Assembly (NCBI GenBank): GCA_016789865.1
Contig: JAEUPC010000103.1
Coordinates: 1 to 37,883, forward strand
DNA length: 37,883 nt
Reading direction: 5' to 3'
Origin: Rubrivivax sp.
Lineage (GTDB): Bacteria; Pseudomonadota; Gammaproteobacteria; Burkholderiales; Burkholderiaceae_C
This document shows, piece after piece, positions 1 through 37,883 of this stretch. A program made the translations under genes and the position numbers. Below the pieces are notes generated by a model, which ran no database searches, had not been told where the DNA came from, and worked only from the letters and a program-made list of their open reading frames with translations. Position 1 is the first letter of the stretch. Each line of letters starts with the position of its first letter.

Positions 1-1
1 C

Positions 2-1231
2 GGGCTCGACCCGCACTCGCAGTACTTCGACAAGAAGAGCTTCCGCGAATTCCGCGAAAGCACCGGCGGCAAGTTCGTCGGCATCGGCATCGAGATGGGC
101 ATGGAAGACGGCGTGGTGAAGGTCATCTCGCCCATCGAAGGCTCGCCCGCCTTCCGCGTCGGCCTGAAGAGCGGCGACCTCATCACCCGCATCGACGACA
201 CGCCGGTCAAGGGCATGACGGTCGACCAGGCCGTCAAGCGCATGCGCGGCGAGCCCAACACCAAGGTCACGCTGACCGTCTTCCGCAAGAACGAGAACCG
301 CACCTTTCCGGTGACCATCACGCGCGAGGAGATCCGCGTGCAGAGCGTGCGCGCCAAGATGGTCGAGCCCGGCTACGGCTGGGTGCGCGTCACCCAGTTC
401 CAGGACCGCACCGTCGACGACTTCGTCGCCAAGGTCGAGCAGCTGTACAAGCAAGACCCCAGCCTCAAGGGCCTGGTGCTCGACCTGCGCAACGACCCCG
501 GCGGCCTGCTCGACGGCGCCATCGCCATCTCTGCGGCGTTCCTGCCCAGCGATGTGGTGGTGGTGTCCACCAACGGTCAGCTGGCCGATTCGCGCGCCAC
601 CTACCGCGCCTCGCCGGAGCACTATGCGCGCCGCGGTGGCGGCTCGGATGTGCTGCGGCGCTTGCCGGCGGCCATCAAGAAGGTGCCGCTGGTGGTGCTG
701 GTCAACGAGGGTTCGGCCTCGGCCAGCGAGATCGTCGCCGGCGCGTTGCAAGACCACAAGCGCGCCACCATCATGGGCGCGCAGACCTTCGGCAAGGGCT
801 CGGTGCAGACGGTGCGGCCGCTGTCGGCCGAGACGGCGCTGAAGATCACCACCGCCCGCTACTACACGCCCAGCGGCCGCGGCATCCAGGCGCGCGGCAT
901 CGTGCCCGACATCTTCCTTGACGAGACCGCCGAGGGCAACGTGTTCGCCGCGCTGCGCGTGCGCGAAGCCGACCTCGAGCGGCACCTGCCCACCGCCACC
1001 GGCGCCACCGAAGGCGAAAAGGACTCCGCCCGCCAGCGCGAGCGCGAGGCCGCGCGGGCGCGCCTCGAAGCCGAACAGGCGCGCACCAACCAGCCGCCCA
1101 AGCCGCTGCCCGAGTTCGGCAGCGGGGAGGACTGGCCGCTCGTGCAGGCGCTGAACCAACTGCGCGGCCTGCCGGTGGTGGCCAGCAAGACGGCCGCCGA
1201 ACGCAAGGCCGAAGCCACGCCGGCGAAGTAG
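2..1231 (+). CDS. ctpA: C-terminal processing peptidase, S41 family (5' end outside window)
   Basis: This is the C-terminal 409 residues of a CtpA/Prc-type serine protease; the reading frame is open from base 2, so the start lies upstream. The visible part opens with the conserved LDPHSQYF segment, followed by a PDZ domain (about bases 90-330) that recognises substrate C-termini, and the S41 catalytic domain. The GSASASEI motif (about 710-733) holds the nucleophilic serine and FGKGSVQ (about 788-808) the lysine of the Ser-Lys dyad. Family members act in the periplasm, trimming or degrading envelope proteins. The signal peptide expected at the N-terminus is not in the window. A charged, Ala/Glu/Arg-rich stretch follows the catalytic domain. 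A stem-loop lies 57 bases after the stop. Confidence 0.95.
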   Translation, partial: GLDPHSQYFDKKSFREFRESTGGKFVGIGIEMGMEDGVVKVISPIEGSPAFRVGLKSGDLITRIDDTPVKGMTVDQAVKRMRGEPNTKVTLTVFRKNENRTFPVTITREEIRVQSVRAKMVEPGYGWVRVTQFQDRTVDDFVAKVEQLYKQDPSLKGLVLDLRNDPGGLLDGAIAISAAFLPSDVVVVSTNGQLADSRATYRASPEHYARRGGGSDVLRRLPAAIKKVPLVVLVNEGSASASEIVAGALQDHKRATIMGAQTFGKGSVQTVRPLSAETALKITTARYYTPSGRGIQARGIVPDIFLDETAEGNVFAALRVREADLERHLPTATGATEGEKDSARQREREAARARLEAEQARTNQPPKPLPEFGSGEDWPLVQALNQLRGLPVVASKTAAERKAEATPAK

Positions 1232-1287
1232 CCGCGCCGCCGCCGCCGCCAGCCCGCAACCGGGGCAAGGCGCTGCCTCATTCATCA

Positions 1288-1307
1288 CGGCCCGCTTCGG
1301 CGGGCCG
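1288..1307 (+). terminator. Stem-loop terminator after ctpA
   Basis: A perfect 8-bp GC stem (CGGCCCGC / GCGGGCCG) closes a TTCG tetraloop and is followed by TTCG. It lies between the protease stop and the next gene, which reads the same way. There is only a weak T-run, as is common in GC-rich genomes. The call rests on structure and position only. Confidence 0.6.
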
Positions 1308-1385
1308 TTCGCATTCCAGGCGGCACCGAGGCGCGGCGCGACTATGCTTCGCGCCCCGGTCGTCCCCCGCCCACTTCCCGCTTCG

Positions 1386-2291
1386 ATGGACACCAAGAAC
1401 CCGCTGCTGTCGAGCCGCAACTTCCCCAGTGCCGAGGAGGAGGCGGCGGTCGCCATCGAGCCTTCGCGCTACGCCGGGCCCGAGAGCGCCTACCGGCTCG
1501 CCTTCACCGACAACGCTTTCCTGCTGCGCGAGGAGCTGCGGCCCGTGCGCATGCAGCTGGAGCTGCTCAAGCCCGAGCTGATCCAGCAGGAGCAAGGCGT
1601 CGAGAACACCATCGTCATCTTCGGCAGTGCGCGCATCCTGCCGCCCGACGACGCGCAGATCGCGCTGGAGCAGGCGCGCGCCGCCGGCGACACCGCGCGC
1701 CTGCGCCGCGCCGAGACGGCGCTGGCGATGAGCCGCTACTACGACGAGGCGCGTCGCTTCGCCGCCATCGTCACCGAGCGCTCGCGCGAGCACGACACGC
1801 CCATCTACGTCGTCACCGGCGGCGGCCCCGGCATCATGGAGGCGGGCAACCGCGGCGCGCACGACGTGCGCGGCAAGAGCATCGGCCTGAACATCGTGCT
1901 GCCGCACGAGCAGGCCCCCAACCCCTACATCACGCCGGAGCTGTGCTTCCAGTTCCACTACTTCGCGCTGCGCAAGATGCACTTCGTGATGCGCAGCATC
2001 GCGCTGGTGTGCTTCCCGGGCGGCTTCGGCACGCTGGATGAACTCTTCGAGACCTTGACGCTGGTGCAGAACGGCAAGAGCCGCAAGCGCCCCATCCTGC
2101 TGTTCGGCCGCGAGTTCTGGCAACGGCTGATCGACTTCGACCACCTCGTCGACACCGGCATGATCAGCGCCGGCGACCTGCATCTGTTCCAGTTCGTCGA
2201 GACCGCCGAGGAGGCCTGGCAGGCGCTGGCGTCGCACTACGGCTTCGACCTGCCGCCCACGCAGACCGGCGCCTTCGCCGACGATGTCTGA
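1386..2291 (+). CDS. LOG family protein (nucleoside 5'-monophosphate phosphoribohydrolase-like)
   Basis: A 301-residue protein of the LOG/'lysine decarboxylase-like' family. Characterised relatives hydrolyse cytokinin riboside monophosphates or other nucleotides to base plus ribose 5-phosphate; none is a lysine decarboxylase. The glycine-rich GGGPGIMEA motif and the diagnostic PGGFGTLDE motif (residues 211-219) are both present and bind the phosphoribosyl group. It is longer than the roughly 190-residue minimal LOG, with an extra N-terminal helical part of about 120 residues. ATG 1386 was chosen over an upstream ATG at 1344 because the intervening residues look non-coding. The stop lies 25 bases before the arginase start. 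The substrate is not predictable. Confidence 0.85.
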   Translation: MDTKNPLLSSRNFPSAEEEAAVAIEPSRYAGPESAYRLAFTDNAFLLREELRPVRMQLELLKPELIQQEQGVENTIVIFGSARILPPDDAQIALEQARAAGDTARLRRAETALAMSRYYDEARRFAAIVTERSREHDTPIYVVTGGGPGIMEAGNRGAHDVRGKSIGLNIVLPHEQAPNPYITPELCFQFHYFALRKMHFVMRSIALVCFPGGFGTLDELFETLTLVQNGKSRKRPILLFGREFWQRLIDFDHLVDTGMISAGDLHLFQFVETAEEAWQALASHYGFDLPPTQTGAFADDV

Positions 2292-2316
2292 GGCGGGCCG
2301 CGGCGGACCCGAGGCA

Positions 2317-3237
2317 ATGAACACCCTGGTCTCCTTGATCGGCGCGCCCACCGACATCGGCGCCGGCACCCGCGGCGCGAGCATGGGCCCCGAGGCGCTG
2401 CGTGTGGCGCAGCTCGGCCCCACGCTGCAAAGCCACGGCGTGCAGGTGCTCGACCGCGGCAACCTGGCCGGCCCCGCCAACCCCTGGCTGCCCCCGGCCG
2501 GCGGCTACCGGCATCTGGCCGAGGTGGCGGCGTGGAACCGTGCCGTGCACGAGGCCGTGCACGCCGAGCTGCTGCGCGGCCGCCTGCCGATCCTGCTGGG
2601 CGGCGACCATTGCCTGGCGATCGGATCGATCAGCGCCGTGGCGCGCCACTGCCGCGAGGCCGGCAAGCGCCTGCGGGTGCTGTGGCTCGATGCCCATGCC
2701 GACTTCAATACCAGCGCGCTCACGCCCAGCGGCAACCTGCACGGCATGCCCGTGGCGTGCCTGGCCGGCCACGGCCCGCGCGAGCTTGTCGAGCTGGGCG
2801 GCCAGGTGCCGGCGCTGGCCGCGAAGAGCATCCGCCAGATCGGCATCCGCAGCGTCGACGCGGGCGAAAAACGCTTCGTGCACGAGCAGGGCCTCGAGGT
2901 GTTCGACATGCGCTTCATCGACGAGATGGGCATGCGCCACACGATGGAGCTGGCGCTGGCCACGCTGGACGAGCACACCCACCTGCACGTCAGCTTCGAC
3001 GTCGACTTCCTCGACCCCGAGATCGCGCCGGGCGTGGGCACCACGGTGCCTGGCGGCCCCACCTACCGCGAGGCGCAGCTGTGCATGGAGATGATCGCCG
3101 ATACCGGCCGGCTCGCCTCGCTGGACGTGATGGAACTCAACCCGGCGCTGGATGTGCGCAACAAGACCGCGGCGCTGGCCGTGGACCTGATCGAAAGCCT
3201 GTTCGGCAAGAGCACCTTGATGCGCGAGCGGCCGTAG
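2317..3237 (+). CDS. rocF: Arginase
   Basis: A 306-residue ureohydrolase that should split L-arginine into ornithine and urea using a binuclear Mn centre. The metal ligands are all visible: H98 in GGDH, D125/H127/D129 in LDAHADF, and D228/D230 in SFDVDFLD. The TPSGNLHGMP segment that follows DAHAD is typical of arginases rather than agmatinases, and the length fits arginase. ATG 2317 was chosen because it starts the conserved LVSLIGAPTDIGAG segment; an in-frame ATG at 2284 overlapping the previous stop would add 11 residues. The tight spacing suggests co-transcription with the LOG gene. A guanidino-acid hydrolase remains a less likely alternative. Confidence 0.88.
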   Translation: MNTLVSLIGAPTDIGAGTRGASMGPEALRVAQLGPTLQSHGVQVLDRGNLAGPANPWLPPAGGYRHLAEVAAWNRAVHEAVHAELLRGRLPILLGGDHCLAIGSISAVARHCREAGKRLRVLWLDAHADFNTSALTPSGNLHGMPVACLAGHGPRELVELGGQVPALAAKSIRQIGIRSVDAGEKRFVHEQGLEVFDMRFIDEMGMRHTMELALATLDEHTHLHVSFDVDFLDPEIAPGVGTTVPGGPTYREAQLCMEMIADTGRLASLDVMELNPALDVRNKTAALAVDLIESLFGKSTLMRERP

Positions 3238-3348
3238 CCGCGGCGATGCGCCGGCCCCCGACGGCACCTCCGCACCTGGAGTGCTCACCCTAGAGAAAAG
3301 CGCACCCACACCAGGCGCGCGGTGGTGGCCGACCGCCACAATGCAGCC

Positions 3349-5004
3349 ATGGAGTTCGACTACGTCATCGTGGGTGGCGGCAGCGCCGGTTGCGTGCTCG
3401 CCGGTCGGTTGAGCGAAGACCCCGGGGTCAGCGTCGCGCTGCTCGAGGCGGGCGGCCCCGACAAGAGCGTGCTCATCCACTGCCCGGCCGGGCTGGCCGT
3501 GATGGCCAAGCAGAAGGCCATCAACTGGGCGTTCCAGACCGTCCCGCAGCCCGGGCTGAACGGCCGCCGCGGCTACCAGCCGCGCGGCCACGTGCTCGGC
3601 GGCTCGAGCTCGATCAACGCCATGATCTACATGCGCGGCCAGCCCGAGGACTACGACGCCTGGGCCGCCGAAGGCAATCCCGGCTGGGGGTGGGCCGACG
3701 TGTTGCCATGGTTCAAGCGCGCCGAGCACAACGAGCGTGGCGCCGACCCGTACCACGGCAGCGGCGGGCCGCTGAACGTGATGGACCTGGTGAGCCCCAA
3801 CGCCATCCTGCCCGACTTCGTCGAGGCCGGCCGCCAGGCGGGCTACCCGATCAACGCCGACTTCAATGGCGCCACGCAAGAGGGCATCGGCGCCTACCAG
3901 GTCACGCACAGGAACGGCGAGCGATTCAGCGCCGCCAAAGCCTACGTCACACCGCACCTGGGCCGGCCGAACCTGACCGTCTTCACCGGCACGCGCACGC
4001 TGCGCGTGCTGCTCGAAAGCCGCCGTGCCGTCGGCGTGGAGGCGCTGCGCGGCACCGAACGGATCACCGTGCGTGCTCGCGCCGAGGTGCTGCTGTCGGC
4101 CGGTGCGCTGCAGTCGCCGCAGTTGCTGCTGCTGTCGGGCATCGGCGCGCCCGAGGAACTGCAGCGCCACGGCATCGCAGTGGCGCACGCGCTGCCGGGC
4201 GTCGGCCGGCATCTGCACGACCACGTCGACGTGGTGCAGGTGGTGCTGGCGCCCGAGGCGCGCTCCACCTTCGGCCTCACCGCCAGCGGGGCGTGGCGCG
4301 TGCTGCAAGGCATCGGCGAGTGGCGCCGCCACCGCCGCGGCATGCTGACCACCAACTTCGGCGAAGCCGGCGGCTTCATCAAGAGCCGGCCCGGCGAAGC
4401 CACGCCCGACCTGCAGCTGCATTTCGTCATCGCCAAGCTCGTCGACCACGGCCGCAAGACGGTGCTCGGCCATGGCTACTCGTGCCACGTCTGCGTGCTG
4501 CGCCCCAAGAGCCGGGGCAGCCTCACGCTGGCCAGTGCCGACCCGCTGGCCGCGCCGCTGATCGACCCCAACTTCTTCGGCGAGGCCGACGACCTCGCGC
4601 GCCTCGTGCGCGGCTTCAAGCTGATGCGCTCGCTGCTGTCGCAGCCGGCCCTGGCCAGGTACGGCGGCCGCGAGTCGCCCACTTCGGCCGGCGCAACCAC
4701 CGATGCCGCGATCGAGCAGTTCATCCGCAACTACGCCGACACCATCTACCACCCGGTGGGCAGCTGCCGCATGGGGCCGGGCGGCCCGGGCTCGCTGAAC
4801 GTCGTCGACCACGAACTGCGCGTGCACGGCATCGAGCGGCTGCGTGTGGTCGATGCGTCGATCATGCCCAGCATCGTCAGCGGCAACACCAACGCGCCGG
4901 CGATCATGATCGGCGAGAAGGCCGCAGCGATGGTCAAGGCGGCAGGCCAGCGCAGCGCAGCGCCCGTGGAGTCGGCAGCAACCGCGGCCGCCGCCGCGGC
5001 GTAA
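3349..5004 (+). CDS. GMC family FAD-dependent alcohol/choline dehydrogenase-like oxidoreductase
   Basis: A 551-residue glucose-methanol-choline oxidoreductase. It starts directly with the FAD Rossmann motif (VIVGGGSAGCVLAGRL), followed by GMC signature 1 (HVLGGSSSINAMIYMRG) and signature 2 (GALQSPQLLLLSGIG). The catalytic histidine H468 sits in YHPVGSCRMGP, and the C-terminal GNTNAPAIMIGEKAA segment closes the FAD site. The family oxidises primary alcohols to aldehydes; BetA (choline) and AlkJ (alkanols) are relatives. The substrate cannot be fixed from sequence. No signal peptide is seen, so it is cytoplasmic or peripheral. ATG 3349 was chosen because it lies just before the Rossmann strand; an in-frame start at 3322 adds nine unlikely residues. 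The following acyl-CoA synthetase would fit an alcohol-to-acyl-CoA route, but no aldehyde dehydrogenase lies between. Confidence 0.9.
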   Translation: MEFDYVIVGGGSAGCVLAGRLSEDPGVSVALLEAGGPDKSVLIHCPAGLAVMAKQKAINWAFQTVPQPGLNGRRGYQPRGHVLGGSSSINAMIYMRGQPEDYDAWAAEGNPGWGWADVLPWFKRAEHNERGADPYHGSGGPLNVMDLVSPNAILPDFVEAGRQAGYPINADFNGATQEGIGAYQVTHRNGERFSAAKAYVTPHLGRPNLTVFTGTRTLRVLLESRRAVGVEALRGTERITVRARAEVLLSAGALQSPQLLLLSGIGAPEELQRHGIAVAHALPGVGRHLHDHVDVVQVVLAPEARSTFGLTASGAWRVLQGIGEWRRHRRGMLTTNFGEAGGFIKSRPGEATPDLQLHFVIAKLVDHGRKTVLGHGYSCHVCVLRPKSRGSLTLASADPLAAPLIDPNFFGEADDLARLVRGFKLMRSLLSQPALARYGGRESPTSAGATTDAAIEQFIRNYADTIYHPVGSCRMGPGGPGSLNVVDHELRVHGIERLRVVDASIMPSIVSGNTNAPAIMIGEKAAAMVKAAGQRSAAPVESAATAAAAAA

Positions 5005-5189
5005 GGCCCGCAGCCGCGCGGCCGCCGGCCCCTGGGCTGGCACCGCTGCCCCGGCTGGTCGGCGGCGGTGCGTGATGGCCGAACCGCCACGCGGCTCGCT
5101 GATCCCGCCGCGGCCGCGCGCCAACTCAGGCCCGCGGCCGGGTTCGCCACCATGCGAGGCCCGGTGCGCCCGTGTTGGAATGCCGCGCC

Positions 5190-6716
5190 ATGCCACCCCC
5201 TGTGCTCGTCTACCGCGGCGAGGCCGTCACGCACAGCCTCTTTGAACAGCGCTGGCGGCGCTCAGCCGCCGCGCTGAGCGCGCTGGGCGTCGGCGACGGC
5301 GACGTGGTGGCGCTGATGCTGCACAACCGGCCCGAGGCCATCGAGCTGATGATGGCCGTTCGCCACCTGGGCGCGCAGTGGTGCCCGGTGAACTGGCACT
5401 ACAAGGCCGACGAGGTACGGCACATCCTGCAAGACAGCGGCGCCCGCGTCTTCGTCGCCGAGGCGCCGCTGCTGCAGGGGCTGCTCGACAGTTCCCCGGA
5501 CGTTCTGCCCGCACCGGTGCGCGTCTTCACCTGCGACCAAGCCGACCCCACGAGGCCACAGGCCCCGGGCCCGGCGCCGACCTGGGAGGCGGAACGCGAC
5601 CGCGCCGAGCCGCTCGCCACGCCGGCGGGGGCCCCGCGCGGCGCGATGTTCTACACCTCGGGCACCACCGGCCGCCCCAAGGGCATCGTGCGCGCCGCCG
5701 CCACGCCGCAGCAACTGCAGCGCGGCATCGAGGTGCGGCGCCTGAGCTACGGCCTGGCGCGTGCGCCCGGCGACGAGCGCGTGCTGCTGAGCGCACCGCT
5801 CTATCACAGCGCACCCAATGCCTACGCGCTGTCGGCCGTGCTGGAGGGCGCCACGCTGTTCCTCGAGGAGCGCTTCGACGCCGAGCGCACGCTGGCACTC
5901 ATCGACGCGCACCGCCTCACCCACGCCTACCTGGTGCCGACGATGTTCGTGCGCCTGCTCGCCCTGCCGGCGGCCGTGCGCGCGAAGTACGAGCTCGGCT
6001 CGATGCGCTTCGTGGCCAGCACCGGCAGCCCCTGCCCGCCCCAGGTGAAGCACGCGATGATCGAGTGGTGGGGCCCGGTCATCCACGAGAGCTACGGCGC
6101 CAGCGAGCTGGGGTACATGACGCTGCTCACCTCCGAGCAGGCGCTGCGCAAGCCGGGCTCTGCCGGCCTGCCGCTGCCGGGTGTGACGCTGGCCATCCTG
6201 GACGGGCAGGGGCGCGAACTGCCGCGCGGCACGGCCGGCCTCATCTACGTGGACCAGCCCGCGTTCGCCGACTTCAGCTACGCGAACAACGCCATGGCCC
6301 GCGAGCGCATGGCCGTCGGCCGGCTGAAGACGATGGGCGACATCGGCTTCATCGACGAAGACGGCTTCCTCTTCATCGTCGATCGCCAGGCCGACATGGT
6401 GATCAGTGGTGGGGTCAACATCTACCCCGTCGAGATCGAAGCCTTGCTGCACACATTGCACGGGGTGGCCGACTGCGCGGTGTTCGGCATCCCCGACGAC
6501 GAATTCGGCGAGTCGCTCGCCGCCGCGGTGCAGCCGGCACCGGGCTCGAGCCTCACGCCCGAGGCCGTGCGCGCCTACCTTCACCAGCGGCTGGCCGGGT
6601 TCAAGGTGCCCAAGGTCGTGACGCTGCACGAAGCATTGCCCCGCGAGGACACCGGCAAGATCTTCAAGCGCCTTCTGCGAGAGCCTTACTGGGCCGGGCG
6701 ATCGCGGCGCGTGTGA
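5190..6716 (+). CDS. AMP-dependent acyl-CoA synthetase/ligase
   Basis: A 508-residue ANL-superfamily adenylating enzyme that should activate a carboxylate to acyl-AMP and then acyl-CoA. The phosphate-binding motif SGTTGRPKG is at about residues 157-165. The HESYGASELGY motif, the DGFLFIVDRQADMVISGG hinge and the catalytic lysine in DTGKIFKRLLR near the C-terminus are all present. The overall layout resembles long-chain/feruloyl/malonyl-type ligases, but substrate residues cannot be read. ATG 5190 is used; an in-frame GTG at 5172 would add six residues. It lies 185 bases after the GMC gene, a spacer in which no further gene was seen, and converges on the flavoprotein gene at 6786. Confidence 0.9.
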   Translation: MPPPVLVYRGEAVTHSLFEQRWRRSAAALSALGVGDGDVVALMLHNRPEAIELMMAVRHLGAQWCPVNWHYKADEVRHILQDSGARVFVAEAPLLQGLLDSSPDVLPAPVRVFTCDQADPTRPQAPGPAPTWEAERDRAEPLATPAGAPRGAMFYTSGTTGRPKGIVRAAATPQQLQRGIEVRRLSYGLARAPGDERVLLSAPLYHSAPNAYALSAVLEGATLFLEERFDAERTLALIDAHRLTHAYLVPTMFVRLLALPAAVRAKYELGSMRFVASTGSPCPPQVKHAMIEWWGPVIHESYGASELGYMTLLTSEQALRKPGSAGLPLPGVTLAILDGQGRELPRGTAGLIYVDQPAFADFSYANNAMARERMAVGRLKTMGDIGFIDEDGFLFIVDRQADMVISGGVNIYPVEIEALLHTLHGVADCAVFGIPDDEFGESLAAAVQPAPGSSLTPEAVRAYLHQRLAGFKVPKVVTLHEALPREDTGKIFKRLLREPYWAGRSRRV

Positions 6717-6785
6717 GCGCCGCGGCCCCGCGGGCGCGGGCTGCGCTCGCGCCTTGTCGCATCCACCGCGAACACCTGGCGCCGC

Positions 6786-9278
6786 TCACTTCGGCCAGCG
6801 GTCGAAGGCCCGCGCCCCCTTCGGCTCGCCCCACAGGTCGATCTGCACCGGCGTGCCCGCATGCGCGGCCTGCGCCGCCGCGCCGCGCACATAGCCCAGG
6901 CCCACGCAGGCGCCGGCCTTGGGGCTGTAGCCCACCGAGCTGAGTTCGCCCACCGTCTCGCCGTCGAGCACGATGGCCTCACCGCCCCACGCGTAGGCCG
7001 TGGGGTCGTCGAACACGAAGGTCAGGAGCTTCTTGCGCAGGGCCTGGCCCTGGGCTTTCAGCAGCGCCTCGCGGCCCATGAAGGCCGACGGCTTGTCCAG
7101 CTTGACCGCGAAGGCGAGGCCGGCTTCGAACGGGGTCTCGTCAGGGCCGAGCTCGGCGCCCCAGGCGCGCCGACCGGCCTCGATGCGCAGCGCGTCGATG
7201 GCGTAGTAGCCGGCATCGACCAGGCCGCGTCTGCGGCCTGCGTCATCGGCTGCACCCAGGTCGCGCCCGGCCTCGTGCAGCGCCAGGTAGACATGGCGCG
7301 CCATCTCCACCGGCACGTACAGCTCGTAGCCCGGTCCGCCGACGTAGCTCATGCGGGCGGCGCGCACGCGCGCGTGGCCGAGGTCGATCTCCTTGGTGTG
7401 CGAGAACTTCAGGCCGGCCGGCGTCACATCGTCGGGGCTCACGCGGGCCATCAGCTCGCCGGCCTGCGGGCCCATCACCGAGATCACACTGGTCATCGCA
7501 CTCACGTCGGTGAGCACGGCGAACCGATCGGGCCCGATGTGGCGGCGGATCCAGTCGGCATCGCGCACCGGCTGGGCGGAGCCCGTGACGATGAGGAAGC
7601 GGTCGGCGGCCAGCCGCATCACCGTCAGGTCGCTCTCGAAGCCGCCGCGCTCGTTCAGCAGCGCCGTGTAGACCATCCTGCCGGCAGGCACGTCCATCTC
7701 GTTGGCACACAGGCGCTGCAGCACGGCCAGTGCGTCGCGCCCCTGCAGCAGCAGCTTGCCGAAGCTGGTCTGGTCGTACACCGCCACCGCCTCGCGCGTG
7801 GCGCGCTGCTCGTCGATCACCCAGCCGAGCCAGCCGGGCCGGCCCAACGTATCGGCCGGCCGCGCAGCCCCGGTCGGCTTGAAGTAGTTCGCGCGCTCCC
7901 AGCCGTTCTTGCTGCCGAACTCGGCGCACCAGGCCCCGGCGGGGCCCGCCGGGCGATTCGTCGCCAGCAGGTCGTACAGCGGCGACGTGCGCAGCGGCCG
8001 CATCGTCTGCAGCTCCTGCCGCGGCCAGCGCATCGCATAGTGCAGGCCCAGCCTCTCGCCGGTGCGCGCGGCCAGCGCACGGCGGTTGGCCATGAAGGGC
8101 GCGAAGCGCCGGATGTCCACGTCCCACAGGTCCACCGGCGCCTCGCCGCCGGCGATCCACTCGGCCACGAGCTTGCCCGCACCGCCGCTGTTGGCGATGC
8201 CGGCGCTGTTGAAGCCGGCACAGACGTAGTAGTTGCCGAGTTCGGGGGCCTCGCCGAGGATGAAGTTGCCGTCGGGCGTGAAGCTCTCGGGGCCGTTGAG
8301 CAGCATCTTGATCTTCGCCGTCTCCAGGCACGGCGTGCGATGGATGGCGTGGGTCATCAGGATCTCGAACTGATCCCAGTCTTCGCCGAGCAGCTGGAAC
8401 TGGAAGTCGGCCGGAATCGGGTCTACCTGCCACGGCTTGGCCTGGGGCTCGAAGCCGCCCATCACGAGGCCGCCCACTTCCTCCTTGTAGTAGATGTAGC
8501 CGTCGGGGTCGCGCATCACCGGCAGCATCGGGTGCACGCCGTCGATGCGGTCGGTGACGATGTAGAAGTGCTCGGCCGAATACAGCGGCACCGTCACCCC
8601 GGCCTTCATGCCGAACTGCCGCGCCCACTGGCCGGCGCAGTTCACCAGCACCTCGCAGCGCACGGTGTCGCCTTGCACGGTGCGCACGCCCGCCACACGC
8701 TCGCTTGCGCCATGGCCGCCGGCGCGTTCGGTGAGCACCACGTCGACCTCCACGCCTTCGACGATCTTCACGCCGCGGTTGCGCGCCCCCTTGGCCAGGC
8801 TCATGCACAGGTCGGCCGGGTTGGCCTTGCCGTCGCCGGGGATCCAGATCGCGCCTTGCAGGTCGTCGGTGCGCATCACGGGGACCCGGTCGCCCGCCTC
8901 CTTCGGCGAGATCAGGTGCACCTCGACGCCGAAGCTCTTGGCCAGCGCCACCTGCTTCTTCAGCACCTGCAGCCGCTCGGGCGTGCGCGCCACGTTCACG
9001 CTGCCGCATTGCTTCCAGCCGGTGGCCAGGCCCGTCTCGGCCTCCAGCGTGCTGTACAGCTCGATGCCGTACTTGCTCATGCGCGTCTGGTTGCGGTTGG
9101 GCCGCATCTGGCCCACCAGCCCGGCAGCGTGCCAGGTGGTACCGCTGGTGAGCTTGCCTTGCTCGAGCAGCAGCACATCGGTGATGCCCAGCCGGGCCAG
9201 GTGGTAGGCGGTGGAACAGCCGGCGATGCCGCCGCCGACGATGACGACCCGGGCGTGGGTGGGCAGGGGAGCATTCAT
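6786..9278 (-). CDS. Dimethylglycine/sarcosine dehydrogenase-like FAD oxidoreductase with GcvT domain
   Basis: An 830-residue two-part flavoprotein. The N-terminal DAO domain has the GxGxxG dinucleotide motif (about residues 15-20) and TSGTTWHAAGL, where H50 corresponds to the histidine that covalently holds FAD in mitochondrial dimethylglycine and sarcosine dehydrogenases. A linker domain follows, then a GcvT/aminomethyltransferase module (about 430-720) and its C-terminal barrel (about 735-825), which in relatives binds tetrahydrofolate and captures the released one-carbon unit. The expected reaction is oxidative N-demethylation of a methylated glycine or similar amine. The length matches the family (about 810-860). 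It is transcribed alone and is divergent from the H-NOX gene, with 197 bases between. Confidence 0.88.
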   Translation of the reverse strand: MNAPLPTHARVVIVGGGIAGCSTAYHLARLGITDVLLLEQGKLTSGTTWHAAGLVGQMRPNRNQTRMSKYGIELYSTLEAETGLATGWKQCGSVNVARTPERLQVLKKQVALAKSFGVEVHLISPKEAGDRVPVMRTDDLQGAIWIPGDGKANPADLCMSLAKGARNRGVKIVEGVEVDVVLTERAGGHGASERVAGVRTVQGDTVRCEVLVNCAGQWARQFGMKAGVTVPLYSAEHFYIVTDRIDGVHPMLPVMRDPDGYIYYKEEVGGLVMGGFEPQAKPWQVDPIPADFQFQLLGEDWDQFEILMTHAIHRTPCLETAKIKMLLNGPESFTPDGNFILGEAPELGNYYVCAGFNSAGIANSGGAGKLVAEWIAGGEAPVDLWDVDIRRFAPFMANRRALAARTGERLGLHYAMRWPRQELQTMRPLRTSPLYDLLATNRPAGPAGAWCAEFGSKNGWERANYFKPTGAARPADTLGRPGWLGWVIDEQRATREAVAVYDQTSFGKLLLQGRDALAVLQRLCANEMDVPAGRMVYTALLNERGGFESDLTVMRLAADRFLIVTGSAQPVRDADWIRRHIGPDRFAVLTDVSAMTSVISVMGPQAGELMARVSPDDVTPAGLKFSHTKEIDLGHARVRAARMSYVGGPGYELYVPVEMARHVYLALHEAGRDLGAADDAGRRRGLVDAGYYAIDALRIEAGRRAWGAELGPDETPFEAGLAFAVKLDKPSAFMGREALLKAQGQALRKKLLTFVFDDPTAYAWGGEAIVLDGETVGELSSVGYSPKAGACVGLGYVRGAAAQAAHAGTPVQIDLWGEPKGARAFDRWPK

Positions 9279-9374
9279 GCCGGCCAGCCTAGCGCACCCG
9301 CCCGGCGCAGGCGATCGGGCGAATCCATGCCGGAAAAGTCCTGCATTTCGAACCCTGCCGCCGGGCCGGCCGTT

Positions 9375-9393
9375 CCGAGAATCGCCTTCTCGG
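9375..9393. promoter_or_regulatory. 7+7 bp dyad between flavoprotein and H-NOX genes
   Basis: CCGAGAA-tcgcc-TTCTCGG is a perfect inverted repeat with a five-base centre in the divergent intergenic region, 82 bases before the H-NOX ATG. It could be an operator or a small hairpin. No matching regulator is visible nearby. Confidence 0.4.
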
Positions 9394-9475
9394 CGCGAGG
9401 GCGCCCGACGCTTCGCGCGCCGCGTCGCGCCGCGCGCGCAGCAACAGCGGCGGGCATCACGGCAGGAGGTCGCTC

Positions 9476-10009
9476 ATGAAAGGCGTGGTCTTCACCCAGT
9501 TCCTGGAGTTCGTGGCCAGCCGCTTCGGCGAGGACACGGTCGACGACATCATCGAGGCGTGCGCGCTGCAAAGCGGCGGCGCCTACACCAGCGTGGGCAC
9601 CTACAGCCACGAGGAGATGCACGCGCTCGCCGGCGCGCTGGCCGAGCGCTGCGGGCTGCCCGCCGCCGAGCTGGTGCGCGACTTCGGCCACCATCTGGCC
9701 GGCAGCTTCGAGCACGGCCACCCGGAGTTCTTCCGCCGCTCGGGCAGCTACTTCGACGTCCTGGCCAGCGTCGAGGAGCACATCCATGTCGAGGTCCGCA
9801 AGCTGTACCCCGACGCCGAGCTGCCCACCTTCACCGTTGTCGAGCGCTCGGCCACGCGCATGGTGATGGACTACCGCAGCCCGCGCCGGCTGGGCGCGCT
9901 GGCCGAGGGGCTGCTGCGCGGCTCGGCACGCCACTTCGGCGTCGAGGCCGCGGTGCAGGCCCAGCCGCAAGGCGAGCACGCCATCCGCTTCATCATCGAG
10001 ACGCGTTGA
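9476..10009 (+). CDS. Heme NO/O2-binding (H-NOX) sensor protein
   Basis: A 177-residue stand-alone H-NOX protein, the usual bacterial length. The heme-propionate clamp YxSxR is present as Y133-R-S-P-R137, and the proximal heme ligand is most likely H104 in the segment EHIHVEVRKLYPDAELP. Such proteins bind nitric oxide through ferrous heme and signal to a partner enzyme encoded next door. A strong AGGAGG ribosome-binding site precedes the ATG at the right spacing. The stop is 25 bases before a GGDEF-EAL gene, the classic H-NOX partner arrangement, so the pair should control cyclic-di-GMP in response to NO. Confidence 0.93.
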   Translation: MKGVVFTQFLEFVASRFGEDTVDDIIEACALQSGGAYTSVGTYSHEEMHALAGALAERCGLPAAELVRDFGHHLAGSFEHGHPEFFRRSGSYFDVLASVEEHIHVEVRKLYPDAELPTFTVVERSATRMVMDYRSPRRLGALAEGLLRGSARHFGVEAAVQAQPQGEHAIRFIIETR

Positions 10010-10034
10010 GAGGCGACCCCGGGGCGCCGTGCCG

Positions 10035-11606
10035 ATGAACGCGACCGAGCCTGCCGCACCTTGGGCCGAGCGCGTGCGCCGGCTCGAGGCCCGGCTCGCA
10101 CGCGAGCAGCGTGCGCGCACCCAGGCCGAGCAGATCATCGAAAGCAAGTCGCTGGAGCTGTGGGAGGCCAATCGCGCGCTGTCCGGGCTCGCCGCCGAGC
10201 TGGAGAGCCGCGTCGCCGAGCGCACCCAGGAGCTGAGCCGGGAACGACACCGCGCGCTGCAACTGGCCGAGACCGACGCACTCACCGGCGTGGCCAACCG
10301 CGCCTGCTTCAACCAGCAACTGGCCCACGCGCTGCAGGCCTCACGCACCGGCGGCGGCGGTTCGTTGATCATGCTGGACCTGGACGGCTTCAAGGCCATC
10401 AACGACGCGCACGGCCATGCCACCGGCGACGCGCTGCTGGTGGCCGTGGCGCGCCGCATGGCCGCCGCGGTGCGGCCCTCGGATGTGGTGGCGCGGCTGG
10501 GTGGCGACGAGTTCGCGCTGATCGTGCGCGACGGCACCAGCGCCGGGCCCGACGTCGCCGAACGCCTGCTGCGCGCGCTGGCCGAGCCGGTGGTGATCGA
10601 CGGGCGCCGCACCCACACCGGCTGCTCGATCGGCGTGGCCCACTTCGGCCCCGACACCCATGACGCCGACGCGCTGCTGCGCGACGCCGACCTGGCGCTG
10701 TACACCTCCAAGCGCCAGGGCCGCGGTCGCGCCACGGTGTTCGATCAGGCGCTGCGCAGCGAGGTCTCGCGCCGCCACGCGCTGCAAGACGAGGTGCGCC
10801 GGGCGGTGGCCGAAGAGCGCATCGAGCCGTGGTACCAGCCGGTCTACGACCAGCGCCGCGGCGCCTACGTCGGCGCCGAGATGCTGGCCCGCTGGCACCA
10901 TGGCGACGGCATGGTGCGCACACCGGCGCAGTTCCTCGCCGCGGTCGAGGGGCTCGACCTGCTCGACGCGATGACCGAGAGCATGCTGCGACGCGCGCTC
11001 GTCGAGGCGCGGCCGCATGTCGAAGCAGGGCTGCTGGCGCACCTGGCCGTGAACGTGTCGCCGGCGCAGTTCAACCGCGGCTGGGCGCAGCAGCGCCTGC
11101 CCCGTCTGCTGGCCGAGACCGGCTACCCGGCCCAGGCGCTGGTGGTGGAGATCACCGAGACCGCGCTGCTGCAGGACGCGGCCACCACCGGGGAACTGCT
11201 GCGGGCCCTGAAGGCCGAGGGCCTGCGCCTGGCGCTGGACGACTTCGGCGTGGGCTACTCGAACTTCTCGCTGCTGCGCCGGCTGCCGATCGACCTGCTG
11301 AAGCTCGATCGCACCCTGGTGTGCGACATCGTGACCGATGCGAACGCGCGCGCGCTGGCCGAATGCGTGCTGGACCTGGCCGCCAAGCTGCACATCGACG
11401 TGGTGGCTGAAGGCGTCGAAGACGAAGCGCAGGCCAGGCTGCTGGCCGAGGCGGGATGCGCGTGCATGCAGGGTTTCTGGTTCGCCCGCCCGGCGCGGCG
11501 GCTGGAAACCTGGTTCCGCCTGCCGCAGCCGGTGCGCAAGGCCGCCAGCGCCACCGCCGCCGCCCTCGCGCCCACCGCCCACGACGCCGCCCTGGTCGCC
11601 CGGTAG
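10035..11606 (+). CDS. GGDEF-EAL cyclic-di-GMP cyclase/phosphodiesterase, H-NOX partner
   Basis: A 523-residue cytoplasmic protein. Residues 1-78 form a charged coiled coil and contain no recognisable sensor domain. The diguanylate cyclase domain has an intact GGDEF (156-160) and an intact inhibitory site R147-x-x-D150, five residues upstream. The EAL phosphodiesterase domain has E282-M-L in the EAL position, NVSPAQF, ITETALLQD, the DDFGVGYSN loop, the lysine in LLKLDR, and VAEGVE. These residues suggest both activities are possible. ATG 10035 was chosen over GTG 10029, which is six bases upstream. The lack of its own sensor and the adjacent H-NOX gene imply that H-NOX supplies the NO input. 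Confidence 0.93.
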   Translation: MNATEPAAPWAERVRRLEARLAREQRARTQAEQIIESKSLELWEANRALSGLAAELESRVAERTQELSRERHRALQLAETDALTGVANRACFNQQLAHALQASRTGGGGSLIMLDLDGFKAINDAHGHATGDALLVAVARRMAAAVRPSDVVARLGGDEFALIVRDGTSAGPDVAERLLRALAEPVVIDGRRTHTGCSIGVAHFGPDTHDADALLRDADLALYTSKRQGRGRATVFDQALRSEVSRRHALQDEVRRAVAEERIEPWYQPVYDQRRGAYVGAEMLARWHHGDGMVRTPAQFLAAVEGLDLLDAMTESMLRRALVEARPHVEAGLLAHLAVNVSPAQFNRGWAQQRLPRLLAETGYPAQALVVEITETALLQDAATTGELLRALKAEGLRLALDDFGVGYSNFSLLRRLPIDLLKLDRTLVCDIVTDANARALAECVLDLAAKLHIDVVAEGVEDEAQARLLAEAGCACMQGFWFARPARRLETWFRLPQPVRKAASATAAALAPTAHDAALVAR

Positions 11607-11632
11607 CGCGACCGGCGGTGTCAGAATCGGCG

Positions 11633-11652
11633 GCGAGGCACCGGTGCCTCGC
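11633..11652. promoter_or_regulatory. 20-bp perfect palindrome upstream of the dehydratase gene
   Basis: gcgaggcaccggtgcctcgc is fully self-complementary and lies 27 bases after the GGDEF-EAL stop and 48 bases before the dehydratase ATG. It can form an 8-bp stem with a CCGG loop. It could be an operator for the dehydratase operon or a terminator for the upstream gene; no T-run follows, which favours an operator. Confidence 0.5.
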
Positions 11653-11700
11653 GCTCCGCCCGCCGCGTCGCGTCTCCAGGGTCACCTGCACCAAGGCGCC

Positions 11701-13437
11701 ATGAACCACCCCCGCAAGACCGCCGCCGAACTGCGCAGCGCGCGCTGGTTCGCGCCCGATGACCTGCGCAGCTTCGGCCACCGCTCGCGCGTGATGCAGA
11801 TGGGCTACAGCCCGGCAGACTACCTCGGCAAGCCGGTCATCGCCGTCGTCAACACCTGGAGCGACGCCAACCAGTGCCACACGCACTTCAAGCAGCGCGT
11901 CGAAGACGTGAAGCGCGGCGTGCTGCAGGCCGGCGGCTTTCCGCTGGAGCTGCCTGCCATCTCGCTGTCCGAGAGCATGGTCAAGCCGACGACCATGCTG
12001 TACCGCAACTTCCTCGCGATGGAAACCGAGGAGCTGCTGCGCAGCCATCCGGTCGACGGCGCGGTGCTGATGGGCGGCTGCGACAAGACCACGCCGGGCC
12101 TGCTGATGGGTGCTTTCTCGGCGGGGCTGCCATGCATCTTCCTGCCCGCCGGGCCGATGCTGCGCGGCAACTGGCGCGGCCATCAGCTGGGCTCCGGCTC
12201 CGACGCCTGGAAGTACTGGGACGAGCGCCGCGCCGGCCGCATCGGCGCCGACGCGTGGCACGAGATGGAAGCGGGCATCGCGCGCAGCCACGGCACCTGC
12301 ATGACGATGGGCACCGCGGCCACGATGATGGGCATTGCCGAGGCCATCGGCCTCACGCTGCCCGGCGCCAGCAGCCTCCCCGCGGCCGATGCCGGCCACG
12401 TGCGCATGAGCGCCGAGTGCGGCCGCCGCGCCGTGGAGATGGTGTGGGAAGACCTGACCCCCGCGCGTCTGCTGCGCCGCGACAGCTTCGCCAACGGCAT
12501 CGCCTGCGCGATGGCCATGGGCTGCAGCACCAACGCCATCATCCACCTGGTGGCGATGAGCCGCCGCGCCGGCCATGCGGTGACGCTGGACGACTTCGAC
12601 GCCGCCAGCCGCCGCGTGCCGGTGATCGCCAACATCCGCCCCAGCGGCGAGAGGTACCTGATGGAGGACTTCTTCTACGCCGGCGGCCTGCGCGCGCTGC
12701 TGGCGCAGATGCGCGCGCACCTGGCCACCGAGGCGCTCACGGTCAACGGCCGCACGCTGGGCGAGAACATCGATGGCGCCGAGGTCTACGACGCCGACGT
12801 CATCCGCCCGCTTTCAAAGCCCATCTATGCCGAGGGCGCGCTGGCCGTGCTGCGCGGCAACCTCGCGCCCGACGGCGTGATCATCAAGCCCAGCGCAGTG
12901 GCGCCGCACCTGCTGCAGCACACCGGCCGCGCGCTGGTGTTCGACGACTACCCGTCGTTGAAGGCGGCCAGCGAAGACCCGGAGCTCGACGTCACCGCCG
13001 CCGACGTCCTCGTGCTGCGCAATGCCGGCCCGCAGGGCGCCGGCATGCCCGAGTGGGGCATGCTGCCCATTCCCGCCAAGCTCTTGAAGCAGGGCGTGCG
13101 CGACATGCTGCGGCTTTCGGACGCGCGCATGAGCGGCACCAGCTACGGCGGCTGCCTGCTGCACTGCAGCCCCGAGGCTTTCATCGGCGGCCCGCTGGCG
13201 CTCGTGCGCACCGGCGACCGCATCACCGTGGACGTGCCCGCGCGCCGCATCCACCTCGAGGTGAGCGACGACGAACTCGCGCGCCGCCGCGCCGCCTGGC
13301 AGCCGCCCGCGCCGCGCTACCAGCGCGGCTACGGCTGGATGTTCGGCCGCCACATCCGCCAGGCGCACGAAGGCTGCGACTTCGACTTTCTCGAAACCAC
13401 CTTCGGCGCGCCGGTGCCCGAGCCCGACATCTACTGA
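11701..13437 (+). CDS. IlvD/Edd family dehydratase, sugar-acid (L-arabinonate-type) dehydratase
   Basis: A 578-residue Fe-S dehydratase. Three cysteines expected to hold the cluster are visible: C59 (NQCHTHF), C127 (GGCDKTTPG) and C200 (SHGTCMTMGTA). Relatives remove water from aldonic acids (L-arabinonate, D-xylonate, gluconate) or from dihydroxy acids. The N-terminal RSARWFAPDDLRSFGHRSR style is that of the L-arabinonate/pentonate group rather than of IlvD proper. That subgroup call is a judgement from memory. The gene is followed after 21 bases by an RraA-like aldolase gene, fitting a non-phosphorylating sugar-acid route: dehydration to a 2-keto-3-deoxy acid, then cleavage. Confidence 0.85.
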   Translation: MNHPRKTAAELRSARWFAPDDLRSFGHRSRVMQMGYSPADYLGKPVIAVVNTWSDANQCHTHFKQRVEDVKRGVLQAGGFPLELPAISLSESMVKPTTMLYRNFLAMETEELLRSHPVDGAVLMGGCDKTTPGLLMGAFSAGLPCIFLPAGPMLRGNWRGHQLGSGSDAWKYWDERRAGRIGADAWHEMEAGIARSHGTCMTMGTAATMMGIAEAIGLTLPGASSLPAADAGHVRMSAECGRRAVEMVWEDLTPARLLRRDSFANGIACAMAMGCSTNAIIHLVAMSRRAGHAVTLDDFDAASRRVPVIANIRPSGERYLMEDFFYAGGLRALLAQMRAHLATEALTVNGRTLGENIDGAEVYDADVIRPLSKPIYAEGALAVLRGNLAPDGVIIKPSAVAPHLLQHTGRALVFDDYPSLKAASEDPELDVTAADVLVLRNAGPQGAGMPEWGMLPIPAKLLKQGVRDMLRLSDARMSGTSYGGCLLHCSPEAFIGGPLALVRTGDRITVDVPARRIHLEVSDDELARRRAAWQPPAPRYQRGYGWMFGRHIRQAHEGCDFDFLETTFGAPVPEPDIY

Positions 13438-13458
13438 CTTCCCCTCTTCGAGATCACC

Positions 13459-14175
13459 ATGCCCCTGAACGACACCACACGCCGCCAGCTCGCCGGCGTG
13501 AGCACGGCCACGCTGTGCACGGCGCTGTTCAAGCGCGGCCTGCGCAACCAGTTCATCCAGGACGTGCGGCCGCTGAACGCCACGCTGCCCAACATGGTGG
13601 GCGAGGCCTTCACGCTGCGCTATATCCCGGCGCGCGAAGACCTCAACCCGATCACCGTGTTCCAGGACCGCGCGCACCCGCAGAGGAAGGCGGTGGAAGA
13701 CTGCCCGCCGGGCGCCGTGTTCGTGATCGACAGCCGCAAGGATGCGCGCGCCGCGTCGGCCGGCAGCATCCTCGTCACGCGCCTGATGAAGCGCGGCGTG
13801 GCCGGCGTCGTCACCGACGGCGGCTTTCGCGACAGCCCCGAGATCGCACGCCTGCCCTTCCCCGCCTACCACCACCGGCCGAGCGCGCCGACCAACCTCA
13901 CGCTGCACCAGGCGCTGGACATCAACGTGCCCATCGGCTGCGGCGACGTGGCCGTGTGGCCGGGCGACGTGGTGGTGGGCGACGCCGAAGGCGTGGTGGT
14001 GCTGCCCGCGGCCATCGCCGCCGAGGTGGCGGCCGAAGCCGTGGAGATGACGTCGTTCGAAGACTTCGTCTCCGAGCGCGTCAACGCCGGGCAGTCGATC
14101 CTCGGCCTGTACCCGCCCACCGACGAGGCCAACAAGGTGGCGTTCGAGGCCTGGCGGCGCGCGACCTCCCGGTAG
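13459..14175 (+). CDS. RraA-like protein, probable 2-oxo acid aldolase
   Basis: A 238-residue member of the RraA/4-hydroxy-4-methyl-2-oxoglutarate aldolase family. The metal and substrate motif is present in VVTDGGFRDSPEI, with D120, R124 and D125 matching the catalytic pattern of aldolases in this family. True RraA inhibitors of RNase E are shorter (about 160 residues), so enzyme activity is the better guess. It lies 21 bases after the dehydratase and converges on the amidohydrolase gene at 14203. Inference: it cleaves the 2-keto-3-deoxy acid made by the dehydratase to pyruvate and an aldehyde. Confidence 0.75.
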   Translation: MPLNDTTRRQLAGVSTATLCTALFKRGLRNQFIQDVRPLNATLPNMVGEAFTLRYIPAREDLNPITVFQDRAHPQRKAVEDCPPGAVFVIDSRKDARAASAGSILVTRLMKRGVAGVVTDGGFRDSPEIARLPFPAYHHRPSAPTNLTLHQALDINVPIGCGDVAVWPGDVVVGDAEGVVVLPAAIAAEVAAEAVEMTSFEDFVSERVNAGQSILGLYPPTDEANKVAFEAWRRATSR

Positions 14176-14202
14176 CGCGAATTCCGCGCGTCGGGCGGCC
14201 CC

Positions 14203-15852
14203 TCAATACGCCGCGACCACCCCGTCGCTGCGCGGATCGGCCGCGCCCAGAAGCAGGCCGCCGGGCAAGCGCACGATGGCGCCGGCGTGGCCCATGGTGT
14301 CGCTGTACTCGTCGAGGGTTTCGACATCGTGGCCGGCTTCGGCCAACGCCTTCAGCACCGCGGGGTCGAAGCGGCTCTCGAACTTCAGCGTCGTCGTCTC
14401 CTGCCCCCAGGTCTTGCCCAGCAGCCAGCGGGGTGCGCTGACCGCGGCCTGCAGGCTGCGGCCGAACATCGCGTAGCGGCTGAACACCGCGGCCTGGCTT
14501 TGCGGCTGGCCGTCGCCGCCCATGTTGCCGTAGACCATGCGCCGACCATCGTCGAACTCGGCCAAGGCGGGGTTCAAAGTGTGGAAGGGCTTCTTGCCCG
14601 GCGCCAGCCCGTTGTGCGCGCCGGCATCGAGCGAGAAGCTCGAGCCGCGGTTCTGCCACACCACGCCGGTGTCGCCCAGCACCACCCCCGAGCCGAACTC
14701 CCAGTACACGCTCTGGATGTAGCTGACCATGCGGCCTTCGCTGTCGGCAGCGCCCATCCACACGGTGTCGCCATGCACGGCGGGTTCGGGCCAGGGCAGC
14801 GCGCGGCGCATGTCCACCGCAGCCGCGCACTGGTCGATGAAGGCCTCGCTCAAGAAGGCCGAAGGCACGCTGCCGCGCGCTGCCATCGTCGCCGGGTCGG
14901 TGACGTGGCGGTTGCGCACCCGAAAGGCCTGCTTGGTGGACTCGACCAGCGCGTGCAGGTGGGCGAACCCGTCGGCTTCGGTGATGGCGTGCCGCTGGCG
15001 CAGGCGCTCGAAGATGCCCAGGATCATCAACGAGGCCAGGCCCTGCGTGGGCGGCGGCAGGTTGTGCAGCGATGCTCCTGCACCGGCCACGCGCACCGTG
15101 AGCGGCACCACCGTGCTCGCGCGCTGCGCCTGCAGGTCGGCCAGGCGCAACGGGCCGCCCAGGCGTTCGTGCTCGGCGGCCATCGCCGCGGCAATCTCGC
15201 CGCGATAGAAGTCATCGAGGCCGCGCGCGGCCAGGCCGTCCAGCGTGTCGGCCAGCGCCGGGTAGCGGCGCAAGGTATCGGGCGCGGGCACACCCGGGCC
15301 GGCCTCTGCCTTGCCGGCCCGGGCCTCGCGTGCGTCGAGAAACTGCGCCGCGAAACCCGGCACCGGCCCCAGTTCGGGCAGGAACTTGCGTGTGAAGGCC
15401 ACCTGGCTGTGCGTCACCGGTGCGCCCTGGCGCGCATACCACGCCGCATCCTGCAAGAGCCGGGACACGGGCAACCGACCGCCCCAGCGCTGCGAGTGCG
15501 TGAGCGCTTCGATCCAGCCCGAGATCGCGCCGGCGCTGGTGTTCGCCGCCAGCGGGCCGCGGCCGGGAATGGCCTTCAACCCGCGCTCGGCATAGAACGC
15601 CGGCGTGGCCAGTGCCGCCGCGCGACCGCACGCGTCGATGGCCCAGGGCGCGCGGCCCGGCTCGCTGACGAGCCAGAAACCGTCGCCGCCGATCGAGTTC
15701 ATGTGCGGGTAGACCACCGCGATGGTGGCGGCGGCAGCCACCATCGCCTCGATGGCGTTGCCGCCTTCGCGCAGCACGGCCGAGGCGCTGTGGGCCGCCA
15801 GGTGGTGCGGCGCGGTCACCATGCCGCGCGGCGAGCTCAGGGTCTGTCTCAT
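14203..15852 (-). CDS. hpxW: Gamma-glutamyltransferase-family Ntn hydrolase, probable oxamate amidohydrolase (HpxW-like)
   Basis: A 549-residue protein of the gamma-glutamyltranspeptidase fold. The autoprocessing nucleophile is probably T363 in HGDTVWMGAAD, followed by SYIQSVYWEFGSGVV. It has no signal peptide, whereas true GGT is periplasmic, so a cytoplasmic role is likely. Klebsiella HpxW is a cytoplasmic GGT-family oxamate amidohydrolase (oxamate to oxalate and ammonia). The gene's place directly downstream of the oxamate transcarbamylase genes makes that the best call, by context more than by residue proof. ATG 15852 is used; an in-frame ATG at 15822 is possible. A plain GGT-like peptidase is the alternative. 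Confidence 0.75.
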   Translation of the reverse strand: MRQTLSSPRGMVTAPHHLAAHSASAVLREGGNAIEAMVAAAATIAVVYPHMNSIGGDGFWLVSEPGRAPWAIDACGRAAALATPAFYAERGLKAIPGRGPLAANTSAGAISGWIEALTHSQRWGGRLPVSRLLQDAAWYARQGAPVTHSQVAFTRKFLPELGPVPGFAAQFLDAREARAGKAEAGPGVPAPDTLRRYPALADTLDGLAARGLDDFYRGEIAAAMAAEHERLGGPLRLADLQAQRASTVVPLTVRVAGAGASLHNLPPPTQGLASLMILGIFERLRQRHAITEADGFAHLHALVESTKQAFRVRNRHVTDPATMAARGSVPSAFLSEAFIDQCAAAVDMRRALPWPEPAVHGDTVWMGAADSEGRMVSYIQSVYWEFGSGVVLGDTGVVWQNRGSSFSLDAGAHNGLAPGKKPFHTLNPALAEFDDGRRMVYGNMGGDGQPQSQAAVFSRYAMFGRSLQAAVSAPRWLLGKTWGQETTTLKFESRFDPAVLKALAEAGHDVETLDEYSDTMGHAGAIVRLPGGLLLGAADPRSDGVVAAY

Positions 15853-15921
15853 GTCCTGTGCAGGGGTTGGGGCGCCAGGCGACCGCCATGGCGGGGCCGG
15901 GCGCGGGAGGGCGACGGGCGG

Positions 15922-17376
15922 CTAGGGAAGAAGAATCTGCGCGGCGATCGCCTCGAAGGCGCGCACGTAGCATGCCATCGGTGCACGCACGATGCCCGCG
16001 CCGATCTGGCCGATGCCGGCCTCGCGGTGCGCGATGCCGGTGGTCATCACCGGGCGGATGCCGGTATCCAGCACCTTGCGCACGTCGATGCCGCACGGCG
16101 CACCGGCGAAGTCCAGCGCCGGCAGGCTCAGGCCCGGGTTGCGCGTCACGCACACCTCGTGCATCTCGCGGCTGTAGCGCAGCGCATCGCTCACGCTGCC
16201 GCCGGCCAGCAGCGTGAGCGCGGGCGAAGCGGCAAACGAGCAGCCGCCGAAGCCGGCGGTCTCGGTGATGGCGCTGTCGCCGATGTCGGGGCAGGCATCG
16301 GCCTGCGTGAAGCCCGGGAAGAACAGGCCCTGCGGAAAGTCCGAGGGCGCCGTGAACCACTGCTTGCCCAGGCCGCTCACGCGCAACCCGGTCTCGGTGC
16401 CGTTGCGCGCGGTGGCCGTGACCACGGTGCTGTGCGGCACGCCGTGCGCCGTGTCCATGATGGCCTTGCACGAGACCATCGAATAGTTGAGAAAGAACTG
16501 CGAGCTGCGGGCGATGAAGTCCAGCGCCTGGTGGACATGCCCGGTGGGCAAGGCGTCGCGCACCGGCGGTGCCGCCAGCGCCACCGCCAGCTGCATGAAC
16601 AGCAGCGAAGTCGAGGCCGCGTTGCGGCTGTGCACCTCGTCGCCCATGAGCAGCGCCTGCGCCTGGATGGCCTTGAGATCCATGCCGCCGGTGGCCCCGG
16701 CCATCTGGCGCACACCGGCCTGCAGCACCGGGGCGAGCACGTTCTCGAACCACTTCAGCCGCTGCAGGACATCGGGGCCGTTGGCGCCGAAGCGCAGGCA
16801 GCGGCCGATGCCTTCGTTGAGGTTGGTGTAGGCACGCTGGCCACGCGTCGCCTCGTGCACCTGGATGAGTGGCATCGAGGCGCTGATGATCCCGGTCATC
16901 GGCCCGACGGCGCCGAAGTCGTGGCACTGCGCGAACTCGACCTCACCGCGGGCAAGCATCTGCGCGGCCTGCTCGGGGGTCTGCGCCCAACCCTCGTAGA
17001 GCACGGCGCCGGCCAGCGCGCCCTGCATCGGGCCGCACATCGCCTCCCAGGCCACCGGCGGGCCGGCGTGCAGCAGCAGGCGCGTGCCGCGCAGCTCGGG
17101 CCACACGCCGTCGGCACGCAAGGCGATGTCTTCCCACAGCGGCCGCGCGTCGATGATGCGCTGCGTGGCCTGGGCGTTGGCCAGATCGATGCGCTCGTCG
17201 GCAAAGGCCCGGGCCAGTTGCCAGGCCAGTTGCGGCTGGGCATTGCCCGGCGGGCGCCAGGCCACGTTGGCCAGCGTGCCGCCGTGCTGCGTGACGCTGG
17301 CGTTGAAGGCGTCGATGCCGACGTTCAGCACGGCCGGCGCAGCGGCGAGCAATGTGTTGTGGTCCGGATTCATCAT
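15922..17376 (-). CDS. allG: DUF1116 protein, oxamate carbamoyltransferase subunit AllG-like (YlbE)
   Basis: A 484-residue DUF1116 protein. In E. coli, FdrA, YlbE and YlbF (renamed AllF, AllG, AllH) together form the oxamic transcarbamylase of anaerobic allantoin breakdown, which converts oxalurate and phosphate to oxamate and carbamoyl phosphate. All three are present here in one operon. The reading frame is open upstream past 18200, but the real start is ATG 17376 (a second ATG follows at 17373), since residues from VLNVGIDAFNASV onward look like the family and the upstream part is a shadow of allH. The ATG overlaps the allH stop as ATGA, suggesting translational coupling. It is longer than the roughly 420-residue E. 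coli protein. Confidence 0.82.
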   Translation of the reverse strand: MMNPDHNTLLAAAPAVLNVGIDAFNASVTQHGGTLANVAWRPPGNAQPQLAWQLARAFADERIDLANAQATQRIIDARPLWEDIALRADGVWPELRGTRLLLHAGPPVAWEAMCGPMQGALAGAVLYEGWAQTPEQAAQMLARGEVEFAQCHDFGAVGPMTGIISASMPLIQVHEATRGQRAYTNLNEGIGRCLRFGANGPDVLQRLKWFENVLAPVLQAGVRQMAGATGGMDLKAIQAQALLMGDEVHSRNAASTSLLFMQLAVALAAPPVRDALPTGHVHQALDFIARSSQFFLNYSMVSCKAIMDTAHGVPHSTVVTATARNGTETGLRVSGLGKQWFTAPSDFPQGLFFPGFTQADACPDIGDSAITETAGFGGCSFAASPALTLLAGGSVSDALRYSREMHEVCVTRNPGLSLPALDFAGAPCGIDVRKVLDTGIRPVMTTGIAHREAGIGQIGAGIVRAPMACYVRAFEAIAAQILLP

Positions 17377-18251
17377 GATGAGGGGTGAACCGAGTGGTCT
17401 TGTTCGGGTGCGGCGCCCAGCGCCAGCAGCAGGCCGCACAGCAGGTCGGCGCCCGAAGATGCGCCCACGCGCAACAAGGCCCGTGCCGCCGGCCCGATGG
17501 CTTCGGGCCGCCGCGCATGCAGCGCTTCGAGCATCTCGTGCAACGCACGGTAGCCGGTGCCGCGCATCAGGTCGCCCAGCAGCGCCGCGCTGATGACATT
17601 GGTCGCCGTGTCGCAGGCCCGGCGCATGCGGGCGTGCAGCCCGGGCAACGGGCCGGCCCAGGCCGGCCGCGGGGCGTGGGCCAGGGCGAAGAAGATGCCG
17701 CCCAGGAAGTCGTCGCCGCTGGGTGTGAGCCCGGGCCCCAGGCCGAGCACGCGCATCGCGGCGGCCTCGAAGGCGGCAACGTCGTCGGCGGCAAGCGCGG
17801 CATGCACGGCGTCGAAGCGGCCGGCGGCGGCCTGCAGCGGAAACGGCAGCGGCTGGCCGGTGAGCCACCGCAGCAACCCGGCAGGCGCCAGGTGGTTTTC
17901 GCGCAGCATCGCCATGGCGCGCTGCGCCCCGCTGCGCAGGCACGAGGCATCGAACACGCGTGGCGCCGCGTGCCAGGGCTTGTGCAGATTGCGCGGGTGG
18001 TCGGTGCGGCCCTGCTGGCCGACCCAGACGATCCGATCGCCGAGCCAGGCGTAGTCGGTGGCCTCGAAGCCGGTCACCGGGCGCAAGCCCGCTGAGGTGA
18101 ATGGGCCAAAGCCCGCTGAGGTGAATGGGCGCAGGCCCGTCGCAGAGTTCGGGCGCAGGCCCGTCGCAAGGCCCGCCGCCGCACTCGGGCGCCGGGCCGC
18201 CGTGGCGACTCGGCGTGCGCGCGCTGCGGCGTGTTCGGGTGCGGCGCTCAC
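17373..18251 (-). CDS. allH: DUF2877 protein, oxamate carbamoyltransferase subunit AllH-like (YlbF)
   Basis: A 292-residue DUF2877 protein. The family hallmark GLGPGLTPSGDDFLGG is intact, as are the TNVISAALLGDL and VGASSGADLLCGLL segments. It is the third subunit of the predicted oxamic transcarbamylase. The start is GTG 18251, which overlaps the carbamate kinase stop as GTGA. The first 60 or so residues are odd: a low-complexity Ala/Arg stretch and a repeated octapeptide-like pattern (GLRPFTSAG / FGPFTSAG) encoded by a 24-bp tandem repeat. Family-like sequence begins only near residue 65 (DYAWLGDRIVWVG). A later start is possible, but no good in-frame start codon was seen there. Confidence 0.8.
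   Translation of the reverse strand: MSAAPEHAAARARRVATAARRPSAAAGLATGLRPNSATGLRPFTSAGFGPFTSAGLRPVTGFEATDYAWLGDRIVWVGQQGRTDHPRNLHKPWHAAPRVFDASCLRSGAQRAMAMLRENHLAPAGLLRWLTGQPLPFPLQAAAGRFDAVHAALAADDVAAFEAAAMRVLGLGPGLTPSGDDFLGGIFFALAHAPRPAWAGPLPGLHARMRRACDTATNVISAALLGDLMRGTGYRALHEMLEALHARRPEAIGPAARALLRVGASSGADLLCGLLLALGAAPEQDHSVHPSS
18083..18170. repeat. 24-bp tandem repeat inside the 5' end of allH
   Basis: Degenerate 24-bp units run head to tail. gcccgctgaggtgaatgggc occurs at 18087-18106 and 18111-18130, and gggcgcaggcccgtcgca at 18127-18144 and 18151-18168. The period is 24 in both pairs, so copy-number change keeps the allH frame. It encodes eight-residue repeats at the AllH N-terminus. Confidence 0.85.
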
Positions 18252-19249
18252 ACGCGCTCCGCCACGGTGACATGCGTGCCGCCGCGGCCCATCAGCGCGT
18301 CGAAGGCCTTCTCCAGCGAAGTGATGATCACCTCGCCGTGTGGGTTGGCCTCGGGCGCTTCTTCGAGAAAGCTGATGGCGGCATCGATCTTCGGCCCCAT
18401 GCTGCCGGCGGGGAACTGCCCCGCCGCGGCGTGCGCCCGGGCCTGCGCCAGGCTCATGTGGTCGAGCCAGGCTTGCGTGGGCCGGTTGAAGTCCAGTGCC
18501 ACACGCTCCACGCCGGTGAGCATGACCAGCGCATCGGCGTGCAGGTGCGCGGCGAGCAAGGCGCTGGTGAGGTCCTTGTCGATGACCGCGGCCACGCCGT
18601 TCCAGCGGCCATCGGCACCGCGCACCACCGGCACGCCGCCGCCGCCGCAGGCGATGGGCACGACGCCGGCATCGAGCAAGGCGTCAACGGTCTTCAAGTC
18701 GAGAATGCGCTGCGGCTTGGGGCTGGAGACGATGCGCCGCCAGCCGCGGCCGGAGTCTTCGGCCATCGTCCAGCCGGTGGCGGCGGCCATCTGCTGGGCC
18801 TCTCCCTGGCTGAAGAAGCGGCCCACCGGCTTGGTGGGGTGGCGAAAGGCGGGGTCGGCGCCATCCACCTCGACCTCGGTGACGATGCACGAGACCACGA
18901 TGTCCAGGCCGTGGTCCTGCAGCACGTTGGCAAAGCTCTGCTGCAGCATGTAGCCCATGCCGCCTTGCGAGTGGGCCACGCACACGTCCATCGGCATCGG
19001 CGGCAGCTCGGCCGCGGTGCGCGCCATGCGGTACAGGATGTTGCCCACCACCGGCCCGTTGCCATGCGTGAGCACCAGCTGCCAGCCGGCGCGGATGATC
19101 TCCACCAGATGCCCGCACACCTGGCGCATCAGCGCCATCTGCTCTTCGGCGGTGCCGCGAATGGTGGGCGGATACGCCGCGTTGCCGCCGAGCGCCACCA
19201 CGACGCGCTTGCGCCGCGGTGCCGCGGGCGCGGCCGCATTCGTCGTCAC
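18248..19249 (-). CDS. allK: Carbamate kinase
   Basis: A 333-residue amino-acid-kinase-fold enzyme that should transfer phosphate from carbamoyl phosphate to ADP, giving ATP, ammonia and CO2. Visible family motifs are VVVALGGNA at the start of the fold, THGNGPVVGN, VAHSQGGMGYMLQQ, CGGGGVPVV, and the C-terminal SMGPKIDAAISFLE segment. The frame extends upstream, but GTG 19249 is chosen because it overlaps the fdrA stop as GTGA, the same arrangement as at the next gene boundary. In this operon it consumes the carbamoyl phosphate released from oxalurate, conserving energy as ATP. Confidence 0.92.
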   Translation of the reverse strand: MTTNAAAPAAPRRKRVVVALGGNAAYPPTIRGTAEEQMALMRQVCGHLVEIIRAGWQLVLTHGNGPVVGNILYRMARTAAELPPMPMDVCVAHSQGGMGYMLQQSFANVLQDHGLDIVVSCIVTEVEVDGADPAFRHPTKPVGRFFSQGEAQQMAAATGWTMAEDSGRGWRRIVSSPKPQRILDLKTVDALLDAGVVPIACGGGGVPVVRGADGRWNGVAAVIDKDLTSALLAAHLHADALVMLTGVERVALDFNRPTQAWLDHMSLAQARAHAAAGQFPAGSMGPKIDAAISFLEEAPEANPHGEVIITSLEKAFDALMGRGGTHVTVAERV

Positions 19250-20886
19250 GCACCCACCCATTGCTGCGCGAGCCAGGCCGCGTTGGCGCTGTTGCCGGCC
19301 AGCGCCATGCCCGCACCGCGCAGCGTGGCTTCCTGCTGGGCCAGGCCCTGCGGGTCGAGCTCGGTGCCGCACACGAAGCCCACGAGGCCGAGCTGGCGCC
19401 CGCGCCTGGCGGCGATGCGCCGGGCCTCGCGCAGCGCGGGGGCCAGCTCGCCGGCCGGGTCGGTATGCGCGCCGTGGCCGATCACCACGTCCAGCAGGAT
19501 CACCCGGGTGGCCGGGTCGGCCGCCTCGGCAAGCAGCCGCTCGATGCGCGCGGCCTGGTCGATCATCGGGTGCGGGCGGCCCAGCGTGAACTGGTCGTCA
19601 CCCAGGTCGAGCGCGGTGTGCTCGACGCTGGCGCGCTTGGGGTCGGGCAGCGCCTGGGCATCGTCCAGCGGCACGTTGGACCACACACGCAGCCCGGCGC
19701 GCGCCCACAGCGCCTGCGCCTCGGCCGCGAAGGTGCCGCCCGCGTACAGCGCGCGCAGGTACTTCTGCGAAGCCGCGAAGCGTGGCCGCGGCGCGATGGG
19801 GTAAGGCGCGGCAGGGTTGCCCGGCGGCTTTCGCCGCCCACCGAGCGCGACAGCCGCAGCGGCGCAATCGACCAGCGTGTGCACGCTGCGCAGCACCGTC
19901 CCCGGCGGCGCCTTGGCGGCGGCGCGCGCCGCCCCATCGCCGGCGTCGGCACCGATGAAGAGCACCACGGCCGGCTTGCCCGCCGCGCGCAAGGCAGCCC
20001 GCACCTGCACCGCCACCTCGGGCGCGGGCGGCTTGCACAACACGGCGATGACGCGGGTGGCCGCATCGCGCGCCAGCAGCTCGATGGCCTGCAGCATCGT
20101 GATGCCGCCCACCGCAGCCTGGATGTCGCGCCCGCCGGTGCCGATGGCGTGGCTGATGCCGCCACCCATGCGATGGATCTGCGTGCTCACCTCCTGCAGC
20201 CCGGTGCCCGAGGCGGCCACCAGGCCGATGGGCCCGCGCCGCACGTTGTTGGCGAAGCCCAGCGGCACGCCGCCGATGAGCGCCGTGCCGCAATCCGGGC
20301 CCATCACCAGCAGGCCGCGGCGCCGCGCTTCCTGCTTGAGCACCACCTCCTGTTCCAGGGGCACGTTGTCGCTGAACATGAACACGTTCAGCCCGAGCTT
20401 CACCGCCTTCAGCGCCTCGGCCGCCGCGTAGGCGCCGGGCACCGAGATCTGGGCGATGTTGGCCTGCCCCGTGCCCGGCGCACCGCCCGTGCCCCCTGCC
20501 GCCCCGGCGCTCTCTTGCGCGAACCGCGCCTGCGCCATCGCCAGCGTGCTGGCCGCCGGCCCGGCAGCAGCACCCGATGCAAAGCCGCCGGCGGCTTCGT
20601 CGCGCCCCGACAGCTGCTCGCCGGCCAGCGCCCGTGCAGCTTCGCAGGCCGCACCCGTGCGCGCCTGCACCACCACCATGATGTCGCTCGGCCCGGCCGA
20701 GCGCACCTCGGGGCCGAGCAGCCCGGCCTCCTGAAGGATTTCCTTGTTGGCCGCGTTGCCCAGTTGCAGCGTCGCGTTCACCACGTCGGGCAGCGCGAGC
20801 AGGCGCTGCGCCACGCGCATCAAGGCCACCGAGTCCTTGTAGCGGTTGGCGACGATGTAGGCCAGGGTGTGCAGCGGCGCGGGCAT
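19246..20886 (-). CDS. allF: FdrA/AllF-like oxamate carbamoyltransferase subunit (acyl-CoA synthetase fold)
   Basis: A 546-residue FdrA family protein (E. coli FdrA is 555). It is related in fold to the alpha subunit of succinyl-CoA synthetase: MGPDCGTALIGGVPLGFAN and GLVAASGTGLQEVSTQIHR are visible in mid-protein, and the ISVPGAYAAAEALKAVKLG segment precedes them. FdrA, DUF1116 and DUF2877 proteins together make the oxamic transcarbamylase. ATG 20886 begins the conserved PLHTLAYIVANRYKDSV. It is the first gene of the minus-strand operon and is divergent from the aminotransferase gene, with 57 bases between. No clear ribosome-binding site was seen. Confidence 0.85.
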   Translation of the reverse strand: MPAPLHTLAYIVANRYKDSVALMRVAQRLLALPDVVNATLQLGNAANKEILQEAGLLGPEVRSAGPSDIMVVVQARTGAACEAARALAGEQLSGRDEAAGGFASGAAAGPAASTLAMAQARFAQESAGAAGGTGGAPGTGQANIAQISVPGAYAAAEALKAVKLGLNVFMFSDNVPLEQEVVLKQEARRRGLLVMGPDCGTALIGGVPLGFANNVRRGPIGLVAASGTGLQEVSTQIHRMGGGISHAIGTGGRDIQAAVGGITMLQAIELLARDAATRVIAVLCKPPAPEVAVQVRAALRAAGKPAVVLFIGADAGDGAARAAAKAPPGTVLRSVHTLVDCAAAAVALGGRRKPPGNPAAPYPIAPRPRFAASQKYLRALYAGGTFAAEAQALWARAGLRVWSNVPLDDAQALPDPKRASVEHTALDLGDDQFTLGRPHPMIDQAARIERLLAEAADPATRVILLDVVIGHGAHTDPAGELAPALREARRIAARRGRQLGLVGFVCGTELDPQGLAQQEATLRGAGMALAGNSANAAWLAQQWVGA

Positions 20887-20928
20887 GGGCGGGCAAGGAT
20901 ATCGATGAGGCGCGAACTGTAAGTGCTT

Positions 20929-20937
20929 TGCTACGAT
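20929..20937 (+). promoter_or_regulatory. Extended -10 promoter for the aminotransferase gene (possibly leaderless)
   Basis: TG-c-TACGAT matches an extended -10 element. The hexamer at 20932-20937 would put transcription start at 20944, the A of the ATG. No -35 element and no ribosome-binding site were seen. This is a pattern match only. Confidence 0.35.
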
Positions 20938-20943
20938 GCTTCG

Positions 20944-22227
20944 ATGAACCGCGTGCCATTGCCCAAGACGACGCCGCTGCCCGAGCCCGCCTCGGCGCTG
21001 GCCGAACTGAACCCGGCGCCACGCCTGCTGATGGGGCCGGGCCCGATCAATGCCGACCCGCGCGTGCTGCGCGCCATGAGCACCCCGCTGATCGGACAGT
21101 TCGACCCGCAGTTCAGACTCATGATGCGCGAGACGATGGCGCTCTATCGCCAGGTCTTCGACACACGCAACGACTGGACGCTGATCGCCGACGGCACCGC
21201 GCGCGCGGCCATCGAGATGGTCATGCAGTCGGCCATCGAGCCCGGCGACCGCGTGCTGGTGGGCAGTTTCGGCCGCTTCGGCCACCTACTCGAAGAGATC
21301 GCGCTGCGCTGCGGCGCCGAGGTGCACATCGTGCAGGCCGAGTGGGGCACGGTGCTCGACCTGGCGCAGGTCGAGGCGGCGCTGAAGGCCTCGTCGCCCA
21401 AGCTGGTGGCCGTGTGCCAGGGCGACACCTCCACCACCATGCTGCAGCCGCTGGAGGGGCTCGGTGAGTTGTGCCACCGCCACGGCGCGCTGCTGCAGGT
21501 GGACGCCACCGCGTCGCTGGGCGGCGCGCCGCTGCCGGCCGATGCCTGGGCCGTGGACGCCGTCACCGCGGGCCTGCAGAAGTGCCTGGGCGGGCCCTCG
21601 GGGGCTTCGCCGCTGACCCTGTCGGACGCCATGGCGCAGCGCATCTACCACCGTCGCCACATCGAGCGCGGCCTGCAGCCGGCCGACTACCGGCCCGGCG
21701 CCGGCACGCGCATCGCCAGCAACTACATGGACATGGCGATGGTCATGGACTACTGGAGCGACGCGGGCCTGAACCACCACACCGAGGCCACCACGATGCT
21801 CTATGCGGCGCGCGAGTGCGGCCGCATCGCGGTGCAAGAGGGCCTGCGGGGGATGTTCGCGCGCCACGAGCGCGTCTCGCGCGCGGTGCTCGCCGGGGTG
21901 CGCGCCATGCGGCTCGAGGTGTACGGTGACCCGGCGCACAAGATGCCCAACGTCACCGGCGTGCGCGTGCCCGAGGGCATCTCCGCCGACAAGGTGCGCC
22001 TGGCGCTGCTGAACGACTTCAACGTCGAGATCGGCACCAGCTTCGGCCCGCTGCACGGCAAGGTGTGGCGCCTGGGCGCCATGGGCTACAACGCGCGGCC
22101 CGACGCCGTGTACACCACCTTGGCCGCGCTGGAGACCGTGCTGGCCGCCGAGGGCCACCGCTTCGCGCGCGGCGCCGGGGTGGATGCGGCCTACGCGTCG
22201 TTCAAGAGCGAAGCGGCAGCGGCGTGA
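20944..22227 (+). CDS. pucG: PLP-dependent aminotransferase, (S)-ureidoglycine-glyoxylate aminotransferase-like (PucG/HpxJ)
   Basis: A 427-residue class V aminotransferase of the alanine-glyoxylate family. It opens with RLLMGPGPINADPRVLRAM, the glyoxylate-aminotransferase hallmark. The PLP lysine is K213 in AGLQKCLGGPSG. PucG and HpxJ transfer the amino group of (S)-ureidoglycine to glyoxylate, giving oxalurate and glycine. Oxalurate is the substrate expected for the divergent allFGH genes, and this context is the main reason for preferring PucG over alanine- or serine-glyoxylate aminotransferase. ATG 20944 was chosen; an in-frame GTG at 20923 is possible. The gene ends in a tandem repeat encoding SEAAAA. 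Confidence 0.78.
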   Translation: MNRVPLPKTTPLPEPASALAELNPAPRLLMGPGPINADPRVLRAMSTPLIGQFDPQFRLMMRETMALYRQVFDTRNDWTLIADGTARAAIEMVMQSAIEPGDRVLVGSFGRFGHLLEEIALRCGAEVHIVQAEWGTVLDLAQVEAALKASSPKLVAVCQGDTSTTMLQPLEGLGELCHRHGALLQVDATASLGGAPLPADAWAVDAVTAGLQKCLGGPSGASPLTLSDAMAQRIYHRRHIERGLQPADYRPGAGTRIASNYMDMAMVMDYWSDAGLNHHTEATTMLYAARECGRIAVQEGLRGMFARHERVSRAVLAGVRAMRLEVYGDPAHKMPNVTGVRVPEGISADKVRLALLNDFNVEIGTSFGPLHGKVWRLGAMGYNARPDAVYTTLAALETVLAAEGHRFARGAGVDAAYASFKSEAAAA

Positions 22228-22275
22228 GCGAATCAGCAGCGGCGTGAGCGAAGCGGCAACGGCGGCGTGAGCGAG
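22207..22275. repeat. Tandem repeat spanning the stop codon of the aminotransferase gene
   Basis: Three units occur in a row: agcgaagcggcagcggcgtg (22207-22226), a copy with two to three changes (22227-22246), and a 23-base copy (22247-22269), then the start of a fourth. The first unit encodes the last residues of the aminotransferase; each unit boundary recreates a TGA. Confidence 0.8.
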
Positions 22276-22314
22276 CCGCGCCGGCGCCCTGGCGCAGCAG
22301 TGATTGGTCGCGAG

Positions 22315-22337
22315 CCGGGGCGGAAGGTGAGCCCCGG
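22315..22337. terminator. Possible bidirectional stem-loop between convergent genes
   Basis: CCGGGGC and GCCCCGG form a 7-bp stem with a nine-base loop between the aminotransferase stop and the stop of the PepSY gene, which reads the other way. There is no T-run. It is called only from structure and its convergent position. Confidence 0.4.
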
Positions 22338-22353
22338 GGCAACCCGGTTGCCT

Positions 22354-23088
22354 TCAGCGCCTGAGCACGCCACCCCTGGCTCGCAACACGCGCCGCACCG
22401 CCAGCACGGCGAGCACCGCGCCGGTCAGCACCAGCGCCAGCGCAGCCAGGCTGGCGGCCTTCACCAGCGGGTGGCTGAAGTCGTCGCCGGCGGTGTAGTC
22501 CATCAGGTGCAGGCGCCAGAAGAAGTCGTACAGCACCCAGGCGTCGTTGCGCATGGCCACGAGCTCGCCGCTGCGCGCATCGAAGTACAGGCGCGTGCCG
22601 ACGAAGTCGTCGAAGCTGGCGCGCCACAGGTCGGTGCGCTCACCGGCCTCGCGCACGATCAATGCACGCGGCGGCACCGAGGGCAGCCGCTGCACGGCCA
22701 GGGCCGTGCCCGCATCGCCCAGGTAGTGGCGGCGCGCAAAGGCGCGCATCGCCGCTTCGTCCGGCGGGGCGAGCGCCTGGCCGTCCGCGCCGACCCAGGT
22801 CTCGCCCTTGGCGTGGCGCAGCTTCAGCGCCGGCCCGGCGGGCGTGAGCACGCTCGTCACGGCCAGCACCGATGCGCCCGGGTGGGCCTCGAGGTGCCGG
22901 GCCACCTGCCGGGCCCAGTCGGCAGGAAGTGGCTGCTGCGGGCGCCGCACATGCTCCTCGCCCTTCACCCAGGCCTTGAACGGCAGCCAGGTGAACACGA
23001 ACCCACCGGCCACCCAGGCCAGCACCTGGATCGCGACGACCCAGGCCAGCCAGCGGTGCCAGCGGAAGAAGCGCGGGCCGAGGCTCAC
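22354..23088 (-). CDS. PepSY-associated membrane protein
   Basis: A 244-residue inner-membrane protein with one transmembrane segment near the N-terminus (about 14-35, after FFRWHRWLAW) and one near the C-terminus (about 208-230). A periplasmic domain of PepSY type lies between; LYFDARSGELVAMRNDAWVLYDFFWRLHLMD-like features (Tyr-Phe-Asp-x-x-x-Gly, then WRLHxMDY) are typical. Such proteins occur in iron/siderophore reductases and peptidase-inhibitor-like membrane proteins, but the role here is unknown. The start is GTG 23088, which overlaps the stop of the PdxA-family gene as GTGA. The overlap suggests co-translation, although no functional link between the two is obvious. Confidence 0.75.
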   Translation of the reverse strand: MSLGPRFFRWHRWLAWVVAIQVLAWVAGGFVFTWLPFKAWVKGEEHVRRPQQPLPADWARQVARHLEAHPGASVLAVTSVLTPAGPALKLRHAKGETWVGADGQALAPPDEAAMRAFARRHYLGDAGTALAVQRLPSVPPRALIVREAGERTDLWRASFDDFVGTRLYFDARSGELVAMRNDAWVLYDFFWRLHLMDYTAGDDFSHPLVKAASLAALALVLTGAVLAVLAVRRVLRARGGVLRR

Positions 23089-24098
23089 CGGCCCGCGGGC
23101 ACCGCCGAGGCCATGCGCACGCCCAGCTCGAACGCCGCGCGCAGCCCGTCGATGCGCGCCACCCCCTGGCCGGCGATGTCGAAGGCGCTGCCGCTGGCCG
23201 GCGTCGTCACCGGCACCGGCAGGCCGCCGTGCAGCGTGACGCCGCGCTCGAAGCCCATCAGCTTCATGGCGATCTGGCCCTGGTCGTGGTACATCGAGAC
23301 GACGGCGTCGTAGTCGCCGCGGCGCGCGGCGATGAACACGGTGTCGGGAGAATAAGGCCCGCGCGCGTCCAGCCCCTCGGCCTGCAGCGCGCGCACCGCC
23401 GGCTCGATGACCTCGATCTCCTCCATGCCGATGCTGCCGCCGTCGCCCGCGTGCGGGTTGAGGCCCGTGACGGCGATGCGCGGCCGCGCCACACCGGCGC
23501 GCTGCAGCGCCGTCTGGATGATCAGCACCGCGTCGCGCACCGCCCGGCCGGTGATGAGCGCGGCCACATCCTTCAGCGGCACGTGCGAAGTCACGCGCGA
23601 GGTCCACAGGCCGCCGGTGATGTTGAACTCGCACACGAAACCCGGCACCGCCAGCCGCTCGGCGAGGTAGCGCAGCTCGTCTTCCTGCGTCATGCCGGCC
23701 AGGCGCAGGCTGTGCTTGTTCAGCGGCGCGAAGACGATGCCTTGCACGTGCCCGGCCCGCGCCGCGGCCGAGGCCAGCTCCAGCGCGCGCAGCGCGGCGC
23801 GCCCGGCTTCGGTGGTGGACTGCGCCACCGGCGGCAGCGTGCCGCGCAGCGCATCGTCGGCCAGCCACGCGAGGGTGTCGCCGGCCGGCCCGGGCGCGCG
23901 TGCCTCGGCCGCCGCCACGCGCCGCACCGGCAGCTTCACGCCGGCGATGCGCTCGCCCTCGGCCAGCACCACCGGGTCGGCGATCAGCAGCACCTCGGCC
24001 GCGGCGCGAACCGCGGGCTCGGCCAGCAGCTTCACGCCCATCTCGGGGCCCACGCCGCCGACGTCACCGAGCAGAAACGCAATGCGAGGCTGCTTCAT
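23085..24098 (-). CDS. PdxA-family NAD-dependent dehydrogenase
   Basis: A 337-residue member of the 4-hydroxythreonine-4-phosphate dehydrogenase family. Metal-binding histidines are visible in SHVPLKD, NPHAGDGG and MYHDQGQI. Besides the PdxA of vitamin B6 synthesis, the family includes catabolic PdxA2 (4-phosphoerythronate/4-phosphothreonate) and the terephthalate dihydrodiol dehydrogenase TphB. Here it sits with a Bug receptor and a LysR regulator rather than with ksgA/surA, the usual neighbours of biosynthetic pdxA, so a catabolic role is more likely. ATG 24098 is preceded by a GAGGG ribosome-binding site. The substrate is unknown. Confidence 0.85.
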   Translation of the reverse strand: MKQPRIAFLLGDVGGVGPEMGVKLLAEPAVRAAAEVLLIADPVVLAEGERIAGVKLPVRRVAAAEARAPGPAGDTLAWLADDALRGTLPPVAQSTTEAGRAALRALELASAAARAGHVQGIVFAPLNKHSLRLAGMTQEDELRYLAERLAVPGFVCEFNITGGLWTSRVTSHVPLKDVAALITGRAVRDAVLIIQTALQRAGVARPRIAVTGLNPHAGDGGSIGMEEIEVIEPAVRALQAEGLDARGPYSPDTVFIAARRGDYDAVVSMYHDQGQIAMKLMGFERGVTLHGGLPVPVTTPASGSAFDIAGQGVARIDGLRAAFELGVRMASAVPAGR

Positions 24099-24164
24099 CG
24101 AACAACCCTCAGGCCGGCACAGCCCAGGGCCTTGCGCGAATCCGGCCTTGCCGGTCCGCGGCAA

Positions 24165-24208
24165 GAGCCCCCTCGGGGGGCAGCGAGCGCCAGCGAGCGT
24201 GGGGGCTC
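24165..24208. repeat. GC-rich interrupted inverted repeat (REP-like element)
   Basis: GAGCCCCC (24165-24172) and GGGGGCTC (24201-24208) form an 8-bp outer stem. Inside it are a CCCCC-TCG-GGGGG hairpin and a direct repeat of cagcgagcg. It lies between the Bug receptor stop and the PdxA-family start. Similar hairpins with a CCCCTCGGGGGGCAGCGA core are, as I recall, scattered between genes in Burkholderiales. It may act as a terminator or RNA-stability element. Confidence 0.55.
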
Positions 24209-24212
24209 CATG

Positions 24213-25229
24213 TCATTGCCCTTCGGCCTTGATGCCGGCATCGCGGATGAGGCGGCCGTAGCGCTCGAACTCGCTCTTGTTCATCTCGGCGAACTGCTCA
24301 GGCGTCATCAGCTGGATGTCGCCGCCCAGGCCCTTGATGCGCGCGGCCACGTCGGACAGCTTGAGCGCGGCGGTGAGCTCGGCGGCCAGCCGCTCGACCA
24401 CCGGCTTGGGCGTGCCGGCGGTCACGTACATCGCGTACCAGGTCTGGATGTCGGCGCCGCTCACGCCCTGCTCGGCCAGCGTGGGCACGTCGGGCAGCTC
24501 GGCGCTGCGCTTCGCGGTGGTGATGGCCAGCGGCCGGAACTTGCCGCCCTTGATCTGGCCCATCGCCGAACTGGTGGTGTCGAACATCATCTCCACCTGG
24601 CCGCCGATGATGTCGATGTGCGCCTGCGAGCTGCCCTTGTAGGGCACGTGGATGGCCTTGGTCTTCGTCGAGAGGTTGAAGGCCTCGCCGACGATGTGCT
24701 GCGTGCTGCCGATGCCCGAGCTCGCGTACTTCAGCGCACCAGGCTTGGCCTGCATGTCGGCCAGCAGCTCCTTCACGCTCTTGTAGGGCGAGGTGGCGCT
24801 GACCACCAGCACATTGGGCACCACGGCCACCAGGCCGACCGGCTGCAGGTCTTTCAGCGGGTCGAACTTCAGCCGGATGAGGTGCGGCGCCACCGCCTGG
24901 CCGGTGTTGGTGGCCAGGAGCAGCGTGGTGCCGTCGGGCGTGGCCTTGGCGGCCAGCTCGGCGGCGATGGTGTTGCTGGCGCCCGGGCGGTTCTCGATGA
25001 CGATGCTCTGCTTGAGCGCCGGGCCCATCTTCTCGGCCAGCAGCCGCGCCAGGATGTCGGTGCCGCCGCCGGCGTTGGCGCCGACCATGATGCGCAGCGG
25101 CTTGTCGGGCCAGGCCTGCGCGAGGGCCGGTGCGCCGGCGGCGCCCAGCAGCAGCGCGGCGGCCAGCGTGTGCAGACAGGTGCGGCGGCTGCGTGCAGCG
25201 GGCTGGTGACCTGCGGGGGATGAATTCAT
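24213..25229 (-). CDS. Bug-type tripartite tricarboxylate transporter receptor, periplasmic
   Basis: A 338-residue extracytoplasmic solute receptor. A twin-Arg-free signal peptide ends in ALAQA before WPDKPLRIMV, the standard mature start of Bug proteins. The family segments VGANAGGGTDILAR, ENRPGASNTIAAE and the late NKSEFERYGRLIRDAGIKAEG are visible. Bug receptors bind carboxylates for TctAB-type transporters and are often encoded apart from the membrane subunits, as here. ATG 25229 has an AGGAG ribosome-binding site. It is divergent from a LysR regulator gene and lies upstream of the PdxA-family and PepSY genes, so these three may be one regulated unit. Confidence 0.92.
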   Translation of the reverse strand: MNSSPAGHQPAARSRRTCLHTLAAALLLGAAGAPALAQAWPDKPLRIMVGANAGGGTDILARLLAEKMGPALKQSIVIENRPGASNTIAAELAAKATPDGTTLLLATNTGQAVAPHLIRLKFDPLKDLQPVGLVAVVPNVLVVSATSPYKSVKELLADMQAKPGALKYASSGIGSTQHIVGEAFNLSTKTKAIHVPYKGSSQAHIDIIGGQVEMMFDTTSSAMGQIKGGKFRPLAITTAKRSAELPDVPTLAEQGVSGADIQTWYAMYVTAGTPKPVVERLAAELTAALKLSDVAARIKGLGGDIQLMTPEQFAEMNKSEFERYGRLIRDAGIKAEGQ

Positions 25230-25375
25230 GCGTGTCTCCTGTCGTTCAGGCCCTTGGGGGCGGAGGTCGCCGGGCCATCTTGGCGTGGGGGTGGGCGGGA
25301 TGCCTGCCCTCGGCACCATGCCGCGCGGCCCGGAATCGTGCGCACGAGGCTACGCGGCCGGGCCATGCCTTTCCA

Positions 25376-25412
25376 ATGCCGAGTTCGCAAGCTGCGATGA
25401 CAATTTCGGCAT
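25376..25412. promoter_or_regulatory. Inverted repeat at the LysR gene start (candidate operator)
   Basis: ATGCCGA (25376-25382) and TCGGCAT (25406-25412) are perfect inverted 7-mers 23 bases apart. The right half overlaps the LysR start codon. LysR proteins commonly bind such dyads in the divergent spacer, here 181 bases long, to repress themselves and control the neighbouring gene. Confidence 0.4.
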
Positions 25413-26454
25413 GACCACCAGCCGCCCACCCACTGCCACCCGCCGCAAGCCACTGGCCGACGCCCCGGCGCTGATGCGCCTGCGCACTCGCCAGTTGCTG
25501 CTGGCCGCCGCGCTCGGGCGCGAGCGCCACCTCGGCCGCGCCGCTGCCGAGCTGGGCATCAGCCAGCCCGCGGCCACGCGGCTCTTGCAGGAGCTGGAGG
25601 AAACGCTCGGCGCGCGCCTGTTCGAGCGCAACGCCCGCGGCATGGCGCCCACCGCCGCCGGCGAGGTGCTGGTGCGCTACGCGCGGCAGATGCTCAACGA
25701 CTTCGGCGCCACGCGGCGCGAGCTGGCGGCGCTGGCCGCCGGCCTGCACGGCACGCTGCGCGTGGGCTCGGTGCCAAGCGCGTTGCCGCCGCTCTTGGCG
25801 CCGGCGCTGGCGCGCTTCAAGGCGCAGCATGCGCGCGTGGCCGTGGCCATCGAGGTGGACACGAGCGACGTGATGCTCCAGCGGCTGGCGCGCGGCGAGG
25901 TCGAGCTGATGCTCGGCCGCCTCGTCGAAGGCCACCACGACGACGAGCACGAGGCCGTGCCCGTGCTCGACGAGCCGCAGGTGGCGGTGGCGCGCGCGGC
26001 GCATCCGCTGCTGGCCGAAGGCGGGGCCGGCAGCGGAACCGTGAGCGGAAGGGGAAGCGGCACCGGGGCCCACGCCCCCCAGGGGCCATCTCTTCGCGAG
26101 CTGGCGCGCTGGCCGTGGGTGGTGCAGCCGCCGGGATCGCCGCAGGCCGGCCGCTTCATGGCCATGATGCGCGAGGCGGGCGTGCACCGCCGCATCGACG
26201 TCACCGAGACGGCCTCCACCGTGGCCACCACCGCGCTGCTCGAAGCCAGCGACATGCTCGCGGTGATGCCCGCCTCGCTGGCCGCGCACTACGCGAGCCT
26301 GGGCGTGCTGCGCACGCTGCCGCTGGCGCTGCCGCTGCGCGTGCCCGATATCCAGCTCGTGTGGCGCCGCTCGCGCGAGTTCTCGGCGCCGGCCGCGGCG
26401 TTCCGCGAGGTGGTGCTGGCGCAGGCGGTGGCGGCGCGCGGCGCGGGGGGTTGA
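25411..26454 (+). CDS. LysR family transcriptional regulator
   Basis: A 347-residue LysR-type regulator. The N-terminal winged helix-turn-helix is clear (RHLGRAAAELGISQPAATRLLQELEETLGARLFERN), followed by the substrate-binding domain beginning at GTLRVGSVPSALPPLL. An unusual Gly/Ser/Thr-rich insertion of about 20 residues (around GAGSGTVSGRGSGTGA) sits in the middle of the effector domain and makes the protein longer than the usual 300-310. ATG 25411 was chosen because the upstream frame reads through the promoter. The gene is divergent from the Bug receptor gene, its likely target. Confidence 0.9.
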   Translation: MTTSRPPTATRRKPLADAPALMRLRTRQLLLAAALGRERHLGRAAAELGISQPAATRLLQELEETLGARLFERNARGMAPTAAGEVLVRYARQMLNDFGATRRELAALAAGLHGTLRVGSVPSALPPLLAPALARFKAQHARVAVAIEVDTSDVMLQRLARGEVELMLGRLVEGHHDDEHEAVPVLDEPQVAVARAAHPLLAEGGAGSGTVSGRGSGTGAHAPQGPSLRELARWPWVVQPPGSPQAGRFMAMMREAGVHRRIDVTETASTVATTALLEASDMLAVMPASLAAHYASLGVLRTLPLALPLRVPDIQLVWRRSREFSAPAAAFREVVLAQAVAARGAGG

Positions 26455-26556
26455 GCGGGCTGCGTTCGAACTGGCACCGCGGGTGGGCGGCTGGCCGAAC
26501 GGCCGGCCAGGTCAGCCATTCGCGGCGGCGCTGATTCGTCTTCTCGTGTCGACCGG

Positions 26557-27276
26557 TCAGGGCACGTAGTAGAACGGGTTGGGCACGAGGAAGACTCGCT
26601 CCGCGTAGCCGCCGTCGAGATCGCTTTGCTGGTCACCCACCGACGCGACGACCTTCCAGCCCTCGCTTTCGATGCGCTTGCGCTCGCCACTCTTGTACGC
26701 GATGGTGTCCAGCTTCTGTCCGGTGGGCTTGAGGTGCAGCCCGGCCCACTCGGTGAAACCGGCTGCGCGCAGATTCTTCTCGGTGGCCTCGCGGAACGCG
26801 GGCAGGTCGGGGCGGCCTGTGATGAAGAAAACGTCGGCTCCCATCTTGCGCGCGGTCTGGTAGACAGCCAGCACCGGCTTGATCGCTTCTGCTCGGCCCA
26901 TCCGGATCCACGGACCCAGCCCACAGGGCTTGCTGACCTCGCCCTTGTCACTGATCTTGCAGTCGCCGCCAGTGATCCAGCCAAAGTCGTTGGCCTTGAT
27001 CGACGGCCAGTTCGACAGCGCGGTTTCATCGATGTCGAACACCACGGCGTGCTTGCCCGGTGTCTTCAGGCGCTGGGCCAGCCAGGCATTCGCGTCGTCG
27101 GCCACCTTCGCGATGTCACGCTCGTAGTTGCCCGATTCGTGATACTGGGTGAGCCTTTCCTTGTGGAAGTGGATGTTGCCCGGAACATGGCCGCCGGTGG
27201 CGCAGCCGCCCAACAACGCGATGGCGAAAATTGCGGGCAGCGCAAGGCGGTTCGCGCGACGGGTCACATGAGTCAT
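26557..27276 (-). CDS. HAD-superfamily class B-type acid phosphatase lipoprotein
   Basis: A 239-residue secreted phosphatase of the HAD IIIB type. A signal peptide ends in a lipobox (LLGG-C25), so it is probably a membrane-anchored lipoprotein in the periplasm. The nucleophile motif is VFDIDETALSN (D81 and D83); FFITGRPD and the late GDQQSDLDGG supply the other HAD motifs. It cleaves phosphomonoesters; the physiological substrate is unknown. ATG 27276 has an AGGAG site in a context (ggagaacaccacc) almost the same as that of the BMC-H gene. It lies 106 bases after the last shell gene on the same strand, so read-through is possible, but a periplasmic enzyme is an odd member of a microcompartment operon. 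Its base composition looks somewhat less GC-rich than its neighbours. Confidence 0.85.
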   Translation of the reverse strand: MTHVTRRANRLALPAIFAIALLGGCATGGHVPGNIHFHKERLTQYHESGNYERDIAKVADDANAWLAQRLKTPGKHAVVFDIDETALSNWPSIKANDFGWITGGDCKISDKGEVSKPCGLGPWIRMGRAEAIKPVLAVYQTARKMGADVFFITGRPDLPAFREATEKNLRAAGFTEWAGLHLKPTGQKLDTIAYKSGERKRIESEGWKVVASVGDQQSDLDGGYAERVFLVPNPFYYVP

Positions 27277-27382
27277 GGTGGTGTTCTCCTGTCAGCCTTG
27301 GGTCGTCGGCAAAGCGAAAAATGTCTGGGCAGGAGGCGGCCTCGTCCTGAAACCCTGCCATCGGCGCGGCCACGACAGGGCG

Positions 27383-28042
27383 TCATCGACCCTGCACCTG
27401 CGCCAACAGCCCTTCAACCCGCGCCTGCGCGATGCGCAGCGATGCCGGCGGCCCAGCCAGATACAGGCGGCCGCTGGCGCCGATCATGCTGCACTCCACC
27501 AGCGTCAGATCGGGTGCCGCCTTCTCGGCCTCGTTGCCCATGTAGGCGCCGTACAGGGCCGGGGCCACCTCCATCAGCAGCAGGCTCTGCCCGGGCAGCA
27601 CCATGTTGGCCTGCCGCGTGCGGTTGATCAGCACGGCGTGCTGGTCGGTGATGTCCTCGATGATGTCGGAGTACAGCAACTGCGGGCGGAGTTGCTCGGA
27701 CGCCTTGGCAGACAGGCCGTCCAGGATGGCCTGGCGCGCACGTTCCAACGCCGCTTCGTCGCGGCCGTGCAGCTCCAGCACGCCGAACTGGCGCTCGACG
27801 GCCAGGATGCCCGGTTCGAGCCCGGGTTCCTCCTTGAGCGCTCGGTCGACGATGCGTTGGATGGCCAGCCCCGGCGCAATCTCGATCAGCAGCGCATGCA
27901 TGCCCTGCATGGCCACGTAGCCGCGTGCGCCCACCGGAGAACTCATCCATGAGGCGAACTGGGGCTGCAGATCGGCGAGCGTCAGGCAGACGCGCAACTC
28001 CGCCGCCGGCTTGGCTGGCGGGTTCTTGGAAGATGTGGCCAT
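27383..28042 (-). CDS. BMC-T tandem-domain microcompartment shell protein (copy 1)
   Basis: A 219-residue trimeric shell protein made of two fused BMC domains. The first covers about residues 20-110 (LADLQPQFASWM, ALLIEIAPGLAIQRIVDRALK, VERQFGVLELHG) and the second about 125-215 (INRTRQANMVLPGQSLLLMEVAPALYGAYMGNEAEKAAP, SGRLYLAG). Trimers of such proteins form pseudohexameric tiles, often with a larger central pore. It is clearly paralogous to the other BMC-T in this operon (both share the LQPQ, IE(I/V)APG, VERQFG, NEAEK and GRLYLAG segments). It is the last shell gene of the operon, 15 bases after the BMC-H stop. Confidence 0.93.
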   Translation of the reverse strand: MATSSKNPPAKPAAELRVCLTLADLQPQFASWMSSPVGARGYVAMQGMHALLIEIAPGLAIQRIVDRALKEEPGLEPGILAVERQFGVLELHGRDEAALERARQAILDGLSAKASEQLRPQLLYSDIIEDITDQHAVLINRTRQANMVLPGQSLLLMEVAPALYGAYMGNEAEKAAPDLTLVECSMIGASGRLYLAGPPASLRIAQARVEGLLAQVQGR

Positions 28043-28057
28043 CGATCGCTGCCGCGC

Positions 28058-28330
28058 TTACTTTCCGTCGAAAGCCTTGACGACATCGGTGTGCGGGCGC
28101 GGGATCACGTGCACAGCCACCACTTCGCCAACGGCCTTGGCGGCCTCGGCGCCAGCGTCGGTGGCAGCCTTGACGGCGCCGACGTCACCGGTGACGGTGA
28201 TGGCGACGAGGCCGCCGCCGACTTCCTTGCGGCCGGCCAGCGTGACGTTGGCGGCCTTGACCATCGCGTCGGCGGCGGCATAGGCGGCGACGTAGCCCCT
28301 GGTTTCGATCATTCCGATGGCTTGGGACAT
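28058..28330 (-). CDS. BMC-H hexameric microcompartment shell protein
   Basis: A 90-residue single-domain shell protein of the PduA/CcmK type. The canonical opening [20 protein letters not shown], the pore loop GGG at residues 38-40 (KEVGGGLV), and [19 protein letters not shown] are all present. Hexamers tile the facets of the shell, and the pore passes small polar metabolites. The longer frame upstream is not used: ATG 28330 has a ggagaa ribosome-binding site and begins the conserved fold. The 92-base spacer before it is the longest inside the metabolic part of the operon and, with its own strong site, may allow high expression of this bulk component. No gene was seen in the spacer. Confidence 0.97.
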
Positions 28331-28422
28331 GGTGTGTTCTCCGTGGGTGGGTGGTGGGTTCGGGATCAATCCGACGCTCGCGCCGGTGCGGGAAAGGGGA
28401 CTTGGCCGTCGCGATGCCCGGC

Positions 28423-28692
28423 CTACTTCGGCAAGGTGGGTGTGCTCTTCTCGTCGAGCACGCCGATGATCAACGCGTCGACGACCACGCGCTGCTGCGC
28501 GGGCGCGAACCACCAGGCGGCCGGGGCGCCGATGGTGATGAGCACGCGGTCGCCTTCGCCGCAGCCCAGCGGGTCATAGCAGACGATGACGTCCTTCGGG
28601 CAGTCGAGCTGCACCTCGATCAGCGCACCCGCAGGCAGCTCCGGCAGGCGCTTGCTGGACCAAAGGCGGCCGACGACAGTGGCGGTCTTCAT
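28423..28692 (-). CDS. BMC-P (EutN/CcmL) pentameric vertex protein
   Basis: An 89-residue EutN/CcmL family protein. Typical features are the opening [18 protein letters not shown], the [29 protein letters not shown] core and the late [12 protein letters not shown] strand. Pentamers cap the vertices of the icosahedral shell, so its presence means a closed shell can form. There is one copy only; many loci have two or three. It starts three bases after the stop of the Cys-rich protein gene, suggesting translational coupling. Confidence 0.97.
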
Positions 28693-28695
28693 CGT

Positions 28696-29226
28696 TCAGG
28701 ACTCCTTGGTGGGATGCACGGCGATGCCGCGTTGCCGCAGCGCGTCGCGCGCCAGCGGCGTGAGCACGGTTCGCGGCGTGGTGCCGATGAGGCGGCAATC
28801 CGCAGGCAGCGCCTTGATGTCACGTTCGGTGATGCAGCCGCGCAGCAGCGGCGTGGCCGTGGCCGCAGCGAAGTGGTTGCCCTGCGCAGGCGCGCAGCGG
28901 CAGGGCTCGCCGCGAGCACAGTCGTCGCAACAGGCGGGCTGGGCAGGCGCGGCCGAGCCTGGAGCGGCGGCCGGCGCCACCATCGCCGGGGCAACGCTCA
29001 GCTCGAAGCGAAGCAGCCCGGTGGCGTTGGCCGCGGCGAGTGCGGGGCTGGCAGCCACGCGGCGGATCAGCTCGGCCAGCACATCCAAGTCACCTGCGCC
29101 GGACAGGCGCAGCGGCACACAGACGCCTTTCGCGCGGCCTGTGGCAGCTTCGTCGCCGCTGCGCGCCGTGCGCGGGCGGCGGGCCAGCAGCTCGCGCACC
29201 TGCGCGCGGAAGTCCTCGGCGCTCAT
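28696..29226 (-). CDS. Unrecognised Cys-rich BMC-locus protein with EP-like N-terminus
   Basis: A 176-residue protein I cannot assign. Residues 1-18 (MSAEDFRAQVRELLARRP) form a short amphipathic helix followed by a disordered charged linker, as in encapsulation peptides. Residues 34-77 look folded. An Ala/Pro linker leads to a cysteine cluster at C99, C100, C103, C109 and C111, which could bind zinc or an Fe-S cluster. The C-terminal part (CITERDIKALPADC ... VLTPLARDALRQRGIAV) resembles the short LTPSARxxLxxR-type segment found in EutT/EutQ-like and other microcompartment proteins; this comparison is from memory. Its start overlaps the BMC-T stop as ATGA and it precedes BMC-P by three bases. 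It may be a scaffold or a redox/cofactor protein of the lumen. Confidence 0.7.
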   Translation of the reverse strand: MSAEDFRAQVRELLARRPRTARSGDEAATGRAKGVCVPLRLSGAGDLDVLAELIRRVAASPALAAANATGLLRFELSVAPAMVAPAAAPGSAAPAQPACCDDCARGEPCRCAPAQGNHFAAATATPLLRGCITERDIKALPADCRLIGTTPRTVLTPLARDALRQRGIAVHPTKES

Positions 29227-29840
29227 GGCGCTGCCCTCGCGAGGTCGCGCAGCGTGGCCTCGGCCACGGCGGCGGCAGTTCGCACATCGGCCTCGGTGCC
29301 CGCCAGGTACAGGCGCCCGGCGGCGCCCATGAAGCGGCAGTCGACCAGCTTGACGTTGGCGTTCTTCTCGGCCTCGTTGGCCGCCAGCAGCGCATACGAC
29401 GACGAGGTCATCTCCATGATGTAGAGCGACTCGCCGGGCAGCAGCATGCTGCCGGACTTGCTGCGGTTGACGAGGAAGGCGTGGTAGCCGTCGACGCGGT
29501 CGACGATCTTGGAGGCGAGGATCTCGGGCTTCACCGCCGAGGCCGGCGTGGCGCCGATCGCCTGCAGCACGGCGGCACCGGCGGACTGCACCGAGGCGGC
29601 GTACTTCGAATGGAACTCGAGGTAGCCGAACTGCCGCTCGACGACCAGGTTGCCGGGCTTCACGTCGTCGTGCTTGAGCGCCACGTCGGTGAGCCACTCG
29701 ATGTCCATGCCCGGCGCGACCTCGATCACCAGTGCGGCGTCGTTGTGGCGCGGCAGGTAGCCGCGGGCCGTGCTGCCCAGCAGGCACATCAGCTGCGGCT
29801 GCAGGCGGTCGAGGAAGATGTAGCTGCGCAGGGTGGGCAT
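29223..29840 (-). CDS. BMC-T tandem-domain microcompartment shell protein (copy 2)
   Basis: A 205-residue two-domain BMC shell protein. Domain 1 holds LDRLQPQLMCLLGSTARGYL and VIEVAPGMDIEWLTDVALK; domain 2 holds FLVNRSKSGSMLLPGESLYI, NEAEKNANVKLVDCRFMG and AAGRLYLAG. It shares the same segments as the BMC-T at 27383-28042 but lacks that protein's N-terminal extension. The upstream frame is a shadow of the dehydrogenase gene; ATG 29840 lies 16 bases after the dehydrogenase stop. Two different BMC-T genes with a single BMC-H gene suggest a shell rich in large-pore tiles or mixed trimers. Confidence 0.95.
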   Translation of the reverse strand: MPTLRSYIFLDRLQPQLMCLLGSTARGYLPRHNDAALVIEVAPGMDIEWLTDVALKHDDVKPGNLVVERQFGYLEFHSKYAASVQSAGAAVLQAIGATPASAVKPEILASKIVDRVDGYHAFLVNRSKSGSMLLPGESLYIMEMTSSSYALLAANEAEKNANVKLVDCRFMGAAGRLYLAGTEADVRTAAAVAEATLRDLARAAP

Positions 29841-29856
29841 GGGTGATGACGCGCGC

Positions 29857-31344
29857 TCAGTGCGCACGCTCCAGTTCTTCGGCCAGCACGCGCAGCAGCT
29901 CGCGCGTGACTTCGGCAGCGGGTGTGCCGGCCACGGCGCGATTCGTCGTGGCCACCGCCGCGGGCGAGCCCGTGCCGGCACCGCGCGTCGCGAGCCACCC
30001 TCCGGGCAGCGGAAAGGCCACGCGCTTCCAGTTCACCAGCAGGTCGGGGCCGACATTGCTGTCGACCGAGCTGCGCCCCGCAAACCCGGTGCCGATGGTG
30101 AAGGTGTGGGCGAGGCCCGTCTCGCCACCCGTCGAGCCGAACACGGTGCTGCCGTTGACGATGACGCGGTAGTAGTCGAGCGCCGCGCCCCAGGCTACCG
30201 CCTGTTCGGCGTCGCCGGTGTGGATGGCCGCGGTGTGCCCGCCGCCGCCGTGGGCCAGCATCATGCGGGCGACATCGACGGCCTCGTCGAAGCCGTCGAC
30301 CACCACCGCCGTCAGCAGCGGCGAGAGCTTCTCGCGCAGCAGCGGGTGGCCGGATTCGGGCTGCATCAACGGCAGCACCAGCGCGGCGATCTCGGGGCCG
30401 ACGCGCACGCCGGCACCGGCGGCGATCTCGGCGGCCGGGCGCCCCACCACCTTGGCATTGAAGCGGCCCGAAGGCCAGGCATGGGCCTGCACGCGCGCCG
30501 CTTCGTCATCGCTGCAGACGTGGGCACCGCAGGCGGCGACGGCATCGCGCAGTGCCGCGGCCACGGGGCGATCGACCAGCACCACGCTGGGCGCCGAGCA
30601 GGGGCTGCCGTGGTCGAAGTTCTTGTCGCTGATCAGCACCGGTGCCAGCGCGGCGATGTCGGCGCTGCGGTCGACGTACACCGGCACGTTGCCGGCTCCC
30701 ACGCCGATGGTCGGGTTGCCCGAGGCGTAGGCCGCGCGCACCATCGGCGTGCCGCCGGTGGCGACGATGAGGTCGCAGCGCGCGTCGCGCATCAGCGCCC
30801 CGGTGGCCTCCACCGTGGGGCGCGAGAGCATCTGCACCGCGTGTTCCGGCGCACCGGCCCGCCGCGCCGCCGCTTCGATCTCGCGCACCGCGTCGGCGCA
30901 GCAATGCAGCGCCACCGGGTGCGGGCTGAAGACGATGGCGTTGCGCGTCATCAGCGCCATCAGGGCCTTGAAGAGGATGGTGGCCACCGGCGAGGTGGAG
31001 TTCGACAGGCCGACGATGACACCGGCCGGGCGGCCGATCTCGACCAGGCGCAGCGCGTCGTTGCGGCGCACGCCGCCCAGCGGCACGCCGCGCCAGCCGT
31101 CCAGCGTGGCCTGGCAGGCCATGCGGTTCTTCATCACCTTGTCGGCGACCTTGCCGATGCGCGTCTCGCGCACGGCCCACTCGGCATAGAACTCGGCCTT
31201 GGGCAGCAGCGCGGCGGCCACGGCCTCGGCCAGTTGCCAGGCCTGCTCGGGCGTGCACCGCGCCAGCGCATCGGCGGCGACGCGGGCGCGCTGCAGCAGG
31301 TCGCGCGCTTCCTGCAGGGCGGCGAGATCGTGGTCCATCACCAT
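29857..31344 (-). CDS. CoA-acylating aldehyde dehydrogenase (EutE/PduP/SauS type) with C-terminal encapsulation peptide
   Basis: A 495-residue acylating aldehyde dehydrogenase that should turn an aldehyde, NAD and CoA into acyl-CoA. The catalytic cysteine is C249 in NFDHGSPCSAPSVVLVD, matching the FDN-x-x-x-C motif of EutE/PduP. ETRIGKVADKVMKN and GVGAGNVPVYVD are also typical. The fold ends near VNWKRVAFPLP; a Gly/Ala/Thr-rich linker follows, then an amphipathic helix at 477-494 (VTRELLRVLAEELERA), a textbook encapsulation peptide. ATG 31344 was chosen; GTG 31350 and ATG 31338 are alternatives. It begins just after the dioxygenase stop. It is the core luminal enzyme of the predicted microcompartment; the aldehyde is not known. 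SauS-type sulfoacetaldehyde dehydrogenases belong to the same family. Confidence 0.93.
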   Translation of the reverse strand: MVMDHDLAALQEARDLLQRARVAADALARCTPEQAWQLAEAVAAALLPKAEFYAEWAVRETRIGKVADKVMKNRMACQATLDGWRGVPLGGVRRNDALRLVEIGRPAGVIVGLSNSTSPVATILFKALMALMTRNAIVFSPHPVALHCCADAVREIEAAARRAGAPEHAVQMLSRPTVEATGALMRDARCDLIVATGGTPMVRAAYASGNPTIGVGAGNVPVYVDRSADIAALAPVLISDKNFDHGSPCSAPSVVLVDRPVAAALRDAVAACGAHVCSDDEAARVQAHAWPSGRFNAKVVGRPAAEIAAGAGVRVGPEIAALVLPLMQPESGHPLLREKLSPLLTAVVVDGFDEAVDVARMMLAHGGGGHTAAIHTGDAEQAVAWGAALDYYRVIVNGSTVFGSTGGETGLAHTFTIGTGFAGRSSVDSNVGPDLLVNWKRVAFPLPGGWLATRGAGTGSPAAVATTNRAVAGTPAAEVTRELLRVLAEELERAH

Positions 31345-31350
31345 GCGCAC

Positions 31351-32457
31351 TCAGCGCTGCGTGGCGCGGGCGGCCACGGCATCGAGGTCGACGCTGTCCA
31401 GCGCGTCGAACAGCGCATCGACCGCGGCGCGTTCCTTGGCCGAGGCGCCGGCCAGGCGCGCGCTGTCGAGCACGCTGCGCAGGCCGCTGCCGCCCGTGGC
31501 CGAGGCGGTGGCCTTCGCCGTGCCAGCGAGCGTGGGCAAGAAGTTGCCGGCGGTGACGCGGTTGCCCGCGCGGTAGTGCGGCGCATAGTCGAACACTGCG
31601 TAGTGCTGCGTCTGGCTGTTGTCCCACAGCACCACCGAGTCCTTCTCCCAGCGGAAGCGCACCATGAACTCGGGCTTCTTGATCCACTCGTAGAGCATGT
31701 TCAGCAGCGCTTCGCCGAGGTCCATGTGGATGCCCAGCAGCCGCTTGGTCCAGATGGAATTGACGAACAGGCAGCGGCGCCCATTGAACGGGTGCGTGAT
31801 CACCGCCGGGTGGATGGCCGACGGGTTGTCCTTGATCATCTTGCACTCGCGCTCGGCCAGCGCGTCGTTCATCTCCGCGGCCGACATCATCGAATTCATC
31901 ATCGGCCCGGCAGCGCCTTGCTTCTTCGCCGCCGTGGCCTGGCGCTGGGCCAGCTTCTCGTAGGCGTTGATGCGGCGGAAGTGGAACGGCAGGTCGTGCT
32001 CGGCCTGCAAGCCCAGCAGCAGGTTCTGCAAAGGCGCGCCGAGCGCGTCGAAGGCCGCTGCGGTGCTGGCCCACAGGGTGTCGCCGCCGGAGGGAGGCAG
32101 GTCGGTCAGCCGCAGCGCGCAGACCAGCGACGGCTTCCTGCGGAAGGTCACGTCGGTGTGCCAGCGGTCGGTCTCGGGCGACTCGTGGCCTTCGTTGGCG
32201 ATCATCTGCACCTCGGGGTGGCCCTCGATGTGCGGGAAGAACTCGTGCCGCTCGACCTCGCCGAATTGGCGCGCCAGGCGGATGTGCGACTCGGGCGTCA
32301 ACGGCTGCTTGCGGAAGAACACCACGCAGTGCTTCCACAGTGCGGCCTGGATCTCCTCGTACACGTCTTCGCTGCGCACGCGGTTGAGGTCGACGCCGCT
32401 GATCATGGCGCCGATGGTCGGCGTCAGCGGCTCGACCTGGATGTGTCGGTAGTTCAT
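31351..32457 (-). CDS. TauD/TfdA family 2-oxoglutarate/Fe(II) dioxygenase with C-terminal extension
   Basis: A 368-residue dioxygenase; E. coli TauD has 283. It starts like TauD (LTPTIGAMISGVDL). The iron triad is H100-x-D102 and H285 (WDNSQTQHYA), and 2-oxoglutarate would be held by T127 and R296. H71 and R300 line up, from memory, with the TauD residues that bind the taurine sulfonate; Y73 of TauD is replaced by Phe. The reaction hydroxylates a substrate carbon and typically releases an aldehyde. An extra segment (about 175-200) and a C-terminal tail (306-368) are unusual: an Ala/Thr/Gly linker, then an amphipathic helix at 342-364 resembling an encapsulation peptide. It lies between the transporter and dehydrogenase genes in one operon. 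The substrate is unproven; a sulfonate or ether carboxylate is possible. Confidence 0.9.
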   Translation of the reverse strand: MNYRHIQVEPLTPTIGAMISGVDLNRVRSEDVYEEIQAALWKHCVVFFRKQPLTPESHIRLARQFGEVERHEFFPHIEGHPEVQMIANEGHESPETDRWHTDVTFRRKPSLVCALRLTDLPPSGGDTLWASTAAAFDALGAPLQNLLLGLQAEHDLPFHFRRINAYEKLAQRQATAAKKQGAAGPMMNSMMSAAEMNDALAERECKMIKDNPSAIHPAVITHPFNGRRCLFVNSIWTKRLLGIHMDLGEALLNMLYEWIKKPEFMVRFRWEKDSVVLWDNSQTQHYAVFDYAPHYRAGNRVTAGNFLPTLAGTAKATASATGGSGLRSVLDSARLAGASAKERAAVDALFDALDSVDLDAVAARATQR

Positions 32458-32470
32458 GCGGGGGTGCTCC

Positions 32471-33244
32471 TCACTGCCAGTGCAGCAGGCGTTTCTCGAG
32501 CCAGGTCATGAAGCGCACGATCGCCACGCCCAGCAGGGCCAGCACGAGCAGCAGCGCCATGACGCCATTGATGTCGAAGGTGGATCCGAGGTAGGCCAGC
32601 GTCTGGCCCAGGCCCTTCTCGCTGGCGATGATCTCGGCGCCGACCACGCCCAAGAGCGCGTAGATCAGGCCCAGCCGCAGCCCGGAGAAGATCACCGGCA
32701 CCGCGCCGGGCAAGGTAACCTGGAAGAACGTGGTGCTGGCGCGGGCGCCGAGCGTGCGGCACAGCGTGACGTGGTCCTGGCTGACCCCGCGGATACCCGC
32801 CACGGTGGCCGACAGCACGATGAAGAAGGTCAGCGTGAAGCCCAGCGCGATCTTGCTGCCCAGGCCGAGTCCGAACCACAGGATGAACAGCGGCGCCAGC
32901 GCGATGCGCGGCATCACGTTGAAGGCGTTGAAGTAGGGGTCGGCAAAGCGCTCCAGCGCCGGCCAGCGCACGAACATCAGGCCCACCGCGAACGCGGCCA
33001 CGCTGCCGAGCACGAAGGACGACATCACGCCGGCCATGGTCCAGCCGAGGTCGGTCCACAGCTTGGCCTTGCCGGCGTTCTCCCACAGGAACCTGGCCAC
33101 GCCGCTGGGCTGGCCGAAGAACGTCGGATCGAGCCATTTCAGCGTCACGGCCAGTTCGCCCAGGCCCAGCATCGCGGCAATGAACACGGCGTGCAGGGCG
33201 CCGAAGCGCCAGCGGTCGGCTCGGCGGCTCGGCTCAACCTTCAT
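32471..33244 (-). CDS. ABC transporter permease, SsuC/TauC type
   Basis: A 257-residue inner-membrane permease with about six hydrophobic segments. The cytoplasmic coupling loop (RTLGARASTTFFQVTLPGAVPVIFSGLRLGL) carries the EAA-like Gly-Ala ... Leu-Pro-x-Ala pattern of the aliphatic sulfonate/nitrate/taurine importer family. ATG 33244 overlaps the ATPase gene by 11 bases, showing an operon. The stop is 13 bases before the dioxygenase start. Together with the ATPase and the periplasmic receptor it forms a complete importer. Confidence 0.93.
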   Translation of the reverse strand: MKVEPSRRADRWRFGALHAVFIAAMLGLGELAVTLKWLDPTFFGQPSGVARFLWENAGKAKLWTDLGWTMAGVMSSFVLGSVAAFAVGLMFVRWPALERFADPYFNAFNVMPRIALAPLFILWFGLGLGSKIALGFTLTFFIVLSATVAGIRGVSQDHVTLCRTLGARASTTFFQVTLPGAVPVIFSGLRLGLIYALLGVVGAEIIASEKGLGQTLAYLGSTFDINGVMALLLVLALLGVAIVRFMTWLEKRLLHWQ

Positions 33245-34019
33245 GGCGCACCCAGCCCGATTCGAGGTGGGACCACAGCTGCGTGTACAGCTCGTGGAAG
33301 TGCGGGTCCTTCTGCAACTCGCGGATCGAGCGCGGCCGCGGCAGGTCGATCGGCACGTCGGCCACGATGCGCCCCGGCCGCGACGACATCACCACCACGC
33401 GGTCGGACACCGCCACCGCCTCGGCCAGATCGTGGGTCACGAACAGCACCGTGTGGCGGTGCTGCTGGCACAGGCGCAGCAGCAGGTCTTCGAGCTGCAG
33501 CTTGGTCTGCGCGTCGAGCGCGCCGAAGGGCTCGTCCATCAGCAGCAGCGTGGCGTCCATCGCGAACGTGCGCGCCAGCGCCGTGCGCTGGCGCATGCCG
33601 TGCGACAAGGCCTTGGGCAGCGCCTCTTCATGACCGGCCAGCCCCACTTCGGCCAGCATCGCGCGGGCGCGGGCACGGCGCTCGTCGGCGGACACGCCGC
33701 GCACCTGCAACCCGAAGGCCGCGTTGTCCAGCGCCGTGCGCCACGGCAGCAGGCTGTCGCGCGCCAGCATGTAGGCCACCTGCGGGTGGCCCTCGCTGGG
33801 CGGGCCGCCAACGACGCGGATCGAGCCCTCGCCGCGGTGCGGCACCAGGCCCGCGCACAGGTTCAACAACGTCGTCTTGCCGCAGCCGCTGGGCCCGACC
33901 AACGAGACGAATTCGCCCTCGGCCACATGCAACGTGATGTCGGCAAGCACCGAGGTCCTGCCGTCGAAGCTCAGGTGCAGGCCGTCGACGGCGATGGCCG
34001 CGCCTTGGCTTCGCGACAT
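33234..34019 (-). CDS. ABC transporter ATP-binding protein, SsuB/TauB type
   Basis: A 261-residue ATPase. Walker A is GPSGCGKTT (42-50), the signature is LSHGMRQR (138-145) and Walker B is LLLMDEPFGALD (159-169), followed by the switch histidine in FVTHDL. The signature has His where LSGGMRQR is usual, a variant likely still active. It energises the permease encoded immediately downstream with an 11-base overlap. It follows the receptor gene by 54 bases. Confidence 0.95.
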   Translation of the reverse strand: MSRSQGAAIAVDGLHLSFDGRTSVLADITLHVAEGEFVSLVGPSGCGKTTLLNLCAGLVPHRGEGSIRVVGGPPSEGHPQVAYMLARDSLLPWRTALDNAAFGLQVRGVSADERRARARAMLAEVGLAGHEEALPKALSHGMRQRTALARTFAMDATLLLMDEPFGALDAQTKLQLEDLLLRLCQQHRHTVLFVTHDLAEAVAVSDRVVVMSSRPGRIVADVPIDLPRPRSIRELQKDPHFHELYTQLWSHLESGWVRHEG

Positions 34020-34073
34020 GACGATCGGGGTCGGCTCGGGGCGAGTGTGGGACGCGAGTGCAGGACGGCCGAC

Positions 34074-35060
34074 TCAGCGCGCGAGCAGCTTGCTCGTGTC
34101 CACCAGCTTGTCGATCTGCCCGCCGCGGTGCATGTACTCGGCGATGTGCTGCAGCGCCTTGGGGTCGACATCGAACTTGAAGCTCTTGAGGTTGTTGCGC
34201 AGCGACACCTCGAGCACCTTGTCGCCGCCCGGGGCGTTGATCTTGAACGTGTCTGTGGCGATCTTGAGCATGGCGGAGAAGTTCGCCGGGTTCTGCGCCA
34301 GCGCCTCGGCCTCGCGCAGGGCACTCTCGAAGCCCTTCAGCGCGGTCGCGTTCTTGGCCAGGTAGTCGGCTTTTGCGACCAGCACGACGCCGGCACCCGA
34401 GGTCTTGATGATGTCGGCCGGCCCGACGCCGTTGCGCGGATCGACGACGATCCGGCAGGCCTTGCTGACCTCGCAGAAACCGTCCATCGGGGAGAACAGC
34501 ACGAGGCCGTCGATCTGCTTGTTGGCGATCGCCGGGAAGGCGGTGTTCGGTGCGCCGACGGCCACGATGGTCACGTCGTCGGCCTTCATGCCGGCGCCCT
34601 TGAGCATCTCCACCAGCTGGAACTCGGCGCCGCTGCCGCGCGCCGTGACACCGATCTTCTTGCCCTTGAAGTCCTGCATGACGGCCGGGTAGCCCTTGGC
34701 CGCGTTGGGCGTCTCCAGCCCAGCGCCGGCCATCAGGAAGAACACCGGCTCGCGCGCCGCGCTGCCCAGCACCTTGAGGTCGGCGCCCTTGTTGACGGCC
34801 TGGATCAGGACCTCGGGCGGCGGGAAGGCCACTTCGATGTCGCCCGCCAGCAAGGTCTGCATGCCCAGCGGTGCCTGCGGGATGGTGCGCAGCTCGCACT
34901 TGACGCCGTGCTTCTCACACAGGCCGTTGGCGTTGGCCACGCGGACCAGGAAATTGCCCAGGCCTGGGTAGTCTTGGATGCGCAGGGTGGTCTGGGCAAG
35001 GGTCGGGCCAGCCAGCACGAGGGCCAGTGAGGCGATCGCAAGGCGCAGGGGATGACGCAT
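34074..35060 (-). CDS. ABC transporter periplasmic substrate-binding protein, SsuA/NMT1-like
   Basis: A 328-residue secreted receptor of the sulfonate/nitrate/taurine/NMT1 class. The signal peptide (about 1-22) ends in PTLAQ, before TTLRIQDYPG. Family traits are the early segment with an oxyanion-binding style loop (MQTLLAGDIEVAFPPPEVLIQA) and FKGKKIGVTARGSGAEFQLVEML. The ligand cannot be read from sequence. AAGGAAG precedes ATG 35060. It is the first gene of the operon that continues through the dioxygenase, the dehydrogenase and the shell genes, so its ligand is probably the substrate of the microcompartment pathway. Confidence 0.9.
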   Translation of the reverse strand: MRHPLRLAIASLALVLAGPTLAQTTLRIQDYPGLGNFLVRVANANGLCEKHGVKCELRTIPQAPLGMQTLLAGDIEVAFPPPEVLIQAVNKGADLKVLGSAAREPVFFLMAGAGLETPNAAKGYPAVMQDFKGKKIGVTARGSGAEFQLVEMLKGAGMKADDVTIVAVGAPNTAFPAIANKQIDGLVLFSPMDGFCEVSKACRIVVDPRNGVGPADIIKTSGAGVVLVAKADYLAKNATALKGFESALREAEALAQNPANFSAMLKIATDTFKINAPGGDKVLEVSLRNNLKSFKFDVDPKALQHIAEYMHRGGQIDKLVDTSKLLAR

Positions 35061-35111
35061 CGTGTCTTCCTTGAATCTTGTGCCGCATCAATGCGTGCGG
35101 ACGACAATTGG

Positions 35112-35117
35112 ATTAAA
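35112..35117 (-). promoter_or_regulatory. Predicted -10 element of the transporter/BMC operon
   Basis: On the minus strand this reads TTTAAT, five of six matches to TATAAT. It implies a start site near 35105 and a leader of about 45 bases before the receptor ATG. There is no good -35, as expected for an activator-dependent promoter. Confidence 0.5.
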
Positions 35118-35137
35118 GGCGCGTCGGCCCGCCGAAA

Positions 35138-35155
35138 TTGCTGCGTACGCGACAA
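35138..35155. promoter_or_regulatory. 18-bp Crp/Fnr-type dyad, candidate operator
   Basis: TTGctGCGTACGCgaCAA has 14 of 18 symmetric bases, with TTG/CAA arms and a perfect GCGTACGC centre. Its centre (35146.5) is 41.5 bases upstream of the start site implied by the -10 at 35112-35117, the class II position for Crp/Fnr activators. It also ends only seven bases before the regulator's own GTG, allowing autoregulation. Confidence 0.55.
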
Positions 35156-35162
35156 TCCTAGG

Positions 35163-35870
35163 GTGAGCCCCCTCCGCCGCCTCACCGACCCGTCCGCCGA
35201 CTCTTCTGCATACCGCCTGGACCTGCTGCAGGCGCTTCCGGCATCGGAGTCGGAAGCCCTGCGCAAGCTGGGTGTTGTCCACCGCTATCGCGATGGCGCG
35301 ACGCTTGCGCAGCGAGGCCAGCCAATGAGGTCCGTGCTGGTGCTGACCAAGGGTCGATTGCGGGCGGTGACCAGCCTGATCGATGGCCGCGAGCACCTGA
35401 TGCGCTGGGTCGAGCCCGGTGAGGCCGTCGGCGTGGCCTCGGTTCTCGCGCAATTGCCATTCCAAGTAGACCTGATCGCAAGCGGCCCCTGCGAGGTACG
35501 GTCGATCCCGGGGGAGGCCTTCGTGGACGTGATGCGCCGCAATTCCGCGGCCGGCCTGGTCGTGGCCAGGCTTCTTGCCGCACGGCTGAGCGAGGTGTAT
35601 GACCATGTCGTGGCGCAGGCGCAGGGCCGGCTGCAAGACCGTGTCCAAGCTTCCCTTCGACACCTCGCGGCCGAAAACGGCGAGCAACTCACCGATGGTC
35701 GGGTGCGGTTGCGCGTCTCGCATCAAGATGTCTCGGACGCCGTCGGTGCGTCGCGACAGCGGGTCAACGGAGCGCTGCACAGTCTGCAGCGCGCGGGCTA
35801 CGTGGTGCTGGGCTACCGGCAGATCACGCTCGCCATGCCGCCACCAAAGAGGCGCAGGACTGGCGGCTGA
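35163..35870 (+). CDS. Crp/Fnr family transcriptional regulator
   Basis: A 235-residue regulator. The N-terminal cyclic-nucleotide-binding-type beta-barrel (about 15-120) is followed by the dimer helix and a winged helix-turn-helix (VSHQDVSDAVGASRQRVNGALHSL-like, with recognition helix SRQRVNGAL). It lacks the Fnr cysteine set and the Arg-Ser-Ala phosphate-binding motif of Crp, so the effector is not cAMP or an Fe-S cluster in the usual way. GTG 35163 was chosen because the frame upstream runs through the divergent promoter; ATG 35091 is an alternative. It is divergent from the importer/dioxygenase/BMC operon and is its likely activator. Confidence 0.88.
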   Translation: MSPLRRLTDPSADSSAYRLDLLQALPASESEALRKLGVVHRYRDGATLAQRGQPMRSVLVLTKGRLRAVTSLIDGREHLMRWVEPGEAVGVASVLAQLPFQVDLIASGPCEVRSIPGEAFVDVMRRNSAAGLVVARLLAARLSEVYDHVVAQAQGRLQDRVQASLRHLAAENGEQLTDGRVRLRVSHQDVSDAVGASRQRVNGALHSLQRAGYVVLGYRQITLAMPPPKRRRTGG

Positions 35871-36006
35871 GTTGCGTCCACGCGGCCAAGGTGGTGTGGA
35901 TCTCACGTGAGCGCCCGGCCTTGCGCACGACGGCGGGCTCGGGGGGTGACTCGAGGGTCAGTTCGACGCGCAGGCCACGCGCGCCCGGCGCCGCTGACCG
36001 CCTCGG

Positions 36007-36237
36007 ATGCGCCCGCTCGACAGCTCGGTGGTGATGGCCTCGATGCACGAGGCCGAACCGCATCACGAGGCCTGCAGCGCCCTGCTGCTGCAAGGCGGCC
36101 GCGCGCTGTACGTGCACGCGCTGGCCGAGGTGTTCTCCACGCTCACGGGCGGCGCCCAGGGCCCGCGCGTCGGCGCCGATCTCGCGCACTTTGCCGCCCT
36201 CGTGCGCGAGGGCGATCCGCGCGTCGAAGCGGTCTGA
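36007..36237 (+). pseudogene. Truncated PIN-domain (VapC-like) remnant
   Basis: A 76-residue frame that begins like a PIN-domain toxin: LDSSVVMASMHEAEPHHEAC (first catalytic Asp region) and YVHALAEVFSTLTGG (conserved Glu). Complete VapC toxins have about 130-140 residues; this one stops before the C-terminal acidic residues, so it is probably inactive. No antitoxin gene was recognised in the 136 bases between it and the Crp-type gene; that stretch and the 75 bases after it hold nothing I can name. Confidence 0.6.
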
Positions 36238-36312
36238 AGGCGAATCCCGGCCCCGCAGGGGCGCTGCAAAGGGGCGCACCTGCCTGTGGCGTCAATCGAC
36301 CAGTGAACCCGA

Positions 36313-37599
36313 CTACGGGCCGCCCATCGCCCACCTCGGCAGCCAGGTCGTGATCGCCGGCACGTAGGTGATGAACCCGAGCGTCACGACCAGCGGCACG
36401 TAGTACGGCGCCATCTCGCGCAGCACGTCCTTCATCCTCACCTTCGCGATGTCGGCCACAAGGAAGAGCGCCAGGCCCATCGGCGGGGTGACGAGGCCGA
36501 TCATGAGGTTGAACACCACCACCATGCCCAGGTGCACCGGGTCGACGCCCGCGGCCACCAGCGGCTTGGCGATGATCGGCGCGATGACGAGGATCGCCGT
36601 CGTGCTGTCCAGGAACATGCCCACCCCCAGCAGCAGCACGTTCACCAGCAGCAGCAGCACGAAGGGGTTGGTGGAGACGGAGAGCATCCAGCCCGTCATC
36701 ATCTGCGGCACGCCCTCCACCGACAGCACCCAGCCGAACAGCGCCGCCACCGCCACGATGAGCAGGATGCCGGCCGAGGCGCCGAGCGCCTCCACCGCCG
36801 CGGCGCGCAGGCCGGCCCACGAAAGCTCACGGTAGATCAGGGTACTGATGAAGAGCGCGTAGGCCACCGTCACCGCGGCGATTTCGGTGGGCGTGAAGAT
36901 GCCCGCGAGCATGCCGACGATGAGGATCACCGGCGCGGCGATGGCCGGCGCGGCGGGCTTGAAGTCGCGCCACAGGTCGGCCAGCCGCGGCCAGCGCGCG
37001 GCACGCGGGTAGCCGCGCCGCACGGCCAGCCAGCCCGTCATCAGCATCAGCATCGCCACGCACAAGAGGCCCGGCAAGATGCCGCCCAGCAGCAGCTGGA
37101 TCACCGAGACGCCCGTGACGGTGCCGTAGATGATGAGCGGGATGCTGGGCGGGAAGATCGGCCCGACGATGGCCGACGAGCAGGTCACGGCGCTGGCGAA
37201 CGCGGGCTTGAAGCCCTTGTCCTTCATCGCGTCGATCTCGATGCGGCCGATGCCGCCGATGTCGGCCAGCGCCGAGCCCGACATGCCGGCGAAGACCAGG
37301 CTGCCGAAGATGTTCACCTGCGCCAAGCCGCCGGGCAGGCGGCCCACGGCGGTGTCGGCGAATCGGTAGATGTGGCGCGAGATGCCGGCCGAGTTCATCA
37401 AGCTGCCGACGAACACGAACACGGGCACCGCCACCAGCGGGAACGAGTCCATCGCGTACAGCGAGCGCTGCGCGATCAGGTCCAGCGGCAGGTCGTTGAG
37501 CAGCAGGTAGGCCACGCTCGGGATGCCGATGGCCAGCACCACCGGGAAGCCGAGCAGGAACAGGCCGAGGAAGGCGGCGACGACCGCGAAGCCGGCCAT
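36313..37599 (-). CDS. dctM: TRAP transporter large permease subunit (DctM)
   Basis: A 428-residue integral membrane protein with about 12 hydrophobic segments, the normal DctM length. Family segments include FVFVGSLMNSAGISRHIYRF, GSLVFAGMSGSALADIGGIG, SSAIVGPIFPPSIPLIIYG and the late LMIGLVTPPMGLALFL. It carries the sodium-coupled transport activity for organic acids captured by a DctP receptor, which is not in the window. ATG 37599 has GGGAG about 11 bases upstream and follows the small subunit by 24 bases. The substrate is unknown. Confidence 0.95.
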   Translation of the reverse strand: MAGFAVVAAFLGLFLLGFPVVLAIGIPSVAYLLLNDLPLDLIAQRSLYAMDSFPLVAVPVFVFVGSLMNSAGISRHIYRFADTAVGRLPGGLAQVNIFGSLVFAGMSGSALADIGGIGRIEIDAMKDKGFKPAFASAVTCSSAIVGPIFPPSIPLIIYGTVTGVSVIQLLLGGILPGLLCVAMLMLMTGWLAVRRGYPRAARWPRLADLWRDFKPAAPAIAAPVILIVGMLAGIFTPTEIAAVTVAYALFISTLIYRELSWAGLRAAAVEALGASAGILLIVAVAALFGWVLSVEGVPQMMTGWMLSVSTNPFVLLLLVNVLLLGVGMFLDSTTAILVIAPIIAKPLVAAGVDPVHLGMVVVFNLMIGLVTPPMGLALFLVADIAKVRMKDVLREMAPYYVPLVVTLGFITYVPAITTWLPRWAMGGP

Positions 37600-37623
37600 G
37601 TCAGGCGCTCCCGGTGGTCGTCG

Positions 37624-37883
37624 TCATGAGAGGACGGTGTGCTTGTCTTCGGCGTGCCCGCGCTTCCAGGTGTGGACCAGGCGCGCCGCGGTCTCCACCG
37701 ACAGCAGCGCCATGCCCACCACCAGCGGCGCCATGAACAGCCAGAACGGCATCTCGAGCGTGGCGGTGCGGTTGTTCAGGTTGTTGCCGATCGTCACCAC
37801 CGCGGCCACGGCCATCAGCCCGAAGAAGGCGATGCCGGCCAGTTCGATGAACATCTGCAGCCACCAGCGCGGCCGCGCCGGCA
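37624..37883 (-). CDS. dctQ: TRAP transporter small permease subunit (DctQ), 5' end outside window
   Basis: The C-terminal 85 residues of a DctQ-type subunit, which pairs with DctM. Two hydrophobic segments are visible (IAFFGLMAVAAVVTIG and MPFWLFMAPLVVGMALLSVE), with the TATLEMPFWLFMAPL pattern typical of DctQ. The frame stays open to the window edge, so ATG 37854 is internal and the true start lies beyond. It forms an operon with dctM. Confidence 0.9.
   Translation of the reverse strand, partial: PARPRWWLQMFIELAGIAFFGLMAVAAVVTIGNNLNNRTATLEMPFWLFMAPLVVGMALLSVETAARLVHTWKRGHAEDKHTVLS

Follow-up and report, generated by a model that had tools for sequence, protein, structure and literature searches.

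To our knowledge, described metabolosomes are fed by lyases, dehydratases, aldolases or aminotransferases, and by the ring-cleaving enzymes of the ARO type. In the cited parts of PMC8217296 and PMC10470539, the ARO BMC of Actinobacteria has an O2-using dioxygenase as its signature enzyme, as does the locus described here, but that enzyme is a ring-cleaving extradiol dioxygenase (pfam02900) rather than a PF02668 protein; its aldehyde dehydrogenase (AldDH) lies outside the CoA-dependent family and has no encapsulation peptide, and its shell consists of BMC-P and BMC-H only, whereas two BMC-T proteins are added here. The isethionate sulfite-lyase (IslAB) BMC of Bilophila, as presented in the relevant parts of PMC8667426, turns a sulfonate into an aldehyde that is taken by an acylating AldDH in the shell, a likeness that would extend to our locus if its substrate is a sulfonate. 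It differs in its anaerobic glycyl-radical enzyme, phosphotransacetylase and other shell genes, and no gene for a glycyl-radical sulfite-lyase was found in the operon examined here. The Rhodococcus/Mycobacterium microcompartment (RMM, or AAUM, for amino-alcohol or aminoacetone use) is described in the pertinent section of PMC4207490 as having neither phosphotransacylase nor alcohol dehydrogenase.

The window, a 37,883-nucleotide stretch of DNA from a Rubrivivax sp. genome (a metagenome-type assembly, 77% complete), holds ten tightly packed minus-strand genes at 27383-35060 (Table 1). ORF calls, strand and family profile matches agree with the families and order that an earlier note had read from the letters. 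Consecutive genes are separated by 54 bp (SsuA-SsuB), 13 bp (SsuC-TauD), 0 bp (TauD-AldDH), 16 bp (AldDH-BMC-T), 3 bp (Cys-rich-BMC-P), 92 bp (BMC-P-BMC-H) and 15 bp (BMC-H-BMC-T), and overlap by 11 bp at SsuB/SsuC and 4 bp at BMC-T/Cys-rich. We infer a single transcript. A promoter and terminator scan returned no sigma-70-type promoter and four terminator-like sites against 3.3 expected; because the only one on the coding strand falls within SsuC and no promoter was found, the scan argues neither for nor against an operon. A divergent CRP/FNR-type regulator gene, whose true start probably lies further inside the longest ORF tabulated, belongs with the ten-gene unit. 'TauD' and 'SsuABC' are used as family labels, as the dioxygenase, AldDH and importer proteins score under every listed curated NCBIfam cut-off.

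Table 1. Positions of the regulator, importer, enzyme and shell genes in the window, with their profile and structure matches.
Feature	Position	Strand	Matches and remarks
CRP/FNR-family regulator gene, divergent	35052..35870	+	cNMP_binding, HTH_Crp_2; coordinates are those of the longest ORF
Importer substrate-binding protein, SsuA/NMT1-type	34074..35060	-	PF09084 6.8e-18; SsuA_fam 82.7 bits vs cut-off 163.5
ABC transporter ATPase, SsuB/TauB-like	33234..34019	-	PF00005; TauB model 213 bits vs cut-off 357
ABC transporter permease, SsuC/TauC-like	32471..33244	-	PF00528
TauD-family Fe(II)/2-oxoglutarate dioxygenase with C-terminal tail specific to BMC loci	31351..32457	-	PF02668 1.1e-59; 265.7 bits vs taurine dioxygenase cut-off 313
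Coding part of TauD tail	31351..31485	-	residues ~325-368, past linker 314-322
CoA-acylating AldDH with C-terminal encapsulation-peptide-like tail	29857..31350	-	PF00171; EutE/AdhE/SauS-like, under all cut-offs
BMC-T, CcmP-like, MSM0275-like	29223..29840	-	PF00936; CcmP model 1.1e-62; 5l39 (MSM0275) 8.6e-73
Cys-rich protein	28696..29226	-	neither Pfam nor NCBIfam match; counterpart of unnamed RMM protein in same slot
BMC-P (EutN/CcmL), MSM0273-like	28423..28692	-	PF03319 2.3e-14; sole solved match 5l37 (MSM0273) 1.8e-15
BMC-H, MSM0272-like	28058..28330	-	PF00936 6.4e-27; 5l38 (MSM0272) 1.4e-33, ranked second behind a tandem-fusion construct
BMC-T, CcmP-like, MSM0271-like	27383..28042	-	no Pfam match at 0.001; CcmP model 3.2e-47, under the cut-off of that equivalog; 5suh (MSM0271) 1e-66

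As in a metabolosome, BMC-H, BMC-P and BMC-T genes share one locus with a predicted acylating AldDH that has a catalytic Cys and an encapsulation-peptide-like tail. The shell set and gene order are those of the RMM: AldDH-BMC-T-X-BMC-P-BMC-H-BMC-T also occurs in the RMM loci L067, L068 and L171-L173 and in RHA1 pRHL2, the shell proteins are closest to MSM0275/0273/0272/0271, and the Cys-rich protein aligns with RMM proteins in the same slot, its Cys motif being confined to layout-A rows. Like the RMM, the operon lacks CoA- and NAD+-recycling enzymes, with no phosphotransacylase or alcohol dehydrogenase among its genes. Cys251 of the AldDH is invariant across four aligned rows and aligns with the Cys of 5j78. 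In a tree, the AldDHs of dioxygenase-linked loci (12 rows used) form one clade (100/99) joined as sister group to RMM AldDHs at 100/99; the RMM rows themselves form one group at only 50/0 and are joined by L069. The C-terminal tail is common to operon and RMM AldDHs; its amphipathicity is only partly above that of shuffles (seven tails, p 0.0075-0.26), and its dN/dS values (0.67, 0.33, 0 and undefined) are uninformative.

Given this gene order, shell set and AldDH kinship, the locus would pair a familiar kind of shell with a signature enzyme new to it and is not the wholly new BMC class first proposed, since RMM loci have both shell and AldDH without TauD and with an aminotransferase. On sequence grounds, shell and AldDH are an RMM-type module in which TauD takes the slot of the RMM aminotransferase. 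The same resemblances would fit an ordinary amino-alcohol or aminoacetone RMM to which TauD is an accessory, a reading that we consider highly improbable: the class III aminotransferase, amino-alcohol kinase and SDR of RMM loci give way to TauD here, and none like those of L067 was found in the window operon or in L142, the one trace being a weak SDR-family match (33%) in L143, 3 kb past the importer. Moreover, an SsuABC-type importer stands where RMM loci have a permease or other transporters, the regulators are CRP- or LysR-type rather than GntR, and the AldDHs occupy a separate clade.

TauD directly precedes AldDH-BMC-T-X-BMC-P-BMC-H-BMC-T in at least 24 distinct genomes, namely the window, 19 close records and four records of a second layout (L037, L038, L142 and L143), found in a locus comparison that listed at least 48 AldDH loci. 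The window's gene order is repeated in the 19 close records, with genes absent only at contig ends, and the individual genes have dN/dS values of 0.00-0.23 between relatives (nine genes in each of four pairs; BMC-H of one pair without value), so the arrangement reflects more than chance. Compared with the close loci, the second layout has other regulators and carries the importer elsewhere. That dioxygenase, AldDH and shell belong together, as the earlier note held, is thus borne out across both layouts, and no readable relative in this AldDH clade has shell and AldDH without the dioxygenase (tauD in 24 of 24; the L064 contig ends before the place). Of 60 genomes sampled from the window's genus, only one has the operon. 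From the order, class and phylum surveys for BMC-T matches, the loci examined were those with paired T1 and T2 matches (G1053, G846, G1164) and four of the order survey; the other 59 of the 62 class-survey genomes with a match, a count without the window's genome, presumably hold carboxysome loci for the most part.

The importer, which had been proposed as part of the same unit, is kept in the close loci but is its less tightly bound part, as it comes in two sequence variants there (SsuA identity 47-51% in 13 loci and 63-66% in six, without such a split in TauD, 63-66%, or AldDH, 64-67%) and is not next to tauD in the second layout. Importer and TauD also occur together where there is no shell. 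The CRP-family gene is divergent at the same place in all 19 close loci. An FNR-type box 63-74 bp upstream of ssuA matches at 10/10 letters in 16 of these 19 and at none of 377,467 background positions; the window (8/10 letters at -31) and L048 are without it. In the flanks, the CRP gene appears at 19 loci and its antisense shadow at 13, with every other family in at most 8 of 21 loci. An enoyl-CoA hydratase gene lies near five loci, directly downstream in only three. No further pathway enzyme was therefore assigned.

The BMC-linked TauDs of all 24 genomes (25 of 25 rows) end in an additional stretch, a linker followed by a helical tail, that is missing from three of three close BMC-less relatives and from 25 more distant family members. 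Among the hosts of these close relatives, G316 and G307 have no BMC-T match genome-wide, and G082 has none within the 19.9 kb examined. Searched against 3196 ORFs of 16 sources, the tail profile matched seven at <=4.7e-20, all BMC-linked TauDs, with the next at 0.47. Column conservation is higher in the tail (0.84) than in the linker (0.68), and dN/dS of the tail is 0.04-0.10 in four pairs. A structure model built with 43 varied rows (pLDDT 88.9) places the linker, residues 314-322, under 50 and the helices at 331-360 at 78-86; a first model, for which 22 near-identical sequences had been supplied, reached a pLDDT of just 38.5 and was set aside as poor.

Encapsulation peptides have the same position and the same linker-plus-helix build. 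Because this TauD-specific tail accompanies the shell, the dioxygenase is likely to be encapsulated by means of it. Alternatively, the tail could be a partner-binding or oligomerization domain with no role in encapsulation; the model predicts a small helical unit rather than a single helix, amphipathicity is not above that of the tails' own shuffles (hydrophobic moment, seven tails, p 0.05-0.70), and the profile is unlike that of the AldDH tail. We nevertheless regard this alternative as unlikely, given that the closest shell-less relatives have no tail and that position and build match those of encapsulation peptides.

Two genomes of the window's genus (L125 and L126) encode the same importer and a tailless TauD, followed by a class V aminotransferase, without AldDH or shell, and in L144 TauD has only a CRP-type neighbour. 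The class V aminotransferase gene of the window (20923-22227), considered as a link to that of L125, was ruled out at 23% identity. The shell-less arrangements would suit a cytosolic TauD that serves sulfur scavenging only, with AldDH and shell handling an aldehyde of other origin and only regulation being shared. This is improbable, because TauD occupies the RMM signature-enzyme slot in 24 of 24 genomes, its tail accompanies the shell, and the importer varies across the close loci whereas TauD and AldDH do not.

The nearest fold to the TauD model is E. coli TauD (TM 0.93 to 6edh), followed by PlaO1, RdpA and AAD-1; among solved relatives ranked by sequence, taurine dioxygenases come first, then PlaO1 and phenoxypropionate dioxygenases. 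All 16 BMC-linked rows examined retain the Fe ligands His99/Asp101/His255 as well as Arg266, His70 and Arg270, of which His70 and Arg270 bind taurine in TauD (PMC9304159, in the part cited). On the amine side of the pocket, N95 is replaced by T, Y73 by F and F206 by W in 16 of 16 rows, S158 by H (10 rows) or A (six), and Asp94 by Glu in 12, being unchanged in four; two ordinary TauDs in the same alignment retain Asp94, Asn95, Ser158 and Tyr73. The enzyme shares with the TauDs of E. coli and P. putida the fold, iron ligands, 2-oxoglutarate Arg and sulfonate-binding His70/Arg270 but differs in overall sequence (38% identity), amine pocket, an insert at ~161-210 and the tail, and no link to sulfur-starvation genes was seen. 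Neither its amine pocket nor its curated score is that of a taurine dioxygenase.

With sulfonate-binding residues kept and amine-binding ones changed, a sulfonate-like anion other than taurine would be the likeliest substrate, and a sulfonate proper is plausible. For the ATPase and permease of the importer, the closest models are those of the taurine/sulfonate and SaoAP types; for the SsuA-type protein, the closest entry of known structure is 3qsl (putative exported protein). Because importer, TauD and AldDH all fall short of the curated cut-offs, naming the substrate is a guess. The same machinery could instead act on another substrate: TauD would then yield the aldehyde by cleaving a sulfate ester or an anion that contains no sulfur, such as the ether-linked compounds on which the related phenoxy-acid dioxygenases act. 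Such a reading, which we think quite possible though doubtful, gains from the high rank of PlaO1 and the phenoxypropionate enzymes by sequence and of PlaO1, RdpA and AAD-1 by fold, from a binding protein that is no clear SsuA and from the uniformly changed amine side; the affinities of the ATPase and permease and the retained taurine-binding residues count against it.

Taken as a whole, the operon is probably an aerobic metabolosome in which an RMM-type shell and AldDH module has a TauD-family dioxygenase in place of the aminotransferase. The ABC importer would take up a small anion, most likely a non-taurine sulfonate or a sulfate ester, and TauD, having entered the shell through its C-terminal tail, would hydroxylate the carbon adjoining the leaving group in a reaction that depends on Fe(II), O2 and 2-oxoglutarate. 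The hydroxylated product would break down to an aldehyde, succinate and CO2, with sulfite released if the substrate is a sulfonate. We infer coupling of the two enzymes: the co-encapsulated AldDH would convert the aldehyde, CoA and NAD+ to an acyl-CoA while the shell retains the aldehyde, the two BMC-T proteins being likely gates for larger metabolites. A more specific version can be advanced only tentatively, with somewhat less than even confidence, namely an organosulfonate-degrading organelle of Limnohabitans and other Burkholderiales in which a tailed 2-oxoglutarate oxygenase frees sulfite and aldehyde inside an RMM-type shell. With a sulfonate as substrate, the operon would by analogy be the aerobic counterpart of the glycyl-radical IslAB BMC.

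The earlier note had named the operon a candidate oxygenase-fed metabolosome, perhaps of a new class. Since the ARO BMC with its dioxygenase has been described (PMC8217296 and PMC10470539, in the parts cited), oxygenase feeding alone is not new; its 2-oxoglutarate-dependent form, proposed here for an RMM-type shell, seems to be new. No TauD-fed shell system was found in the literature searched. Limnohabitans loci may stand under another name among the 68 types of the 2021 catalogue (PMC8217296). If the proposal is right, chemistry based on O2, 2-oxoglutarate and Fe(II) can run in a shell, the RMM shell with its AldDH works as a plug-in unit open to different signature enzymes, and a cytosolic enzyme family has been recruited to an organelle through gain of a tail. 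The shell-less gene set of the same genus is a natural control that makes the idea of a dioxygenase in a shell directly testable, and test organisms exist, as the hosts include named Limnohabitans strains.

The ten minus-strand genes of the operon have the coordinates and order described in the earlier note, whose family guesses also match their Pfam and NCBIfam assignments; both BMC-T proteins are CcmP-like in NCBIfam. The window, a contig of 37,883 bases, belongs to a 4.59-Mb, 77% complete assembly, in the rest of which we found no BMC-domain match.

Coordinates of the operon, its surroundings and stretches of other loci
Record	Position	Strand	Feature
Window	27383-35060	minus	Ten-gene operon
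Window	28696-29226	minus	X, Cys-rich protein gene
Window	35052-35870	plus	CRP/FNR-family gene, divergent, at operon head
Window	20923-25319		Class V aminotransferase, PdxA-family protein and TctC-type receptor, grouped upstream of a LysR-type gene
Window	9476-11606		Haem-NO-binding domain gene, then GGDEF-EAL gene
L072 (Acidobacteriia record UBA6623)	9992-14268		Long-tailed AldDH, class III aminotransferase and tailless TauD-family gene, consecutive; BMC-H match nearby
L174 (RMM locus, R. jostii RHA1 pRHL2)	9001-14490		BMC-T, X, BMC-P and BMC-H, each twice with identical protein accessions
L125 (shell-less locus of G316)	12267-13287		Second CRP-type gene adjoining a stretch that matches only ~68 TauD residues

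Searching the alignment of the acylating aldehyde dehydrogenase (AldDH) against 84,980 species genomes yielded at least 48 loci. Among the best 20, 19 close loci (L047–L063, L065 and L066; AldDH 64–67%) share the order CRP / SsuA-SsuB-SsuC-TauD-AldDH-BMC-T-X-BMC-P-BMC-H-BMC-T and lack genes only where a contig ends; the record of the twentieth, L064, starts 96 bases ahead of AldDH. The close loci are named Limnohabitans, Rhodoferax, Comamonadaceae or Burkholderiales, with one labelled Akkermansia: L062, titled an Akkermansia muciniphila MAG, holds the Burkholderiales-type operon (AldDH 64%) and is probably a mislabelled or mixed bin. Four more genomes of the window's family (L037, L038, L142 and L143; TauD 46–47% and AldDH 50% against the window) have a second layout, tauD-AldDH-BMC-T-(X)-BMC-P-BMC-H-BMC-T, with LysR-type and MFS genes separating tauD from a divergent ssuABC. 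The tauD-AldDH-shell unit is thereby present in at least 24 distinct genomes, including the window's and counting L036 and L058 once as one genome.

Within the family, 21 of 299 surveyed genomes have a BMC-domain match, and four of these, the window's own included, are of the TauD-AldDH-shell kind. TauD matches at 1e-90 occur in 7 of 399 genomes; six are BMC-linked, again including the window's own, and the seventh, G082, has a shell-less locus. Across 60 sampled genomes of the window's genus, the operon was found in the window's own genome only, and the second BMC-T match, in G724, represents another BMC type. A different BMC type also occurs on the Methylibium petroleiphilum PM1 plasmid RPME01 (L175), with EutN, EutM, AldDH, EutJ and BMC-T together with malate and alcohol dehydrogenases and pyruvate phosphate dikinase; G046, G192, G199, G267 and G724 have AldDH, BMC-H and BMC-T matches resembling these.

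The shell module resembles that of the Rhodococcus/Mycobacterium microcompartment (RMM), whose loci in Mycolicibacterium wolinskyi (L067) and Marmoricola (L068) read aminotransferase, AldDH, BMC-T, BMC-P, BMC-H, BMC-T, kinase, SDR (AldDH 46% and 42%, BMC-T 60% and 58%, respectively). L067 has GntR and amino-acid permease genes upstream and a called X gene, which was not called in L068. R. jostii RHA1 pRHL2 shares the module but has the aminotransferase after it; the repeated RMM genes of this locus are a tandem duplication. Three proteobacterial loci located through paired BMC-T matches (L171–L173) have the order class III aminotransferase-AldDH-BMC-T-X-BMC-P-BMC-H-BMC-T, and no TauD match was found in them. 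Among solved structures, the window's shell proteins best match MSM0275, MSM0271 and MSM0273 of the RMM; for BMC-H, MSM0272 ranks second after a tandem-fusion construct. TauD-locus AldDHs form a single clade (100/99), which joins the RMM AldDHs and L069 at 100/99. In the BMC-T2 tree, TauD-locus and RMM proteins unite to the exclusion of the other BMC type (100/100), with the TauD-locus rows by themselves at 83/69. TauD thus occupies the place of the RMM aminotransferase. The new BMC class suggested in the earlier note does not extend to the shell and AldDH, which are RMM-type; what is distinctive is the dioxygenase in the aminotransferase's place. In the alignment, the window's X protein corresponds to the small X protein of the RMM. 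A CC-x2-C-x4-C-x-C-type motif, present in all eight aligned rows of the window's layout and absent from two second-layout and three RMM rows, might conceivably bind metal.

We conclude that the operon represents a conserved variant of the RMM-type metabolosome, whose signature enzyme is likely a TauD-family dioxygenase. In the available portions of the BMC and TauD literature (including PMC4207490, PMC11346464, PMC8156839, PMC10470539, PMC9304159, PMC8007038, PMC6620236 and PMC8667426), we found no description of a TauD- or 2-oxoglutarate-dependent BMC, and the systems described there that come closest are the RMM and the ARO and anaerobic isethionate compartments. None of the words 'TauD', 'dioxygenase' and 'sulfonate' appears in the main text of PMC8217296.

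All 25 BMC-linked TauD rows (24 genomes) continue beyond the catalytic domain, first with a variable linker and then with a conserved segment. This extension is absent from E. coli TauD, from all three nearest BMC-less relatives (L125, L126 and L144) and from 25 more distant family members, among which gene surroundings were examined for L072 only. A tail profile run against 3196 ORFs of 16 sources matched only the seven BMC-linked TauDs among them. Conservation is 0.90–0.91 in the catalytic part, 0.51 in the insert, 0.68 in the linker and 0.84 in the tail, with tail dN/dS values of 0.047, 0.044, 0.070 and 0.095 in four pairs. The structure model (pLDDT 88.9) places linker residues 314–322 below 50 and tail helices at 325–328, 332–336, 340–354 and 358–367, with residues 331–360 at pLDDT 78–86. 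A point against an encapsulation role is that hydrophobic moments of the tail are no higher than those of shuffles. For the oxygenase-fed metabolosome proposed in the earlier note, the genetic linkage is established and the tail is added to it; the dioxygenase would be encapsulated, and its chemistry and substrate we infer. Locus L072 holds a second, unrelated TauD next to a BMC AldDH; no TauD match was found in the other two acidobacterial loci, L071 and L073.

Shell-less relatives provide a natural control. G316 and G307, of the window's genus, have the CRP gene, ssuA (71%), ssuB (83%), ssuC (87%) and a tailless tauD (69–70%), followed by a class V aminotransferase gene related to PhnW/AGXT; no RMM-type BMC-T was found in either genome. 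The 19.9 kb examined of G082 contain a TauD without the tail (53%), accompanied by a CRP-type gene, and are free of shell genes. These three TauDs cluster at 100/98 with those of the window and Limnohabitans, 15 rows in all, and the four second-layout rows form a separate group at 100/99. With the outgroups as used, this implies that shell and tail were either lost once or gained twice. In the unrooted tree, however, the BMC-linked rows still make up one side of a branch at 71/77, and branching within the 15 rows is unsettled. The partial TauD match in L125 is a remnant of a second CRP-tauD-type cluster.

A palindrome, TTGAY-N4-RTCAA, which we take to be an FNR-type box, is complete (ten of ten letters) in 16 of the 19 close loci, where it lies 63–74 bp upstream of ssuA, and has nine letters in L059 (-64) and L065 (-112); perfect matches numbered 0 in 377,467 other positions. 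It was not found before ssuA in L048, L125 or L126, and is missing from the window, where the best site has 8 of 10 letters at -31. SsuA of the close loci splits into two groups (47–51% in 13, 63–66% in six), a split not seen in TauD or AldDH, so that TauD is the component tied to the shell.

We aligned 16 BMC-linked TauDs with the E. coli enzyme, taking residue roles from the available part of PMC9304159. All 16 retain His99, Asp101, His255, Arg266, His70 and Arg270, and all 16 replace Tyr73 by Phe, Asn95 by Thr and Phe206 by Trp. Ser158 is His in ten and Ala in six, Asp94 is Glu in 12 and retained in four, and Val102 is retained in 13 and Cys in three. Arg266 holds 2-oxoglutarate, and related enzymes with carboxylate or sulfate substrates also use the retained residues. 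Together, the retained and changed pocket residues fit an anion other than taurine as the substrate. The residue pattern of the window's layout is common to the shell-less L125 and L126, and the ordinary TauDs of L099 and L100 retain the taurine residues.
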